NCBI RefSeq assembly: GCF_008017535.1
Contig: NZ_VRUA01000008.1
Span: 62,001-126,000 of the forward strand
Source of the DNA: Ottowia flava
Lineage (GTDB): Bacteria > Pseudomonadota > Gammaproteobacteria > Burkholderiales > Burkholderiaceae_C
Length of the DNA: 64,000 bases
Direction: 5' to 3'
The position numbers were made by a program, and so were the translations under genes. The notes under the pieces are model-generated. The model worked only from the letters and a program-made list of their open reading frames with translations, was not told the DNA's origin and made no database searches. Positions within the stretch are counted from its first letter, which is position 1, and every line of letters starts with the position of its first letter. Below are positions 1-64,000 of the stretch, piece after piece.

Positions 1-1729
1 CCTGCAGCACCAGACCGATGTTGCGGCGGTAATCGGCCACGCGCACGTCGCGCAGATCCACCCCGTCCACCAGGATGGCGCCCTCGGTCACGTCGTAGAA
101 GCGGCAGATCAGGTTGACCAGCGTGCTCTTGCCCGAGCCGCTGTGGCCCACCAGGCCGATCATCTCGCCCGGCTCGATGGTCAGGTTCAGCCCGCGGATG
201 ACCGAGCGGTTGCCGTAGCGCAGCGCGGCGTCTTTCACTTCGATGCGGCCTTCCACATGCCCCAGCGGGACCGGGTTTTTGGGCTCGGGCACGCTGGAGA
301 CGTGGTCCAGGATCTCGAAGATGCGCTTGGTGCCCGAGGCCGCCTTTTGCGTGACCGAGACGATGCGGCTCATCGAATCCAGCCGGGTGTAAAAGCGCCC
401 GATGTAGGCCAGGAACGCGGTGAGCACACCGACGGTGATCTGCTGCTTGCTGACCAGCCAGATACCGCAGGCCCAGACCACCAGCAGGCCGATTTCGGTC
501 AGCAGCGTGACGGTGGGCGAAAACAGCGACCACAGCTTGTTCAGCTTGTCGTTGACGGCCAGGTTGTGGCGGTTGGCGTCCTTGAAGCGGCCCGCCTCGC
601 GGTCTTCCTGCGCGAAGGCCTTGACCACGCGGATGCCGGGGATGGTGTCGGCCAGGACGTTGGTCACTTCGGACCAGACGCGGTCGATCTTCTCGAAGCC
701 GGTGCGCAGACGGTCGCGCACGACGTGGATCATCCAGCCGATGATGGGCAACGGCACCAGGGTGACCAGCGCCAGCGTCGGGTTGATGGTGAACAGGATG
801 ATGGCCGTCATCACGATCATCAGCACGTCGGTGGCGAAGTCCAGCAGGTGCAGCGACAGAAAGACGTTGATGCGGTCGGTTTCCGAGCCAATGCGCGCCA
901 TCAGGTCACCCGTGCGCCGGCCGCCGAAGTACTCAAGTGAAAGCTTGAGCAAGTGTTCGTAAGTTGTTGTTCTTAAATCGGCGCCGATCCGTTCGGACAC
1001 CAGGGCCAGGATGTAGGTCTTGGCCCAGCTGAGCACCCAGGCCAGCAGCGCCGAGCCCAGCAGGCCCGCCAGCAGCATGGCGACCAGACCGGTGTCGATC
1101 TGCTGACCGGCCTGGAACGGGATCAGCACCTTGTCCATCAGCGGCATGGTCAGGTACGGCGGCACCAAGGTCGCTGCCGTGGCCGCCAGCGTCAGCAGGA
1201 AACCGGCCAGCAGCTGCCAGCGGTACGGGTGGGCAAAGCGCCACAGGCGAAACAGCGTCCACGTCGAGGGCGGCTTGTCCTCGACAGCGGTGTCACCATC
1301 CTCGATCAGGGCGGCCGGCAGGTCGGCCGCAAGCGCGGGTGTGGCGAGAGCGGCCGCGGCCGGGTCGGCCTGGAGCGCTTCAAACTGGTTCAAAAGGCGC
1401 AGGGCGGCCGGGTTCTGCCCCAGCGTGAAGCGCCAGACCGCCAGCTGGCCGTCTGAGTCGCGCAGCGCCAGGGCGCCGACGCCGGCGTGGTCCGTGTGCG
1501 AGAGGGTCAGCCCAGGGCGCAAATCCCAGCTTTGCCACCCTGTTTCATCCGGAAACCGTGAAATAAGCCGTTGATTTGTAATGAGCACGGCGCCGCTGCC
1601 AAAGCGCAGTTGCGCGTCCAAGTCAACTTCTAGCACCCCCAGCACGTTTTCAGAGGGTCGCAGCGGCGCTCCTTCTGCCAGTGCTTGTGTCATCGGGAAG
1701 GGGGAAATCTGTTGCGACATGGAATGCAT
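1..1729 (-). CDS. ABC transporter, fused permease-ATPase, 3' end outside window
   Basis: Exporter-type ABC half-transporter; about 576 residues are visible and the ATPase domain runs off the left edge. Residues 1-150 form a soluble N-terminal extension. Membrane segments follow from about 175 to 450 (typical exporter motifs GADLR and RRTGDLMARIG), then the nucleotide-binding domain with Walker A GHSGSGKST near residue 526. ATG at 1729 or the in-frame ATG at 1720 could be the start. It is divergent from the cyanophycin synthetase pair, and from family knowledge such transporters recur beside cphA in Burkholderiales, so a role in cyanophycin metabolism is inferred. The substrate is unknown. The codons around 945-980 are unusually AT-rich for this gene. 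Confidence 0.85.
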   Translation of the reverse strand, partial: MHSMSQQISPFPMTQALAEGAPLRPSENVLGVLEVDLDAQLRFGSGAVLITNQRLISRFPDETGWQSWDLRPGLTLSHTDHAGVGALALRDSDGQLAVWRFTLGQNPAALRLLNQFEALQADPAAAALATPALAADLPAALIEDGDTAVEDKPPSTWTLFRLWRFAHPYRWQLLAGFLLTLAATAATLVPPYLTMPLMDKVLIPFQAGQQIDTGLVAMLLAGLLGSALLAWVLSWAKTYILALVSERIGADLRTTTYEHLLKLSLEYFGGRRTGDLMARIGSETDRINVFLSLHLLDFATDVLMIVMTAIILFTINPTLALVTLVPLPIIGWMIHVVRDRLRTGFEKIDRVWSEVTNVLADTIPGIRVVKAFAQEDREAGRFKDANRHNLAVNDKLNKLWSLFSPTVTLLTEIGLLVVWACGIWLVSKQQITVGVLTAFLAYIGRFYTRLDSMSRIVSVTQKAASGTKRIFEILDHVSSVPEPKNPVPLGHVEGRIEVKDAALRYGNRSVIRGLNLTIEPGEMIGLVGHSGSGKSTLVNLICRFYDVTEGAILVDGVDLRDVRVADYRRNIGLVLQ

Positions 1730-1950
1730 ACGTAGCGGGCCGAATACCTCTGGGCAATTCGGCCCCGATCACCAGAAATTCAAGGAAAGCGAGCGCACTC
1801 CCCATGAGGCGAATCGATCAAAGCGAGCGTGTCGCCACCAAAGGTGGCGGATTGTATCCGCGGCCTTTGCTGGCCTCGACACTGGCATCAGCCGACAACG
1901 GCGTCGAATCCACGCCGGCGCCCGCCGCCGTCGCACGCACCTTCCCCGAC
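1730..1950. promoter_or_regulatory. divergent intergenic region, ABC transporter / cphA'
   Basis: About 220 bases separate the divergent ABC transporter and cphA' starts and should hold both promoters. I could not assign a convincing -35/-10 pair or operator. Part of it may be coding if cphA' starts at the in-frame ATG at 1804 rather than at 1951. Confidence 0.4.
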
Positions 1951-4122
1951 ATGGTGATCCGCCAGATGACCCACCTGCGTGGGCCCAACATCTGGACCTA
2001 CCGCCCGGTGATCGAAGCCATCGTCGACATCGGTGAGTTGGAAGACTTCCCCTCCAATACCCTGCCCGGTTTTTACGAGCGTCTGACCACGTGGCTGCCC
2101 GGCCTGATCGAGCACCGCTGCAGCGTCGGCCGCCGCGGCGGCTTCCTGATGCGCTTGCGCGACGGCACTTGGCCCGGCCACATCCTGGAGCACGTGGCGC
2201 TGGAGCTGCAAACCCAGGCCGGCATGAAAACCGGCTTTGGCAAGGCCCGCATGACGCACGAGCACGGCGTCTACAAGGTGGTGATCCGCACGCGCGATGA
2301 GGTGATTGGCCGCCTGGCGCTGGAATCGGCGCGCGATCTGGTGATGGCCGCCATCAACGACCGCCCCTACGACCTGGCCGCCACGCTGGCCAAGATGACC
2401 GATCTGGTTGACCGCCGCTGCCTGGGCCCGAGCACCGCCTGCATCGTGGACGCCGCGGGCGAGCGCGGCATCCCGTCCATGCGCCTGAACGAAGGCAACC
2501 TGGTCCAGTTGGGCCAGGGCGCCGCCCAACGCCGCATCTGGACGGCCGAGACCGACCGCACCAGTGCCATCGCCGAAGGAATTTCGCGCGACAAGGACCT
2601 GACCAAGCAGCTGTTGTCGGCCGCTGGCGTGCCCGTACCCGAGGGCCAAACGGTCGAAAGCGCCGACGAAGCCTGGGACGCAGCCGAAAGCGTGGGCCTG
2701 CCCGTGGTGGTCAAGCCGTCGGACGGCAACCATGCGCGCGGCGTGTCGCTCAACCTGAAAACCGAGCAGGAAGTGCGCGACGCCTTTGTCGCGGCGGAAA
2801 AAGAAGGCTCCGAGGTCATCGTCGAGCGCTTCATCCCCGGGCACGAACACCGCCTGCTGGTGGTGGGCGGCAAGGTCGTTGCGGCGACGCGCGGGGAGAT
2901 CACCCGCGTCAGCGGCGATGGGCGTTCCACGATCACGGAGCTGGTGCGCACCCAGGTCAACACCGATCCGCGCCGTGGCGAGGAAGAGCAGTTTCCGCTG
3001 GACGTCGTACGCATGGACGATGCCGTCGTCCTGTTGGAACTGACCCGCCAGGGCCTGACACCCGACAGCGTGCTGCAGCGTGGCCAGTCGGCCGTGGTGC
3101 AGCGCACCGGCAACATGGCCAACGACGTCACCCAACAGGTGCACCCGGACAACGCTGAGCTGATGGGCCTGGCGGCGCGGGTGGTGGGTCTGGACATCGC
3201 GGGTATCGACCTGGTGGTCGAGGACATTTCGAAGCCCATGGAGGCGCAGGGCGGTGCCATCGTTGAAGTCAACGCCGGCCCTGGCCTGCTGATGCACCTC
3301 AAACCGGCCGTGGGCCGCGCCCAGCCGGTGGGCGACGCGATCGTCAACCACCTGTTCCCTGCCAACGAGTCCGGCCGTATTCCCATTGTCGGCCTGCTGG
3401 GTACGGGCGACAGCTCGCTGGCGGCCCGGCTGGTGGCTTCGATGCTGCAGCTACACGGCTGGCAGACCGCCCTGGCATGCCGCGACGGCCTGTTCGTTGG
3501 CGCGCGCCAGCTGTCCACCAGCGACGCCCGCCGCTACGACGATGGTGAGCGGATGCTGATCAACCGCACGGTGCAGGCCGCCGTCCTGGAGACCACACCG
3601 CGCCAGATCCTGACCGAAGGCCTGCCCTACGACCGCTGCCAGGTGGGCGTAGTGATGGCCATGCCGGGCGCCGATGGCCTGGCGGACCTGTACATCACCG
3701 AAGCCGACCAGCTGCCCAACATCGTGCGCACCCAGGTCGACGTGGTGCTGACCGGCGGCGTGGCGGTGCTGAACGCCGACAACGCCGAAGTCGCCGATCT
3801 CGCCGATTACTGCGACGGCGAAGTGCTGTTTTATGGGCTGGACCCGGAAAACGAGACGCTGGCCGCCCACCGCGCCCGCAAGGGCCGCGCAGTGATCGCG
3901 CGCGACGCCAGCATCGTCCTTGCCTCCGGCCCGGACGAAACGCCGCTGATCAACCTCTCAGCGCCCATTTTTGCGCCGATCACCAACGAACCCCCAGCGG
4001 ACGTCCGCCCCCAAGTGCTGGCGGCCGTGGCGGCCGCTTGGTCACTGGGTGTTTCAGCAGACCTGATTCGAGCGGCTTTGTTGCGTTTTGGCGAAGCTCA
4101 TCACAACTTGGCTGTCCACTGA
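1951..4122 (+). CDS. cphA': cyanophycin synthetase-like protein CphA' with degenerate Mur-ligase P-loop
   Basis: Second cyanophycin synthetase of a tandem pair, 723 aa from the ATG at 1951; an in-frame ATG at 1804 would add a non-conserved leader. It has an N-terminal CphA domain (LRGPNIWTYRPVIEA), an ATP-grasp domain from about residue 213 (KPSDGN, then GHEHRLLVV near 297), and a Mur-ligase-like C-terminal half. Where the downstream CphA has GTNGKTTT, this protein has GTGDSSLA (about residue 481). The ATP-binding lysine is therefore missing and the second ligase site is probably dead. The family joins aspartate and arginine into the storage polymer cyanophycin; this copy may act only at the ATP-grasp step or support CphA. 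No strong Shine-Dalgarno precedes 1951. Confidence 0.88.
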   Translation: MVIRQMTHLRGPNIWTYRPVIEAIVDIGELEDFPSNTLPGFYERLTTWLPGLIEHRCSVGRRGGFLMRLRDGTWPGHILEHVALELQTQAGMKTGFGKARMTHEHGVYKVVIRTRDEVIGRLALESARDLVMAAINDRPYDLAATLAKMTDLVDRRCLGPSTACIVDAAGERGIPSMRLNEGNLVQLGQGAAQRRIWTAETDRTSAIAEGISRDKDLTKQLLSAAGVPVPEGQTVESADEAWDAAESVGLPVVVKPSDGNHARGVSLNLKTEQEVRDAFVAAEKEGSEVIVERFIPGHEHRLLVVGGKVVAATRGEITRVSGDGRSTITELVRTQVNTDPRRGEEEQFPLDVVRMDDAVVLLELTRQGLTPDSVLQRGQSAVVQRTGNMANDVTQQVHPDNAELMGLAARVVGLDIAGIDLVVEDISKPMEAQGGAIVEVNAGPGLLMHLKPAVGRAQPVGDAIVNHLFPANESGRIPIVGLLGTGDSSLAARLVASMLQLHGWQTALACRDGLFVGARQLSTSDARRYDDGERMLINRTVQAAVLETTPRQILTEGLPYDRCQVGVVMAMPGADGLADLYITEADQLPNIVRTQVDVVLTGGVAVLNADNAEVADLADYCDGEVLFYGLDPENETLAAHRARKGRAVIARDASIVLASGPDETPLINLSAPIFAPITNEPPADVRPQVLAAVAAAWSLGVSADLIRAALLRFGEAHHNLAVH

Positions 4123-4172
4123 TTTCGCCCGCGGCACGTTAGTCACTTCGTATTCCCACTTCAGGACCATTC

Positions 4173-6845
4173 ATGGAAGTCACCCGCATTCGCGCGCTGC
4201 GCGGCCCCAACCTCTGGAGCCGCCACACGGCCATCGAAGCCGTGGTCACTTGCGACGGGGCCGAGCGCGACCTGCGTGCCACCCCGGCGTTCGAAAAGCG
4301 CCTGCGTGAGCTGTTTCCTTCGGTCGGCGCCCTGCACGCCAACAAGCCCAGCACCCCGATTTCCATGGCGCACGCCCTGGAGCTGGTCGCACTGGCACTT
4401 CAGGCCGAAGCCGGCTGCCCGGTGACTTTCAGCCGGACGACCGAAACCGAGATTCCCGGCACCTTCCAGGTCGCCGTGCAGTACACCGAAGAAGCTGTCG
4501 GTCGCCTGGCCTTGGAAAAGGCCGAGCAGCTGTGCGCTGCCGCCGCGGCCGGCGCCGATTTCGACGTGCCCGCCACGCTGGCCGAACTGCACGAGCTGGA
4601 CGAGGACGAGCGCCTTGGCCCGTCCACCGGCGCCATCGTGGACGCGGCGATCGCGCGCGGCATCCCGATCAAGCGCCTGACCAGCGGCAGCCTGGTCCAG
4701 CTGGGCTGGGGCAGCCAGCAGCGCCGCATCCAGGCCGCCGAAGTGGACGGCACCAGCGCCATTTCCGAATCGATCGCGCAGGACAAGGACCTGACGAAGA
4801 AGCTCCTGCACTCGGCCGGCGTGCCGGTGCCGCTGGGCAGCCCGGTGACCGCGCTGGAAGACGGCTGGGCCGTCGCACAGGAGATCGGCTTCCCGGTGGT
4901 GGTCAAGCCGCAGGACGGCAACCAGGGCAAGGGTGTCACCGTCGGCATCACCGACCGCGCCCATTTCGAGATTGCCTACGAAGCCGCCGCCAAATACGGC
5001 GTGGTGATGGTCGAGCGCTTCCTGCCCGGTCACGACTTCCGCCTGCTGGTGGTCGGCAACCGTCTGGTGGCCGCCGCGCGTCGCGACCCGCCGCTGGTCA
5101 TCGGTGATGGCCAACTGACGGTGCGTGAACTGGTGGCCGAGGTCAACAAGGACCCCCGCCGCGGCGAAGGCCACGGCACTTCCCTCACCAAGATCCGCAT
5201 CGACACGATCGCCGAAGCCCGTCTCGCCGCCCAGGGTTTGACGCCCGATTCGGTGCCCGAGCTGGGCCAGCGCGTCGTGCTGCGCAACAACGCCAACCTC
5301 TCGACCGGTGGCACCGCCACCGACGTGACCGACAGCGTCCACCCTGAAGTGGCCGCCCGCGCCATCGAAGCCGCCCAGACCGTCGGCCTGGACATTTGCG
5401 GCGTCGACGTGGTGTGCGAAACCGTCATCAAGCCGCTGGAAGCGCAAAACGGCGGCATCGTTGAAGTCAATGCGGCGCCTGGCCTGCGCATGCACCTCAG
5501 CCCGTCGTTCGGCAAAGGCCGCGACGTCGGCGGCGCGGTGATGGACCTGATGTACCCGAACGGTGGCAACGGCCGCGTGCCCGTGGTCGCCGTCACCGGC
5601 ACCAACGGCAAGACCACCACGGTGCGCCTGACCGCCCACCTGTTTAAGGCCCAGGGCCTGCGCGTCGGTATGACCAACACCGACGGCGTGTACGTCAACG
5701 GCCGCCAGATCGATTCGGGCGACTGCTCCGGCCCGCGCAGCGCGCGCAACGTGCTGGCCCATCCCGACGTGGACGCTGCCGTGCTGGAAACCGCCCGCGG
5801 CGGTCTGTTGCGCGAAGGCCTGGCCTTTGACCAGTGCGACGTGGCGATCGTCACCAACCTGGGCGCTGGCGACCACCTGGGCCTGAACTACATCACCACG
5901 CTGGAAGACCTGCTGGTGCTCAAGCGCGTGATCGTGCTGAACGTGGCGCCCACCGGCACCGCCGTGCTGAACGCCGCCGACCCGGCCGTCGCCCGCATGG
6001 CGCCGCACTGCCCGGGCAAGGTCACCTTCTTTGCCCAGGACGGCAACCACCCGGTCATCGAAACCCACCGCGCCCAGGGCAGGCGTGTGGTCTACGTGGA
6101 CCGTGGCGACATCGTCTGCGCCGAAGGCGGCTTTATCAAGCGCTTGCCGCTGTCCCGTGTGCCGCTGACCCGCCAGGGCCAACTGGGCTTCCAGGTCGAG
6201 AACGCCATGGCTTCGGTCGCCGCCGCCTGGGCCGTGAACGTGTCTTGGGACGCCATCCAGAAAGGCCTGGCCAGCTTCATCAGCGACTTGCACGGCGTGC
6301 CCGGCCGCTTCAACGTGTTCGACTACCGCGGCGCGACGCTGATCGCCGACTACGGTCACAACCCGGACGCCATTGCCGCCCTGGTCGGTGGCGTGGAAAA
6401 CATGCCCTCGGTGCGCCGCTCGGTCGTCATCAGCGGCGCCGGCGACCGCCGTGACGAGGACATCACCGCGCAGACCCGCATCCTGGGCGCGGCGTTCGAC
6501 GACGTCATCCTCTACCAGGACGCCTGCCAGCGCGGCCGCGCCGACGGCGAAGTGCTGGGCCTGCTGCGCGACGGCCTGAAGGGCGCCACCCGCGCCCGCC
6601 ACGTCGAGGAGATCCACGGCGAATTCACCGCCATCGACCACGCGCTGGAGCGCCTGAACAAGGGCGACCTGTGCCTGATCCTGATCGATCAGGTGGAAGA
6701 GGCCCTGGCCCACATCCGCCAACGCGTGGAGCAGGCCAAACCCGCAGCGCCCCGCCGCACCCGTGCGGCCGCCAAGCGCACCAAGACGGCCGCCGCCAAG
6801 CGCGAACCCGCGCTGGCCGGCGAACGGCAGCACGCGCACTGGTAA
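4173..6845 (+). CDS. cphA: cyanophycin synthetase CphA
   Basis: ATP-dependent, non-ribosomal synthesis of multi-L-arginyl-poly-L-aspartate, a cytoplasmic nitrogen, carbon and energy reserve. The 890-aa protein has the N domain (LRGPNLWSRHTAIEA), an ATP-grasp domain (KPQDGNQGKG; GHDFRLLVV near 286) for aspartate addition, and a Mur-ligase domain with an intact P-loop GTNGKTTT near 472 for arginine addition. A lysine/arginine/alanine-rich tail from about 854 to the end is unlike the rest of the protein. Start ATG at 4173 follows AGGAC by about five bases. It lies 50 bp after cphA', so the two are probably one operon, ended by the hairpin at 6908. Confidence 0.95.
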   Translation: MEVTRIRALRGPNLWSRHTAIEAVVTCDGAERDLRATPAFEKRLRELFPSVGALHANKPSTPISMAHALELVALALQAEAGCPVTFSRTTETEIPGTFQVAVQYTEEAVGRLALEKAEQLCAAAAAGADFDVPATLAELHELDEDERLGPSTGAIVDAAIARGIPIKRLTSGSLVQLGWGSQQRRIQAAEVDGTSAISESIAQDKDLTKKLLHSAGVPVPLGSPVTALEDGWAVAQEIGFPVVVKPQDGNQGKGVTVGITDRAHFEIAYEAAAKYGVVMVERFLPGHDFRLLVVGNRLVAAARRDPPLVIGDGQLTVRELVAEVNKDPRRGEGHGTSLTKIRIDTIAEARLAAQGLTPDSVPELGQRVVLRNNANLSTGGTATDVTDSVHPEVAARAIEAAQTVGLDICGVDVVCETVIKPLEAQNGGIVEVNAAPGLRMHLSPSFGKGRDVGGAVMDLMYPNGGNGRVPVVAVTGTNGKTTTVRLTAHLFKAQGLRVGMTNTDGVYVNGRQIDSGDCSGPRSARNVLAHPDVDAAVLETARGGLLREGLAFDQCDVAIVTNLGAGDHLGLNYITTLEDLLVLKRVIVLNVAPTGTAVLNAADPAVARMAPHCPGKVTFFAQDGNHPVIETHRAQGRRVVYVDRGDIVCAEGGFIKRLPLSRVPLTRQGQLGFQVENAMASVAAAWAVNVSWDAIQKGLASFISDLHGVPGRFNVFDYRGATLIADYGHNPDAIAALVGGVENMPSVRRSVVISGAGDRRDEDITAQTRILGAAFDDVILYQDACQRGRADGEVLGLLRDGLKGATRARHVEEIHGEFTAIDHALERLNKGDLCLILIDQVEEALAHIRQRVEQAKPAAPRRTRAAAKRTKTAAAKREPALAGERQHAHW

Positions 6846-6907
6846 GCCGTGGCTTCAGTGGCAGCCCCAGCGCCGGCCACCGCCTAACGTCTGCCTACTT
6901 GCCCAAC

Positions 6908-6943
6908 AAAAAAGCCCGCCCGGCATTCGCCGGCGGGCTTTTT
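6908..6943 (+). terminator. rho-independent terminator after cphA
   Basis: A GC-rich hairpin with arms AGCCCGCC and GGCGGGCT around a short loop is flanked by A6 on the left and T5 on the right, so it could work in both directions. It ends the cphA'-cphA transcript. Confidence 0.9.
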
Positions 6944-6956
6944 GCTATTCAAACAG

Positions 6957-6988
6957 GAGCTGGCTGCGCAGCACCATACAGGGCCACG
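6957..6988 (+). repeat. dispersed 55-bp repeat, short copy
   Basis: Partial copy of the repeat described at 26349: AGCTGGCTGCGCAG followed after eight bases by AGGGCCA. It lies between the cphA terminator and the convergent lipoprotein gene. Confidence 0.6.
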
Positions 6989-7138
6989 GCACGATTAAGC
7001 TCGCAAAAATAGAGTGCACCTTTCGGCGCCCAGGCAGGTCTATCGCCAAGCTGTGCAGATCGCTACGGCCGTGTCCTCACCCAGCCGTTACGAATCTGCA
7101 CCAATGGCTCCTGGTTCATTGGCAAAGGACAGCCGATC

Positions 7139-8431
7139 TCATTTCACCGCTTTGGCCAGCGTTGGCGCCTTATTCCCCGATACGACGAAGGTCGAGGTCT
7201 CATACATGTTCTTGATCGCGGCGCCCTTGGTACGGATGGTGGTGACCACGTCAAACTGCGGCACCGGCGCGTTTGCAGGGCCAGCATTGGCAAGGGTGCT
7301 GATCTCCGCATCCACGTTGAGCTTGGCGCCCACCCCTTTGGCCGAAGCATCTTCTACGTTGAAGTAGACCGTGGGCAACCAGGCGCCACCAAAATTGGGG
7401 TGCCGGGCACTGTGGTACGCCACCACGTTGAATTTCGCGATGAACTGGTGGGTGTGCCACCACTTGTCGCCACGCTGGAAACGCACCGACACCGATTGGC
7501 CGCGCTGGGCGTTGCCGTAGTTCAGCGGGTTCTTGTCGGCCACCGCCAGCACCGAGGTCTTGGCGCCTCCCACGTCGGTTTGCGGCGCGCCGTCCTTGAT
7601 GATGTCCCACAGCATCTTGGAGGCATGGATCGCCAGATCGTATTGGTTGGTGCCTGCCGCCGCCTTGGTGCCCGCTCCGCTCACATAGCCTGCGACGAAG
7701 GCGGTCATCGACGTCCCTGCTTGCGCGCTGCTGTAGGCCACGCGCATGTCGTTGAACGTGTGCTGACGCCCTGCCATAGTGTCCAAAAAAACGCGCCAAC
7801 TCAGGCCGTTGGCCTGCACTGCAGCCAATAGACCGGCTTCGTTGGTGCCCGCAGCCTCCACGAAAGTGCTGACTTGCCGCTCGGCCTCTTCCTGGGCCGC
7901 AAAAAAGGGCACATCGTCCAGCGTTTCGTAGAAATCAACGAAGCTGGCCATGCTCATTCCGCTGTGCTGGTAGGCGGCGTAGATCTTCGGAACCATCTGA
8001 TCGAAGTCGTCGATGGCGTCGACCAACATCGACGCAGTAGCTTCCAGCCCGTGGCGCTGCTTCAGCGCGTTCCAGAGCTCGGTGTAGAAGGCCTTGGCAA
8101 TCGCTGGGTCGATCTGCTGCGCCGCTGACGCAGAGACCAGGTTGCTGTCGTACACCTTCAGCGATTCGGTGATCGGGATCAGGGTCCCAGGTACGGTGCT
8201 GGCGTCTTCGGCCGACACCAATTCGCCCTTGGCCGACACGGCATACAGCACGTCGTCGCGTTCCATGACCAGTTTGTCGTCCACCATCATGGTGGTGGTC
8301 AGCGTGTCGCCCGCGCGCTGCGCAGACGCGTCGGTGCGGTCGTCATCGCCGCCGCCGCAGGCGGCCAGCAGCAGGCTGGTGACAGCCAGGGCGGTGCGGG
8401 TTTTGGCATGTTTGTTGGCGGAATGGCGCAC
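7139..8431 (-). CDS. lipoprotein of an unrecognised paralogous family, member A
   Basis: Function not recognised. The 430-aa protein has a lipoprotein signal (LLLAAC, lipid-attached Cys25, then GGGDDD), so it should be membrane-anchored outside the cytoplasm. It is clearly related to the genes at 23246, 24769 and 30230. Shared features, in order, are: a short beta-like N part; a helical middle with the signature FYETLDDVPFFA; a segment NGLSWRVFLDTMAGRQHTF; and a C-terminal part beginning LWDIIKDGAP with a DKNPLNYG motif. The dyad element it shares with its relatives lies about 125 bp upstream (8555). It stands alone between the convergent cph operon and nmo. The family may be secreted binding or structural proteins, but nothing in the sequence shows an active site. 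Confidence 0.8.
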   Translation of the reverse strand: MRHSANKHAKTRTALAVTSLLLAACGGGDDDRTDASAQRAGDTLTTTMMVDDKLVMERDDVLYAVSAKGELVSAEDASTVPGTLIPITESLKVYDSNLVSASAAQQIDPAIAKAFYTELWNALKQRHGLEATASMLVDAIDDFDQMVPKIYAAYQHSGMSMASFVDFYETLDDVPFFAAQEEAERQVSTFVEAAGTNEAGLLAAVQANGLSWRVFLDTMAGRQHTFNDMRVAYSSAQAGTSMTAFVAGYVSGAGTKAAAGTNQYDLAIHASKMLWDIIKDGAPQTDVGGAKTSVLAVADKNPLNYGNAQRGQSVSVRFQRGDKWWHTHQFIAKFNVVAYHSARHPNFGGAWLPTVYFNVEDASAKGVGAKLNVDAEISTLANAGPANAPVPQFDVVTTIRTKGAAIKNMYETSTFVVSGNKAPTLAKAVK

Positions 8432-8554
8432 GGGAACTCCTTTTTAAGATCGTTGGTTAGTGGCTCGCCCTGCTCGCCGCCCAACTGACCTGCTGGCCCG
8501 GTTCGACTTCGGTCACAGAGAGGACCCGCCTTGATTGGAGGTTTTTCGTGTCAA

Positions 8555-8583
8555 TTTGCATATCCCTGAAACTGGGTATTTCG
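8555..8583 (-). promoter_or_regulatory. shared dyad element upstream of lipoprotein A
   Basis: Read toward the gene it is AAATACCCAGTTTCAGGG followed by ATATGCAAA: an imperfect inverted repeat (TACCC / GGGATA) around GTTTC. Near-identical elements lie in the same orientation upstream of the relatives at 24182 and 24769. Probably an operator or upstream activator site; the regulator is unknown. Confidence 0.55.
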
Positions 8584-8594
8584 CACCCCAGAAA

Positions 8595-8623
8595 CAAAAA
8601 AACCTGCTCAAGCTGAGCAGGTT
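8595..8623 (-). terminator. rho-independent terminator after nitronate monooxygenase
   Basis: Hairpin with arms AACCTGCTCA and TGAGCAGGTT, followed on the minus strand by a run of seven T. It lies 46 bp past the stop of the 8669-9625 gene. Confidence 0.88.
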
Positions 8624-8668
8624 CTCAAGGCGCCCCGGTACGCCAGGACCCAGTGAGACCGACAGACG

Positions 8669-9625
8669 CTACAGCGCCAGCCGCGCCCGCGCTTCGGCGT
8701 ACTCGCGCTTCAGCCGCGCGATCAGCTCGGCCGCCGGCATCACCTCCTTCACGGCGCCGATGCCCTGGCCACAGCCCCAGATGTCCTTCCAGGCCTTGGC
8801 GGTGCTGTCGCCGCCAAAGTTCATCTTGCTGGGGTCACTCTCGGGCAGGTTGTCCGGGTCCATGCCGGCGTTGCGGATGCTGCCCTTGAGGTAGTTGCCG
8901 TGCACGCCGGTGTAGAAGTTGCTGTAGACGATGTCGTCGGAATTGCAGTCGACGATCATCTGCTTGTAGCCTTCCACCGCCCTCGCCTCTTCGGTGGCGA
9001 TGAAGGCTGAGCCGATGTAGGCGAAGTCGGCGCCCATGGCCTGCGCGGCCAGGATGGCGCCGCCGCTGGCGATGGCGCCCGACAGCGCCACCGGGCCGTC
9101 AAACCACTCGCGGATCTCCTGGATCATGGCGAAGGGGCTCTTCACGCTGGCGTGGCCGCCGGCGCCAGCCGCGACCGGGATCAGGCCGTCGGCGCCCTTC
9201 TCGATCGCCTTGCGGGCAAACACGTTGTTGATCACGTCGTGCAGCACCACACCACCCCAGCTGTGCACGGCCTGGTTGACGTCTTCACGCGCGCCCAGGC
9301 TGGTGATGATGATCGGCACCTTGTACTTGGCGCACAGCTGCATGTCGTGCTCCAGCCGGTCGTTGCTCTTGTGCACGATCTGGTTGATGGCAAAGGGCGC
9401 GGCCGGGTTGTCGGGGTTCGCCTTGTCCCAGGCGGCCAGGGCTTCGGTGATTTCGGCCAGCCACTCTTCCACCTGCGAGGCCGGGCGAGCGTTGAGCGCC
9501 GGCATGGAGCCGACCACGCCCGACGTGCACTGCGCGATCACCAGCTTTGGGTTGCTGACGATGAACAGGGGCGATCCGATGACGGGAAACTTCAGGCGCT
9601 GGAGCACCGGGGGCAACTTGGACAT
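8669..9625 (-). CDS. nitronate monooxygenase family FMN oxidoreductase
   Basis: TIM-barrel flavoprotein of the 2-nitropropane dioxygenase/nitronate monooxygenase family, 318 aa, cytoplasmic. Typical motifs are visible: the N-terminal PVIGSPLF, the glycine-rich VAAGAGGHAS with the conserved His, VALSGAIASG and MGADFAYIGSAF for FMN phosphate binding. The family oxidises alkyl nitronates with oxygen, but members also act in fatty-acid metabolism; here it sits just downstream of an acyl-CoA dehydrogenase, so a link to acyl-CoA catabolism is possible. It ends at the terminator at 8595, and a repeat copy separates it from the upstream gene. Confidence 0.88.
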   Translation of the reverse strand: MSKLPPVLQRLKFPVIGSPLFIVSNPKLVIAQCTSGVVGSMPALNARPASQVEEWLAEITEALAAWDKANPDNPAAPFAINQIVHKSNDRLEHDMQLCAKYKVPIIITSLGAREDVNQAVHSWGGVVLHDVINNVFARKAIEKGADGLIPVAAGAGGHASVKSPFAMIQEIREWFDGPVALSGAIASGGAILAAQAMGADFAYIGSAFIATEEARAVEGYKQMIVDCNSDDIVYSNFYTGVHGNYLKGSIRNAGMDPDNLPESDPSKMNFGGDSTAKAWKDIWGCGQGIGAVKEVMPAAELIARLKREYAEARARLAL

Positions 9626-9657
9626 GCGCAGGCTCTTTCAGGAACGTGAATTGGGGA

Positions 9658-9708
9658 ATTTGAAAGAAATCAGGCCGCAGCCCTACGCCCATCTGCGCAG
9701 GCAGCTAC
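9658..9708 (-). repeat. dispersed 55-bp repeat
   Basis: Good copy of the repeat described at 26349, on the minus strand, filling the gap between the nitronate monooxygenase and the acyl-CoA dehydrogenase genes. Confidence 0.8.
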
Positions 9709-9743
9709 GGTAAAGATAGCAATCAACCGATGAAGCGCGAGCG

Positions 9744-11522
9744 TCAGAACGCCTCGGGCGCCAGCGCGGTGACGCTGGCCGCGCCTTCGACGATGGCGTC
9801 GCGCAGGCCAGGGGCGCGCGTCAGGATGTGGTCGGCGTAGAAGCGCGCGGTCACGGCCTTGGCCTTCATGAAGGCATCGTCGCCGGCGGCTTCGGCCACC
9901 AGCAGCGCACGGCCCAGTTGCCAGCCGGCGACCAGGTTGCCGGCCAGCAGCAGGTAGGGCACGCTCCCCGCGTAGGCGGCGTTGGGGTCGCTCTTGGACT
10001 GGGCGGCGATGTACTCGGCCGAATCGACGAAGGCCTGGCGCGCGGCGGCCAGGCGTTGGGCCACGGCCTTGGCGTTGTCGGTGCCGGACGCGGTCAGGGC
10101 CTTTTCGGTCGCGGCGATCTGCTCGGCGATGGCCTTGGCGCCCTGCGCACCATCGCGCGCGGTCTTGCGGCCGACCAGGTCGTTGGCCTGGATGGCGGTC
10201 GTGCCTTCGTAAATGGTCAGGATCTTGGCGTCGCGGTAGTACTGGGCGGCGCCGGTTTCCTCGATAAAGCCCATGCCGCCGTGCACCTGCACGCCCAGGT
10301 CGGTCACTTCCAGGCTCATTTCGGTGCTGTAGCCCTTGACCAGCGGCACCATGAATTCGTAGAAGGCCTGGTTTTGCTTGCGCACCTCGGCGTCCGGGTG
10401 GTGGTGCGCAGCGTCGTAGGCGGCGGCGGCGGTCAGCGCCATGGCGCGGCAGCCTTCGGTCAGCGCGCGCATGGTCATCAGCATGCGGCGCACGTCGGGG
10501 TGGTGGATGATGGTGGCGGCGCCCTTCACGCTGCCGTCCACCGGGCGGCTTTGCACACGCTCCTTGGCGTAGGCCAGCGCGTGTTGGTAGGCGCGCTCGG
10601 CGATGGCGATGCCCTGCACGCCCACCGCGTAGCGGGCCGAGTTCATCATGATGAACATGTATTCCAGCCCGCGGTTTTCTTCGCCCACCAGGTAGCCGGT
10701 GGCGCCGCCGTGGTCGCCAAACTGCAGCACGGCCGTGGGCGATGCCTTGATGCCCATCTTGTGTTCGATGCTGACGCAGTACACGTCGTTGCGGTCGCCC
10801 AAGGCGCCGTCGTCCTTCAGAACAAACTTGGGTACGACGAACAGGCTGATGCCCTTTACTCCCTCGGGCGCGCCAGCCACGCGCGCCAGCACCAGGTGGA
10901 CGATGTTGTCCGCCATGTCGTGCTCACCGTAGGTGATGAAGATCTTGGTGCCGAAGACCTTGTAGGTGCCGTCGGGCTGCGGCTCGGCCTTGGTGCGCAC
11001 CAGCGCCAGGTCGGAGCCGGCCTGCGGCTCGGTCAGGTTCATGGTGCCGGTCCATTCGCCCGACACCAGTTTCTCGAGGTAGGTGGCCTTCAGTTCGTCG
11101 CTGCCGGCGGTCAGCAGCGCCTCGATGGCGCCATCGGTCAGCAGCGGGCACAGGGCAAAGCTCAGGTTGGCGCTGTTGAGCATCTCGATGCAGGCCGCGC
11201 CGATCGCCTTGGGCAGCCCCTGGCCGCCGAAGTCCGTCGGGTGCTGCAGGCCTTGCCAGCCGCCTTCGGCGAACTGTTTGAAGGCCGCCTTGAAGCCCGG
11301 CGTGGTGGTGACCACGTGGTCCTTCAGGCTGGACGGGTTCAAGTCGCCCGGCACGTTCAGCGGTGCGACCACGCCTTCGTTGAACTTGGCGCACTCTTCC
11401 AGCACCGCCTGCGCGGTCTCCAGGCCCGCGTCCTCGAAACCGGGCATCTTGGCCACTTCTTCGATGCGGGCCAGGTGCTCGATGTTGAACAGCATGTCCT
11501 TGACGGGGGCTTGGTAGCTCAT
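9744..11522 (-). CDS. acyl-CoA dehydrogenase
   Basis: FAD enzyme that introduces the alpha-beta double bond into acyl-CoA and passes electrons to ETF. The 592-aa length and the C-terminal extension after the core fit the larger FadE/DmdC-like group rather than the 380-aa short-chain type. The core signature GEWTGTMNLTEPQAGSDL and the motif YEGTTAIQANDL with its catalytic-region Glu are present. Start ATG at 11522 follows AGGAGT; a longer reading to 11567 is unlikely. The genes for both ETF subunits lie directly upstream on the same strand, which matches its electron acceptor. The chain length of the substrate cannot be read from the sequence. Confidence 0.93.
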   Translation of the reverse strand: MSYQAPVKDMLFNIEHLARIEEVAKMPGFEDAGLETAQAVLEECAKFNEGVVAPLNVPGDLNPSSLKDHVVTTTPGFKAAFKQFAEGGWQGLQHPTDFGGQGLPKAIGAACIEMLNSANLSFALCPLLTDGAIEALLTAGSDELKATYLEKLVSGEWTGTMNLTEPQAGSDLALVRTKAEPQPDGTYKVFGTKIFITYGEHDMADNIVHLVLARVAGAPEGVKGISLFVVPKFVLKDDGALGDRNDVYCVSIEHKMGIKASPTAVLQFGDHGGATGYLVGEENRGLEYMFIMMNSARYAVGVQGIAIAERAYQHALAYAKERVQSRPVDGSVKGAATIIHHPDVRRMLMTMRALTEGCRAMALTAAAAYDAAHHHPDAEVRKQNQAFYEFMVPLVKGYSTEMSLEVTDLGVQVHGGMGFIEETGAAQYYRDAKILTIYEGTTAIQANDLVGRKTARDGAQGAKAIAEQIAATEKALTASGTDNAKAVAQRLAAARQAFVDSAEYIAAQSKSDPNAAYAGSVPYLLLAGNLVAGWQLGRALLVAEAAGDDAFMKAKAVTARFYADHILTRAPGLRDAIVEGAASVTALAPEAF

Positions 11523-11555
11523 GGGCTGACTCCTGAAAACGGGCGGGTATGACGT

Positions 11556-11585
11556 GAAAAAGGGCATCGCGCGCGATGCCCTTGC
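11556..11585 (-). terminator. terminator-like palindrome between etfA and acyl-CoA dehydrogenase
   Basis: Perfect palindrome GGGCATCGCGCGCGATGCCC, followed on the minus strand by T5. It likely ends or attenuates the etfBA transcript ahead of the acyl-CoA dehydrogenase gene. Confidence 0.75.
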
Positions 11586-11636
11586 GTGGAGCGCTCTCCT
11601 AAGTAGAGCAACTCCGTCGATTACAGGGCGCGGCGC

Positions 11637-12569
11637 TTACAGCGCCTTGACCAGCTCCGGCACGGCCTGGAACAAATCGGCCTCGAGGCCGTAGTCGGCC
11701 ACGCTGAAGATCGGCGCTTCCGGGTCCTTGTTGATCGCCACGATCACCTTGGAGTCCTTCATGCCGGCCAGGTGCTGGATGGCGCCGGAGATGCCGGCGG
11801 CGATGTACAGCTGCGGCGCGACGATCTTGCCGGTCTGGCCGACCTGCAGGTCGTTGGGTGCATAGCCCGCGTCCACCGCGGCGCGGCTGGCACCGATGGC
11901 GGCGCCCAGCTTGTCGGCCAGCGGCGTCATCACTTCGTTGAACTTCTCGGCGCTGCCCAGGGCACGACCACCGGAGACGACGATCTTGGCGGCGGTCAGC
12001 TCAGGACGGTCGTTCTTGGCGATCTCGGCGCCGACGAAGCTGCTCTTGCCACTGTCGGCGGTGGCGGTGACGGTTTCGACGGCGGCGCTGCCACCCGTGG
12101 CGGGCGCGGCGTCAAAGCCGGTGGTGCGCACGGTGATGACCTTGGTGCCGTCGGCACTTTGCACGGTGGCGATGGCGTTGCCGGCGTAGATCGGGCGCTC
12201 GAAGGTGTCGGGGCTGTCGACCTTGGTGATATCGCTGATCTGGGCCACGTCCAGCTTGGCGGCCACGCGCGGGGCGATGTTCTTGCCGCTGGCGGTGGCC
12301 GGGAACAGGATGTGGCTGTAGTTGCCGGCCAGCGCCAGCACCTGGGCGGCCACATTTTCGGCCAGGCCGTGGGCGAAGGCTTCGCTGTCGGCGTGCAGCA
12401 CCTTGGCCACGCCCGCGATTTGCGCGGCGGCCTGGGCCGCGGCGGCGGCGTTGCTGCCGGCCACCAGCACGTGGACGTCGCCACCGCAGGCAGCGGCGGC
12501 GGTGACGGTGTTGAGGGTTGCGCCCTTGATGGCGGCGTTGTCGTGTTCGGCGATGACGAGTGCAGTCAT
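11637..12569 (-). CDS. etfA: electron transfer flavoprotein subunit alpha
   Basis: Alpha subunit of the FAD/AMP heterodimer that carries electrons from acyl-CoA dehydrogenases to ETF:ubiquinone oxidoreductase. 310 aa, full family length. The N-terminal [11 protein letters not shown] and the C-terminal FAD-binding signature ([23 protein letters not shown]) are clear. It follows etfB on the same strand with a 123-bp gap that holds a hairpin. The acyl-CoA dehydrogenase downstream is a likely partner. Confidence 0.96.
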
Positions 12570-12653
12570 GGTTTGTGTCCTCGGAATTTCTGTGGGCAGA
12601 CCTGCCTTGCCCAGGGAACCTGCGGAGCTGGCTTGGCCAGGCTGCTGGGTTCG

Positions 12654-12692
12654 TCCCCTGGGGGAAGGCGGCCGTAAGGCCGACTCAGGGGG
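12654..12692 (-). repeat. hairpin element between etfB and etfA
   Basis: Nested inverted repeat directly after the etfB stop: an outer stem CCCCTG/CAGGGG and an inner stem GGCC-TTAC-GGCC. There is no T-run. It may be a dispersed structured element that trims or stabilises the mRNA between the two subunit genes. Confidence 0.5.
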
Positions 12693-13442
12693 TCAGATGA
12701 CCTTCGCTTCGTTTTTCAGCTTGTCGACCAGGGTGGCGACATCCGGCACCTTGATGCCGGCCCCGCGCTTGGGCGGCTCGGCCACTTTGAGGGTCTTCAG
12801 GCGCGGCTTGGCATCAACGCCCAGGTCCTCGGGCTTGACGGTGTCCAGCTGCTTTTTCTTGGCCTTCATGATGTTGGGCAGCGTGACGTAGCGCGGCTCA
12901 TTCAGGCGCAGGTCGGTCGTGATGACGGCAGGCAGGCTGATGGACAGGGTTTCCAGGCCGCCGTCGACTTCGCGCGTGACCTTGGCCTTGTCGCCCTCGA
13001 CTTCGACCTTGCTGGCGAAAGTCGCCTGCGGAAGGTCGGCCAGCGCGGCCAGCATCTGGCCGGTCTGGTTGGCGTCGTCGTCGATGGCCTGCTTGCCCAG
13101 GATGATCAGTTGGGGCTGTTCCTTGTCGACCAGGGCTTTGAGCAGCTTGGCGACGGCCAGGGGCTGCAGCTCTTCGCTGGTTTCGACCAGAATGCCGCGG
13201 TCGGCGCCGATGGCCATGGCGGTGCGCAGGGTTTCCTGCGCTTGCGTGGGGCCGCAGGAGACGGCGATGATTTCGGTAACGACACCTTTTTCCTTCAGAC
13301 GGACGGCCTCTTCGACGGCGATTTCGTCAAAGGGGTTCATGCTCATCTTGACGTTGGCGATGTCCACGCCAGTTCCGTCGGACTTCACGCGCACCTTGAC
13401 GTTGTAGTCCACCACGCGCTTGACCGCGACGAGTGCTTTCAT
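12693..13442 (-). CDS. etfB: electron transfer flavoprotein subunit beta
   Basis: Beta subunit of ETF, 249 aa, with the family start [20 protein letters not shown] and the signature [24 protein letters not shown]; the AMP-binding region is intact. ATG at 13442 follows an AGGAGATC Shine-Dalgarno. It is the first gene of etfBA; the promoter should lie in the 13443-13590 gap. Confidence 0.96.
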
Positions 13443-13591
13443 TCCTGGATCTCCTGTTGTAAACGGCTCCCACACCTGGCGGCCTGGCCGCCGGCGGGGT
13501 CAAAAATGATTCTAGTGCACCGCAGCACCTGCCAAGGTCGCGGCCGGCACAGGCCTGGGCGGCCCGCGTGCAGTCCGGCTGAGCAAAAAAA

Positions 13592-14974
13592 TTATAGGGG
13601 CCCCGTCGCCGATCCTTCCCCCTCTCCCTCTGGGCGGGCTGCCGGTGCGGGGGTGGTCGACGCCGCCGTGTGGACCACGCGCTGCGGGAACGGGATATCG
13701 ACGTTGTTGGCGCGCAAGGCGGCCAGGATGGCGGTGTTGACCTCCGAGCGCAGGCCCAGCTGGCCGGCCTCAGGCTCGTTCATCCAGTAACCCACGGTGA
13801 ATTCCAGCGCATCCGCGCCGAACGCCGTCAGCATGGCGGACGGTGGCGGTTGGCGCATGACGCGCTCGCAACTGAAAGCGGCGTCGCGCAGCAGCTTCTT
13901 GACCAGCTCCACGTCGCTGTCGTAACCCACGCCGACTACGGTCGACTGCCACACGCGGCGGTCGGCCAGGGACAGGTTTTCGATGCGCTGCGTCACCATC
14001 ATCTCGTTGGGCACGATGGATTCGCGCCCGGTGGAGCCGCGGATCACGGTGTAGCGCGCCCGAATGTCGCTGACCTGCCCCTCAAACCCGTCCACCCGCA
14101 CGATGTCGCCAATGCGGATGGCGCGCTCGGCCAGCACCACGTAGCCCGACACGTAGTTGGACGCCAGCTTCTGCAGGCCCAGGCCGATGCCCACGCCAAT
14201 GGCGCCGCCCAGCACCGACAGCGCCGTCAGGTCGATCCCCACCGCCGACAGCGACACCAGCACCGCGATGAACATCAAAATGGCGCGCAAGCCGTTGGCC
14301 ACCATCTTGCGCATCGACAGGTGCTCGCCCACCGCGTGGCGCAGCAGGCGGGATTCGATGGCGGACGACAGCCACAGCGCCAGCAACAGGGCCACGCCGA
14401 CGTTGACGCTGCCTTCGATGATCGCGCGCAACGTCAACGACACCCCGCCCACTTTCCAGCGCACCGTTTCCGACTCTTCCAGCAGCACCGGCAACAGGCC
14501 GCTGATCCAGAGCACGGCAATGATCCAGATGCCCCAGGACAGCGAGCGCTCCAGTACGCTGACGCCCTGCGCGTCCGGGAAGGCCGAGCGCAGCACGCGC
14601 GCGCCCAGACGGATCACCAGCAGCGCGATCAGCGCCGGCAGCGCCACCCGAAACAGCGGGATCGGCAACGCCATGGCCAGCAGGATCTGTCGCCCGGCCA
14701 CGGCCAACATCAGCCACAGCGCGGGAAACAGGGCGCCGTCGTAGCCGTGATTGCCAAAAATGATCGACTTGTTGGGTGGCAGCTTGTGCCATCGGCGCGC
14801 TCCCGCGCGCGACAGGAACCAGGCCAGCACGCCGCTGACCACGATCGCCACGATGGCGGCCAGCGCTGTCGGCTGGGTCACGGCGGCCCACCAAGCCTCC
14901 CAGTCGTCGATGCGCAGGCCGGCGCTGCGCGTCAGTCGCGCACCGGCTTCGCTCAGGGACGGGGCGTCCGCCAC
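13592..14974 (-). CDS. MscS-family mechanosensitive ion channel
   Basis: Inner-membrane channel that opens under membrane tension to release solutes during osmotic downshock. The 460-aa protein has several predicted transmembrane helices from about residue 35 to 260. The pore helix is glycine/alanine rich (LSVLGGAIGVGIGLGLQKLA). The MscS beta domain follows (GDIVRVDGFEGQVSDIRARYTVI) and then the C-terminal cytoplasmic part. The start overlaps the end of the enoyl-CoA hydratase gene by 22 bases, so translation is probably coupled, though the functions look unrelated. Confidence 0.92.
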   Translation of the reverse strand: MADAPSLSEAGARLTRSAGLRIDDWEAWWAAVTQPTALAAIVAIVVSGVLAWFLSRAGARRWHKLPPNKSIIFGNHGYDGALFPALWLMLAVAGRQILLAMALPIPLFRVALPALIALLVIRLGARVLRSAFPDAQGVSVLERSLSWGIWIIAVLWISGLLPVLLEESETVRWKVGGVSLTLRAIIEGSVNVGVALLLALWLSSAIESRLLRHAVGEHLSMRKMVANGLRAILMFIAVLVSLSAVGIDLTALSVLGGAIGVGIGLGLQKLASNYVSGYVVLAERAIRIGDIVRVDGFEGQVSDIRARYTVIRGSTGRESIVPNEMMVTQRIENLSLADRRVWQSTVVGVGYDSDVELVKKLLRDAAFSCERVMRQPPPSAMLTAFGADALEFTVGYWMNEPEAGQLGLRSEVNTAILAALRANNVDIPFPQRVVHTAASTTPAPAARPEGEGEGSATGPL

Positions 14975-15762
14975 GATGGCTCGCGTTTCTCGATGAAGGC
15001 CTGCACGCCTTCCTGCGCCACGTCCAGCACCATGTTGCAGGCCATGCTCTGGCCAGCCAGCTGGTAGGCCGCTTCCATGCCCAGTTCACGCTGCTGGTAG
15101 AACAGCTGCTTGCCCATGGCCACGGACTGGCGCGGCTTGGTCAGGATGGCGTTGACCAGCCGATCGACTGCAACGTCCAGTTCGGCCTCCGGCACGACAT
15201 GGTTGACCAGGCCGCGCTGCTGCGCTTCCTGCGCGCTGATAAAGCCGCCGGTCAGCAGCATTTCCATGGCCTGCTTGGCGCCCATGTTGCGCACCAGCGG
15301 CACACTGGGCGTGGCGCAGAACAGGCCGACGTCGATGCCGTTCACGCCAAAACGCGCGCTGTCCACCGCCACCGCCAGGTCGCACTGCGCCACCAGCTGG
15401 CAGCCGGCCGCGGTGGCCAGGCCCTGCACACGGGCGATCACCGGCACCGGCAGTTTCTGGATCGACAGCATCATCTTGCTGCACTGGGCGAACAGGCGCT
15501 GGTAATAGTCCAACTGCGGGTGGGCCTTCATCTGCTTCAGGTCGTGCCCGGCGCAAAAGGCTTTGCCCTCAGCCGCAATGACCAGCACGCGCGCGCCCTC
15601 GTCGCCGGCGATGGCGTCCAGCTGGCGCTGCAGCTCGGCCAGCGCGGCTTCGCTCAGCACGTTGAAGGCCTTGGGCTGCGCCAGCGTGAGGCGGTGCACG
15701 CCACGGGCGTCGCTCTCGTGGCGCACGGGCAGTTCGGTGTCGGCAGGAGTGGCTGTGTTCAT
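14953..15762 (-). CDS. enoyl-CoA hydratase/isomerase family protein
   Basis: Crotonase-fold protein, 269 aa, predicted to hydrate or isomerise an enoyl-CoA. The oxyanion-hole segments are visible: GKAFCAGHDLKQM and then ATAAGCQLVAQCDLAVA. The position of the usual first catalytic Glu is occupied by a hydrophobic/glutamine stretch (AGCQLV), as in the ECHDC3-like group, so normal hydratase chemistry is not assured. It is the first gene of a two-gene overlap with the MscS channel. Confidence 0.85.
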   Translation of the reverse strand: MNTATPADTELPVRHESDARGVHRLTLAQPKAFNVLSEAALAELQRQLDAIAGDEGARVLVIAAEGKAFCAGHDLKQMKAHPQLDYYQRLFAQCSKMMLSIQKLPVPVIARVQGLATAAGCQLVAQCDLAVAVDSARFGVNGIDVGLFCATPSVPLVRNMGAKQAMEMLLTGGFISAQEAQQRGLVNHVVPEAELDVAVDRLVNAILTKPRQSVAMGKQLFYQQRELGMEAAYQLAGQSMACNMVLDVAQEGVQAFIEKREPSWRTPRP

Positions 15763-15844
15763 CGTGGCAAAACGGGTAGCGGGTACACCAACGGCGGGTC
15801 AGACGGTGTTTTCTACCTGGCCCAGTCGGCGCCTGATGACTATG

Positions 15845-15902
15845 ATTTCAGTAGCTGCTTGCGCTGATGGTTGTAGGGCTTGAGGCCAATTTTCCTTGAA
15901 AT
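15845..15902 (+). repeat. dispersed 55-bp repeat
   Basis: Near-consensus copy of the repeat described at 26349, between the enoyl-CoA hydratase start and the deacetylase stop. Confidence 0.85.
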
Positions 15903-15917
15903 CGACCAGCCCAGCCG

Positions 15918-16871
15918 TCAGACGTCGGCCAGCACGCGTACGTGCGCTTCCACGCTGCGCGCCAGGGCGTTCAGGTTGTAGCCGCCCTCCAGGCAGCTGA
16001 CGATGCGGCCCTTGGCAAAGCGCTGGGCAATGTCCTTGATGCGCTGCGTCATCCAGGCGTAGTCCTGGTCGTTCAGGCCGAGCTGACCCATGTCGTCTTC
16101 GCGGTGGGCGTCAAAGCCGGCGCTGACCAGGATCAGTTCGGGCTGGTGGGCTTCCAGGCGCGGTATCCACATCATCTCGACCAACTCGCGGATGTCCATG
16201 CCCTTGGTGTAGGCCGGCACCGGCAGGTTGACCAGGTTGTTGTCGGTCCTGGTGGAGCCGCCTTCCGGGTAGAACGGGTGCTGGAAGAAGCTGACCATCA
16301 GGATGCGCTCGTCGCCGGCGACGATGTCTTCCGTGCCGTTGCCGTGGTGCACGTCGAAGTCGACGATGGCCACGCGCTTGACGCCGTGGCGCTCGCACGC
16401 GTACTTGGCGGCCACCGCCACGTTGCTGAAAAAGCAGAAGCCCATGGCCTGGTTGCGTGTGGCATGGTGGCCGGGCGGGCGGGTGCAGCAGAAGGCGTTT
16501 TCCAGCTCGCCGGTCATCACCGCGTCGACCGCGTCGATGGCCGCGCCCGCCGACAGCAGGGCCGCGCGGTAAGTGTGCTGGTTCATGGACGTGTCGGTGT
16601 CCAGCGAATAGTGGTCGGGGCCACCGGCCTGCATCTCTTCGATCAGAATGTCGTTCAACCCGCGCAGCGCGGCGACGTGGCGGCGGCCGTGCCCCAGCAG
16701 CAATTCGCCCATGGCGGCGGGGGTGGGTTCGCGCCGGTCCAGCGCGTCGGCCACGCCGGTGATCAGCAAACGGTCCTCGATCGCGTCCAGCCGCTGCGGG
16801 CATTCCGGGTGCCCCGCACCCATGTCATGCTTGCGGCAATCGGGATGTGTGAAATACCCGGTTTTCCCCAC
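15918..16871 (-). CDS. histone deacetylase-like (HDAC/AcuC) amidohydrolase
   Basis: Zinc hydrolase of the arginase/HDAC fold, 317 aa, removing acyl groups from lysine, polyamine or similar amides. The catalytic landmarks are intact: PPGHHATRNQAMGFCFFSN with the His pair, VDFDVHHGNGTEDI with the zinc Asp/His, and GFDAHREDDMG with the third metal ligand. GTG at 16871 is preferred because AGGAGA lies six bases upstream and the protein then begins like its relatives (GKTGYFTHPDCRKHDMG); an ATG at 16892 is possible. It is divergent from moxR, with about 50 bases between starts. The natural substrate is unknown. Confidence 0.9.
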   Translation of the reverse strand: MGKTGYFTHPDCRKHDMGAGHPECPQRLDAIEDRLLITGVADALDRREPTPAAMGELLLGHGRRHVAALRGLNDILIEEMQAGGPDHYSLDTDTSMNQHTYRAALLSAGAAIDAVDAVMTGELENAFCCTRPPGHHATRNQAMGFCFFSNVAVAAKYACERHGVKRVAIVDFDVHHGNGTEDIVAGDERILMVSFFQHPFYPEGGSTRTDNNLVNLPVPAYTKGMDIRELVEMMWIPRLEAHQPELILVSAGFDAHREDDMGQLGLNDQDYAWMTQRIKDIAQRFAKGRIVSCLEGGYNLNALARSVEAHVRVLADV

Positions 16872-16922
16872 GCTTGTCTCCTGTTTCGCCATACGGTATC
16901 GAATATCCGTTACCTTCCTTGC

Positions 16923-17843
16923 ATGAACGTGACACAGAAAATCAAGACCGTTCTGGATCAGCTTAACACGGTGATGGTAGGCAAATCGACCCAGGTGCAG
17001 GACGGCGTGGCCTGCCTGCTGGCCGGCGGCCACCTGCTGATCGAGGATGTGCCGGGCGTCGGCAAAACCACGCTGGCGCACGCCCTGGCGCGCACCTTCG
17101 GGCTGCAGTTTTCGCGGGTGCAATTCACCGCCGACCTGATGCCCAGCGACCTGTCCGGTGTGTCGGTGTACGACCGCGGGCAGGAGCGCTTCGTGTTCCA
17201 CCCCGGCCCCGTCTTCGCCCAGGTGCTGCTCGCCGACGAGATCAACCGCGCCAGCCCCAAGACGCAAAGCGCGCTGCTGGAGGCGATGGAAGAAAAGCAG
17301 GTCACCGTGGAAGGCGAAACCCGCCCCCTGCCCTGGCCCTTTTTCGTGATCGCCACCCAGAACCCGCACGACCAGCTGGGTACCTACGCCCTGCCCGAAT
17401 CGCAGCTGGACCGATTTCTGATGCGCATCAGCCTGGGCTATCCCGAGCGCAGTGCCGAACGCGAGCTGCTGTCGGGCAACGGCCGCCGCGACATGCTGGA
17501 GACGTTGCCAGCCGTGCTGTCGGTGCAGGATTTGACGGCACTGCAACACGCCGTGGGCGCCGTGCACGTCGCGCCGCCGCTGCTGGACTACGTGCAGGAT
17601 TTGATCGCCGCCACGCGCAACGGCCGGTGGTTCCTGCAAGGCCTGTCGCCACGCGCCGGCATCGCCCTGATGCGCGCCGCGCGCGCCCAGGCCCTGATCG
17701 CCGGGCGCGATTACGTCGCCCCCGACGACGTGCAAGCCATCCTGCCGCAGTGCGTGGCGCACCGCATGGTGCCGGTGAGCGATGCCGGGCGTGGCGCGGT
17801 GGAGCAGGTGCGGGCGATGATTGATGCGGTGCCGCTGCCTTGA
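16923..17843 (+). CDS. MoxR-family AAA+ ATPase
   Basis: Chaperone-like AAA+ ATPase, 306 aa. Walker A DVPGVGKTTL (about residues 42-51), Walker B VLLADEINRASP, sensor 1 region FFVIATQNPHDQLGTYALPESQLDRF, and a C-terminal lid domain are all present. In many bacteria moxR is followed by a DUF58 gene, a transglutaminase-like gene and others, and together they are thought to act on cell-envelope protein assembly or stress. The same set occurs here, but a structured element of about 600 bp separates moxR from the DUF58 gene. Confidence 0.93.
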   Translation: MNVTQKIKTVLDQLNTVMVGKSTQVQDGVACLLAGGHLLIEDVPGVGKTTLAHALARTFGLQFSRVQFTADLMPSDLSGVSVYDRGQERFVFHPGPVFAQVLLADEINRASPKTQSALLEAMEEKQVTVEGETRPLPWPFFVIATQNPHDQLGTYALPESQLDRFLMRISLGYPERSAERELLSGNGRRDMLETLPAVLSVQDLTALQHAVGAVHVAPPLLDYVQDLIAATRNGRWFLQGLSPRAGIALMRAARAQALIAGRDYVAPDDVQAILPQCVAHRMVPVSDAGRGAVEQVRAMIDAVPLP

Positions 17844-17860
17844 TCTTCGCGTTGCAGCGG

Positions 17861-17920
17861 GGAATTTTTTGAGAGGAATACGGCTCTGGCCCTTATGGAG
17901 ATTGCGCGGTCAGCTATGCA
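17861..17920 (-). repeat. dispersed 55-bp repeat
   Basis: Diverged minus-strand copy of the repeat described at 26349 (CTGGCCCTTATGGAGATTGC, then AGCTAT), just after the moxR stop. Confidence 0.6.
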
Positions 17921-17949
17921 ATTGGTAGTTTTGGGGGCCATGGTCAAAG

Positions 17950-18550
17950 GTCGCTGGCCGGGTCTCGGCCCGGCGGCCGAGGTACTTTTCTTTGCTTCGC
18001 CAAAGAGAAGTACCCAAAAGAAAGGCGACCCCACGTCTGCGACCCCTGCGCGGTGGGCAGGGGCAAACCTGCGTCGCGGCTCTGTCGGGGTGGGCCGCAG
18101 AACTCACTGCGCGCTCTTTGAGCGCTCCGTTCAAACAGCCGCGGCCAGTCAGAGCACGAAGCGGCTGCATGCTGCGCTGCAGCCGCCACCCCGCCAGAAC
18201 CGCACCGCAGGCGCAGCCTCAAGGGGTGTTGAACAGCCACACAGGCCATCGCTGCGCTCGGCCCTTGGGTCCCCAGGGCCGAGCGCAGCGATGCCCCGAC
18301 TCGTCTTCACTCCCCTGTGGACGTGCCGAGAAGCGCAGAGCGGGCGGTGGGCGCGGGCACCGAAGGATGACCGCGCTTTGTGCTCTGACTCGCTGCAGTT
18401 GTCTGAGCGGCGCTGCGCAGCAGCAAAGCGAGTTCTGCAGCGCCACCGCCCGATCGAGCATCGCAGGTTGCCCCGCAGCGCAGCGAAGGGGACACGTCCA
18501 GTGGGGTCGGCTTCTTTTGCCGCCGGGCGCACGTCCCGGCCTCTCACGCC
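17950..18550. repeat. long palindromic intergenic element in the moxR cluster
   Basis: About 600 bases without a credible gene, built as nested inverted repeats. A 14-bp hairpin with one mismatch lies at 17981-18014. A perfect 19-bp stem with a 9-nt loop lies at 18247-18293. Two larger, imperfectly matching arms (about 18020-18195 and 18330-18515, inverted) surround that stem. The edges carry AAAAGAAAGGCGACCCCAC and, inverted, a diverged counterpart. I recall similar structured spacers in Comamonadaceae genomes, but the family has no name I can give with confidence. It could end transcription after moxR or be a non-autonomous mobile element. Confidence 0.75.
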
Positions 18551-18571
18551 AGCCAGGCACGCGCCGCACCA

Positions 18572-18622
18572 TTCAAAAGAAACCGTCTCCCGGCCCTACA
18601 GCCACCTGCGCCACCAGCTATG
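18572..18622 (-). repeat. dispersed 55-bp repeat abutting a start codon
   Basis: Clear minus-strand copy of the repeat described at 26349. Its AGCT end joins directly to the ATG of the DUF58 gene, leaving that gene without a recognisable Shine-Dalgarno. Confidence 0.8.
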
Positions 18623-19603
18623 AAACCCGAAGCACTCCCCCTCCCCTGGTGGGCCTGGCGCGCCAAGGCGCGGCGGCGGGTGCAGGCCTGGTGGCACCAG
18701 CGCATCCCGGCGCTGGACACGCGCACGCTGACGCAGCGCTGCGTCTACATCCTGCCCACGCGGGCGGGGTGGATGCTGGCATCCACCCTTGTCGTGCTGT
18801 TGATCGGCTCCATCAACTACCAGCTCAACCTGGGCTATCTCCTGACCTTCCTGCTGGCCGGCTGCGCCGCCGCCGGCATGGTCGTCAGCCACAGCACCTT
18901 GCGTGGGCTGACCGTGCAATTGGTGCCGCCGCAACCGCTGTTCGCCGGCGCGCTGGCCACGCTGGACGTGCGGCTGATCAACGCCCGGCGCACGCCGCGC
19001 TACGCCATTGGCGTGGCGCTTCTGGACAACGACGCTTGGTCCTGGGCCGATGTGCCGGCGGGCGGCCAAAGCACGGTGCAAATCAGCTTTCAGCCGCCGC
19101 GCCGCGGCCTGCACCCGGTGCCGCTGATCCGGGCGGAGACGCGCTTCCCGCTGGGCACCTTCCGCGTCTGGACGGTGTGGCGGCCGGCCTCGCAGATCCT
19201 CGTCTATCCCCAACCCGAAGCGCTGCCGCCGCCGCTGCCGCCGGGCGAGCCGCGCGCCGGCACGGGCGTGGCCGGCAACGCGCGCAGCACCGGTGAATTC
19301 GACGGCGTGCGCGCCTACCAGCGCGGCGACCCGATGAAGCTGATCGTGTGGAAGAAGTTCGCCAAGTCGGGCGAACTGGTGTCGCGCGACACGCAGCACA
19401 TGCAGCGGCAGGAGCTGTGGCTGGACTTTGCCCGGGCCGGTTCGCTGGACGTGGAAGCGCGCCTGTCGCGCCTGACGGCCTGGGTGCTGGCGGCTGACGC
19501 GCAGGACCTAGACTACGGCCTGCGCGTGCCCGGCATCGAAATCGCCCCAGCGCACGGCGCCGCGCACCGCCTGCGCTGCCTGGAGGTGCTGGCCACATGC
19601 TGA
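18620..19603 (+). CDS. DUF58 domain protein
   Basis: 327 aa, two transmembrane helices at about residues 45-90, then an extracytoplasmic/cytoplasmic soluble domain ending in DUF58. The DUF58 hallmark (YQRGDPMKLIVWKKFAKSG) is present. DUF58 proteins have a von Willebrand A-like fold and travel with MoxR ATPases and TgpA transglutaminases; the exact reaction is unknown. The start at 18620 lies at the edge of a repeat copy and lacks a Shine-Dalgarno. The gene overlaps the next by seven bases, showing an operon. Confidence 0.88.
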   Translation: MKPEALPLPWWAWRAKARRRVQAWWHQRIPALDTRTLTQRCVYILPTRAGWMLASTLVVLLIGSINYQLNLGYLLTFLLAGCAAAGMVVSHSTLRGLTVQLVPPQPLFAGALATLDVRLINARRTPRYAIGVALLDNDAWSWADVPAGGQSTVQISFQPPRRGLHPVPLIRAETRFPLGTFRVWTVWRPASQILVYPQPEALPPPLPPGEPRAGTGVAGNARSTGEFDGVRAYQRGDPMKLIVWKKFAKSGELVSRDTQHMQRQELWLDFARAGSLDVEARLSRLTAWVLAADAQDLDYGLRVPGIEIAPAHGAAHRLRCLEVLATC

Positions 19604-21675
19604 ACGCTCCTGCCGCTGGCGCCAGAGCGCGCCGCCCGTCCTTCTTGGCGCGCCTGCAGCACCTGCCGCGCGACACGCGCGACACGCTGTTTCTGCTGGT
19701 CGTGATCGGCTGGGTCATCCTGCCGCAAATCGCGCATTTGCCGACCTGGTGCGTCGGCTTGGCGGCTGGCGTGCTGGTGTGGCGCGGCTGGCTGGCGCTG
19801 CAGAACAAACCGCTTCCTTCGCGCTGGTGGCTGGCCGGGCTGCTGGTCGTCACGCTGGTGGCGACTTGGGCGTCGCACCGCACGCTGCTGGGGCGTGACG
19901 CGGGCGTCACGCTGGTGGTCGTGCTGCTGGCGCTCAAGACGCTGGAGCTGCGCGCGCGGCGCGACGCGCTGGTGGTGTTTTTCCTGGGCTTCTTCGCGAT
20001 GCTCACCAACTTCTTCTATTCGCAGTCGCTGTTGACGGCCGCGGCGATGGTGATCGCCCTGCTCGGCCTGCTGACGGCACTCATCAACGCGCACCGCCCG
20101 GTGGGCCAGCCCAGCCTGCGCGAATCGGCGCTGATGGCCGGCAAGATGGCGCTGGCCGGCGCGCCGGTGATGCTGGCGCTGTTCGTCTTCTTCCCGCGCT
20201 TTGCGCCGCTGTGGGGTCTGCCCAGCGACGCTCTCACGGGCAAGAGCGGCCTGTCGTCGCAGATGGAAGTGGGCGCCATGGCCAAGCTGGCGCTGGACGA
20301 GCGCGTGGCCGCGCGCGTTAAGTTTGACGGCGCCCCGCCGGTGCAAAGCCAGCTGTACTTCCGCGGCCCGGTGCTCAGCCACTTCGACGGCCGCAACTGG
20401 ACGGCCAACGGCACCGCCGACGGCATGGCCGCCACCATCGCCCCCGGCCCGGGCGACCTGCAGGTCAGCGGCGAGCCGATCCGCTACCAGATGACGATCG
20501 AGCCCAGCCAGCAACCCTGGCTGCTGACGCTGGACGTCGCGCCCAAGGCGCCCGAATTGCCCGGCAACCAGCGCGCCCGCATGACGGCCGACATGCAGTG
20601 GCTGGCCTACCGCCCCATCACCGACCTGCTGCGCTACCGCACTGAAAGTTATGCCGACTTCCAATACGGCCTGAAGCGCTGGGATGGCCGCCCGGCCGAC
20701 ATGCGCGAATACCTGCGCCTGCCCAGCGGCTTCAACCCGCGCACGCAAGCCATGGCCGACGATCTGCGTGCGCGCCTGGGTGATGCCGACGCCATGGCCT
20801 ACGTGCGCGCCGCGCTGGAGCGCCTGCGCACCGGCGGCTACGAATACACGCTGGAGCCCGGCGTGGCCGGCCGCGAAACGGCGGACGAATTCTGGTTCGA
20901 CACCAAGGCCGGGTTTTGCGAACACATTTCTTCGGCCTTCGTCGTGCTGATGCGCGGCGCCGGCGTGCCGGCCCGCATCGTCACCGGCTTTCAGGGCGGC
21001 GAGATGAACAACGTCGACGGCTACTGGACCGTGCGCAACGCCGACGCCCACGCCTGGGCAGAGGTCTGGACGGCCGAGCGCGGCTGGGTGCGCGTCGACC
21101 CGACAGGCGCCGTGTCCCCCGGGCGCGTCGGCCAGTTCCAGCGCCTGCGCGCGCCCGACGGCATGGTCGCCGGCGCGCTGGGCACGCTCAGCCCGACGCT
21201 GCTGGCCCAGCTGCGCGCCACCTGGGAGGCGGTCAACAACCGCTGGAACCAGTGGGTGCTGAACTACACGCAAAGCCGCCAGTTCGACCTGATGGAAAAG
21301 CTGGGTATCTCCAATCCCAGCTGGGAAGACCTGGCCAAGGTGCTGGCCGGCCTGCTGATCGTCGCTGCGTTGGGCGGCATGGTCTGGGCGCGCTGGGAAC
21401 GCAGCCAGCACGACCCGTGGCTGCGCCTGCTGCACAAGGCGCGCCAGCGCCTGGCAGACGCCGGCGTCAGCGCCCCGCCCCAGGCGCCCCCGCGCGAGCT
21501 GATGCGCGCCGTCGAGGCCAGCGCGCTGGCCGATCCGCTGCGCGCCGAACTGCTGCGCTGGCTGCAGGCGCTGGAACGCCAGCGCTACGCGGCCGCCGGC
21601 AGCAAGGGCGCGGCGACCAGCCTCGCTACACTTGGCCGCGAGTTCCAGCAAATGGCGTGGCCCCGCCCCGCCTGA
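19597..21675 (+). CDS. TgpA-type transglutaminase-like membrane protein
   Basis: 692 aa: an N-terminal block of membrane helices (about residues 25-200, DUF3488), a periplasmic transglutaminase-like domain, another helix near 585-605 and a C-terminal DUF4129-like tail. The catalytic triad is visible: Cys441 in GFCEHISSAF, His485 in NADAHAWAEVW and Asp501 in VRVDPTGAV. Homologues are envelope proteins of the MoxR cluster with protease or transglutaminase chemistry. It overlaps the DUF58 gene by seven bases and is followed eight bases later by the MltB gene. Confidence 0.92.
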   Translation: MLNAPAAGARARRPSFLARLQHLPRDTRDTLFLLVVIGWVILPQIAHLPTWCVGLAAGVLVWRGWLALQNKPLPSRWWLAGLLVVTLVATWASHRTLLGRDAGVTLVVVLLALKTLELRARRDALVVFFLGFFAMLTNFFYSQSLLTAAAMVIALLGLLTALINAHRPVGQPSLRESALMAGKMALAGAPVMLALFVFFPRFAPLWGLPSDALTGKSGLSSQMEVGAMAKLALDERVAARVKFDGAPPVQSQLYFRGPVLSHFDGRNWTANGTADGMAATIAPGPGDLQVSGEPIRYQMTIEPSQQPWLLTLDVAPKAPELPGNQRARMTADMQWLAYRPITDLLRYRTESYADFQYGLKRWDGRPADMREYLRLPSGFNPRTQAMADDLRARLGDADAMAYVRAALERLRTGGYEYTLEPGVAGRETADEFWFDTKAGFCEHISSAFVVLMRGAGVPARIVTGFQGGEMNNVDGYWTVRNADAHAWAEVWTAERGWVRVDPTGAVSPGRVGQFQRLRAPDGMVAGALGTLSPTLLAQLRATWEAVNNRWNQWVLNYTQSRQFDLMEKLGISNPSWEDLAKVLAGLLIVAALGGMVWARWERSQHDPWLRLLHKARQRLADAGVSAPPQAPPRELMRAVEASALADPLRAELLRWLQALERQRYAAAGSKGAATSLATLGREFQQMAWPRPA

Positions 21676-21683
21676 CCCCGATC

Positions 21684-22781
21684 ATGCGCAGTCTGTCCCG
21701 CCGCGGTCTCTCCGGCCTGGCCTTGTCCACTCTTTTTTTGGTAGCTGCCGGCGCAGTTCCCTCTAGGGCCGCAGCCCAGAATCGTTCCAGGCGCCGCAGC
21801 GCAGACCTGCCGGACGAACCCTACGCCCTGCGCCCTGAGGCCATGCGTTTCGCCGACGACCTGGCCGCGCGCCGCGGGCTGGACCCGCTGTGGGTGCGCG
21901 GCGCCATTGGCCAGGCCGTGTTCCTGCGCAACGTGCCGCGGCTGATGCTGCCGCCCGCGCGCGGCACGGCCAAGAACTGGCGCGTGTACCGCAGCCGCTT
22001 CATCGACGCCGTGCGCATCCGCGCGGGGGTCGACTTCTGGCAGCGCAACGTCGCCAACCTGGCGCGCGCGCAGGCGCAGTTCGGCGTGCCGCCCGAAATC
22101 ATCGTCGGCATCGTCGGTGTGGAAACCATCTACGGCCGCAACGTCGGCAACATCCGCGTCATCGACGCGCTGGCCACGCTGACCTTCGACTTCCCGCGCC
22201 AACACCCGCGTGCCGAGGCGCGTCAGGCCTTCTTCCAGGACGAGCTGGAACAGTTCCTGACCCTGTGCCAGCGCACCGGCATGGACCCGATGGCGCCCTT
22301 CGGCAGCTACGCCGGCGCCATGGGCCTGCCGCAGTTCATGCCCTCCAGCTGGACCAAATACGCGGTCGACTTCGACGGCGACGGCCGCGTCGACTTGTGG
22401 AGCAGTGAAGCCGACGTCATCGGCTCCGTCGCCAATTACTTCAAGGGTTACGGCTGGCAGCCCGGCCTGCCCACACACTACCCGGTTCGCCTGTCGCCCG
22501 AAGCGCAGATGGACGCTCTGCTGGCGCCCGATATCCTGCCCAGCTTCACCCCCGCGCGCTTCGTAGAACTGGGCGCCCTGCCCGTCGGCGGCACCAACCA
22601 CCCGGGCCAGCTGGCGCTGGTCGAGCTGCAAAACGGCGACCCGTCCGTGCCCGGCAACGAGCCCGAATACATCGCCGGCACCGAGAACTTCTACGTCATC
22701 ACCCGCTACAACTGGAGCAGCTACTACGCCATGTCGGTGATCGATTTAGGCAATGAGGTGGCGCGAGCGATGGGGCGGTGA
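21684..22781 (+). CDS. mltB: membrane-bound lytic murein transglycosylase B
   Basis: Cleaves the MurNAc-GlcNAc bond of peptidoglycan with formation of 1,6-anhydro-MurNAc. 365 aa with a signal peptide (cut probably after AAA near residue 31), so soluble periplasmic rather than lipid-linked. The catalytic Glu147 lies in VGVETIYGRN. Further family motifs are YAGAMGLPQFMPSSW and FDGDGRVDLW. Part of the signal-peptide coding sequence (21732-21782) is a copy of the dispersed repeat. It is the last gene of the DUF58-tgpA-mltB operon. Confidence 0.94.
   Translation: MRSLSRRGLSGLALSTLFLVAAGAVPSRAAAQNRSRRRSADLPDEPYALRPEAMRFADDLAARRGLDPLWVRGAIGQAVFLRNVPRLMLPPARGTAKNWRVYRSRFIDAVRIRAGVDFWQRNVANLARAQAQFGVPPEIIVGIVGVETIYGRNVGNIRVIDALATLTFDFPRQHPRAEARQAFFQDELEQFLTLCQRTGMDPMAPFGSYAGAMGLPQFMPSSWTKYAVDFDGDGRVDLWSSEADVIGSVANYFKGYGWQPGLPTHYPVRLSPEAQMDALLAPDILPSFTPARFVELGALPVGGTNHPGQLALVELQNGDPSVPGNEPEYIAGTENFYVITRYNWSSYYAMSVIDLGNEVARAMGR
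21732..21782 (+). repeat. dispersed 55-bp repeat inside the mltB signal-peptide region
   Basis: Copy of the repeat described at 26349 (GGTAGCTGCCGGCGCAG, then CTAGGGCCGCAG), read in frame as part of the MltB leader and its cleavage region. Confidence 0.75.
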
Positions 22782-23245
22782 AGGGGCAGCTCAGACGTAC
22801 CTGAAGGCAGACGCCGGCAAGGGGCGTGCTGTCGATCCATTCCAATGGTCTCGAACGCCTGCGCGCTGGCGGCGTACCCGTCTGTCATCTGCTCGGTCGG
22901 TGCAAAAAAGCCGGGCGCGGCGCGCATCGGCATCGGTGAGTGCGCAGGACCGGTGCCGGCCGCGGCCTCAGGCTTCCAAAACTTCTGTTTCAATAGCTGG
23001 CAGCGTCTGCTCTGCAAGGGCTGGAGGCCTAAAAGGCTTCAAAACCTCGTCGATCAGACCCGCCGCGCCGCCGCCAGGCGGAGCGGCTGTTTCAGCTCCG
23101 TTCCTGGCCGGTTCGGCGCTCGTGCCGGGCGACGGTTCGATCCCGCCGCCCCTGGGGCCGCGCGCCCAACGCCGCTGCGTGGAACGCCCGACTGGATCCC
23201 GTGCCCGACCTGCCTGCAGTCAAGACACGGGGGTAGGCCAAGCAC
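22782..23245. other. non-coding stretch after mltB
   Basis: About 460 bases between two convergent genes. No reading frame resembles a protein. It holds one repeat copy (22988-23046) and may contain decayed 3' sequence of the truncated lipoprotein gene B. Confidence 0.6.
22988..23046 (+). repeat. dispersed 55-bp repeat
   Basis: Diverged but full-length copy of the repeat described at 26349 (AATAGCTGGCAGCG, then AAGGGCTGGAGGCCT). Confidence 0.7.
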
Positions 23246-24182
23246 TCAATCGCTGCGCGTGATGGTGGCGGTTCTGGCGTCTGGGAGGTCCCGGGCGATA
23301 TTGAGGCTCACTATCAAGGCCTGAGTGCGTCGTCGGAGCAGGTCCTGCATGCGGAGATACGCCAATTGCAGAATCGAGTCCAGGCTGTCGATCATCGCCT
23401 TGGCCCTGGTGGCCATCGTCTCCCCAAAACGGCTCTCGGCGGCCCCCGTGCAGTCGATGTTCAAATGCCATGCACAGTAGGTGCGCCAGCGCTGGTCGTC
23501 CCAACCGTTCTGCGCCAGGGCCTGATTCCAGGCGGCGGTGCGTGCCATGTTCGCCTTGATGGCATCCTCCACAGCCCTGATGTCCGAGTCCAGTCGGTCC
23601 ATGCGCTCCAACTGCACTTGCGTTGTTGGCAAAGGCGGGCATCTCGTCCAGCAGGTCGTAGAACGCGAGGTATTGAGGCAACGTCACGCCTGAGGCGTCC
23701 ACGTCGTCCATGAGGTCCACGACGCGCCCGTCCAGGTCGTCGATCTCAGCCAGGATGGCCTGTGGGTCGCGCGTGCCTTCGCGCTCGGCCACCGCGTCCC
23801 AGAGCTGCTGGTAGAACTCGACCTGAATCCGCTGGAGCTTGGTCGGGTCGAGGATCTTTGCCTGCTCCTGCGGGGCAGCCAGCGTGTCGGAGCGGCGGCC
23901 ATCCCGCTCGACGAACTCGAGAATCGGCACGCGCTCGCCGGCCAGCAGGTCGGGCTGGTCGCTGTCGACCAGCGCCCCTTGGGGCGTCACGCCGTAGACC
24001 ACATAGTGGCTCACCTGGCTGCCGCCTGCCAGCAAGGGTGTTTCCGTGGCGAACTTCTCACCCGGACGCATCTCACTGAGGGGCGTGACGGCGGCACCTC
24101 CATCTCGATCGCCGTCGCCACCGCAGCCCGCCATGGCCCCCGCCACGAGCGCTGCCGCGCACCAATTGGCCCACCGCGCCAT
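23246..24182 (-). pseudogene. lipoprotein family member B, frameshifted and truncated
   Basis: Member of the unrecognised lipoprotein family (see 7139). Frame one, from ATG 24182 (AAGGTG six bases upstream), encodes a lipoprotein signal (AGAMAGC, Cys20) and the N-terminal and middle parts up to FYDLLDEMPAFANN. Near 23632 the homology jumps to the next frame, which continues to 23246 with NQALAQNGWDDQRWRTY. The two intact relatives have a C-terminal WDI(I/V)K / P..Y domain that is missing here. Either one base was lost or gained in a true pseudogene, or the shift is a sequencing error; the missing C-terminus favours decay. It is divergent from member C. Confidence 0.7.
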
Positions 24183-24243
24183 GCTGTCACCTTTTGCCAT
24201 GAAGTTCATGGCAAGGCGATTGAAACCAAAACGGAATGCCCTG

Positions 24244-24269
24244 CCTATCCCTGAAACTAGGTAATTTGC
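24244..24269 (-). promoter_or_regulatory. shared dyad element upstream of lipoprotein B
   Basis: Variant of the element at 8555. Read toward the gene it is GCAAATTACCTAGTTTCAGG followed by GATAG, about 62 bp before the ATG at 24182. Confidence 0.5.
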
Positions 24270-24595
24270 GGGCGGCGCTGCGAGGGTGAAGCGAAAGTAG
24301 CCGCGTGCCGATCAGGTCAGTGCGATCTGCATCCCACCGGCCAAGGCCAAGGGGCCGGCCCCTGAGCTGCACGGGTATCCCGTGAGCCCCGGCGCGTGGA
24401 GCGCCAAGGCCCAAGTTCAGCCTAAGACGGGGCCTGCGCGTGAGGGTGTGAATGGCTTTCTGAACCGCCCACCAAACATCTTCAACACGACCGAAAGCAG
24501 CCGCGCGTTCGAATTCGACGCTTTGGGCACCGCCCACAGTTGCGGTGAACGGACGAGGCTGACGTGGGCACTGCCGCACCATCTTTTCGCTATCT

Positions 24596-24655
24596 TTTCA
24601 GAAGCTACCAGCGCATATGCAGGCTGCCTTCAGAAGCGTTTTTAGCCTGAATTTC
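24596..24655 (+). repeat. dispersed repeat, weak copy
   Basis: Weakly matching copy of the repeat described at 26349 (AGAAGCTACCAGCGCAT, then CTGCCTTCAG and TAGCCTGAA), possibly of a related subtype. Confidence 0.4.
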
Positions 24656-24675
24656 CGCACAGGTGCACCGCGGCA

Positions 24676-24703
24676 AAATACCCAGTTTCAGGGATATGCA
24701 AAG
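24676..24703 (+). promoter_or_regulatory. shared dyad element upstream of lipoprotein C
   Basis: Almost identical to the element at 8555 and in the same orientation to its gene: AAATACCCAGTTTCAGGG then ATATGCAAA. It lies about 66 bp before the ATG at 24769. Confidence 0.55.
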
Positions 24704-24768
24704 TCACCAATAAAACATCCAATTACCTCTCTGCCCCAATGTTCATCTGTTTTTAGGTCCTTTGCCCC

Positions 24769-26292
24769 ATGTCCCTTGCTGCCCGCCCCGCCCACCATGT
24801 TTTCCGTCTGAGCGCCCTGGCCGCCGCCACCGCGCTGTCGCTGGTCGCCTGCGGTGGCGATGACGGCGATACATCCGTCACGCCCCAGGCCAGCGCGCTG
24901 AAAGTCGGTGACCAGTACACCGTCGCCGTGCAGGTGGGCGATCAGGCGCCCAGCAGCGAAAGCTTTCGCGTCTACGGCATCACCGATCAGCTGGATGTGG
25001 TCAGCACCGACAACGGCAAGCTAATCCCGGGCAGCCTGTTCGCGCTGCCGGATGCGCCAGCAGCCAAACAGGCCGGTCAAATAGAAGACTCGTGCGACCA
25101 AAACACCGCCTGGGGCCGATTAGAGTGCTACATGATGGTGACGGCGCAGCTTGAGGCGCAGATTCAGGCGCTGCTTAGGGCCCAGTTCGAAGCCATGAAA
25201 AGAGTTCAGCTGAGCAAGGACTTCAAGAACGCCGAAGCGGTCGACCCGGCGGCGGTGCTGCACCAAATCGCCGACCTCGACATCGACCTGCCCACCGTGA
25301 TGGCCGACCTGTCGCGCTCAGGCCTGACGCCGCTGGAATACGTCGAGTTCTACGACACGTTGGACGTCGCGCCCGGCTTTGCGAGCCAGCAAGATGCCGA
25401 AGGCCAGTTGATCGGGTTCTTTCAGAGCGTGCAGGAAGAAGTCGAGCAAGGCTACAGCTGCGGCAACATCAACCCGGCACGCAACCGCTGTGGCCCCACC
25501 AAAGCCGCCGCTGCAGCTGAAGTCAGCGCCACGCCCGCCGTAGCCTACGTGCCCAACCAAAAGGACTTCCTGGCTGCGCTGGCCGCACAGGGCATGAGCT
25601 GGAAGGACTTTCTGGCCCGCATGAATGCACGTGGTCAGGACTTCGCCCACTTGCTGCTGGCTTTCCACGACTGGGCCGTCGCCACCTCGCCCGCCACCGA
25701 CGCCACCCTCTTCCCCGCCTTCATCACCGCCTATTTGGCGGGCGAGGTCGGCAAGACCGCCGCCACCGTGCAGCCCAAGAACGCCGCCGCCGCCGGGGCG
25801 GTGATGCAGGGCGTGGGCTCGCTGCTGTCGGTGGCCTGGGACATCGTCAAGAACAGCCGCCCCGTAGTGGACGCCGAAAGCACGCAGAACTTCGTGCTGT
25901 CGCAGCAAGACGCCGACCCGATGCACTACGCCGGCGCCACCAAAGACAAGACGAGCACCGTCACCGTCAAGTTCACCAGCCCCGGCGTGACCTGGGCCGA
26001 AACGCAGTTCCGCCTGGACGGCTACTACAACGCTACGCACAAGACGCTGGCGGGCCGCTGGATGCCGCAGCTCAATTTCGAGGTGTTCCAGGCCAGCGCC
26101 AAGCCCAGCATCTCGCTCAAGGTGCGCGCCAATGTGACCAGCGTGGTCAACGTCGGCACCCACGACGCGCCCATGCCAGAGACCGAGGTGCGCGTGGACA
26201 TCACGCAGGGCAGCCTGTTTCAGAGCAAGCTCAAAAAGGTGTGGTTCCGCGCCCACGGCGCCGAAGGCTTCAGCATCGTTGAAAAGAAGTAA
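24769..26292 (+). CDS. lipoprotein of an unrecognised paralogous family, member C
   Basis: Function not recognised; 507 aa. Signal peptide with lipobox LSLVAC (Cys28) followed by GGDDGD. It aligns with member A over the whole length: VEFYDTLDVAPGFA in the middle, GMSWKDFLARMNARGQDFAH after it, and AWDIVKNSRP plus DADPMHYAG at the start of the C-terminal part, which looks beta-rich. Two cysteine-containing insertions (SCDQNTAWGRLECYM and YSCGNINPARNRC) are absent from A and could form disulfides. It is the first gene of a likely run with two TAP-like hydrolase lipoproteins. Location is predicted outside the cytoplasm. Confidence 0.8.
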   Translation: MSLAARPAHHVFRLSALAAATALSLVACGGDDGDTSVTPQASALKVGDQYTVAVQVGDQAPSSESFRVYGITDQLDVVSTDNGKLIPGSLFALPDAPAAKQAGQIEDSCDQNTAWGRLECYMMVTAQLEAQIQALLRAQFEAMKRVQLSKDFKNAEAVDPAAVLHQIADLDIDLPTVMADLSRSGLTPLEYVEFYDTLDVAPGFASQQDAEGQLIGFFQSVQEEVEQGYSCGNINPARNRCGPTKAAAAAEVSATPAVAYVPNQKDFLAALAAQGMSWKDFLARMNARGQDFAHLLLAFHDWAVATSPATDATLFPAFITAYLAGEVGKTAATVQPKNAAAAGAVMQGVGSLLSVAWDIVKNSRPVVDAESTQNFVLSQQDADPMHYAGATKDKTSTVTVKFTSPGVTWAETQFRLDGYYNATHKTLAGRWMPQLNFEVFQASAKPSISLKVRANVTSVVNVGTHDAPMPETEVRVDITQGSLFQSKLKKVWFRAHGAEGFSIVEKK

Positions 26293-26348
26293 GCCAGCCG
26301 GGTACGCCGCCGGGGGCCTTGCGTTCGGCACCCAGGAATTACTCTTTT

Positions 26349-26406
26349 TTTGATAGCTGCTTGCGCAGGTGGTTCTAGGGCCACAGGTGCATTTCGTCTG
26401 AAAATT
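26349..26406 (+). repeat. dispersed 55-bp repeat, reference copy
   Basis: Representative copy of a short repeat found about 24 times in this window. The consensus, read in this orientation, is (T)GATAGCTGCTTGCGCAGG, then TGGTTGTAGGGCC, then AGAGGCCGATTTT and CTTGAAA. Most copies fill gaps between genes in either orientation; some lie in frame inside genes. There is no coding capacity and no clean terminal inverted repeat, so it resembles a REP-like or miniature element. Confidence 0.85.
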
Positions 26407-26475
26407 TTGCGAACGCGGCACCCGCATTCGACGTGGGGCGCCCATCGGCCGGCCCGCCTCCGCTGTCCAACGCCC

Positions 26476-28245
26476 ATGAAACACCTGCTCGCCCCGCTTC
26501 GTCTCACCCTGGCGCTGACCGCCGGCGCCCTGCTCGTCGCCTGCGGCGGCGGCAATGACCACAACGGCGCCCCGCTGCCCGACCCGCTGGCCAGCTACCG
26601 CACGCAAACCCTGCAGTGGTCCGCCTGCGCCGAGGACGCGCTGGGCGAGAGCTTCGTGCCGATGATGCAGGCCGTGCTGGCGCAGTACGGCGAGCGCCTG
26701 CGCTGCAGCCTGATGCGCGCGCCGCTGGACTGGCAATACCCGGCGCGCGGCGACATCGTGGTGGCCGTGTCGCGCCTGGCCACGGCGCGGCCCGAGGCGC
26801 GGCGCGGCGCGCTGCTGACCAACCCCGGCGGCCCGGGCGCTGACGGCATGCTGGTCGGCAGCCTCAAGCTGGCCGACGGCCTGGCGCGCAGCGCGGCGGC
26901 CAGTGCCGACGGCACCGCCAGCGCGCAGCAGGGCGTGCTCGACGCCTACGACCTGGTCGGCTTTGCGCCCCGCGGCACGGGCCTCGGCACGCGACTCGAA
27001 TGCAAAAGCAGTGCGCCCGCGCAGGCGGTGGACTGGAGCGCCGCCGACTGGGACACACCCGAAAACCTGTCCCGCGCCGCGGCCAACGACCGTCTGGCCG
27101 CCGAAGCCTGTCTGCAGCAGCCGCTGGCACCACACGTCCACAGCGAGGCCAACGCGCGTGACATGGACCTGCTGCGCGGCCTGCTGGGCGAAGACAAGCT
27201 CAACTTTGTCGGCTATTCGTACGGGAGCTGGCTGGGGGCCTGGTACGCCGGCCTCTTCCCCGACAAAGTCGGGCGCATGGTGCTCGACGGCGTGGTCGAC
27301 TTCACCAGCAGCTTCGAGCAGGTCATGGTGCTGCAGGCGCCCGCGCGCCAGCGCCTGTTTGACGAGGTGCTGGCGCCTTACGCCGCGCGGCACCCGGCGC
27401 ACTTCCAGCTGGGTGACAGCGCGGCTGCGGTGCGTGGCGTGATGCCTGCGCTCAGCCCGCGGGTGCAGGCGGTGCTGTCCCAGCAATTGGCCGATGTGGT
27501 TTACGCCGCTGACGACGCCGACGTCTTGCTGAGCTTCGTCGCAGCCGCCCAAGGCCTTGACCAGGTGCTGCACCGCACAGTGCCTGAGCAGAGCGACGCG
27601 GTCGAGCAGGCGCTGGAGGCCCAGGTGTTCGCTGCGCAGAACGGGACGCGAGACGCGGTGCTGCGCATGTACGCGAAGACGCTCTACCAGCGTTACCGCG
27701 CCACGTGGGTGCTGCCGTCCACGGGCAACGCCGGCCTGAGTCCCTTCCTTTCGGTGTACTGGGCCACCCTGTGCAACGACACGGCCGCCACCACCGACGC
27801 CGCCGCCTGGGCCCACACGCTGCGTGGCATCGCCCAGCAGGCGCCGATGTTCTTTGCAGACAACGCCCGCAACGTGTGCGCCACCTGGGGCGGCCCGCAC
27901 GTGCAAAAGCCCGCGCTGGCACCGCTGCAGTCGATGGACCTGCTCTTCGTGCAGGCCCAGTACGACGGCGCCACCCCGGCCGAAGGCGCCGACCGCTTTT
28001 TCGCCCAGCTGCCGCAGGCCCGCCGCGTGAGCGTGCAGGGCAGCTACCAGCACGGCGTTTACCCCTACAACGATCGCTGCGTCGACCCGCTGGTCAGCCG
28101 CTACCTGCTGGGCCAAACGCCCACGGCGCGCGACACCGCGTGCGCCACGCAGGCCTTGCCACAGGACCGCGCCACGGCCGCCGACGAGCCCAGCGCAAAA
28201 GCCCTGGCGCTGCGCGCGCTGGCGCGACTTGGCCGCATTCATTGA
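26476..28245 (+). CDS. TAP-like alpha/beta-hydrolase lipoprotein 1
   Basis: 589 aa, secreted lipoprotein (LLVAC, Cys23, then GGGND). It is an alpha/beta hydrolase related to Streptomyces tripeptidyl aminopeptidases. Probable triad: Ser248 in GYSYGSWLG, Asp497 in YDGATPAEG and His526 in YQHGVYPY. The oxyanion-side segment TNPGGPGADG and the motif GFAPRGTG are typical. The C-terminal TAP-like domain holds the Asp and His. An exopeptidase or esterase acting outside the cytoplasm is the likely role; the substrate is unknown. It is about 55% alike by eye with the next gene, so a tandem duplication is clear. Confidence 0.85.
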   Translation: MKHLLAPLRLTLALTAGALLVACGGGNDHNGAPLPDPLASYRTQTLQWSACAEDALGESFVPMMQAVLAQYGERLRCSLMRAPLDWQYPARGDIVVAVSRLATARPEARRGALLTNPGGPGADGMLVGSLKLADGLARSAAASADGTASAQQGVLDAYDLVGFAPRGTGLGTRLECKSSAPAQAVDWSAADWDTPENLSRAAANDRLAAEACLQQPLAPHVHSEANARDMDLLRGLLGEDKLNFVGYSYGSWLGAWYAGLFPDKVGRMVLDGVVDFTSSFEQVMVLQAPARQRLFDEVLAPYAARHPAHFQLGDSAAAVRGVMPALSPRVQAVLSQQLADVVYAADDADVLLSFVAAAQGLDQVLHRTVPEQSDAVEQALEAQVFAAQNGTRDAVLRMYAKTLYQRYRATWVLPSTGNAGLSPFLSVYWATLCNDTAATTDAAAWAHTLRGIAQQAPMFFADNARNVCATWGGPHVQKPALAPLQSMDLLFVQAQYDGATPAEGADRFFAQLPQARRVSVQGSYQHGVYPYNDRCVDPLVSRYLLGQTPTARDTACATQALPQDRATAADEPSAKALALRALARLGRIH

Positions 28246-28274
28246 ACACACCATTGACCTACCCCAAACAAACC

Positions 28275-30110
28275 ATGCTCTTTGCACAACCACACCACCA
28301 CTTGCTGCCGCGCCTGGCGCACCTGTCGCGCCTGGCGCTGCTCCCTTTGGTCGCTGCGCTCACGGCCTGCGGCGGCGGGGATGACGAAGCCCCCGACCCG
28401 CTGGCCAGCTACCGCACCCAGACGCTGGACTGGGCGGCGTGCGACCCCGCGATCCTGGGCGAAGCCATCAGCAACCAGACCCGCGCAGCCTTCGAACAAC
28501 TTCAACCGAGCGAGCGGCTGCGCTGCGCAAAGTTGCGCGCGCCACTGGACTGGTCGCAGCCGGGGCGCGGCGACGTCAGCGTCGCCCTGATGCGCCTGGC
28601 CTCAGCCGAACCTGCGCAGCGCCGCGGCGCTCTGCTGTTCAACCCGGGCGGACCGGGCACCGACGGCCTCAGCCTGGCGTTGCGCCTGTTTGCCGCATTC
28701 GGCATCAGCGACGCCCAAACGCCGCAGGGCGCACTGCAACTGCGCCTGCTGAATGCTTACGACATGGTCGGCTTCTCCCCGCGCGGCGTGGGCGCCAGCA
28801 CGCGCCTGTCCTGCGACAGCGACGCCATGGCGCAGCCGGTGGACGAAACCGTCAGCGGCTGGAGCACGCCAGACAACCTCAAGACGCTGGACCACAACCG
28901 CGCCCAGCTGGCCGAAGCCTGCCGAAAAAACCCGCTCACGCCCTACATCAACAGCGACGCCACCGCGCGCGACATGGAGCTGATGCGTGTGGTGCTGGGC
29001 GAGGACAAACTCAACTACCTGGGCTATTCCTACGGCACCTGGCTGGGTGCCTGGTACGCCAGCCTGTTCCCCGAGAAGGTCGGGCGCATGGTGCTGGACA
29101 GTGCCGTCAATTTCAGCCTCAGCTTTGAGGCGGGTGTGGAGCTCCCGCAGCCGGCCGCCCGCGCGCGGCTGTTCGACGAGGTGCTCGCCCCCTACGCTGC
29201 GCGACACTCCGAGCGTTTCCAGCTGGGCGCCAGCGCAGACCAGGTGCGTGCCGCCGTGCCGGCCCTGAGCGAGCGTATGCAACCGGTGATGGGCCGGGTG
29301 TTGAGCCACCTGGGCTACGGCTCAAGCAACGCCGACGCCTACTTGGACGCGATGGCGGCCGGCCAGGGCCTGAACGCCGTGCTGAAAGCGCTGGGCGACC
29401 CAATCGACGAAGACGCCGCCGAGGCGGCGCTGGACGCACAGGTCTACGACCCACTCGACCCCCGGCGCGATGCCCTGCTGCGCGACTACGTCGCCGAAAC
29501 CCTGCTGCCCCTCTATGCGGCCCTGTGGCTGGAGCCCCAGCCCAACGCCATCGCGCTGGCTGGTGCCACCGGCCAGGCCGTGCGTTGCAACGACACACCC
29601 GTCACCACCGACTGGGCCAGCTGGAGCCCCGTTGTGCGCAGCGCCGCCGCTGCCGCGCCGCTGTTCTTCTCCACGCTGCTGGACAGCCGCGTCTGCGCGT
29701 TCTGGGGCGGCCCCAGCGTGCAAAAACCTGACTGGACGCCGATGAAGGCGCTGGACATCCTGTACGTGCAGTCCGAATTCGACAGCGCCACCGCCACCCC
29801 CAGCGCCACGGCCTTCTTCAACCAGCTGCCCGGCGCGCGCCGCGTCTACGTGCCCGGCGAATACCAGCACGGCGTGTACCCCTACACCGACGACTGCGTG
29901 GACCCCACCGTGAGCCGCTACCTGCTGGGCGAAACCCCCACGCAGCGCGAGACGGTGTGCAGCGCCAAGCCGCTGGCGCTGGACGCGCCGCAGGTGGCCA
30001 AAGCCCACCGCGCCAGCGCTTACCTCGACCCGGCCGCCGCCGCCGAGCTGATCGATGCCTTCAAGCGTGGCCTGATCCCGGCGCGCCGCCTGCCGGGCGC
30101 CGGGCACTGA
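28275..30110 (+). CDS. TAP-like alpha/beta-hydrolase lipoprotein 2
   Basis: 611 aa, tandem paralogue of the preceding gene, starting 29 bases after its stop. Lipobox ALTAC (Cys32). Predicted triad: Ser252 in GYSYGTWLG, Asp503 in FDSATATPS and His532 in YQHGVYPY. The segments DPLASYRTQTLDWAAC and NPGGPGTDG match its neighbour closely. Both are predicted peptidases or esterases tethered to a membrane. They share a lipobox followed by glycines and acidic residues with the family at 24769, although the folds differ. Confidence 0.85.
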   Translation: MLFAQPHHHLLPRLAHLSRLALLPLVAALTACGGGDDEAPDPLASYRTQTLDWAACDPAILGEAISNQTRAAFEQLQPSERLRCAKLRAPLDWSQPGRGDVSVALMRLASAEPAQRRGALLFNPGGPGTDGLSLALRLFAAFGISDAQTPQGALQLRLLNAYDMVGFSPRGVGASTRLSCDSDAMAQPVDETVSGWSTPDNLKTLDHNRAQLAEACRKNPLTPYINSDATARDMELMRVVLGEDKLNYLGYSYGTWLGAWYASLFPEKVGRMVLDSAVNFSLSFEAGVELPQPAARARLFDEVLAPYAARHSERFQLGASADQVRAAVPALSERMQPVMGRVLSHLGYGSSNADAYLDAMAAGQGLNAVLKALGDPIDEDAAEAALDAQVYDPLDPRRDALLRDYVAETLLPLYAALWLEPQPNAIALAGATGQAVRCNDTPVTTDWASWSPVVRSAAAAAPLFFSTLLDSRVCAFWGGPSVQKPDWTPMKALDILYVQSEFDSATATPSATAFFNQLPGARRVYVPGEYQHGVYPYTDDCVDPTVSRYLLGETPTQRETVCSAKPLALDAPQVAKAHRASAYLDPAAAAELIDAFKRGLIPARRLPGAGH

Positions 30111-30167
30111 CCAAGGTCGGGGAGCGTGGTCATGCGCGCTTCTCCGCTAGATGAATGCTCCTCTTTT

Positions 30168-30221
30168 CGGAGCTTCTCGCGCAGATTGCACCAGGGTTTC
30201 AGCCACTTTTTATACCTGAAA
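30168..30221 (+). repeat. dispersed repeat, weak copy
   Basis: Diverged copy of the repeat described at 26349 (GGAGCTTCTCGCGCAG, then CCAGGGTTTCAG). Its end, with TATACCTGAAACCGGGTG, also resembles the dyad element at 8555. It sits at the broken 5' edge of pseudogene D. Confidence 0.45.
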
Positions 30222-30229
30222 CCGGGTGG

Positions 30230-30816
30230 GCATGCGCCGAGGTCTACGACACGCTGGACCAGATTCTGGCGTTCGCGTCGGCGGACGACGCAGAGCTGCG
30301 GGCGATGCGCTTTTTTGACGATGTCGAAGAATACGAGCTGCAGGCGCGGCCTGCGCGACCCTGCTTCGACGACGGGGATGGGAAAGCCCGAGGTTTCCTG
30401 ACTGCAGCCAGAACACCAAGGCCGTCGCCGACGATGCCGCCAGAGACCCGGTGCCGGCGGCCACTCAGCGGGTCTGGCTCGACGCCTTCGCCGCGCTGGG
30501 CACCAATTTCCCCCAATTTTTGAGCGCCATGGCTGAGCGCGGCAACGACTTTGCGCGGCTGACGGGCGTGTACGCCAACTGGCGCGGTGCGCACCCTGAC
30601 GCTACGATGCCGCTGGACTTCATCGCGGCCTACCTGTCGAGCGTCAAGCTGGACGCCATGGCCCGCACCTACGCTTTCCCCGACAGCGCGCGCTTCAAGG
30701 TGGAAGCGACGCAGGCCGGTTTGGGCGTGGTGAATGCGCCGCCGGCTGCACCCCAGGAGACATATCTGAGCTACCGTAACGGCTTCGCGGGCGGCACCCG
30801 CCAGGCCGGGCCCTGA
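30230..30816 (+). pseudogene. lipoprotein family member D, remnant
   Basis: Remnant of the lipoprotein family at 7139 and 24769. One frame (from about 30235) reads EVYDTLDQILAFASADDAEL, matching the FYDTLD..FAS signature. After a frame change near 30450 a second frame (30451-30816) reads FPQFLSAMAERGNDFARL and DFIAAYLSS, matching the following block. The signal peptide, N-terminal third and C-terminal domain are missing, so it is not a working gene. The second frame alone would make a 121-residue protein. Confidence 0.7.
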
Positions 30817-30891
30817 ACACAATGTCTGCCCTGCGTGCATCCGCCAAGTGAGCGGCGCGTTGCGCGTTCAGCAGCGCGGTAAGCTCCGCGC

Positions 30892-32109
30892 TTGCCTGCC
30901 GCCAACCCCGCCTCCCGCCGCATCGCCCACCTCGACATGGACGCGTTCTACGCGTCGGTCGAGTGGCTGCGCTACCCGCAGCTCAAGGGACTGCCGATGG
31001 TCATTGGCGGCGGGCGGCGGCGCGAAGACGACCTGATCGGGCGCCTGAACGCGGAGCGCCCAGAGCGCGCCTGGACCGCCGAGCATCTGGCCGAAATCCC
31101 CGTCGACTGGTTCCCGCTGCTGAAGGACTACGTCGGCCGCGGCGTGATCACCACCGCCACCTACCCGGCAAGGCAATTTGGCGTGGGCTCGGCCATGGGC
31201 CTAATGAAGGCCGCCAAGCTGTGCCCGCAGGCGATCCTGCTGCCGGTGGACTTTGACGAATACCGGCGCTTTTCGCGCGCCTTCAAGACGGTGGTCCGCG
31301 ACATCGCTCCGGTGATGGAAGACCGCGGTGTGGACGAGGTCTACATCGACTTCACCGAGGTGCCCGGCGGCCAGCGCGAAGGCGGGCGCGTGCTGGCGCG
31401 CCTGCTGCAAAAGAGCATCTTTGACGCGACGGGGCTGACCTGCTCGATCGGTGTGGCGCCCAACAAGCTGATCGCCAAGATGGCGAGCGAATTCAACAAG
31501 CCGAACGGCATCAGCATCGTGCACGAAACCGACCTGCAGCCCCTTATCTGGCCCCTGCCCTGCCGCAAGATCAACGGCATCGGCCCCAAGGCCGATGAAA
31601 AGCTGCAAGGCCACGGCATCCGCACCGTGGGCGATCTGGCCGCGCGCGAGCGCCCCTGGCTGGTGCAGCACTTCGGCAAGGCCTACGGCGCCTGGCTGCA
31701 CGACGCCGCCTGGGGCCGCGACGAGCGCCCGGTGGTCACCGAAAGCGAGCCCGTCAGCATGAGCCGCGAAACCACCTTCGACCGTGACCTGCACGCCGTG
31801 CACGACCGCGCCGAGCTAGGCGCGGTGTTCACACAGCTGTGCGAACAGGTCGCGGGCGACCTGCAGCGCAAGGGCTACGTCGGCAAGACGATCGGCATCA
31901 AGCTGCGTTTTGACGACTTCAAGATCGCCACGCGCGACACCACCGTGGCCGAGCACACGCAGGACGCGCGCCGCATCCGCCAGGTCGCCGGCCAGTGCCT
32001 GAAGCGCGTGCCGCTGGAGCGGCGCCTGCGCCTGTTGGGCGTGCGCGTGGGTTCGCTGGTGAAGGTGGGCGAAGCGCCGCCGCCCGAGGCGCTTCCGCTG
32101 TTCGAATAG
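30892..32109 (+). CDS. dinB: DNA polymerase IV (DinB, Y-family)
   Basis: Error-prone translesion polymerase, 405 aa, with a TTG start at 30892. The Y-family motifs are present: HLDMDAFYASVE with the metal Asp pair, VDEVYIDFTE with the second acidic site, the CSIGVAPNKLIAKMAS block, and a helix-hairpin-helix NGIGPKADEKL. The C-terminus ALPLFE is a beta-clamp binding peptide. Between VIGGG and GVITTATYPAR the protein carries about 40 extra residues (EDDLIGRLNAERPERAWTAE and beyond) compared with E. coli Pol IV. No LexA box was found upstream, and the Shine-Dalgarno is weak. Confidence 0.92.
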   Translation: MPAANPASRRIAHLDMDAFYASVEWLRYPQLKGLPMVIGGGRRREDDLIGRLNAERPERAWTAEHLAEIPVDWFPLLKDYVGRGVITTATYPARQFGVGSAMGLMKAAKLCPQAILLPVDFDEYRRFSRAFKTVVRDIAPVMEDRGVDEVYIDFTEVPGGQREGGRVLARLLQKSIFDATGLTCSIGVAPNKLIAKMASEFNKPNGISIVHETDLQPLIWPLPCRKINGIGPKADEKLQGHGIRTVGDLAARERPWLVQHFGKAYGAWLHDAAWGRDERPVVTESEPVSMSRETTFDRDLHAVHDRAELGAVFTQLCEQVAGDLQRKGYVGKTIGIKLRFDDFKIATRDTTVAEHTQDARRIRQVAGQCLKRVPLERRLRLLGVRVGSLVKVGEAPPPEALPLFE

Positions 32110-32158
32110 CCAAGACCCAGCGCGCTGGTCGGCGCACCGCGCTCCCTAGAATGCAAGC

Positions 32159-33151
32159 ATGACCGACCGCCCCCGCATCCTCGTTTCGCGCGCCATCTTC
32201 CCCGAAGTGCTGGCGCAACTGGCCCAGCACTTCGACGTGGAATCGAACCAGGACGATGCCGCCTGGTCGCGCGAGGAATTCGTCCGCCGCCTGCAGGGCA
32301 AGCAGGGCGTGCTGACCACCGGCAGCGAGCGTGTCGACGCCGAGCTGCTGGCCGCCTGCCCCGCCCTCCAGATCTGCGCCAACATGGCCGTCGGCTACAA
32401 CAACTTCGACGTGCCGGCGATGAGCGCGGCCGGCGTGCTGGCCACCAACGCGCCCGGCGTGCTGACCGAAACCACGGCCGACATGGGCTTTGCCCTGCTG
32501 ATGGCCGCCGCGCGTCGCGTCACCGAGGGCGAGCACTTCCTGCGCGCCGGTGCATGGAAGCGCTGGTCCTACGACATGCTGCTGGGCCAGGACGTGCACG
32601 GCAGCACGCTGGGCATCGTCGGCATGGGCCGCATCGGTCAGGGCATCGCCCGGCGCGGCGCGCACGGCTTCGGCATGAAGGTGATCTACCACAACCGCTC
32701 GCGCCTGCCCGAGGCGGACGAGCAGGCGGTGGGCGCGCGCTACGTCGGCCTGGAAGAACTGCTGCGCAGCGCCGACCACGTGGTGCTGGTGCTGCCCTAC
32801 ACGCCCGAGGCGCACCACCTGATCAACGCCGAGCGCATCGCGCTGATGAAGCCCGGCGCCACGCTGATCAACATCGCCCGCGGCGGCCTGATCGACGAGA
32901 ACGCGCTGGCCGCCGCCCTGCAGGCCGGCCGCATCGCCGCCGCCGGGCTGGACGTGTTCGAGGGCGAGCCCCAGGTCAACCCGGCCCTGCTGGCCTGCCG
33001 CAACGTCGTGCTGACCCCCCACATCGGCAGCGCCACCGGACCGACGCGCATGGCGATGGCGCAGCTGGCGGCAGACAACCTGATCGGCTTTCTGACCCAG
33101 GGCAAGCCGGTGACGCCGCTGAATGCGGACAGCGTGGCCCACCACGGCTGA
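32159..33151 (+). CDS. D-2-hydroxyacid dehydrogenase (glyoxylate/hydroxypyruvate reductase type)
   Basis: NAD(P)-dependent reductase of 2-oxoacids, 330 aa. The Rossmann motif GIVGMGRIGQGIARR, the substrate-binding MAVGYNNFDV, the Arg of NIARGGLIDE, the Glu of FEGEP and the catalytic His of TPHIGSAT are all present. Closest by eye to GhrB/glyoxylate reductases. It lies 49 bases after dinB, possibly in the same transcript. Confidence 0.92.
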   Translation: MTDRPRILVSRAIFPEVLAQLAQHFDVESNQDDAAWSREEFVRRLQGKQGVLTTGSERVDAELLAACPALQICANMAVGYNNFDVPAMSAAGVLATNAPGVLTETTADMGFALLMAAARRVTEGEHFLRAGAWKRWSYDMLLGQDVHGSTLGIVGMGRIGQGIARRGAHGFGMKVIYHNRSRLPEADEQAVGARYVGLEELLRSADHVVLVLPYTPEAHHLINAERIALMKPGATLINIARGGLIDENALAAALQAGRIAAAGLDVFEGEPQVNPALLACRNVVLTPHIGSATGPTRMAMAQLAADNLIGFLTQGKPVTPLNADSVAHHG

Positions 33152-33159
33152 CCGGCGCT

Positions 33160-33223
33160 GATTTCATATAAAACATGCCTCCAGCCCTTGCTGGTCAAGC
33201 GCGAGCAGCTCTTTTTTTCATAG
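33160..33223 (-). repeat. dispersed 55-bp repeat
   Basis: Diverged minus-strand copy of the repeat described at 26349, filling the gap before the type IIL gene. Confidence 0.65.
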
Positions 33224-33233
33224 TCCACCGCCT

Positions 33234-36200
33234 GTGATCACCGCACCGGAATTCATCGCCAAGTGGGGCCCTGGCGGCTCTGCGGCGCACCTCAACGAAG
33301 AACAGGGTGCACAAAGCCACTTCCTTGACCTGTGCGAGCTGCTCGGCGTGCCCAAGCCCGGCAGCCCGGGCCTGGCCGACGAATACCTGTTCGAACGCCA
33401 GTCGCTGGTACTGGGCGAGGCGCGCGGCTACGCCGACGTGTTCTACCGCGACCACTTCGCCTGGGAAAACAAGGCCCCCGGCAAGAACCTGGACGCGGCG
33501 CTGCGCCAGCTGCAGCAATACAGCCTGAACCTGAGCAACCCGCCGCTGCTGGTGGTGTGCGACCGCCTCACCATCCGTGTCCACACCCAGTTCAACGGCC
33601 ACCCGAGCGAAACGCACACCGTCCGCATCGACCAGCTGGACCAGCCTGCCCAGCGCGACCTGCTGCGCCGCCTCTGGACCGCGCCCGACAGCTTTCGCCC
33701 GCGCCAGACCAACCGCGACATCACCGAAGAAGCCGCCCGCAGCTTTGCCACCCTGGCCGAACAGTTGCGCGGGCGCGGTCACCACCCCGACGTGGTGGCG
33801 CACTTTCTGACCCAGTGCCTGTTCTGCTTCTTTGCCGAAGACGTGGGCCTGCTGCCCGGTCGCATGTTCGAACGCCTGGTCGGCAACCGCCAGATCACCA
33901 GCGACCGCCTGACCGCCGGCCTGGCGCAGCTGTTCAGCACCATGCAAAGCGGCGGCCTGTACGGCCCTGACGACATCCCCTGGTTCAACGGCGGGCTGTT
34001 CCAGCGCATCGACGTGCCCCAGCTGGAAATCCTCGACATCACCGAGCTGCGCAACGCCGCCAGCCTGAACTGGTCCGCCATCGACGTCTCCATCTTCGGC
34101 ACCCTGTTCGAACGCGGGCTGGACCCCGCCAAGCGCAGCCAGCTCGGCGCGCACTACACCGACCCGGCCACCATCGCCCGCATCGTCGAGCCCGTCGTCA
34201 CCCGCCCATTGCTACAACAATGGGAGCTGGTCGCGCACGACCTGCAAGCGCTGACGGCCAGAATCAAGCGCCACGGCGACGCCAGCTACCGCAAGGCGCA
34301 CGCCCGCTTCATCGACTGGCTGGAGAGCCTGCGCGCCTACCGCATCCTCGACCCGGCCTGTGGCAGCGGCAACTTTCTGTTCATGGGGCTGAAGGCGCTC
34401 AAGGACATCGAGCTGTTCACCCTGTCCGCCGCCGCCGACCTGGGCCTGGACCGCGAGCAGGACCTGGTCACCGGCCCGCACAACATGCTGGGCATCGAGC
34501 TGAACGAATACGCCGCCGAGCTGGCCCGCGTCAGCCTGTGGATCGGTGAGATCCAGTGGCGCATGGCCCACGGCTACCCGCCCAAGACCAACCCGGTGCT
34601 GGAGCCGCTGGAGCAGATCGAATGCCGCGACGCGCTGCTGCAGTGGCTGCCCGCCGACCGTCCGGTGCAGGACGCGGCGCAGGCATCGGGGACGGATCCC
34701 GATGTGGCGCAGCCAAACCCGGGCGCCGACCCCGATCCCGGCCCGCAAGGCCCCCGCGCCGTCGAAGCGCCGTGGCCCAAGGCGGATGTGGTGATTGGCA
34801 ACCCGCCGTTCATCGGTGATAAGAAAATGCGCCGCGAACTGGGCGACGCTTACGTCGACGCGCTGCGCAAGACCTTCCAGGGGCGTGTGCCTGGCGGTGC
34901 CGACTTCGTGTGCTACTGGTTCGAGAAATCGCGCGCCGCGCTGGTGACGCACGGCCTGGTGGCTGCGGGCCTGGTCACCACCAATTCGATCCGCGGCGGC
35001 GCCAACCGCAAGGTGCTCGACGCCATCGTGCGCGACAGCCGCATCTACGACGCCTGGAGTGATGAGCCGTGGGTGAACGATGGGGCGGCGGTGCGGGTTT
35101 CGTTGGTGGCGTTTGGGAACGTCGCCCCTCCGATCCATCTCGACGGTCAACAGGTTGACCTTATTCAAAGCAGCCTTGACGAGGGAAGCGCTGGAAATGC
35201 TGACCTGACATCCGTCAAGCGGTTGTCTACAAATGGGGGCGCGAGCTTTCAGGGACCGGTACTTGTTGGCGATTTCGAGATACGGTATGCGACGGCGAAG
35301 CAGTGGCTCTGGACGCCCAATCCCCATGGTCGACCCAATGCGGACGTTGTTCGCCCACTCATGAACGGCAAGGACATCACCAGTCGCTCTCGTGGCGTGT
35401 GGGTGGTGGATTTCAATGCCATGACCGAATCGGACGCCAGCTTGTTCGAAAAGCCGTTCGAATACGTACGCCAATACGTCAAGCCGTTTCGAGACAAAAA
35501 CCGCGATGAATCACGCAAGAAGCGTTGGTGGCTACACGGACGCCTTGGAACCGATTGGCGGACAGCTACGCGGTCTGTGGATCGATACGTGGCGACCTCA
35601 CAGGTTTCAAAGCATCGAACGTGGACTTGGCAGAGCGGCGTCGTCTGGCCGCATCAAACCGTTATCGCCATCGCCCGCGCCGACGACACCACCTTCGGCA
35701 TCCTGCACAGCCGCTTCCACGAGCTCTGGTCGCTGCGCATGGGCACGTCGCTGGAAGACCGGCCGCGCTACACCCCCACCACCTGCTTTGAAACCTTCCC
35801 CTTCCCCGCCGGCCTGACGCCCGCCGACACCGCGCACCAGCGCACCGAGGCGCTGCCGGGCGGTGCGTTGATCCCGGCGGGCCTGAGCGACGATTCAGAG
35901 CCAAATCGGCCTCCAGACCATTCCCAGACTGCGCCAGCAGCTATCAAAATCATAGAAACCCGGGCCGCTGCCAGCACCATTGCCGAGGCCGCGCACCGGC
36001 TCGACGGACTGCGCCAGAACTGGCTGAACCCGCCCGAATGGACGCAGCGCGTGCCCGAGGTGGTGCCGTTGGGCATGACCGCATCGCCCTACCCGGACCG
36101 CATCGAACCCAGGCCAGACCTGAGCGAAGCCGACGCCAAGGCGCTGCAAAAGCGCACGCTGACCAACCTCTACAACCAGCGCCCGGCCTGGCTGGCGCAG

Positions 36201-36371
36201 GCGCACGCGCAGTTGGACGCGGCGGTGGCCGCCGCCTACGGCTGGGCCGACTACACGGCCGACATGCCCGACGACGAGATCCTGCGCCGCCTGCTGGCGC
36301 TGAACCTGGCGCGTGCCGCGACAGCGCCGCCGACGCCGTCCGCGCGTGCCGTGACGTCGTCGGCAGATTGA
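33234..36371 (+). CDS. type IIL (MmeI-like) restriction-modification enzyme
   Basis: Single-chain 1045-aa protein that should both cut DNA and methylate adenine. The N-terminal nuclease motif D-x9-E-x-K is intact (Asp68, Glu78, Lys80, the MmeI arrangement). It is followed by the helical spacer (FFAEDVGLLPGRMF, GAHYTDPATI), the methyltransferase domain with DPACGSGNF near 373 and NPPF near 523, a target-recognition region at about 620-815, and a helical C-terminus. The target-recognition part (about 35090-35660) is distinctly AT-richer than the rest, suggesting it was swapped in. A repeat copy lies in frame at 35890-35957. GTG start at 33234. No separate nuclease or specificity subunit is needed, and none is seen. 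Confidence 0.88.
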   Translation: MITAPEFIAKWGPGGSAAHLNEEQGAQSHFLDLCELLGVPKPGSPGLADEYLFERQSLVLGEARGYADVFYRDHFAWENKAPGKNLDAALRQLQQYSLNLSNPPLLVVCDRLTIRVHTQFNGHPSETHTVRIDQLDQPAQRDLLRRLWTAPDSFRPRQTNRDITEEAARSFATLAEQLRGRGHHPDVVAHFLTQCLFCFFAEDVGLLPGRMFERLVGNRQITSDRLTAGLAQLFSTMQSGGLYGPDDIPWFNGGLFQRIDVPQLEILDITELRNAASLNWSAIDVSIFGTLFERGLDPAKRSQLGAHYTDPATIARIVEPVVTRPLLQQWELVAHDLQALTARIKRHGDASYRKAHARFIDWLESLRAYRILDPACGSGNFLFMGLKALKDIELFTLSAAADLGLDREQDLVTGPHNMLGIELNEYAAELARVSLWIGEIQWRMAHGYPPKTNPVLEPLEQIECRDALLQWLPADRPVQDAAQASGTDPDVAQPNPGADPDPGPQGPRAVEAPWPKADVVIGNPPFIGDKKMRRELGDAYVDALRKTFQGRVPGGADFVCYWFEKSRAALVTHGLVAAGLVTTNSIRGGANRKVLDAIVRDSRIYDAWSDEPWVNDGAAVRVSLVAFGNVAPPIHLDGQQVDLIQSSLDEGSAGNADLTSVKRLSTNGGASFQGPVLVGDFEIRYATAKQWLWTPNPHGRPNADVVRPLMNGKDITSRSRGVWVVDFNAMTESDASLFEKPFEYVRQYVKPFRDKNRDESRKKRWWLHGRLGTDWRTATRSVDRYVATSQVSKHRTWTWQSGVVWPHQTVIAIARADDTTFGILHSRFHELWSLRMGTSLEDRPRYTPTTCFETFPFPAGLTPADTAHQRTEALPGGALIPAGLSDDSEPNRPPDHSQTAPAAIKIIETRAAASTIAEAAHRLDGLRQNWLNPPEWTQRVPEVVPLGMTASPYPDRIEPRPDLSEADAKALQKRTLTNLYNQRPAWLAQAHAQLDAAVAAAYGWADYTADMPDDEILRRLLALNLARAATAPPTPSARAVTSSAD
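35890..35957 (-). repeat. dispersed 55-bp repeat, in frame inside the type IIL gene
   Basis: Minus-strand copy of the repeat described at 26349 (AAATCGGCCTCCAG, then CTGCGCCAGCAGCTAT). It is read through as DDSEPNRPPDHSQTAPAAIK, between the recognition domain and the C-terminal helices. Confidence 0.75.
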
Positions 36372-36430
36372 TCAAGTTTTTGGCCTGAAACCCTTTCCTG
36401 ATCTGCGCGAGCAGCTTTCAACTTCATAGC
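36371..36430 (-). repeat. dispersed 55-bp repeat
   Basis: Copy of the repeat described at 26349 (GGCCTGAAACCC, then CTGCGCGAGCAGCT), between the type IIL gene and the small gene that follows. Confidence 0.7.
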
Positions 36431-36437
36431 AGAATCC

Positions 36438-36689
36438 ATGAACGCAGCCGCCGCCGACGACGACGATGAAGACCGCATGGTCGACGTGATGTCGCCGGAA
36501 GTGCCCGAGGAGATTCGCCAGGCGGTGCTGGCCCGCAACGCGCCCGATGCCACGCTCTGGCGCTGCCCGCGCAGGTCGGGGCTGCGCGGCCCGCTGTCCT
36601 GGCTGGGCATCGGGCAACGGCGGGTGATCATCGAGTGGTGGCTGTTGAGCGCCGATGGCGAGCTGATCGAAGCGTTCTGGCTGACATGA
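36438..36689 (+). CDS. small hypothetical protein
   Basis: 83 aa, no family recognised. It begins with an acidic stretch (ADDDDEDR), then SPEVPEEIRQAVLARNAPDA and a tryptophan-rich C-terminus (VIIEWWLLSADGELIEAFWL). GC at third codon positions is high, as for real genes here. It lies between the type IIL enzyme and rmuC, all on one strand. No clear Shine-Dalgarno, so the call is moderate. Confidence 0.55.
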   Translation: MNAAAADDDDEDRMVDVMSPEVPEEIRQAVLARNAPDATLWRCPRRSGLRGPLSWLGIGQRRVIIEWWLLSADGELIEAFWLT

Positions 36690-36735
36690 CACCCCGCGCG
36701 GCGCTCGCGCCTGACGCACCCCAACCGACTTATCC

Positions 36736-38154
36736 ATGGCTTCTACGTTTCCCGACTGGTTGATCTGGCTGGCCCTGGCCGGCCTGTTGCTCAACGCCAT
36801 CCTGCTGATCGTGCTGCTGCTGCGCCGGCCGCAGCGGCCGGACGACGTGGCGTCGCGCGGCGAGCTGCAGGCGGTGGTCGGGCAGGCCGTGGGGCAGCAG
36901 CAGGAGCGCCTGGCGCACGGGCTGCGGCAGGAGATGGGCGAGTCGGCGCGCGACGGGCGGCAGGAGCTGGCGCAGACGCTGCTGCGCTTTCAGGACGCGG
37001 TGATGCGCCAGGGCGCCGAAGCCACGCGCACGCAGAACACGCAGATCGACGCCTTTGCCCAGCAGCTGGCGCACCTGCGCGGCGGCCTGTCGGAGACGCT
37101 GACGCAGCAGCTGACCGCCTTGAGCGAAGCCAACGCGCGCCGCCTGCAGGAAGTGCGCGGCACGCTGGAGCAGCAGCTGGCCGCGCTGCAGGCCGCCAAC
37201 AGCGCCAAGCTGGACGAGATGCGCCGCACGGTGGACGAGAAGCTGCACGCCACGCTGGAGCAGCGCCTGGGCGAGAGCTTCAAGCAGGTGGCCGAGCGGC
37301 TGGAGCTGGTGCACCGCGGCCTGGGCGAGATGCAGCGGCTGGCGCAGGACGTGGGTTCGCTCAACCGGGTGCTGACCAACGTCAAGTCGCGCGGCGTGTT
37401 TGGCGAGGTGCAGCTGGCCGGGCTGCTGGAGCAGGTGTTCACGCCCGAGCAGTACGCCGCCAACGTCGAGACGGTGCCGGGCAGCAACGCGCGCGTCGAG
37501 TTCGCGATCCGTCTGCCGGGCCGGCGCGAGGACGGCGCGCCGCTGTGGCTGCCGATCGACGCGAAGTTTCCGCGCGAGGATTACGAGCGCCTGCTGGCCG
37601 CGCAGGACGCGGCCGACGCGCCGGGCGCCGAAGCCGCGGCCAAGGCGATCGAGGCGCGCCTGCGGCTGGAGGCGCGCACCATCCGTCAGAAGTACATCGC
37701 CGCGCCGCACACGACCGACTTCGCCATCCTGTTCCTGCCGACCGAAGGCCTGTACGCCGAAGCGCTGCGCCGCCCTGGCCTGGTGGAGGCGCTGCAGCGC
37801 TACCACCGCATCACGCTGGCCGGGCCGACCACGCTGCTGGCGACGCTGAGCAGCCTGCAAATGGGCTTTCGCACGCTGGCGCTGGAAAAGCGCAGCGCCG
37901 AGGTGTGGGAAGTGCTGGGCGCGGTGAAGACCGAGTTCGGCAAGTTCGGCGAATTCGTCAGCAAGGTGCGCGGCCAGGCCGAGAACGTGGTCAAGACGCT
38001 GGATCAGGCGCAGACGCGCACCAACATGATGAACCGCGCGCTGCGCCAAGTGGAGGCGCTGCCCGACGAGGCGGCCGGGCGGCTGTTGCCGGGCGGCGGC
38101 GCGGGGATGGACGCCCCGCCGGACACGTCGGCGCCACCATCGCCTGCGCCATGA
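36736..38154 (+). CDS. rmuC: DNA recombination protein RmuC
   Basis: 472 aa: one N-terminal membrane helix (about residues 7-28), a long coiled-coil region to about 200 rich in Gln, Glu and Arg, then the RmuC nuclease-like domain (KSRGVFGEVQLAGLLEQVF; LPIDAKFPREDYERL; FLPTEGLYAEAL). In E. coli rmuC mutants have raised inversion rates at short inverted repeats. ATG at 36736. Confidence 0.93.
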   Translation: MASTFPDWLIWLALAGLLLNAILLIVLLLRRPQRPDDVASRGELQAVVGQAVGQQQERLAHGLRQEMGESARDGRQELAQTLLRFQDAVMRQGAEATRTQNTQIDAFAQQLAHLRGGLSETLTQQLTALSEANARRLQEVRGTLEQQLAALQAANSAKLDEMRRTVDEKLHATLEQRLGESFKQVAERLELVHRGLGEMQRLAQDVGSLNRVLTNVKSRGVFGEVQLAGLLEQVFTPEQYAANVETVPGSNARVEFAIRLPGRREDGAPLWLPIDAKFPREDYERLLAAQDAADAPGAEAAAKAIEARLRLEARTIRQKYIAAPHTTDFAILFLPTEGLYAEALRRPGLVEALQRYHRITLAGPTTLLATLSSLQMGFRTLALEKRSAEVWEVLGAVKTEFGKFGEFVSKVRGQAENVVKTLDQAQTRTNMMNRALRQVEALPDEAAGRLLPGGGAGMDAPPDTSAPPSPAP

Positions 38155-38157
38155 ACG

Positions 38158-38222
38158 CTATACCTTTAGTAGATGTTTGCGCAAATGGTTGTAAGGCCAG
38201 TGGCCCATTTTCCTTGAAAGAC
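38158..38222 (+). repeat. dispersed 55-bp repeat
   Basis: Copy of the repeat described at 26349 (AGATGTTTGCGCAAATGG, then TAAGGCCAGTGGCCC and CTTGAAA), between rmuC and the MFS gene. Confidence 0.8.
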
Positions 38223-38230
38223 GGACTTTC

Positions 38231-39433
38231 ATGACCGGGCGCGAGCTGCTGCGCCTGATGCTGGCGCAAATCTGTGTGCACACCGCCATGACCGGCACGC
38301 GCCTGGCCGCGCCGCTGTTGGCGCTGCAGCAGGGTTACAGCGCGGCGGCGGTGGGCGTGTTGCTGGCGCTGTACGCGCTGTCGGGCGTTTTTCTGGCGCT
38401 GCCGGCGGGGCGGCTGGCGGACCGGCGCGGGCTGCACCTGCCGATGCAGCTGGCCGTGGGCGCGGCGGTGCTGGGCGCGGGGATGGCGGCGGCGTTTCCG
38501 GTGTACAGCGTGCTGTGCGTGTCGGCGCTGCTGACCGGCGCATCGGCCGGCGCGATGCAGATCGCCATGCAGCGGCACGTGGGGCGTTCGGCGCGCGGGC
38601 CGGACGAGTTGAAGCACCTGTTCAGCTGGATCGCCGTGGCGCCGCCGACGGCCAACTTTCTGGGGCCGTTTGCGGCGGGGTTGCTGATCGACTTTGCCGG
38701 TCCGCAGCCGGCGGACATGGTCGGCTTTCGCGCGGCGTTTGCGCTGATGGCGCTGCTGCCGCTGGTCGGCTGGCTGCTGGCGCGCGGCGCGCCCGAATCC
38801 GAGGCGCTGGCCGGCAGCGCGGCCGAGCAGACCAAGAGCTCGGCCTTTGAGCTGGTGGCGCTGCCGGGCATCCGCCGCCTGCTGTTCGCCAACCTGCTGC
38901 AAGCGGCAGCGTGGGACGCCCACACCTTCGTGCTGCCCATCCTGGGCCATGAGCGCGGCATGGCGGCATCGACCATCGGCGTGCTGCTGGGCTCGTTCGC
39001 CGTGGCGGCCGCGGTGGTGCGGGTGGCCCTGCCGCGCCTGACCGCCAACGTGCCGGAATGGCGCGTCATCTACTTCGCCACGCTGGTGGCGGCGGTGGCG
39101 CTGCTGGTCTACCCGCTGATGCCTGACGCCTGGACCATGGGCATGTGTTCGGTGGTGCTGGGCCTGGCGCTGGGCGCCGTGCAGCCGATGGTGCTGGTGC
39201 TGCTGCACCGCGTGGCGCCGCCAGCGCGCCAGGGCGAGGCCATGGCGCTGCGCATGATGACGATGAACTTCTCCAGCTTCCTGCTGCCCATGCTTTTCGG
39301 CTCGATCGGCGCGGTGACCGGCGTGGCCGGCCTGTTCTGGCTGGTGGCGGGCGTGGTGGCGATCGGCGCACGCGAGGTACCGGGGTTGCGGGAGGTGGAC
39401 GCGCCGGGTACCCCGCCATCCAGCAAGATATGA
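38231..39433 (+). CDS. MFS transporter
   Basis: Major facilitator with about 12 predicted membrane helices in 400 aa. The loop 2-3 motif is recognisable as [12 protein letters not shown]. The substrate cannot be told from sequence; drug or metabolite efflux is possible. It converges on ntrC, with a repeat copy between them. Confidence 0.88.
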
Positions 39434-39489
39434 ACGAAATCGGCCTCCAGCCTTACAACCACCTGCGCAAACAGCTCCCGATTCAATAG
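39434..39489 (-). repeat. dispersed 55-bp repeat
   Basis: Near-consensus minus-strand copy of the repeat described at 26349 (AATCGGCCTCCAG, then ACCACCTGCGCAAACAGCT), between the convergent MFS and ntrC genes. Confidence 0.85.
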
Positions 39490-39545
39490 CACACAGCATG
39501 GGCGACGCGGTGGCAAAAGGATGCCCGAGCCGCGCCGCAGCGTGT

Positions 39546-41072
39546 TCAGTCTTCCAGACCCAGGTCCTGAATCTTGCGCGTGATGGTGTTGCGCCCGATG
39601 CCCAGGCGCTGCGCCGCTTCGATGCGGCGCCCACGGGTGCTGGCCAGTGCGGCCTGGATGAGGCGCGCTTCGGCGCGGTGGATCAGCCGGTCCCACACGT
39701 CTGGCAGGCCGGCTTCCAGCAACTGGGCGGCTTCGGCCTCCAGCGCGCCCTCCCAGCCGTTCGCGGCGTCGCCGCGGGGGCCGGGGTCGAGGGGCAACGC
39801 CGCCAGCGGTGGCGCGGCGATGCCATGCTCCAGCACCTGGCCACCGCCGCCATCGGCCAAGGCGGGCGCCTGGACCGGTGCCGCACCGGGCGGCGCCTCG
39901 GTGCGCGGGGGCACTGCCAGCACTTCGGGCGGCAGGTCCTTCAACTCGACCACCTGCGAGGGCGCCATGACGGTCAGCCAGTGGCAGATGTTTTCCAGTT
40001 GGCGCACGTTGCCGGGGAAGGGAAAACCTTCCAGCCGTGCCAGCGCCGGGGCCGATATCTGCTTGGGCTGCACGCCCAGCTGGCGGGCGCTCTGCGCCAG
40101 GAAATGGCGGGTCAGCGACGCGATGTCCTCGCGCCGCTCGCGCAGGGGCGGCAGGCGCAGGCGGATGACGTTCAGGCGGTGGAACAGGTCTTCGCGGAAG
40201 GCACCATCGGCCACGCGCTGCTCCAGGTTCTGGTGCGTGGCGGCGATCACGCGCACATTGGCCTGCACCGCCTGGTGGCCGCCGACGCGGTAGAACTGCC
40301 CGTCTGACAGCACGCGCAGCAGGCGCGTCTGCAAGTCGAACGGCATGTCGCCGATCTCGTCGAGGAACAACGTGCCGCCCTCGGCCTGCTCGAAACGGCC
40401 GCGGCGCAGCGTCTGCGCGCCCGTGAAGGCGCCGCGTTCGTGGCCGAACAGCTCGGATTCGAGCAGGTCCTTGGGGATGGCCGCCGTGTTGATGGCGACG
40501 AACGGCCCGCCTGCGCGGCTGGAATGCTTGTGCAGCGCGCGCGCCACCAGTTCCTTGCCGCTGCCGGATTCGCCGGTGATCAGCACCGTGACCTGGCTGT
40601 GCGACAACCGGCCAATGGCGCGGAACACGTCCTGCATGGCCGGCGCCTGGCCCAGCATCTCGGGCGCCACGGTCTGCGGCGCTTCGGCCACGGCTTCGCG
40701 CTGGCTTTCGGTGACGGCGCGCTGAATCAGCTCGACCGCCTGCGGCACGTCAAACGGCTTGGCCAGGTAGTCGAACGCGCCGCCCTGAAAGGCCGAGACC
40801 GCGCTGTCCAGATCGGAAAACGCCGTCATCACGATCACCGGCAGTTGCGGCAACCGCTGCTTGACGGTGGCCAGCAGCTCCAGCCCGTTGCCGCCGGGCA
40901 TGCGGATGTCGCTGACCAGCACGCCGGGCGCGTCGGCGCCCGACGCGTCCAGCGCGCTCAGCACTTCGCGCGGGTTGGCAAACGAGCGCGTGGGCAGCGC
41001 GGCACGCGCCAGCGCCTTTTCAAGGACGAAGCGAATGGACGGGTCATCGTCGACGATCCAGATCGGCTTCAT
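39546..41072 (-). CDS. ntrC: nitrogen regulation response regulator NtrC (NR(I))
   Basis: Sigma-54-dependent activator, 508 aa. Receiver domain with phosphorylation site Asp55 (VLVSDIRMPG). AAA+ domain with Walker A GESGSGKELVARALH and the sigma-54 contact loop ELFGHERGAFTGA. C-terminal Fis-type helix-turn-helix (RRIEAAQRLGIGRNTITRKI). Phosphorylated by NtrB under nitrogen limitation, it should switch on glnA through the sites at 44589 and 44617. Its start lies 71 bases after the ntrB stop. Confidence 0.96.
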   Translation of the reverse strand: MKPIWIVDDDPSIRFVLEKALARAALPTRSFANPREVLSALDASGADAPGVLVSDIRMPGGNGLELLATVKQRLPQLPVIVMTAFSDLDSAVSAFQGGAFDYLAKPFDVPQAVELIQRAVTESQREAVAEAPQTVAPEMLGQAPAMQDVFRAIGRLSHSQVTVLITGESGSGKELVARALHKHSSRAGGPFVAINTAAIPKDLLESELFGHERGAFTGAQTLRRGRFEQAEGGTLFLDEIGDMPFDLQTRLLRVLSDGQFYRVGGHQAVQANVRVIAATHQNLEQRVADGAFREDLFHRLNVIRLRLPPLRERREDIASLTRHFLAQSARQLGVQPKQISAPALARLEGFPFPGNVRQLENICHWLTVMAPSQVVELKDLPPEVLAVPPRTEAPPGAAPVQAPALADGGGGQVLEHGIAAPPLAALPLDPGPRGDAANGWEGALEAEAAQLLEAGLPDVWDRLIHRAEARLIQAALASTRGRRIEAAQRLGIGRNTITRKIQDLGLED

Positions 41073-41143
41073 GGGGGTATCGCTCCTGCAAACTGAAAGG
41101 CATGGGCACGGGTGTCCGGACAACCCCTGGCCTGGCCAGCAGC

Positions 41144-42217
41144 TCAGGGCAAGGGGATCAGGATCCGGAAATCCGTCTTTCCGGGCTCGCTGGCCAGCTC
41201 GATCAGGCCGCCGTGCTGCTGCACAAAGGTTTGCGCCAGGGTCAGCCCCAGCCCGCTGCCTCCGTCGCGCCCTGATACCAGGGGTTGAAACACTCGGTCC
41301 TTGATCGCGTCCGGCACACCGGGCCCGTTGTCGATGACATGCAATTCCAGTGCCAGTCTATAGCGCTGGCGCCCGAAAGTGACCTGGCGCAGCACGCGCG
41401 TGCGCAAGGTGATCTGCGCATCGCCGGCCGCGATGCGCTCGGTCAGCGCCTGGGCGGCGTTGTGCACCACGTTCAGCACGGCCTGGATCAGCTGTTCGCG
41501 GTCGCCGCGCAGTTCGGGCAGCGAGGTGTCGTAGTCGCGCACCACCTTCAACCCGCGCGGGAATTCGGCCAGCACCAGCGAACGCACGCGCTCGCACACC
41601 TCGTGGATGTTGACTTCGCCCAGCACCTGGCGGTGGCGATGCGGCGCCAGCAGGCGATCGACCAGCAGCTGCAGGCGGTCGGATTCGTGGATGATGACCT
41701 GGGTGTACTCGTGCAGGCTGCGGTCGCTGATCTCCATTTCCAGTAGCTGCGCCGCGCCGCGGATGCCGCCCAGCGGGTTCTTGATCTCGTGCGCGAGGTT
41801 GCGAAACAGCTCCTTGTTGGCCTTGGCCTGATCGGCCAGGCGCTCTTCGCGCTCCTGGCGCGCCTGCTGCTCCAGCGGCAGCAGCTCGACGATGATTTCG
41901 CCAGCGCGCTCGGTCTGGGCCACGATCGCGTGCACGGCCAGAGGTTCGCCGCTTTGGGGTTTGAGTTGCGCGTCGTAGCGCAGGGCGGCGAACTGGTTGC
42001 CACGCACACCCTCCAGCGCGTGCTGCAATGTGTCGGCCTCGGCGAAGTACTGCGCCAGGCCCGTGCCTTCGATGCTGCGCCAGGACAGGCCGATGGCGTT
42101 TTCCAGCGCAGCGTTGGCGAACAGCACGGTGCCGTCCTGCGCAACCACGGCCACCAGCGTCGGCAACAGGTCAAAGGCCTGAAACCGGGCGGGGTGCGGT
42201 CGACGGGCGGCGCCCAA
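41144..42217 (-). CDS. ntrB: nitrogen regulation sensor histidine kinase NtrB (NR(II))
   Basis: Cytoplasmic PAS-domain histidine kinase, 357 aa, that phosphorylates or dephosphorylates NtrC under control of PII. N-terminal PAS region (LLPTLVAVVAQDGTVLFAN), H-box with His143 (RNLAHEIKNPLGG), N-box NVVHNAAQAL and glycine boxes DNGPGVP and GGSGLGL. The only in-frame start is the TTG at 42217, because a stop lies shortly upstream. Confidence 0.95.
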   Translation of the reverse strand: MGAARRPHPARFQAFDLLPTLVAVVAQDGTVLFANAALENAIGLSWRSIEGTGLAQYFAEADTLQHALEGVRGNQFAALRYDAQLKPQSGEPLAVHAIVAQTERAGEIIVELLPLEQQARQEREERLADQAKANKELFRNLAHEIKNPLGGIRGAAQLLEMEISDRSLHEYTQVIIHESDRLQLLVDRLLAPHRHRQVLGEVNIHEVCERVRSLVLAEFPRGLKVVRDYDTSLPELRGDREQLIQAVLNVVHNAAQALTERIAAGDAQITLRTRVLRQVTFGRQRYRLALELHVIDNGPGVPDAIKDRVFQPLVSGRDGGSGLGLTLAQTFVQQHGGLIELASEPGKTDFRILIPLP

Positions 42218-42300
42218 GGTGACGGTGGGATCAAGAAAGCGAAAGGCGCCGTGGCGCCATCAAGTGGGCACGGCGACAAGCACCGCGCCCACGGGAGGTA

Positions 42301-42831
42301 TCAGCGGAAGCGGCCCAGTTCGCGCTTGATGCCGTCGATGTCCGACTGGTTGCGGGCGATCGAAGCCTTCATCTCGGCCACGCGGTCCAGGTACTTCTGG
42401 TAATTGCGTTCGTTGCCCTGGCGCTCGGGCTCGCCGTTGTTGTATTCCTTCTTGAGCTCGGCCTGGCGCGATTCGGCGCGGCGCAGCTCCTGCTCCAGAA
42501 TGGCTTTGGCGTCGGAATCGCGGGCGCGCTGGTCGGGTGTGTCGATGCGCGGCGCGGCGGGAACGCTGGCCACGCGAGGCGCTGCGGGCGCATCTGACGA
42601 GTTGCTGCTGGAGCGCGCGACCGGCGCGGACTGGGTGGCTGCCGGGGCGGTGCCGCGCACCACTGTCACGTTGCCGCCTTCAACCGCCTTGCAGCCGGAG
42701 CGGCCCTTGATCTGGTTGGTGTACTCGTTGCCGCAGCGGTAAATGCGCTCCTGCGCGGCAACGGGCAGCGCTGCGCCGACCAGGCTGGCCGCCAGAACCA
42801 CTGAGGAAATCAACAGGGAAGCTTGGGTCAT
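42301..42831 (-). CDS. secreted DUF4124-like protein with C-terminal coiled coil
   Basis: 176 aa: signal peptide cut after VAAQ (about residue 27), a short domain with YRCGNEYTN and Cys residues reminiscent of DUF4124, a low-complexity Ala/Pro/Ser linker, and a charged coiled-coil end (ILEQELRRAESRQAELKKEY). Predicted periplasmic; function unknown. It sits between glnA and ntrB on the same strand. Confidence 0.75.
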   Translation of the reverse strand: MTQASLLISSVVLAASLVGAALPVAAQERIYRCGNEYTNQIKGRSGCKAVEGGNVTVVRGTAPAATQSAPVARSSSNSSDAPAAPRVASVPAAPRIDTPDQRARDSDAKAILEQELRRAESRQAELKKEYNNGEPERQGNERNYQKYLDRVAEMKASIARNQSDIDGIKRELGRFR

Positions 42832-42934
42832 CGTCGGTCTCCAGAGTCGGCCAGCAGCCGGCGCCGGGGATCAAAAGTGGAAGTATCGGCCATGTAGAGT
42901 CGGATCACCACCCGGTGTTCCCGCCCACGAACGC

Positions 42935-42958
42935 AAAAGGCGGCACAAAGGCCGCCTT
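42935..42958 (-). terminator. terminator after glnA
   Basis: Stem AAGGCGGC/GCCGCCTT with a six-base loop, followed on the minus strand by TTTT. It lies 24 bp past the glnA stop. Confidence 0.8.
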
Positions 42959-42981
42959 GTTGCACTTCCGTTGCGATCAGG

Positions 42982-44397
42982 TCACAGGGAATAGTACATG
43001 TCGTACTCGGCCGGATTGACCTGCACGCGGATGCGGTTGACCTCGGCCATCTTCAGCTCGATGAAGGCGTCGAGCATCGAATCGGAGAACACGCCGCCTT
43101 TGGTCAGGAAGGCGCGGTCCTTGTCCAGCTCTTCCAAAGCCTGGTCGAGGCTGTGGCAGACGGTCGGCACCAGCTTGTCCTCTTCAGGCGGCAGGTGGTA
43201 CAGGTCTTTCGTGGCGGCTTCGCCCGGGTGGATCTTGTTTTCGATGCCGTCCAGACCGGCCATCAGCAGGGCCGAGAAGCACAGGTACGGGTTGGCCATC
43301 GGGTCGGGGAAGCGCGCCTCGATGCGGCGGGCCTTGTCGCTGGCCACGTGCGGGATGCGGATCGAAGCCGAGCGGTTGCGGCTGGAATAGGCCAGCTTGA
43401 CCGGCGCTTCAAAGTGCGGGACCAGGCGCTTGTAGCTGTTGGTGGTGGGGTTGGTGATGGCGTTCAGCGCGCGGGCGTGCTTGATGATGCCGCCAATGTA
43501 GTGCAGCGCCGTGTCCGACAGGCCGGCGTAGCCCTTGCCCGCGAACAGGTTCTTGCCGCCCTTCCAGATCGACTGGTGCACGTGCATGCCGCTGCCGTTG
43601 TCGCCGTGGTAGGGCTTGGGCATGAAGGTGGCGGTCTTGCCGTAGGCGTCGGCCACGTTCCAGACCACGTGCTTGAGGCGCTGGGTCCAGTCGGCGCGCT
43701 CGACCAGGGTGCTGAACTTGGTGCCGATTTCCATCTGGCCAGCGCCCGCGACTTCGTGGTGGAACACCTCGACCGGGATGCCCATGGCTTCCAGCAGCAG
43801 CACCATTTCAGCGCGCATGTCGTGCGTGCTGTCGACCGGCGCCACGGGGAAGTAGCCGCCCTTGGTGGTCGGGCGGTGGCCGCGGTTGCCGCCTTCGAGC
43901 TTGGCGCCGCTGTTCCAGGGTGCCTCGTATTCCTCGATCTCATAGAAGCTGTGGCCGGGCTCGCAGCTCCAGCGCACGCCATCGAACACGAAGAATTCGG
44001 GCTCGGGCCCGAAGTAGGCGGTGTCGCCCAGGCCGGACGCCTTCAGGTAGGCCTCGGCGCGCTTGGCCAGCGAGCGGGGGTCGCGCTCGTAGGCCTTGCC
44101 GTCGCCCGGCTCCAGCACGTCGCAGGTCAGCACCAGGGTCGATTCTTCGTAGAACGGGTCGATGTGGGCCGTGGACGGGTCGGGCATGAGCAGCATGTCC
44201 GACGCCTCGATGCCCTTCCAGCCGGCGATGGACGAGCCGTCGAAAGCGTGCCCTTCACTGAACTTGTCTTCGTCGAAGTGCGAGACCGGCACCGTGACGT
44301 GCTGCTCCTTGCCGCGGGTATCGGTGAAGCGGAAATCGACGAACTTGCACTCGTCTTCCTTCACCATTTTCATCACGTCTGCGACCGACTTGGCCAT
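42982..44397 (-). CDS. glnA: glutamine synthetase type I
   Basis: ATP-dependent amidation of glutamate with ammonium, 471 aa, dodecameric GSI. Typical blocks are [17 protein letters not shown], the metal/ATP segment [27 protein letters not shown], and the adenylylation site Tyr400 in [12 protein letters not shown] at 44397 follows a CAGGAGA Shine-Dalgarno. Upstream lie a sigma-54 promoter and two NtrC sites, so it should be induced by nitrogen limitation. Confidence 0.97.
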
Positions 44398-44451
44398 GGA
44401 AATCTCCTGAGCGGGGTATGGGGTCAAACAAAAAAGGTTTGCGCAGTCATT

Positions 44452-44467
44452 TGCAGCTTCCGTGCCA
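44452..44467 (-). promoter_or_regulatory. sigma-54 promoter of glnA
   Basis: Read toward glnA: TGGCACGGAAGCTGCA, with GG and GC ten bases apart, as required for a -24/-12 promoter. It lies 55 bases before the ATG. Confidence 0.85.
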
Positions 44468-44588
44468 GCCACCGCCGCAGCGGGTGGACCGACAGCACCG
44501 CAGTGGCGCATGACCGTGATTGTGCCCTTGCTTGGCGGGCGTGCTGGAGCGCCGTGCACAGAATTCGTGAAGCCGCAGCCGGCCCGCC

Positions 44589-44603
44589 GCACCGCATCGG
44601 TGC
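44589..44603. promoter_or_regulatory. NtrC binding site, proximal
   Basis: GCACCGCATCGGTGC fits the NtrC dyad GCACC-N5-GGTGC. About 130 bases upstream of the sigma-54 promoter. Confidence 0.8.
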
Positions 44604-44616
44604 ATAACGCGGTTTT

Positions 44617-44631
44617 GCACCGTTTTGGTGC
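44617..44631. promoter_or_regulatory. NtrC binding site, distal
   Basis: GCACCGTTTTGGTGC, a second GCACC-N5-GGTGC dyad centred 28 bp from the first. Its last base is the final base of the next gene's stop codon. Confidence 0.8.
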
Positions 44632-45455
44632 TAAGTCGCGCGCACGATTTCGGGGCCGTATTGCAGAGCGAAGGGCGCGAGCCAGCGGCGCAGGTCCGCG
44701 TAGGCGGTTTCGACCGCGGCCGGTTCGCCCTTGACGCCCAGGTCGATGTGGGCGCCGTACTCGGGGTGATCCACGCTCGGCAGGCTGAACACCTTGACGC
44801 CCGGATGCGCGGCTTCGACCCGTTCCATCACCGGGGTCAGCGTGCCTTCCATCGCGCCCAGCACGATCACGGACTTTTCGACCCAGGCGTTCTGGCGAAA
44901 GCACTGCGACCAGTCGGTATCCAGTGCCCAGGCCATCATGGGCCATGCCATCACCGGGAAGCCCGGTGCAAAATAGATAGCTGCCCGCGCAGGTGTATCT
45001 AGGGCAAAACCGGGAATCTTGTTGTAAACGTTGGGCATCAGGCGCGCCCCTTCGGGGAACATGCCCATGTTCAGCCGGTGCAGGTTGTCCGGCCGGTCGG
45101 GCTCGTAGGGCAGGCCCTTTTCACGCGCAGTGTCGGCGATGCGCTCCTGGATCAGGCGCTTGGCCTCGGGGTGCAGCACCAGCGGCCGCCCGAACGCCGC
45201 CGCCGCGCACTGGCGGGTGTGGTCGTCCGGCGTCGCGCCGATGCCGCCGGTGCAAAACACCACGTCGCCCGAAGCGATGGCCCGCCGCAGGGTGGCGGTG
45301 ATGCGCGCCGGATCGTCCCCCACGTACTCGGCCCACGCCAGTTGCAGGCCGCGCTCGCCGAGCAGTTGCACGAAGTACGGTAGATGCTTGTCGGCGCGCT
45401 TGCCGGAGAGGATTTCGTCACCGATGACGATCAGGCCGAAGGCAGGGCAATTCAT
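44631..45455 (-). CDS. molybdopterin-binding (MoCF/CinA-like) domain protein
   Basis: 274 aa with the MoaB/Mog/CinA N-terminal fold: [20 protein letters not shown] at the start and [18 protein letters not shown] with the ligand-binding loop. It lacks the C-terminal CinA amidase domain. The ATG at 45455 matches the usual family start. A repeat copy lies in frame at 44970-45016 ([13 protein letters not shown]). Such proteins are annotated as competence/damage-inducible A-like, but the reaction is not established. Confidence 0.85.
44970..45016 (+). repeat. dispersed 55-bp repeat, in frame inside a gene
   Basis: Copy of the repeat described at 26349 (GATAGCTGCCCGCGCAGG, then TCTAGGGCAAAAC), lying inside the MoCF-like gene and read on its antisense strand. 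Confidence 0.7.
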
Positions 45456-45677
45456 GGGTTTTGTGTGAAAACACAGCGAAGGAGGCTTTCTCAACATTCG
45501 CCCTCTGATGGGCGCGTCTGCCGCATTGGCCGCTGTAAACATGAAACATGGGCAGATATCACCTTTGACTGTCAATCAATCGACTCAGGGAGCCTACATG
45601 TCAAGAGACAGCCACCATCGTACGGTCAGCGGATCGCCTTGGCTGCTGCGTTTGACCGCGCCCGATCCTGACCCCGC

Positions 45678-46547
45678 TTACAAGGCGGGCGGCGGCAGAG
45701 TCGGCGGGGCTGCCTCTTCGGTACCGCCAGCCTCCACCAAAGGCCGCTCGCCCTGCCCTGCCCGCTGCGCCTGCAGCGCTGCCAGGCAATAGTGGGCGAA
45801 CCAGAGCGACGAGAAGATGAACACCAAGGTGTAGATCCAGATCGCCACCGGGATCAGCAGCGCGAAGGCCACCGCAAACAGCGCAAACGACGCCCACACC
45901 ACCCCCGGCGCGGCGCCCAGGTAGCCGCAGACCACGCCGATGGCCAGCAGCCGGGTGCGGTGATTCTTCATCAGCGTGCGGCGCTCTTCGGGGCTGGCGT
46001 GCTCGCTCAGCGCATCAAAGCTCATCACGCGGTAGGTGAGCCAACCCCAAATCAATGGCGGCAGCAGCAGGATCAACGGCGGCACCAGCCACAGCGGCAC
46101 CGACACCAGCAGCGCGACCAGCGCCACCGCCGTGCTGCCCAGGGACCAGGCGACCGCCGCAACAAACGAGCCCGTGCCACGCCGCGCCAGATCGGGAAAG
46201 CGCCGCGCCGTCACCAGCTTGAGCACGGCCGGTGTCAGCATCAGCGCCACCAGCAGCAGCGCGCCCACCACGATCAGCGGCGTGGCCAGCAGCACCAGCA
46301 GGACCGGCGCCAGCACTTCGCGCAGGGCATGGGCGCCGAGCGTGTCGAGCCAGCCCGTCAGCGTGCCCATCACGGAAGATCCGTCCAGCCACTGGTTGAG
46401 CGCCGCCAGCCACGGCGTCCAGAAAAAGTAGCCCAGCACGCCCACCAGAATCAGCATCACCGCCAGCGGCAGCAGCGACAGCGCGATCACCCGCGGGTTA
46501 AGGCAGTACGCGGCGGCGCGCCAGAACGAATCGAGCACCAGTTTCAT
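45678..46547 (-). CDS. EI24-domain membrane protein (CysZ-like)
   Basis: 289 aa with about six predicted membrane helices and the EI24/CysZ region; a short repeat-like Pro/Ala tail ends the protein. CysZ relatives import sulfate, but this subgroup is not characterised. ATG at 46547. It is divergent from the MATE gene, with 132 bases between. Confidence 0.8.
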   Translation of the reverse strand: MKLVLDSFWRAAAYCLNPRVIALSLLPLAVMLILVGVLGYFFWTPWLAALNQWLDGSSVMGTLTGWLDTLGAHALREVLAPVLLVLLATPLIVVGALLLVALMLTPAVLKLVTARRFPDLARRGTGSFVAAVAWSLGSTAVALVALLVSVPLWLVPPLILLLPPLIWGWLTYRVMSFDALSEHASPEERRTLMKNHRTRLLAIGVVCGYLGAAPGVVWASFALFAVAFALLIPVAIWIYTLVFIFSSLWFAHYCLAALQAQRAGQGERPLVEAGGTEEAAPPTLPPPAL

Positions 46548-46679
46548 AGTTGGACAGCATAAACGGGCGCCGCGCCGTGCACATGGCGCCGTGCGCCCAC
46601 GCCGGTCCGGCCGGGCGCCGACGCTCGCTGTCGGACTGGGCTGGCACCGCCCGCCCGCGCGGCTGCGCACAATGCGCGG

Positions 46680-48062
46680 ATGCCCGATGAACCCCAGCCG
46701 GTATCCCCGCCGTCGACCGTCCCTGCGCGCCCATCGCCGGTGCGCGACCTGACGCAAGGGCCCATCGCTTCCACCCTGCTCGTTTTTTCCCTGCCGATCC
46801 TGGGCGGCAACGTGCTGCAGTCGCTTAACGGCTCGGTCAATGCGGTGTGGGTCGGCCGCCACCTGGGCGAGGCGGCGCTGACGGCCACGGCCAACGCCAA
46901 CAACGTGATGTTTGCGTTGATCGGGCTGATCTTCGGCATTGGCATGGCGGCCACGATCCTGGTTGCCCAGGCCATGGGCGCCCACAACCTGGCGCAGGCC
47001 AAGCGCGTGATGGGCACCAGCGCCACGGTGTTCGGCCTGGCGTCGGTGGCCATGGCGGCGGTGGGCTGGCTGCTGTCGCGCCGCATCCTGCACTGGATGG
47101 GTACGCCCGAAAACGCGCTCGACCTGGCCGAAGCCTACCTGCGCGTGATCTTCCTCGCCATCCCACTGCTCTACCTGTTCGCGTTCGTGCAGGCGGTGCT
47201 GCGCGGCGCGGGCGATTCGCGCACGCCGTTCATCTTCCTGGCGCTGGTCGTGGTGCTGGACATGGCGCTCAACCCGCTGTTCATCTTTGGCTGGGGGCCG
47301 GTGCCGGCGCTGGGCATCACCGGCTCGGCGGTGGCCACCTTCGTCGCCAACGCCATCAGCCTGGCCGCCCTGCTGCTGTGGCTGCGCAAACGCCACCATC
47401 CGCTGTGGATCGGGCGTGGCGAGCGCGCGCTGTTCCGCCCCGACATGGCGCTGGTGCGCACGCTGATCACCAAGGGCCTGCCCATGGGCGTGCAGATGGT
47501 GATGATCTCGATGGCGATGATCATGATGATCTCCATGGTCAACGCCTACGGCGTGGCGATGGCCTCGGCCTACGGCGCCGCGCTGCAGCTGTGGACCTAC
47601 GTGCAGATGCCGGCCATGGCCATCGGCGCGGCCTGCTCGACCATGGCGGCGCAGAACGTCGGCGCCGGACTGTGGCAGCGTGTGGACGCCACCGCCCGCG
47701 CTGGCGTGCTGTGCAACCTGCTGCTGACGGGTGCGATGGTGGCGGTGATGCTGCTGGCCGACCGCCACGTGCTCGGCTGGTTCCTGCCCGACGGCAGCCC
47801 GGCGCTGGAGAACGCGCGGCACCTCAACCGCATCGCCATCGGCTCCTTCATCTTCTTTGGCGTGACCTTCGTGCTGTCGGGCGTGGTGCGCTCAACCGGC
47901 GCCGTGGTGCCGCCGCTGATCATTCTGGCGGCCGCGATGTGGGGCATCCGCGTGCCGGTGGCGCGCTGGCTGCAGCCGCTGTGGGGCGCGGACGCGATCT
48001 GGTGGAGCTTTCCGATCAGCGCTGTGTGCGCCGCGCTGATGTCGCTGGCCTACTACGTCTAG
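46680..48062 (+). CDS. MATE-family efflux transporter
   Basis: Na+ or H+ driven multidrug/toxin exporter with about 12 predicted helices, 460 aa. MATE blocks are clear: PILGGNVLQSLNGSVNAVWVGR and QAVLRGAGDSRTPF. The frame stops at a TAG (48060-48062). The same frame then runs on for 54 codons (GGWRSARML onward) to a TGA at 48225-48227, as if a TGG had become TAG. All membrane helices lie before the stop, so the protein is probably still functional. Confidence 0.9.
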   Translation: MPDEPQPVSPPSTVPARPSPVRDLTQGPIASTLLVFSLPILGGNVLQSLNGSVNAVWVGRHLGEAALTATANANNVMFALIGLIFGIGMAATILVAQAMGAHNLAQAKRVMGTSATVFGLASVAMAAVGWLLSRRILHWMGTPENALDLAEAYLRVIFLAIPLLYLFAFVQAVLRGAGDSRTPFIFLALVVVLDMALNPLFIFGWGPVPALGITGSAVATFVANAISLAALLLWLRKRHHPLWIGRGERALFRPDMALVRTLITKGLPMGVQMVMISMAMIMMISMVNAYGVAMASAYGAALQLWTYVQMPAMAIGAACSTMAAQNVGAGLWQRVDATARAGVLCNLLLTGAMVAVMLLADRHVLGWFLPDGSPALENARHLNRIAIGSFIFFGVTFVLSGVVRSTGAVVPPLIILAAAMWGIRVPVARWLQPLWGADAIWWSFPISAVCAALMSLAYYV

Positions 48063-48227
48063 GGCGGTTGGCGCAGCGCGCGCATGCTGCCCGGTCAGGC
48101 GCCTTGCGTGGGCTGCCCGGCCGAAGTGGGCGGTCAGCCGCCGGCGCCGGTGGCCGCTGCGGTCACGCCAGGGACGACCGATTTGCCGTTGGATCTGGAC
48201 AGCGACGCGCAACCTGCGGCGGCGTGA
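48063..48227 (+). other. open frame continuing past the MATE stop
   Basis: In-frame continuation of the MATE gene after its TAG: begins GGWRSARMLPG and ends in a Pro/Ala/Asp-rich tail before TGA. Probably the former C-terminal tail, now untranslated. Confidence 0.5.
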
Positions 48228-48303
48228 CGGCGGAAGGCGTGGCCTGCGCGCGGCCAGCGCGCCGCATTGGGCGCCCGGGGGGCGGGCCTCACCCCGAAAT
48301 GGC

Positions 48304-48369
48304 AAATTCAAGACAAATCAGCCTCCAGCCCTAGAACCACCTGCGCGACCAGCTATCACAATCGTAGTA
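48304..48369 (-). repeat. dispersed 55-bp repeat
   Basis: Near-consensus minus-strand copy of the repeat described at 26349, between the convergent MATE and bestrophin-like genes. No gene is seen in 48228-48455. Confidence 0.85.
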
Positions 48370-48455
48370 ATTGTTGCCCACACCCCATCGCTTTGTCACC
48401 GTGGCCCACGCACTGCGCGCCATGGTTGCGGCCCCTGCCGTCACCGCGCGCCTGC

Positions 48456-49373
48456 TCAGCGCAGCACGTAGTCCACGGCCTGCGGCTCGGGCGTGCGCGG
48501 CGGCTCGTCGATCAGGCGCAGCAGGCTGGCTTCGATGCCGTGAGACAGCGCGTCCAGCGGCAAATCGTTCGGCTCGGTGCCAAACGGGTCTTCCAGCTCG
48601 GCGCCCACCGCCTCCAGCGCGAGGAAGGTGTAGGCCACGAAGCAGACCATGGCCGGCGTCATCCAGCCCAGCGTGTCCACCAGGCCGAAGGGCAGCAGCA
48701 GGCAGTACAGGTACACGCTGCGGTGAATGATCACGGTGTAGGTGAAGGGGATCGGCGTGCTGGCGATGCGCTCGCAACCGCCCAGCGCATCGGCCAACTG
48801 CGCCAGGCCGCGCTCAAACACCGGCACCACGGCGGGCGCGATCTGGCCGCGCTGCTGACGTTCGCCCACCCAGGCGTGCAGCTGCAGCAACAGGCGCGAC
48901 GTCGGCTGCGGCGCGCCGGCCAGCGCCCGGGCCTCGCCTTCGGGCAGGAACTGCGCGAGATCGCCCGCCGCATCACCGCCACGCAGCTGGTGCTTCAGCG
49001 CGTGGGAGAAGGCGCACAGACGGTGGATGAAGTCGCGTGCACCCGCCGGGTCGGCCGGCTGCGGCAGCGTCAGGGTCTGCGCGGCCAGCGTGCGCGAGGT
49101 GTTCAGCAACTCCCCCCACAGGCTGCGCGCTTCCCAGAACCGGGCGTAGGCCGTGCTGTTGCGAAAGCTGAGAAAGATCGCCAGCGTCAGGCCGATCAGC
49201 GAAAACGGCACGAAGGTCAGCGACACCTTCCAACTGAGCAACTGGCCGTGCACCACCGTGACCAGCACCGCGAGCAGCGTCACGCCCAGCAGGCGCGGCG
49301 CGATCGACGGCAAGACCGAACCGCGCAGCACGAACAGCAGCGGAAACCAGTGGAGCTTGGGGCGAACGATCAT
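48456..49373 (-). CDS. bestrophin-like membrane protein (UPF0187/YneE)
   Basis: 305 aa, family of pentameric anion channels. Typical segments are MIVRPKLHWFPLLFVLRGSV, SFRNSTAYARFWEAR and LEDPFGTEPNDLPL, the last matching the bestrophin acidic/neck region. ATG at 49373. Expected in the inner membrane. Confidence 0.88.
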   Translation of the reverse strand: MIVRPKLHWFPLLFVLRGSVLPSIAPRLLGVTLLAVLVTVVHGQLLSWKVSLTFVPFSLIGLTLAIFLSFRNSTAYARFWEARSLWGELLNTSRTLAAQTLTLPQPADPAGARDFIHRLCAFSHALKHQLRGGDAAGDLAQFLPEGEARALAGAPQPTSRLLLQLHAWVGERQQRGQIAPAVVPVFERGLAQLADALGGCERIASTPIPFTYTVIIHRSVYLYCLLLPFGLVDTLGWMTPAMVCFVAYTFLALEAVGAELEDPFGTEPNDLPLDALSHGIEASLLRLIDEPPRTPEPQAVDYVLR

Positions 49374-49435
49374 GCGACGCGGGTCAAGAAGAAGCAGACA
49401 CGGCTGACGGGTAGAGCGTCCCACGCCACACCCTG

Positions 49436-49500
49436 GGATTCAGAGAAAAACGACCTCTGGCCCTACAACCACCTGCGCAGGCAGCTATACCAATCATAGT
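49436..49500 (-). repeat. dispersed 55-bp repeat
   Basis: Very good minus-strand copy of the repeat described at 26349 (CCCTACAACCACCTGCGCAG, then GCAGCTATACC). Confidence 0.88.
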
Positions 49501-49572
49501 AGACCATTCAGGCTCGCGCGCCCCGGGACGTCGCCTGGGTCCGTCGGTGGCAGGCCCAGGTCGGCCTGCGGC

Positions 49573-49947
49573 TCACCAGAAGGCGTCGTCCGTGCGTGCC
49601 CGCACGCGCGCCAGCTGCGCCAGCGCCAACTGCCGCACCAGCGCTTCGGGCACGGCCCGCGTGTACCGTACCTGCAGAAAATTCGCCGTGGTCGGCCAGC
49701 CGGCCAGCGCCTGGCGATGGTCCGCTAGGACCGCCGCGGACGGCGCGAAGTTCAGATGCGCCCGGGTTGCGGCGAACGAGAAAAGAAAGCGCGGCTCCAC
49801 GAAAAACGGCACCTTCCATTTGATGCACTGCTGCGCCTGCGGCGCCACGTCCTGCAGGATGTGGTGTAGGGCGCGCAGGTGCGGCTGCGCCGCGCCGGGC
49901 GCTGCGGCGATGTACTCAGCGACCGAGTGGACCGGTAGGGCAGGCAC
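49573..49947 (-). CDS. DUF1801/YdhG-like protein
   Basis: 124 aa, cytoplasmic, YdhG-fold domain: VAEYIAAAPGAAQPHLRALH and CIKWKVPFFVEPRFLFSFAA are typical. Role unknown. GTG start at 49947. It follows the desaturase gene by 48 bases and may be the last gene of that operon. Confidence 0.75.
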   Translation of the reverse strand: MPALPVHSVAEYIAAAPGAAQPHLRALHHILQDVAPQAQQCIKWKVPFFVEPRFLFSFAATRAHLNFAPSAAVLADHRQALAGWPTTANFLQVRYTRAVPEALVRQLALAQLARVRARTDDAFW

Positions 49948-49995
49948 TGGGCTGTCTGGCGCGCTGGCGGCATCAGGGCGACGCCGCTGCGCACC

Positions 49996-51009
49996 TCAGG
50001 GTGTGTCGGTCTTGGGCGTGGCGCCAGCCGACCGTTCGGGCTGGCCGTAGTGCCCGCGCAGCAGCCGCTTCAGGCCCAGCCACTGCTGCGCCCAGAAGCC
50101 GCGCCCGTAGTCGCGCCCGGCGAGCACCTGGTCTTCGATGCCGGTGGGCTCGGTGCCGGGGCGCCAGTCGGCGCTGCGAAACAGCATGTCCCACCACGGG
50201 AACAGCACGCCGAAGTTGCCGCCGTAGGGCAGGCGCGCCACGGTACCGGGCTCGTGCCCCAGGCTGAGCGCGTGGTGGCGGCGGTGAAAGCTGGGGCTAA
50301 TCAGCAGGCGTTCGCCCACGCGGCCCCAATGCCAGCGCAAGTTGGCGTGCTGCAGGCTCTCCAGCAACTGGGTGACGGCGACCAGGGCGACGAACTGCGC
50401 CGGCGCGACGCCGATCAGGATGGCGACGACGACGAAGACCGTGTCGGTGATGACGGAGTCGAGCAGGTGGTTGCGGTTGTCGCTCCACATCGTCATCTGG
50501 CGCTGGCTGTGGTGCACGGCGTGCAACTGCCACCACCAGTGCCAGTGGTGCTGGGCGCTGTGCACCAGGTAGCCGATGAAGTCGAACACCACCAGGTAGA
50601 GGGCGAAGCTGACCCAGGCGTTGTCGGTCACGCCGGGCCAGATCTGGTCGATCTGCAGCGTGTGCAGACCGTGCGCGCGCAGCCAGCCGATGCCGTTCGT
50701 CAGCCATTCCTCGACGCTGAAGAACATCATCAGCTTGAACAGGCCCAGCTTGTGGAGCAGCGTGTAGAGCACGTCGATGAAGATGGCGTGCCGGTCGCGC
50801 ACCGGCTCGGCCGGCCACAGGCGCTGCAGCGGGCCGATGAGCAGCACCATCAGCACGATCTGGACCACGCCGACCAGCAGCCAGCCGGTGGCGGTGAAAC
50901 CGTCTTCCAGCAGGTTGCCCGAGCCGGCCCAGAAGGCGAAGGGCACGATCAGCGTCTCGAACACCCATTGCTGGGCGCTGGCGAAGGCGTCGGTGATGGT
51001 GGTCAGCAC
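49996..51009 (-). CDS. sterol desaturase/fatty acid hydroxylase family protein
   Basis: Integral-membrane di-iron oxygenase, 337 aa, with the eight-histidine motifs HSAQHH, HAVHHS and SFHRRHH among several membrane helices. Members hydroxylate or desaturate lipids. The GTG start at 51009 follows GGGGGAT, and only one base separates it from the stop of the deacetylase gene, so the two are translationally coupled. Confidence 0.9.
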   Translation of the reverse strand: MLTTITDAFASAQQWVFETLIVPFAFWAGSGNLLEDGFTATGWLLVGVVQIVLMVLLIGPLQRLWPAEPVRDRHAIFIDVLYTLLHKLGLFKLMMFFSVEEWLTNGIGWLRAHGLHTLQIDQIWPGVTDNAWVSFALYLVVFDFIGYLVHSAQHHWHWWWQLHAVHHSQRQMTMWSDNRNHLLDSVITDTVFVVVAILIGVAPAQFVALVAVTQLLESLQHANLRWHWGRVGERLLISPSFHRRHHALSLGHEPGTVARLPYGGNFGVLFPWWDMLFRSADWRPGTEPTGIEDQVLAGRDYGRGFWAQQWLGLKRLLRGHYGQPERSAGATPKTDTP

Positions 51010-51010
51010 A

Positions 51011-51817
51011 TCATCCCCCGTGCTGGGCGATCCATGCCTGGTACTTCGGGTGCTCGCGCAGCGTGCGAAAACAGAAGCCGCGCGCCTTCAGCCCGGTGAC
51101 CAGCGGCTCCAGCACCGCCGGGGCCCACGCGTCCTGGCGCGACCAGATGCCCAGGTGGGCCAGCAGGATGTCGCCCGCGCGGATGTCGGCCAGCGCTTTT
51201 TTGAGCAACGCCTCGTTCGGGTACTGCGCGCTGGGCAGCTCGTCACCCAGAAAGCCCGCCGGCGACCAGCCGACGTGCTGGTAGCCGCAGGCTTCGGCCG
51301 CCGCCAGCAGTTGGGGCGACGTCTTGCCGCCCGGCGCACGGAACAGCGGCAGCGGCTTCTTGCCGGTGACCGAAGCCAGCCGGTCGGCCGCCAGGGCGAT
51401 CTCTTCGCAGTACTGGCGTGCCGACCAGACCATGCGCTTGCCCGCCTGCGGTCCGGCCGAGGGCTCGATGCGAAAGCGCGGCTGACCGTCCTGCGCCTTG
51501 GCATCGCCGCGCCAGTACGCGTGTTGCCAGGTGTGCGATGCGAATTCGTGCCCTTCGGCGGCGCGCGCCTTCCACCATGGCGCCCAAGTCTTGCCCAGGC
51601 TGCCGTCGCCTTCCTTGGTGCGTTCGTTGGCGGCGAAAAAGGTCACGCGCACCTGCTGGCGCCGCAGCACGTCGGCCACCAGCGGGGCGACGCCCATGTG
51701 GCCGGTGTCGAACGTCAGGTACAGCGGCTTGTCGCAGGATTCAGAGGGTTTTAGCGCCTCAGCGCAAGCCCCACCTGCGCAGGCAGCTATCAACAAAATA
51801 GCAATCAGCGGTCGCAT
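51011..51817 (-). CDS. polysaccharide deacetylase (NodB) family protein
   Basis: 268 aa, signal peptide cut near residue 19. NodB motif 1 reads TFDTGH instead of the usual TFDDG, so one metal-ligand Asp is replaced; motif 2 SHTWQH and motif 3 RAPGGK are present. It may deacetylate an N-acetylated glycan, or its metal site may differ. The signal-peptide coding sequence contains a repeat copy. It follows the YVTN-type gene by 22 bases. Confidence 0.85.
   Translation of the reverse strand: MRPLIAILLIAACAGGACAEALKPSESCDKPLYLTFDTGHMGVAPLVADVLRRQQVRVTFFAANERTKEGDGSLGKTWAPWWKARAAEGHEFASHTWQHAYWRGDAKAQDGQPRFRIEPSAGPQAGKRMVWSARQYCEEIALAADRLASVTGKKPLPLFRAPGGKTSPQLLAAAEACGYQHVGWSPAGFLGDELPSAQYPNEALLKKALADIRAGDILLAHLGIWSRQDAWAPAVLEPLVTGLKARGFCFRTLREHPKYQAWIAQHGG
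51736..51803 (-). repeat. dispersed 55-bp repeat inside the deacetylase signal peptide
   Basis: Minus-strand copy of the repeat described at 26349 (CCCCACCTGCGCAGGCAGCT, then ATCAACAAAATAGC), read in frame as LIAACAGGACAEALKP. Confidence 0.8.
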
Positions 51818-51839
51818 GGCAACGCGGCGCGGTGGGCGC

Positions 51840-52943
51840 TCAGAACCGCCCGGCGTGGTCCAGCGTCCACACGCCGTGCGGCGACTTGCCGACCTTGACC
51901 TGGTGCACCACCTGGCGCTTGGCCACGTCGATCAGCGTCAGCTTGCCGGCCCAGCGCGAGCCGACCATGATCAGCGTGCCGTCGGCCGACACATCCATGC
52001 AGTCCGGGCCCGACGGGGCAGGCATGTTGGCCACCACCTGCATCTGCGTGTAGTCGATCTTGCTGATGGTGTTGGCCACGCGGTTGCTGACGTACACGTG
52101 GCGCCGGTCGCCCGCCGCGCGGAAGGCATGTGCGCCCTTGCCCGTGGGGATCTTGCCGACCAGCTCGGGCGCCTTGCCGCCGGCCACGTCGTACACCTCG
52201 ACCCCGGTGCCGCCGGTCAGGCCCAGCAGCAGACGCTGCCCGTCGGGCGTGCCGAACACGTCGGCCGGCAGCGAGCCGGTCTTGACGCGGTGCGTCAGCG
52301 TCTGGCTGGCCAGGTCGACGGCCACCAGTTCGTCGCTGTCCTGCATGCTGGCCCACACCGTGGTGCTGTGCGGATCGATCCACAAATGGCTGGGCGTGCG
52401 GCCGGTGGCGATGCGCTTGACGAGCGTGGGGTCGCTGCCGTCCCAGCGGTAGATGTCGATGTGGTTCAGCCGGTTGGCGGCGGTGACGAACCACTTCATG
52501 TCCGGCGAAAAACGCAGGTGGTAGGGGTCCAGGATGCCGCGCACCACGCGCTGCACTTCGGCGGTGCGCGGGTCGATGAAGGTCAGTGAATCGCTGCCCG
52601 CGTTGGCCACGATGACCGAGCGCTCGTCCGGCGTGAGGTACAGGTGGTGCGGCTCCTTACCGGTGGGAATGCGCTTGATCTCGACCCAGCGCTGCGAATC
52701 GATCACGCTGACGTTGCCATCGAGGGAATTGAGCACGAACACCGGCGCGCCGTGGCGCGGCGCGGGCGGCGTGATGGCGCCGGGGGCGATGGGGGTACGC
52801 GCGGGCACCGGAGCCTGCGCGACAGCGTGCTGCGTGAGCGCCCCCACGCCCGCCCCCAGACCGACCGAACCGGCCCATCCCAGCAAGCCACGGCGCGAAG
52901 GGTTGCCGGCGTCAGGTCGCGCCGAAGCGATTCGAGGGGTCAC
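51840..52943 (-). CDS. YVTN/YncE-type beta-propeller protein, Tat-exported
   Basis: 367 aa, N-terminal twin-arginine signal (SRRGLLGWAGSVGLGAGVGA), then repeated blades of the YVTN type (VFVLNSLDGNVSVIDSQ, LIMVGSRWAGKLTLIDVAK). Predicted periplasmic seven-bladed propeller; ligand unknown. GTG start at 52943. First gene of a likely operon with the deacetylase and desaturase. Confidence 0.85.
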   Translation of the reverse strand: MTPRIASARPDAGNPSRRGLLGWAGSVGLGAGVGALTQHAVAQAPVPARTPIAPGAITPPAPRHGAPVFVLNSLDGNVSVIDSQRWVEIKRIPTGKEPHHLYLTPDERSVIVANAGSDSLTFIDPRTAEVQRVVRGILDPYHLRFSPDMKWFVTAANRLNHIDIYRWDGSDPTLVKRIATGRTPSHLWIDPHSTTVWASMQDSDELVAVDLASQTLTHRVKTGSLPADVFGTPDGQRLLLGLTGGTGVEVYDVAGGKAPELVGKIPTGKGAHAFRAAGDRRHVYVSNRVANTISKIDYTQMQVVANMPAPSGPDCMDVSADGTLIMVGSRWAGKLTLIDVAKRQVVHQVKVGKSPHGVWTLDHAGRF

Positions 52944-53022
52944 AAGAGCACCGCAGAAGCTGGATCAACGAGAAAGTGTAGCCGTGGGCAGCGCCGCCGG
53001 GCTCTGTCTTAACATCCATCGC

Positions 53023-53844
53023 ATGGAAATGGTGGACATCGACGGCGTTTTTCTCGAAGTGCAACCCATCGCCGCCCCGCCCGGCAGCGATCCGGCGCTG
53101 GCGCCGCTGGTGTTCCTGCACGAAGGCCTGGGCTCGGTCGCCATGTGGCGCGACTGGCCGGCCAGCCTCTGCGCAGCCACTGGGCGCGCGGGTTGGCTGT
53201 ATTCGCGGCGCGGCTACGGCCAGTCCAGCCCGGTGCCGGACGTGCGTGGGCCATCGCGCGAAGGCGCGGACGGCCGCCGCAGCGGGCGGCTCTTGCCCGA
53301 CTACATGCACCGCGAGGCGCTGAACGTGCTGCCCCAGTTGCTGGCGCACCTGGGCTTGGCGCGGCCGGTGTTGATCGGCCATTCGGACGGCGCCACCATC
53401 GCCCTCATCCACGCCGCGCACCACCCCGTGGCCGCGTGTGTGGTGCAGGCACCGCACGTGATGGTGGAAGGCGTCTCGGTCCAATCCATCGCCGAAGCGC
53501 GCGACGCCTTCAGCACCACGCCGCTGCGCGAGCGCCTGGGCCGCTACCACGCCGACGTGGACGGCGCCTTCTGGCAATGGAACGACGTGTGGCTGAGCGA
53601 GGCCTTTCGCGCCTTCGACATCCGCGATGAGATCCGCGGCATCCGCGCACCGCTGCTGGCGATCCAGGGCCTGGATGACCAGTACGGCACGCTGGCGCAG
53701 ATCCACGACATCGGCCGGGCTGTGCCGCAGGCCGAGCTGCTGGAAGTGCCTGACTGCGGGCATTCGCCGTTCAAGGACCAGCCTGAGGTGGTGAACGCGG
53801 CGATCGCCGACTTTCTGCGCCGCAGAGTCCCGGCCGGCGTCTGA
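53023..53844 (+). CDS. alpha/beta hydrolase
   Basis: Cytoplasmic serine hydrolase, 273 aa. Triad candidates: Ser in GHSDGATIA, Asp in GLDDQYG and His in CGHSPFKD; the oxyanion segment LHEGLGS is also present. Substrate unknown. It is divergent from the propeller gene with an 80-base gap. ATG at 53023, with another ATG six bases later. Confidence 0.88.
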   Translation: MEMVDIDGVFLEVQPIAAPPGSDPALAPLVFLHEGLGSVAMWRDWPASLCAATGRAGWLYSRRGYGQSSPVPDVRGPSREGADGRRSGRLLPDYMHREALNVLPQLLAHLGLARPVLIGHSDGATIALIHAAHHPVAACVVQAPHVMVEGVSVQSIAEARDAFSTTPLRERLGRYHADVDGAFWQWNDVWLSEAFRAFDIRDEIRGIRAPLLAIQGLDDQYGTLAQIHDIGRAVPQAELLEVPDCGHSPFKDQPEVVNAAIADFLRRRVPAGV

Positions 53845-53920
53845 GCCGCCGTATCCCGGCCAGCGTCTGGACCGCCAGCGGCCCTCCGGCGTCAGCGTCG
53901 GCGCCGCGCGCTGCCTCCGC

Positions 53921-54538
53921 CTACTGGTCCAGCCAGTCGCAGATGCCGCGCCACTGCGCCAGGTCGCGCGCCACGCGGCCGGGGGCGATGTCGAACAGGG
54001 TCAGACCGCGCGCGGCCAGGTGCACGTAGTTCTGCGTCGGGCGCAGCATGCCGAGCACCGGCAGGTGCAGGCCCTCGACGAACTGGCGCAGCTGGTCGGC
54101 CGACAGGGTGCGCTCATCCACGCGCATGCCGACGATGCCGATGTCGCGCGGCTCGCCGCTGCGCAGCTCGGCCACCTTGTCCAGGAATTCGCGCGTGGCG
54201 TAGATGTCGAAGATGCTGGGCTGCACGGGCACCAGCACCTTGTCGGCCAGGCGCATCACCTCGCGCAGGCGCGTGCCGTGCAGGCCGGCGGCGGTGTCCA
54301 GCACCACGTGCGTCGTGCCCTTGGGCGGGCGCACGATGAAGTCGCGCTGCACGTCCCACGCGGCAATCGGCTTGGCAGCTTCGGGCCGCAGGCCCAGCCA
54401 CAGGCGGGATGACTGCTGCCGGTCCACGTCGCCCAGCATCACCGAATGGCCCTGGTTGGCAAAGTAGCCGGCCACGTTGGTGGCCAGGGTGGATTTGCCC
54501 ACCCCACCCTTGGGGTTGGCGATCACGACGATCGGCAC
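53921..54538 (-). CDS. ParA-family ATPase
   Basis: 205-aa deviant Walker ATPase: KGGVGKST (residues 10-17), DVDRQQSS and VLDTAAGL. No parB-like gene is nearby and it lacks an N-terminal helix-turn-helix, so it is an orphan positioning ATPase rather than the chromosomal ParA. GTG start at 54538 with AAGGA upstream. Confidence 0.85.
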   Translation of the reverse strand: MPIVVIANPKGGVGKSTLATNVAGYFANQGHSVMLGDVDRQQSSRLWLGLRPEAAKPIAAWDVQRDFIVRPPKGTTHVVLDTAAGLHGTRLREVMRLADKVLVPVQPSIFDIYATREFLDKVAELRSGEPRDIGIVGMRVDERTLSADQLRQFVEGLHLPVLGMLRPTQNYVHLAARGLTLFDIAPGRVARDLAQWRGICDWLDQ

Positions 54539-54649
54539 GGCTACTTCCTTCTGAGTTGGTGTGTGGTCGGCGCCCCAGACGCCCAGCCACGTATGTTAGC
54601 GGTTGTACAGGGCCCACCAGCCGCTGCGCGCCCACGGATGGGCCACATG

Positions 54650-54719
54650 GCCGCTTTTGAATGATTTGTGCCGTCAGCCCCACAACCACCAGCACTGGAA
54701 GCTCCTCGATTTATAGCAA
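54650..54719 (-). repeat. dispersed 55-bp repeat
   Basis: Diverged minus-strand copy of the repeat described at 26349; its end overlaps the stop of the TauE-like gene. Confidence 0.65.
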
Positions 54720-55472
54720 ACTGGCCGCCACCGCGTCCCACACCAGCTTCACGCCCGTCAGCAACATGCCGAGGTAGATGAAGCGGTAAAACAGCTTTTG
54801 GTCGATGCGCCGTGCGATGCGCACGCCCAGCCACACGCCCACCGGCGCCAGCGGCAGCAGCACCAGCGAGGTGCCCAGGTTGCGACCGTCCAGCAGGCCC
54901 AGCCAGGCGTAGGGCACCCATTTGGCCAGGTTGATGACGAAGAAGAAGTACGCCATCGTGCCCGTGAAGACGATCGGCGACAGCTTCAGCGGGATGACGT
55001 AAGCGTTGACCGGCGGTCCGCCCGCGTGGGCCACGAAGCTGGTGAAGCCCGACGTCGCCGTCAGCACCGCGCCCCACCAGCGCGGCGGCGGCGCACTGTC
55101 GGCGCGTGGCGGAAACAGCAGGCGCTGCGCCAGAAACGCCAGCGTGAACACGCCCACGATGCCGGCCACCCATTCCACCCGCATCAGCCGAAAAGACAGC
55201 GTGCCGATCACGATTCCGACCAGCCCCCAGGGCAGCAGGAACGTCAACAGGCGCCGGTCAAAGTCCTTGCGGAAGGCGGCGATGCCCAGCAAGTCCATCA
55301 CCAGCAGCACCGGCATCAGGATCGCAGCAGCCTGCGGCACCGTCACCGACAGCGCCATCAGCGGCACCGCCAGCGAACCGAAACCTGCGCCGAAGCCGCT
55401 CTTGCTGATGCCCAGCAGAAGCACCGCCGGGATGGCGACGACGTAAAAGCCCCAATCGGTGATGACGGTCAT
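54711..55472 (-). CDS. TauE/SafE-family sulfite/anion exporter
   Basis: 253 aa with about eight predicted helices and the glycine-rich start GISKSGFGAGFGSLAVPL typical of the family; a second motif is AHAGGPPVNAYVIPL. Substrate not determined. Confidence 0.88.
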   Translation of the reverse strand: MTVITDWGFYVVAIPAVLLLGISKSGFGAGFGSLAVPLMALSVTVPQAAAILMPVLLVMDLLGIAAFRKDFDRRLLTFLLPWGLVGIVIGTLSFRLMRVEWVAGIVGVFTLAFLAQRLLFPPRADSAPPPRWWGAVLTATSGFTSFVAHAGGPPVNAYVIPLKLSPIVFTGTMAYFFFVINLAKWVPYAWLGLLDGRNLGTSLVLLPLAPVGVWLGVRIARRIDQKLFYRFIYLGMLLTGVKLVWDAVAASLL

Positions 55473-55517
55473 GGTGGGGCGTCGCTGGCGTATGTTTGGG
55501 CTGGCAGCGCAAACTGA

Positions 55518-55568
55518 TTGCTATACCAACGATAGCTGGCTGCGCTGATGGCTCTAAGGCTTAGAGCA
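55518..55568 (+). repeat. dispersed 55-bp repeat
   Basis: Copy of the repeat described at 26349 (CGATAGCTGGCTGCGCTG, then CTAAGGCTTAGAGC), overlapping the stop of the nitroreductase gene. Confidence 0.75.
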
Positions 55569-56148
55569 ATTCGCAGGCCTGATCGAATGGCAGACGTGGG
55601 TTGCGCGCGAACAACTTGCTGTCGTCGCCGTGGCCCAGGTTGACGAGGAAGTTGGCCTTGAAGCGGCTATCGGGGAAGAAGGCGGCGTTCACTTTCTCGA
55701 TGTCGAAACCGCTCATCGGCCCGCAGTCCAGCCCCAGCGCGCGCGCGGCGATGATCAGGTAGGCGCCGCCCAGCGTGCCGTTGCGCAGTGCCGTGGCCTG
55801 CGCCAGCGCCGGGTTGCCGGCGAACATCTCGCGCGCGCCTTCGCCGTGCCAGACCTGCGGCATGTGCTCGAAGAACTGCGTGTCGGTGGCGACGATGGCG
55901 GTCACCGGCGCCGTCATCGTCTTGTCCACGTTGCCGGGCGACAGGCAGTCCTTCAGGCGCGCCTTGCCTTCGGGCGTGCGCACGAAGACGTAGCGCGCGG
56001 GCTGGGTATTCATTGAGGTGGGGCCGAGTGCCGCCAGCTCGTACACCTGGCGCAGCAGTTCGTCAGGCACGGGCTGAGGGGTGAAGCCGTTGGCGGTGCG
56101 CGCCTGGCGGAACAAGGTGTCGAGGGCAGCGGAATCGATGGCCGACAT
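55561..56148 (-). CDS. RutE-like nitroreductase (malonic semialdehyde reductase family)
   Basis: FMN-dependent NAD(P)H oxidoreductase, 195 aa. The family features ALGPTSMNTQPARYVFV and RALGLDCGPMSGFD are clear. Related enzymes reduce malonic semialdehyde in pyrimidine breakdown, but no other rut genes are nearby. ATG at 56148. Confidence 0.87.
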   Translation of the reverse strand: MSAIDSAALDTLFRQARTANGFTPQPVPDELLRQVYELAALGPTSMNTQPARYVFVRTPEGKARLKDCLSPGNVDKTMTAPVTAIVATDTQFFEHMPQVWHGEGAREMFAGNPALAQATALRNGTLGGAYLIIAARALGLDCGPMSGFDIEKVNAAFFPDSRFKANFLVNLGHGDDSKLFARNPRLPFDQACELL

Positions 56149-56236
56149 GGAAATGCTCGGGTGGGGAAGAAGAAACAAGGGCGCCACTGTAGCCCCTTGC
56201 GCAGGGCCCTGCGCCGCGCTTGCACAATAGCCGCCC

Positions 56237-56887
56237 ATGGACCTGATCACCTCGCTGCCCGCTTCCTGGGGGCATACCTTGCGCGTGACAGTGGAAGTCA
56301 TCGGCACGGTGGCGTTTGCACTGTCCGGCATTCTGGCGGGCATGCGCAAACGCATGGATGTGTTCGGCATCACCGTACTGGGGTTCCTCGCGGCGTTCGG
56401 CGGTGGCACCTTGCGCGACATCCTGCTGGATCGCCGCCCCTTTGTCTGGGTGTCCGAGACGGCCCTGCTCTGGCTGGTACTGGGCCTGTGCGCCTCGTCG
56501 ATGGTGCTGCTGCGCGGCGGCAGGCGGCGCATCAGCGACCAGGCCATTCAGGTGGCCGACGCGTTGGGGCTGGGGCTGTTTGCCGCCTCTGGCGTGCAGT
56601 ATGCGCTGGTGGCGCAGTTGCCCGCGCTGGTGGCCGTGCTGATGGGCGTCGTCACCGGTGTCTTTGGCGGCGTGATGCGCGACATTGCCTGCAACGAGAC
56701 GCCCACCGCGTTTTCAGACCACCGTCCCTACGCCGTGTGCGCCTTCTTCGGCGGCTGGCTGTACGTCGCGGCCCAATGGCTGGGCTGGTCCGCCTGGGCC
56801 AGCTTGCTGGCCAGCGCGGTTTTCCCCACCGGCCTGCGCCTGCTTGCCGTGCGGCTGGACTGGCGCCTGCCCGGCTGGCCAGAGTAG
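56237..56887 (+). CDS. trimeric intracellular cation channel (UPF0126/TRIC) family protein
   Basis: 216 aa, about seven predicted helices in two similar halves; each half carries the conserved motif (FGGGTLRDILLDRRPFVW and FGGVMRDIACNETP). Predicted monovalent cation channel of the inner membrane. It is divergent from the nitroreductase. Confidence 0.88.
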   Translation: MDLITSLPASWGHTLRVTVEVIGTVAFALSGILAGMRKRMDVFGITVLGFLAAFGGGTLRDILLDRRPFVWVSETALLWLVLGLCASSMVLLRGGRRRISDQAIQVADALGLGLFAASGVQYALVAQLPALVAVLMGVVTGVFGGVMRDIACNETPTAFSDHRPYAVCAFFGGWLYVAAQWLGWSAWASLLASAVFPTGLRLLAVRLDWRLPGWPE

Positions 56888-56921
56888 CCCGCCGCCCCAA
56901 CGCTTGACGGCGAGGCCAAAC

Positions 56922-57818
56922 CTACGCCGTCAGACGCGCTTTGAGAAAGTCGATGACCGCTCGAACCCGGCGCGGCACGTAGGCGCGCGACGGATACAGC
57001 AGCCAGGCAGCGGTGCCGAAGTCGGGGGCGGCCAGTTGGTAGGCCGGAAACAGATTCACCAGCCGCCCGGCTGCGATGTCGGCGTCTACCAGCCAGTGCC
57101 CAAGCATCGCGACGCCCAATCCGTCCAGCGCTGCACGACGCAGGGCCATGGCCGAGGACACGACCAACCACCCGTGCACATCGACCACGTCCACGTGGCC
57201 CTCTGGGTCCTGAAAAGCCCACTGCGTCCGAAACCCCGGCTTGGGAAAGCGCAGACAGGTGTGGTCGGCCAATGCCTGCGGCGCGGCGGGCTGGCCATGC
57301 CGTTGCAGGTAGTCCGGGCTGGCGCACACCCGGTAATGCAGCGGCGCCAGTCGGGCACCGATCAACGATGTGTCCGCCGGTGGGCCCAGCCGGATCGCGA
57401 GGTCGATTCGCTCGGCCACCAGATCCACCACGTGGTCCGCCAGATGCAACTCCAGCTCCAGCGCCGGGTGCAGCGAGTGCAGTTCGCCCAACAGCGGCAC
57501 GACCAGGGCCTGTCCAAATGCTACGGTGGCCGTCAATCGCACAACGCCTTGCACCTCACCACTGGCCGAGCGTGCCTGGTCGGCGGCCCGCTCCAGCGCT
57601 TCCAACACCAGCACCACCTGCTCGTAGTAGGCAGCGCCCGCGTCGCTGAGCGACACGCGATGGGTGTTGCGTTGCAGCAAGCGCGCCCCAAGCGACGCCT
57701 CCAGTGCAGCTACCGCACGCGACACCGCAGACGGCGCCATATCCAGGCGGCGGGCGGCTTCGGCAAAGCTGCCGTGGTGGGCCACTTCCACGAAGGTTTT
57801 CAGCTGCTGCACGTTCAT
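56922..57818 (-). CDS. LysR-family transcriptional regulator
   Basis: 298 aa: N-terminal winged helix-turn-helix (FAEAARRLDMAPSAVSRAVAALE) and a periplasmic-binding-protein-like effector domain. ATG at 57818. It is divergent from the azoreductase gene, its likely target. Confidence 0.92.
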   Translation of the reverse strand: MNVQQLKTFVEVAHHGSFAEAARRLDMAPSAVSRAVAALEASLGARLLQRNTHRVSLSDAGAAYYEQVVLVLEALERAADQARSASGEVQGVVRLTATVAFGQALVVPLLGELHSLHPALELELHLADHVVDLVAERIDLAIRLGPPADTSLIGARLAPLHYRVCASPDYLQRHGQPAAPQALADHTCLRFPKPGFRTQWAFQDPEGHVDVVDVHGWLVVSSAMALRRAALDGLGVAMLGHWLVDADIAAGRLVNLFPAYQLAAPDFGTAAWLLYPSRAYVPRRVRAVIDFLKARLTA

Positions 57819-57887
57819 GGCCCAGCACTGTAGGGCAGCCGACGCGACGGGCGCGCCTTGGGTGTGATCGCTCATCGGCGCTGGCCG

Positions 57888-57914
57888 TGCGCATTGCGCA
57901 ATAGCGCATTGCGC
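57888..57914. promoter_or_regulatory. likely LysR operator
   Basis: TGCGCATTGCGCA is a T-N11-A box, followed four bases later by a second GCGCATTGCGC. It lies midway between the divergent LysR and azoreductase genes. Confidence 0.6.
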
Positions 57915-57978
57915 TCGCCATGGTGGTATCCGGCGTGCGGCGCGGCGACAGTGACACATCACCCACCGAAAGGCCACC

Positions 57979-58623
57979 ATGACCGCTTCACCTTATCGAC
58001 CGATGCTGCTCCGCCTGGACAGCAGCGCACGCACCGAAGGCTCGCACAGCCGCCAGCTGGCCGACCAAATTGAAGCCCACTGGCGGGCACGGCACCCCGA
58101 CGGGCGTGTGCAGCGGCGCGACCTGGCGACCGAAGCGCCGCCACACATCGACGCGCAGACCATTGCCGGCTTTTACACACCGCCCGAGCAACTCAGCCCG
58201 GCGCTGCGCGCCGCCACGGCCCGGTCGGACGCCTCGATCGCCGAGCTGAAAGTGGCCACCACCCTGCTGATCGCATCGCCGATGTACAACTTTTCGGTGC
58301 CGTCACCCCTGAAGGCCTGGATCGACCAAGTGGTCCGGGCCGGCCACACCTTCACCCTCGAAGGCGGCCGCCCGCGTGGCTTGGTCGAGCGTCCCAGCGC
58401 GGTGCTGGCGCTGACCTACGGGCTGCCAGGCTACGGCGACCAACTGGCCACGCTGGACCATTTGCGGCCTTACCTGCAGTCCGTGCTCAACTTCATTGGT
58501 ATCAGGGATATTCAGGTCGTTTCGACCGAGGGCACCGCCGCTGATCCGGCCCAGCTGGCAGGTATCCCGGCGGCCGTGAAAGAGCGCATCGACAGTCTGT
58601 TCAGCGAGCCGGTGACAACGTGA
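57979..58623 (+). CDS. azoR: FMN-dependent NADH-azoreductase
   Basis: Flavodoxin-fold quinone/azo reductase, 214 aa. The FMN-phosphate start LRLDSSARTEGSHSRQL and the flavin contact SPMYNFSVPSPLKAWIDQV fit AzoR. Start ATG at 57979 with GAAAGG upstream. Probably controlled by the divergent LysR protein. Confidence 0.9.
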   Translation: MTASPYRPMLLRLDSSARTEGSHSRQLADQIEAHWRARHPDGRVQRRDLATEAPPHIDAQTIAGFYTPPEQLSPALRAATARSDASIAELKVATTLLIASPMYNFSVPSPLKAWIDQVVRAGHTFTLEGGRPRGLVERPSAVLALTYGLPGYGDQLATLDHLRPYLQSVLNFIGIRDIQVVSTEGTAADPAQLAGIPAAVKERIDSLFSEPVTT

Positions 58624-58674
58624 CGACAGCACGCTCCCCGTCGCCACCGGCAAGCCCCACCGCCTGACCTGCCA

Positions 58675-59877
58675 TCAAACCCGCTCAAGAATCAGCGCAA
58701 TGCCCTGCCCCACGCCGATGCACATGGTGCACAGCGCGTACTTGCCGCCGGTGGCGTGCAGGCGGTTGACGGCGGTGGTGGCCAGGCGCGCGCCGGACGC
58801 CCCCAGCGGGTGACCCAGGGCGATGGCGCCGCCCCAGGCGTTGACGCGCTCGTCGTCGTCCTTCAGCCCCAGCATGCGCAGCACGGCCAGGCCTTGGGCG
58901 GCGAAGGCTTCGTTCAGCTCGATCACGTCCAGGTCGGCCAGCTTCAGGCCCGTGAGGGCCAGCACCTTTTCAGTGGCGGGCGCGGGGCCAATGCCCATCA
59001 CGCGCGGCGCGACGCCGGCGGTGGCCATGCCGACCACGCGGGCCTTGGGCGTCAGGCCGTATTTGCCGGCCGTGGCCTCGTCGGCCAGCAGCAGGGCGCA
59101 AGCACCGTCGTTCACGCCGCTGGCGTTGCCGGCGGTGACGGTGCCGTCGGGCTTGACCACGCCTTTCAGAGACGCCAGCTTTTCCAGGCTGGTTTCACGC
59201 GGGTGTTCGTCGGTGTCAACGACCACGGCGTCGCCCTTTTTCTGTGGGATGGTGACGGGCGTGATTTCGCGCGCCAGGTGGCCGGCCTTTTGCGCGGCGA
59301 CGGCGCGCAGCTGGCTGTTCATGGCCATCTTGTCCTGCGCTTCGCGCTCGATCTTGTAGTCGGTGGCGACGTTCTCGGCCGTCTCGGGCATGGAGTCGAC
59401 GCCGTACTGCGCCTTCATCAGCTTGTTGATGAAGCGCCAGCCGATGGTGGTGTCGTACACCGCATTGGCGCGGCTGAAGGCGGATTCGGCCTTGGGCATG
59501 ACGAAGGGCGCGCGGCTCATGCTTTCGACGCCGCCCGCTATCATCAATGTAGCTTCCTGCGCTTTAATGGCGCGGGCTGCGGTGCCCACGGCATCCAGAC
59601 CCGAGCCACACAGGCGGTTGATGGTGGCGCCCGGCACGTCGATCGGCAGGCCGGCCAGCAGGCTGCTCATGTGGGCGACGTTGCGGTTGTCTTCACCGGC
59701 CTGGTTGGCGCAGCCGTAGATCACGTCGGTGACGGCGGCCCAGTCCACGTTGGGGTTGCGTTCCATCAGCGCCTTGAGCGGGATGGCGCCCAGGTCGTCG
59801 GTGCGCACGCTCGACAGCGCGCCGCCGTAGCGGCCGAAGGGGGTGCGGATGGCGTCAACGATAAAGGCTTGGTTCAT
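58675..59877 (-). CDS. pcaF: 3-oxoadipyl-CoA thiolase
   Basis: Last step of the beta-ketoadipate pathway: 3-oxoadipyl-CoA plus CoA gives succinyl-CoA and acetyl-CoA. 400 aa with the acyl-accepting Cys90 (INRLCGSGLDAV), the His of GGAIALGHPLGASG, and the second Cys in CTMCIGVGQG. Codons for AIKAQEATLMIA (59538-59580) are AT-rich and resemble the dispersed repeat. Upstream pcaIJ on the same strand support PcaF over other thiolases. Confidence 0.92.
   Translation of the reverse strand: MNQAFIVDAIRTPFGRYGGALSSVRTDDLGAIPLKALMERNPNVDWAAVTDVIYGCANQAGEDNRNVAHMSSLLAGLPIDVPGATINRLCGSGLDAVGTAARAIKAQEATLMIAGGVESMSRAPFVMPKAESAFSRANAVYDTTIGWRFINKLMKAQYGVDSMPETAENVATDYKIEREAQDKMAMNSQLRAVAAQKAGHLAREITPVTIPQKKGDAVVVDTDEHPRETSLEKLASLKGVVKPDGTVTAGNASGVNDGACALLLADEATAGKYGLTPKARVVGMATAGVAPRVMGIGPAPATEKVLALTGLKLADLDVIELNEAFAAQGLAVLRMLGLKDDDERVNAWGGAIALGHPLGASGARLATTAVNRLHATGGKYALCTMCIGVGQGIALILERV
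59538..59580 (+). repeat. possible dispersed-repeat sequence inside pcaF
   Basis: TATCATCAATGTAGCTTCCT then GCGC resembles the end of the repeat described at 26349, antisense to pcaF. The codons here (ATT AAA, ACA TTG ATG ATA) are atypical for this gene. Weak call. Confidence 0.4.
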
Positions 59878-59906
59878 GGTGTCTCCAGATCAATGAATGT
59901 GCGCGG

Positions 59907-60554
59907 TCAGGCCGCGGCCAGGGGCAATTGGATCAAATCCTGCAGGGCTTCGCGCGTCAGGCCGTCGACCAGGTCGATCACGCGCAGGCCGTCGGGCCCG
60001 CATTCGAGTGTCGCCAGGTCGGTGTAGATGCGTTTGACGCAGCCGATGCCGGTCAGCGGGTAGCTGCATTGGGCGACGATTTTGCTTTCGCCCTTCTTGG
60101 TCAGCAGGTCCATCATGACCCAGGTCTGCTTGGCGCCCACGGCCAGGTCCATGGCGCCGCCCACGGCGGGGATGCTGCCGGCCTCGCCGGTGCTCCAGTT
60201 GGCCAGGTCGCCGGCCGCCGACACCTGGAAGGCGCCCAGCACGCAGACGTCGAGGTGGCCGCCGCGCATCATGCCGAAGCTGTCGGCGTGGTGAAAGTAG
60301 GCGCCACCGGGCAGCAGGGTGACGGGCTGCTTGCCGGCGTTGATCAGGTCGTAGTCTTCAGCGCCCGCGGCCGGCGCCGGGCCCATGCCGAGGATGCCGT
60401 TTTCGCTGTGCAGGATGACCTCGCGCCCGGCCGGGATGTGGTTGGCCACCAGGGTCGGCTGGCCGATGCCCAGGTTGACGTAGGCGCCGTCGGGGATGTC
60501 CTGCGCCACGCGTCGGGCGAGTTCGTCTTTGCTTCGTTTTTGGTAGCTGCTCAC
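59907..60554 (-). CDS. pcaJ: 3-oxoadipate CoA-transferase subunit B
   Basis: Beta subunit of the enzyme that moves CoA from succinyl-CoA to 3-oxoadipate, 215 aa. The catalytic Glu51 lies in HSENGILGMG; LPGGAYFHHADSFGMMRGGH is also typical. GTG at 60554 is chosen because TAGGAGAA lies six bases upstream. The first codons and the Shine-Dalgarno are within a repeat copy. The gene is 28 bases downstream of pcaI. Confidence 0.93.
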   Translation of the reverse strand: MSSYQKRSKDELARRVAQDIPDGAYVNLGIGQPTLVANHIPAGREVILHSENGILGMGPAPAAGAEDYDLINAGKQPVTLLPGGAYFHHADSFGMMRGGHLDVCVLGAFQVSAAGDLANWSTGEAGSIPAVGGAMDLAVGAKQTWVMMDLLTKKGESKIVAQCSYPLTGIGCVKRIYTDLATLECGPDGLRVIDLVDGLTREALQDLIQLPLAAA

Positions 60555-60592
60555 GCTGATTCTCCTAGGGCCAAAGGCCGATTCAGGCCGCA
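60533..60592 (+). repeat. dispersed 55-bp repeat spanning the pcaJ start
   Basis: Copy of the repeat described at 26349 (GGTAGCTGCTCACGCTG, then CTAGGGCCAAAGGCCG). It supplies the pcaJ Shine-Dalgarno and first codons, and its end reaches the last codons of pcaI. Confidence 0.8.
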
Positions 60593-61299
60593 GCCTTGAA
60601 GCCACCCGCCTGCGTGGCGACATGCGCCACCTGCACGATGCGGCTGACGTGGATGCCGGGGGTGACGATGGCTTCCGGGTCCAGCTGGCCCAGCGGCACG
60701 ATCTCGTGCACCGTGGCGACGGTGAACTTGGCGGCCGTGGCCATCACCGGCCCGAAGTTGCGCGCCGCCTTGCGGTAGGTCAGGTTGCCCCAGCGGTCGC
60801 CGCGCTCGGCCTTGATCAGCGCCACGTCGCCATAGATCGGGTATTCCAGCACGTAGTCGCGCCCGTTGATCTGCCGCGTTTCCTTGGCGCTGCCGTCGGC
60901 GTTCTTGGCCAGTTCGGTGCCGAAGCCCGTGGGCGTGAAGAAGGCGCCCACGCCGGCGCCGGCGGCGCGCAGGCGCTCGGCCAGGTTGCCCTGGGGCACC
61001 AGCTCCAGCTCGAGCTTGCCGGCGCGGTACAGGCCGTCAAACACGTAGCTGTCGGCCTGGCGCGGGAAGCTGCAGATGACCTTGCGCACGCGCCCGGCCG
61101 CCAGCAGCGCCGCCAGGCCGGTGTCGCCATTGCCGGCGTTGTTGTTGACGATGGTCAGCTCTTTCGCGCCCTGCGCGACCAGGCCGTCGATCAGCTCGGT
61201 GGGAATGCCGGCGGTGCCAAAGCCGCCGATCAGCACGGTGGCGCCATCCTGCACGCCCGCCAGCGCATCGGCCACAGAGGGCGCAATCTTGTCGATCAT
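60583..61299 (-). CDS. pcaI: 3-oxoadipate CoA-transferase subunit A
   Basis: Alpha subunit of 3-oxoadipate CoA-transferase, 238 aa. CoA-transferase signature GATVLIGGFGTAGIPTELI and the segment FFTPTGFGTEL fit the family. ATG at 61299. First gene of pcaIJ-pcaF, divergent from the IclR regulator, with the operator between. Confidence 0.93.
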   Translation of the reverse strand: MIDKIAPSVADALAGVQDGATVLIGGFGTAGIPTELIDGLVAQGAKELTIVNNNAGNGDTGLAALLAAGRVRKVICSFPRQADSYVFDGLYRAGKLELELVPQGNLAERLRAAGAGVGAFFTPTGFGTELAKNADGSAKETRQINGRDYVLEYPIYGDVALIKAERGDRWGNLTYRKAARNFGPVMATAAKFTVATVHEIVPLGQLDPEAIVTPGIHVSRIVQVAHVATQAGGFKAAA

Positions 61300-61461
61300 G
61301 GGTGTCTGTCTCCGGTCATGGGCACGCCACCGGATGGCTGGCGCGCCTGGTTGGGCCCGATGGGTGCGCGGACGCGGCACCGTGGCGCCGTGCTGTCGCG
61401 CCCCGCGGGGCGTTCCGTGTCGCATTGCGCCCCAGCTCCAGCCCATCGAACGCCAGAGAAA

Positions 61462-61490
61462 GTTCGCAATACGAACACTTGTTCGTATAA
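61462..61490. promoter_or_regulatory. PcaR/PcaU-type operator
   Basis: ATACGAACA-CT-TGTTCGTAT is a perfect palindrome (61469-61488). A third related half-site, GTTCGCAATA, adjoins it at 61462. The three-motif layout (palindrome plus one direct repeat) is that described for PcaU/PobR-type IclR regulators. Confidence 0.75.
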
Positions 61491-61544
61491 TGAATGAATT
61501 GTAGCGTCCGCCGGACGTGCTGTGAAGCCTTGTTGGAGAAAGCC

Positions 61545-62375
61545 ATGCCATCGCCCCCCAACCCGCCCGAGCCCGACGACACGCCAACCGCCCCGGCGGG
61601 CGAGCTGCCCCCGCGCCCAGGCGACAGCTACGTGCAGTCCTTCGCGCGCGGGCTGGAGGTAATTCGCTCGTTCAGTGCCAAGGCGCCGCAGCAAACGCTG
61701 TCCGAGGTCGCCGCGCGCACCGGCCTCACGCGCGCCGGGGCGCGCCGCATCCTGCTGACATTGCAGACGCTGGGCTATGTCGACAGCGACGGGCGCTGGT
61801 TCCGGCTGACGCCGCGCATTCTGGACCTGGGCTTTGCCTACCTGTCGTCCCTGCCGATCTGGAACCTGGCCGAGCCGGTGATGGAGCAGCTGGCCGAGCA
61901 GTTGGGCGAATCGGTGTCGGCCGCGGTGCTGGACGGCACCGATGTGGTCTACGTGCTGCGCGTGTCCACGCGCAAGATCATGCGCATCAGCCTGGCCGCC
62001 GGCTCGCGCCTACCGGCGTACTGCGCGTCGCTCGGGCGCGTGCTGCTGGCCGGACTGCCCGACGACGCAGCGCGCGCCGTGCTGGAGCGCAGCGACCGCA
62101 TCGCGTTCACCCGCCGCACGCTGACCGAGGTCGACGCGCTGATGGACGAAGTGCAGCGCGCGCGCAGCCAGGGCTGGGCGCTGGTGGACCAGGAGCTGGA
62201 GGAAGGCCTGATTTCAATGGCCGCCCCTATCCTGGGCCGCAACGGCCAGGTGCTGGCCGCCATCAACGTCTCGGGGCAGGCCAACCGCACCAGCGCGCGC
62301 CAGATGCAGCAGGCCATGCTGGCCCCCTTGCGCGAAGCGGCCGAGCAGATCGGGCGGCTGCTGGCGGCGCGCTGA
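61545..62375 (+). CDS. pcaR: IclR-family regulator, PcaR/PcaU type
   Basis: 276 aa: N-terminal winged helix (YVQSFARGLEVIRSFSAKAP, LSEVAARTGLTRAGARRILLTL) and the IclR effector domain (SVSAAVLDGTDVVYVLRVST; SLGRVLLAGLPDDAARAVLE). Expected to sense an aromatic-pathway intermediate, typically protocatechuate or 3-oxoadipate, and control the divergent pcaIJF. ATG at 61545 with TTGGAGAA upstream; 61494 is a possible alternative start. Confidence 0.88.
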   Translation: MPSPPNPPEPDDTPTAPAGELPPRPGDSYVQSFARGLEVIRSFSAKAPQQTLSEVAARTGLTRAGARRILLTLQTLGYVDSDGRWFRLTPRILDLGFAYLSSLPIWNLAEPVMEQLAEQLGESVSAAVLDGTDVVYVLRVSTRKIMRISLAAGSRLPAYCASLGRVLLAGLPDDAARAVLERSDRIAFTRRTLTEVDALMDEVQRARSQGWALVDQELEEGLISMAAPILGRNGQVLAAINVSGQANRTSARQMQQAMLAPLREAAEQIGRLLAAR

Positions 62376-62468
62376 GCGCCGAACACCTCCACCAGCGCGG
62401 CCTGGCGGCGTCGGGCCGCTATCGTGCCAGCGCGTCCAGCGCGCCCGCCGCGTGTTAGCCTTGCCGCC

Positions 62469-62903
62469 ATGTTCGCCCCCAGCCAAGCCGACGTCCGCCG
62501 CTTCTTCTGCGACGCCTGGGCCAAGTCGCACACCGACCAGCCGCTCGAAGCCATCGAACAGCTGGCGGCCGGCTGGGTCGCCGAGCACCCGGAATGGCAC
62601 GCCGATTTCGCCGACGCCGAAGCCGCCATCGCGCGCGACTACGGTGACGGTGCGGTCGGCGGCAACCCGTTTCTGCATTTGTCGATGCACCTGTCGATCA
62701 GCGAACAGTGCAGCATCGACCAGCCGCGCGGCATCCGCCAGGCGGTCGAGCTGCTGGCCGCGCGCCTGGGCGATCTGCACGAAGCGCACCACGAAGCCAT
62801 GGAATGCCTGGGCCAGATGCTGGCCGACGCGCAAAGCAGCGGCCGCGCGCCCGATGGCGAGGCCTACGTCGCCTGCGTGCAGCGACGCGCCACGCGCGGC
62901 TGA
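62469..62903 (+). CDS. DUF1841 family protein
   Basis: 144 aa, cytoplasmic. PFLHLSMHLSISEQCSIDQP is the family hallmark, with a His-rich stretch (HEAHHEAMECLGQML) near the end. Function unknown. It lies between the IclR gene and the convergent cytochrome c4 gene. Confidence 0.85.
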   Translation: MFAPSQADVRRFFCDAWAKSHTDQPLEAIEQLAAGWVAEHPEWHADFADAEAAIARDYGDGAVGGNPFLHLSMHLSISEQCSIDQPRGIRQAVELLAARLGDLHEAHHEAMECLGQMLADAQSSGRAPDGEAYVACVQRRATRG

Positions 62904-62967
62904 GGGACGCGCGCGACCCGGCAGCAGCGCAGCACAGGGGGCGCCCCATAGCGCACGCGAAATACTA

Positions 62968-63031
62968 TCTATTTGATAGCTTATCGCGTAGGTGGTTGTA
63001 GGGCCAGAGGCCGATTTCTCTTGGAAACCGT
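62968..63031 (+). repeat. dispersed 55-bp repeat
   Basis: Near-consensus copy of the repeat described at 26349 (GATAGCTTATCGCGTAGG, then TGTAGGGCCAGAGGCCG), between convergent genes. Confidence 0.85.
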
Positions 63032-63044
63032 GTTCCAGACAGCA

Positions 63045-63072
63045 AAAAGCCCGCGCAAGGCGGGCTCTTTCG
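63045..63072 (-). terminator. terminator after cytochrome c4
   Basis: Stem AGCCCGC/GCGGGCT with a short loop, followed on the minus strand by T5, 17 bp past the cytochrome stop. Confidence 0.82.
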
Positions 63073-63088
63073 TGCGGGGCTGAGCGCT

Positions 63089-63757
63089 TCAGCGGAAGCG
63101 GCCCTGCGGCACGGTCTTCAGCTCGCCCTGCAGACTGCCGATGTACTTGGACATCGCCTTGAGTTCGGCGTTGGAAAACTGTTTGGCCATGCCGGCCATG
63201 ACCGGGTTGGAGCGGCCCCACAGCTGGTGCGTGTTGTCGCGGTAGGCCTTGAGCGAGACGAACATGTAGTCCGGGTACTGGCCAGCGATCTTCGGGTAGG
63301 TCGGATCGATCGGCTTGGAGAAGTTGTCGCCGTGGCAGGACACGCAAGCGCCCTTTTGCAGCAGCGCACCGACCTGGGCGCTGGGGGCCGGCGGTGCGGG
63401 TGGCTCGGCCGCGCCTTCAACCTTGCCCAGCTGCGCGTAGTAGGCGCCCAAGTCGGCCATGTCCTGCTCGGTCAGCGAGATCGCGATGCCGCGCATCGTC
63501 GGGTGTTTACGGTCGCCCTTTTTGTAGGCTTCCAGGGCCGCGACGATGTACTTGTCGTTCTGGCCAGCGATCTTCGGGACCTTGTACACCTCGGGGAAAG
63601 TCGACTGGTAACCCTGGATGCCGTGGCAACCAATGCACATGGCGGCCTTGCTGTGGCCGGCTTTAACGTCACCCGTCACGCCCTGGGCTTGAACGGGAAG
63701 CGCCGCCGTCAGCGAGAGGGCCAGGGCCGCGAACATGGGAGACAAGGTCATTTTCAT
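63089..63757 (-). CDS. cytochrome c4, dihaem
   Basis: Periplasmic electron carrier, 222 aa, with signal peptide (cut after VQAQ, residue 25) and two class I haem sites: CIGCH (41-45) and CVSCH (138-142). The two-domain layout with a Pro/Ala linker near 118-127 matches cytochrome c4, which feeds terminal oxidases. ATG at 63757; GTG/ATG upstream is unlikely. Confidence 0.93.
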   Translation of the reverse strand: MKMTLSPMFAALALSLTAALPVQAQGVTGDVKAGHSKAAMCIGCHGIQGYQSTFPEVYKVPKIAGQNDKYIVAALEAYKKGDRKHPTMRGIAISLTEQDMADLGAYYAQLGKVEGAAEPPAPPAPSAQVGALLQKGACVSCHGDNFSKPIDPTYPKIAGQYPDYMFVSLKAYRDNTHQLWGRSNPVMAGMAKQFSNAELKAMSKYIGSLQGELKTVPQGRFR

Positions 63758-63864
63758 TTTGCGCGCACAATCCACGTGGTTTGATCCAGATCAGTCGCGG
63801 ATTGTAATCAAGCTGCAACCGCACAAGCCACCTGGGTATCCTTGCTGTCCCATTCCACTCCGAC

Positions 63865-64000
63865 ATGAAATTTCAAGGCTCCGACAACTACGTCGCCACG
63901 CAAGACCTGATGCTGGCCGTCAACGCCAGTATCACCCTCAAGCGCCCGCTGCTCGTGAAGGGCGAACCCGGCACCGGCAAGACCATGCTGGCCGAGGAAG
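63865..64000 (+). CDS. MoxR-family AAA ATPase, 5' end only
   Basis: The first 45 codons are visible: MKFQGSDNYVATQDLMLAVN then Walker A VKGEPGTGKTML. This fits the MoxR/CbbQ-type AAA ATPases that usually precede a VWA-domain gene. The rest lies outside the window. Confidence 0.85.
   Translation, partial: MKFQGSDNYVATQDLMLAVNASITLKRPLLVKGEPGTGKTMLAEE

Follow-up and report, generated by a model that had tools for sequence, protein, structure and literature searches.

MmeI-family enzymes methylate one strand of their site, mostly at the penultimate adenine, and cut about 20/18 bases downstream; MmeI itself is a type IIL enzyme that reads TCCRAC(20/18). A single reading domain serves both methylation and cutting in these enzymes, so that its exchange alters both together. 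The stretch of Ottowia flava DNA analysed here (64,000 nucleotides, hereafter the window) carries a gene for such an enzyme, in which an earlier note had singled out one segment, positions 35090-35660, as AT-richer than its surroundings, and had taken it for a possible swapped specificity module that would give the enzyme a new recognition sequence. Is the low GC content the mark of a swap in this gene, has its recognition segment been exchanged at all, and which site would the enzyme read?

The encoded enzyme and its relation to MmeI

The gene is an uninterrupted frame (Table 1) and encodes an ordinary and complete MmeI-family (type IIL/IIG) restriction enzyme that consists of a single protein. 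Nuclease, spacer, methylase and target-recognition domain (TRD) follow one another in one polypeptide as in the MmeI family (Pfam), the MmeI_TRD match being above cut-off and extending over residues 704-859, which correspond to profile positions 51-206 of 207. The methylase motifs, LDPACGSG at residue 372 and NPPF at residue 523, are those of a gamma-class adenine methylase, and the spacing of D68, E78 and K80 equals that of the MmeI nuclease residues D70...E80-M81-K82 (PMC4833311, in excerpt). The PADLOC type IIG model REase_MTase_IIG (PDLC03627) matches residues 4-1029 with 892.8 bits; no difference between the enzyme and this model was found, and the model gives no recognition sequence. Among PDB sequences MmeI (5hr4) is the best match, both with the single protein (E 8.3e-38) and with a profile (E 2.7e-82). 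An AlphaFold model of the enzyme (mean pLDDT 85.4) aligns with chain 5hr4_C at a Z of 34.5 and an rmsd of 3.9 over 687 residues (model residues 163-1030), as compared to a Z of 21.8 for the next-best chain. This fold match covers the spacer, methylase and TRD, the solved MmeI structure being without its nuclease domain (PMC4833311, in excerpt). Pfam, PADLOC, motif positions and fold thus agree with the assignment made in the earlier note, namely a MmeI-family enzyme with a D-x9-E-x-K nuclease and methylase motifs.

The enzyme shares with MmeI the domain order, this nuclease motif, the gamma-class methylase, the TRD fold and a Glu/Arg pair at the base-6 positions, whose roles are those given in the excerpts of PMC4833311. 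It differs in that the identity in the structural alignment is 20-24%, that Q/Q/T take the place of E/N/A at MmeI positions 751/773/774, and that a Pro-rich linker of low confidence is found at residues 479-504. The methylase-TRD part also matches models of DrmMI of the DISARM system, although much more weakly than it does the type IIG model (best 251.7 as against 892.8 bits), and no DISARM drm partners were found among six nearby window proteins (27705-41123, E 1e-10) or in the 83-residue ORF behind the gene (E 5). Likewise, the six neighbouring proteins scanned included no recognisable partner from a known restriction or DISARM system, and the best score with the BREX PglX model (NCBIfam), 22.4 bits, does not reach its cut-off of 400. 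Search tables suggested a conserved in-frame TGA near residue 1016 in relatives, an idea dropped when the frames proved to end in normal stop codons. A literature search that combined Ottowia with restriction-modification found nothing.

Table 1. Position of the enzyme gene, its domains and predicted determinants, and adjoining elements in the window
Feature	Position	Strand	Basis or remark
Intergenic repeat found genome-wide, copy 1	33199..33212	+	35 bases before start codon
MmeI-family type IIL restriction-modification gene	33234..36371	+	GTG start, 1045 aa
MmeI_N N-terminal PD-(D/E)xK nuclease domain, aa 4-179	33243..33770	+	Pfam, above cut-off
Catalytic D68-x9-E78-x-K80	33435..33473	+	motif reading; invariant in 38/38 rows of alignment A1
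MmeI_hel helical spacer, aa 188-256	33795..34001	+	Pfam, above cut-off
MmeI_Mtase N6-adenine methyltransferase domain, aa 359-628	34308..35117	+	Pfam, above cut-off
AT-rich, probably exchanged part of TRD, about aa 631-810	35124..35663	+	GC windows, identity profile
Predicted base-3/4 determinants Q790 (=E751), Q808 (=N773), T809 (=A774)	35601..35660	+	profile alignment to MmeI
Conserved 3' arm of TRD, aa 811-870	35664..35843	+	82-97% nucleotide identity per 30 codons, 6 relatives
Predicted base-6 determinants E841 (=E806), R843 (=R808) and base-4 determinant R845 (=R810)	35754..35768	+	alignment to MmeI
MmeI_C C-terminal domain match, aa 972-1010	36147..36263	+	Pfam, 16.4 bits against a cut-off of 27
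Intergenic repeat found genome-wide, second direct copy	36405..36418	+	just 3' of enzyme gene
83-aa ORF, no named family	36438..36689	+	family-genome search

A probable insertion between the dehydrogenase gene and rmuC

The neighbours of the gene encode a dinB-like protein (IMS family), a 2-hydroxyacid dehydrogenase, RmuC, an MFS protein and a sigma-54 regulator. At 11 of 29 rmuC loci of other genomes, eight from the same genus and three from the same family, the dehydrogenase gene immediately precedes rmuC, without an intervening enzyme gene; the other 18 loci have no dehydrogenase gene in the flank examined. Given this gene-free arrangement in relatives, the enzyme gene and the 83-residue ORF are most simply explained as an insertion of about 3.6 kb between the dehydrogenase gene and rmuC, insertion being the presumed direction of the change.

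The AT-rich patch is common to most relatives examined

The segment tested was the one fixed beforehand in the earlier note, and in total GC it is indeed AT-rich and confined. Its GC content is 0.571; three 300-base windows tiling 35050-35649 have values of 0.56-0.59, as compared to 0.62-0.71 in the remaining windows. Equally low values occur in 55 of the 63,430 windows of 571 bases within the 64 kb, and these sit at two places, this segment and starts 24180-24203. The contrast is stronger at third codon positions, with a GC content of 0.628 (120/191) at residues 619-809 against 0.882 (753/854) in the rest of the gene (Fisher p 4.8e-15). That this is the sole AT-rich stretch of the gene is correct for total GC, which dips here only, but not for third-position GC, which is also low at residues 881-920 (-0.274). 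Alignment to the domains of MmeI places the segment inside the TRD, as had been supposed, both by the Pfam match and by the extent of MmeI's own TRD, residues 621-825 (PMC4833311, in excerpt).

The low-GC patch is however no property of this gene alone but is common to most relatives examined. GC is lower in the aligned segment in 36 of 38 orthologues (those used out of 56 loci found; mean difference -0.059, sd 0.040), and four of the 38 are as low as or lower than this gene, whose difference is -0.104. Among 58 de-duplicated genes, this one included, third-position GC is lower in the segment in 53 and total GC in 50, and this gene has the seventh deepest dip, six being deeper. Over these genes the mean shift is -0.159 at the third position and +0.012 at positions 1+2, and amino-acid composition was rejected as its cause since the latter positions are unshifted. 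A profile in bins along the gene puts the minimum of third-position GC at 601-800, with a negative deviation in each bin for 47-50 of 57 relatives, and shows weaker dips at 481-600, 801-840 and 881-920. A set of 11 MmeI-type genes of the same genus that are more distantly related was also compared, and 8 of them dip by about 0.08 or more. Low GC thus fails as the mark of a swap peculiar to this gene. Orthologues that share the segment composition had been named beforehand as evidence against the idea, and for the compositional argument such orthologues exist.

Literature searches, which covered titles and abstract openings, found no report of a synonymous AT shift across TRDs among the papers listed; in the excerpts of PMC5198162, low GC is given for whole type I systems only.

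Probable exchange of the recognition segment

Evidence of another kind points to an exchange. The nucleotide identity between this gene and a same-genus orthologue, L075 (match values equal to those of L021 from G014), falls from 84% at codons 601-630 to 28%, the level of unalignable sequence, at 631-660, continues in steps of 30 codons at 42, 68, 57, 49 and 64% (781-810) and then rises to 91% at 811-840. Like this gene, L075 is flanked by the dehydrogenase gene and rmuC, from which other DNA separates it, about 1 kb on one side and about 3 kb on the other. Moreover, backbone and TRD identity are uncoupled in both directions: L031 is 84.6% identical to this gene in the backbone and 43.2% in the TRD, L088 57.2% in the backbone and 61.8% in the TRD. 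Over 66 rows, six near-duplicates included, the two identities correlate weakly (r 0.24), and in the 142 pairs with at least 80% backbone identity (the six near-duplicate rows again included) the median TRD identity is 45%.

Backbone and TRD trees (58 rows) disagree. A constraint to the TRD clade that includes this gene (7 rows) costs 488 log units with the backbone data and is rejected (p-AU 7.5e-80), and one to its backbone clade (15 rows) costs 450 log units with the TRD data and is rejected too (p-AU 1.3e-5); a third clade, L033/L042/L062, picked post hoc from the trees, was not rejected (p-AU 0.124). Judged by mosaic identity and conflicting trees, the DNA-reading segment has probably been exchanged among relatives, presumably by recombination. 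The idea of a swapped specificity module is therefore probably right, for reasons other than those first given: the exchange is backed by mosaic and trees, while GC content lends it no support.

The segment is not wholly foreign, since this gene and L075 share the 7-row TRD clade. A TRD-only search of 399 family genomes turned up no recent, near-identical donor, the best match being 69%, so that any exchange would be old or its donor unsampled.

The predicted recognition site

In the excerpts of PMC4833311, E751/N773 of MmeI read base 3, A774/R810 base 4 and E806/R808 base 6, and the methylated adenine is base 5. The Glu/Arg pair of our enzyme at the base-6 positions predicts C at base 6, and for base 4 R or G is expected from R845 combined with a threonine where MmeI has residue 774. 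For Q/Q at base 3, no assignment was found in the literature consulted (PMC4833311, in excerpt). As the alignment to MmeI is too uncertain at the base-1 and base-2 residues, no prediction is made for those bases. The predicted site is 5'-NNN(R/G)AC-3', in which the A would be methylated to 6mA.

T809 is the last residue of the AT-rich stretch, which therefore holds the base-3 residues and part of those for base 4, whereas E841/R843 fall in the conserved arm. L075, L089 and L090 combine Q/Q/T with G/D at the base-6 positions, and eight triads of base-3/4 residues are found with both E/R and G/D, which suggests that two recognition parts reassort. L034 and L037 carry the same residues as this gene at the base-3, -4 and -6 positions; a recognition sequence unique to this gene is thus not evident from these residues.

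Possible causes of the AT-rich patch

What we consider well probable is a complete type IIL enzyme, located in an insertion of about 3.6 kb, whose AT-rich patch is a segment exchanged among relatives and whose site is 5'-NNN(R/G)AC-3'. A single adenine, on one strand only, would then be methylated and the DNA be cleaved about 20 bases downstream, both under the direction of one recognition domain. The enzyme gene would have arrived together with the 83-residue ORF. The TRD would have been drawn from a pool of segments exchanged by recombination in the flanking conserved coding arms, which would be the methylase end before residue ~630 and ADDTTFGILHS...LEDRPRY after residue ~810. The AT-rich patch would be the exchanged segment and would set bases 1-3 and part of base 4, the conserved arm setting base 6 and the rest of base 4.

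But could the segment instead have come in a single recent import from a GC-poor donor and still be marked by its composition? The dip is real and confined and, as noted, ranks among the deeper ones, and dip depth clusters by base-3/4 triad in both total and third-position GC (p 0.0004 in 5000 shuffles that ignore kinship). Within the TRD clade of this gene dip depth is uneven; L034 (-0.110) and L088 (-0.018) dip less, as such an import would have it, whereas L089, L075, L090 and L037 have dips of -0.21 to -0.30 (L075 -0.303). The last, together with the third-position dip in the large majority of the genes and the lack of a GC-poor donor among the 399 family genomes, makes this origin improbable. 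We likewise see little likelihood that no exchange took place and that the TRD, selected for new specificities, changes rapidly where it stands, with low third-position GC simply a result of the turnover. The TRD does belong to the less conserved regions of the gene, in 26 bins the third-position deviation rises and falls with conservation (Spearman 0.48, p 0.013), and the lack of a near-identical donor among the 399 family genomes leaves fast divergence some probability. However, significance is lost once the TRD bins are left out (0.28, p 0.23, 20 bins), and conserved columns are AT-shifted inside the TRD as well (-0.105, against +0.038 for conserved backbone columns), so that the shift belongs to the segment and extends beyond its variable codons. 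Moreover, rate alone predicts neither the conflict of the trees nor a pair such as this gene and L088, in which TRD identity exceeds backbone identity.

Low GC might also be intrinsic to TRD coding sequence, for reasons of translation speed, mRNA structure or local mutation bias, and be unrelated to transfer. Such a cause would agree with the presence of the dip in low- and high-GC genes alike: it is seen in all five genes with a backbone GC below 0.5, and its depth shows little trend with backbone third-position GC (r -0.10). The same five genes, with their lower TRD GC, led us to reject random import from a pool of mixed GC as the sole cause. An intrinsic property is nevertheless unlikely to be the explanation, because L011, L025 and L029, three near homologues with a mutual TRD identity of 0.73-0.88, show almost no dip (-0.004, -0.038 and -0.018), whereas L026 of the same subfamily (TRD identity 0.62-0.66) dips by -0.169, in a comparison of four genes only, a subfamily whose members have the same PADLOC model as best match; L035 and L069, which have one common triad, even have GC-rich TRDs. 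That the protein is a relic without activity, or acts as a methylase only, is, finally, very improbable. Such genes do decay in this genome, as the remnant of another MmeI-type gene at a different place suggests, yet our frame is uninterrupted, and the residues D68/E78/K80 as well as NPPF are kept across the 39 rows examined; with frame and motifs intact, the enzyme is probably active.

Returning to the exchange of segments among relatives, the dip patterns fit segments that keep an AT-shifted composition, but the low third-position GC may also have an intrinsic cause. We tentatively suggest, as a possibility that is still rather doubtful, that the TRDs form a pool of fragments of about 540-600 bases which pass between genes of different genera by recombining in the conserved arms of the coding sequence, and which bring with them a synonymous composition of their own, shifted towards AT. 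If so, low third-position GC would be a footprint of specificity turnover, present only where the TRD has been exchanged.

Relation to other systems and significance

An exchange of this kind has a counterpart in the Domain Movement of Helicobacter pylori restriction-modification systems, in which recognition domains acquire new partners, likely through recombination in repeated or conserved sequence on their flanks, as is proposed here (PMC3983042 and PMC3077401, both in excerpt). Different from Domain Movement as described in these excerpts, the present case concerns a single-chain type IIL enzyme with only one TRD, in one place; the probable exchange is across genera, without movement between two sites.

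The locus and its relatives provide a compact natural series of similar backbones with different recognition segments. This series pairs base-3/4 triads with two kinds of base-6 residues and, with methylomes in hand, could extend the residue-to-base code of the family. The synonymous AT shift, if it tracks exchange, would moreover flag diversified specificity domains in genomes that come without methylation data.

The 83-residue ORF

Relatives of the 83-residue ORF are present in 15 of the 399 family genomes, with an enzyme gene or part of one within about 3.5 kb in 12 and none in three. It directly follows mutS without an enzyme gene in two genomes of one other genus, and in G183 it occurs with neither mutS nor an enzyme gene. 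The idea that ORF and enzyme are strict partners is weakened by this occurrence after mutS and by its match (E 1e-4) at only 8 of the 56 enzyme loci, some of which are partial. Elsewhere the gene order is mutS-enzyme-ORF, and the ORF may be a mutS-side gene that was carried along.

The repeat and the open reading frame next to the enzyme gene

The MmeI-type enzyme gene is flanked on both sides by direct copies of an intergenic repeat that occurs genome-wide, the pattern GCGCGAGCAGCTNT having 41 matches in the genome as compared to 0 for the reversed control. A similar repeat element lies in the gene-free gap between the dehydrogenase gene and rmuC in four of the seven relatives examined (L153, L154, L160 and L161). 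Of 36 orthologues of the enzyme gene, 4 have such an element in the 150 bases preceding the gene.

Searches of Pfam, PADLOC and NCBIfam with the 83-aa ORF that follows the enzyme gene gave no match, and PHROG returned only a weak one (E 0.24). Fifteen genomes of the family set hold a relative of this ORF; in 12 of them an MmeI-type gene or part of one lies near it, and in two of the remaining genomes it follows mutS with no MmeI-type gene nearby. At L135, a HipA-like gene is located between a fragment of an enzyme gene and the 83-aa ORF. At L075, the locus of the same-genus sister gene, an ORF without Pfam match and a HipA-like gene lie downstream of the sister gene, and a search of this locus with the 83-aa ORF found no match.

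Features at and beyond the enzyme gene
Feature	Position	Strand or orientation	Remark
Intergenic repeat, copy 1	33199-33212	direct relative to copy 2	matches GCGCGAGCAGCTNT
Intergenic repeat, copy 2	36405-36418	direct relative to copy 1	matches GCGCGAGCAGCTNT
83-aa ORF	36438-36689	+	no Pfam, PADLOC or NCBIfam match
Sister gene in L075	7985-11160		site corresponding to that of the enzyme gene
C-terminal fragment of another MmeI-type gene (L002)	G000:C50:20216-20440		63% identity, aa 951-1029

Other loci

In the relatives L037, L039, L040, L045, L059, L082, L136 and L141, mutS is followed downstream by the enzyme gene or by a part of this gene, at a distance of about 1 kb or less in all of them except L136, and the downstream side of mutS looks like a recurrent insertion site. 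Elsewhere in the genome under study, the L002 fragment is probably the relic of another MmeI-type gene. Within the window, a single other stretch (24180-24773) matches the low GC content of the target-recognition segment at that segment's length.
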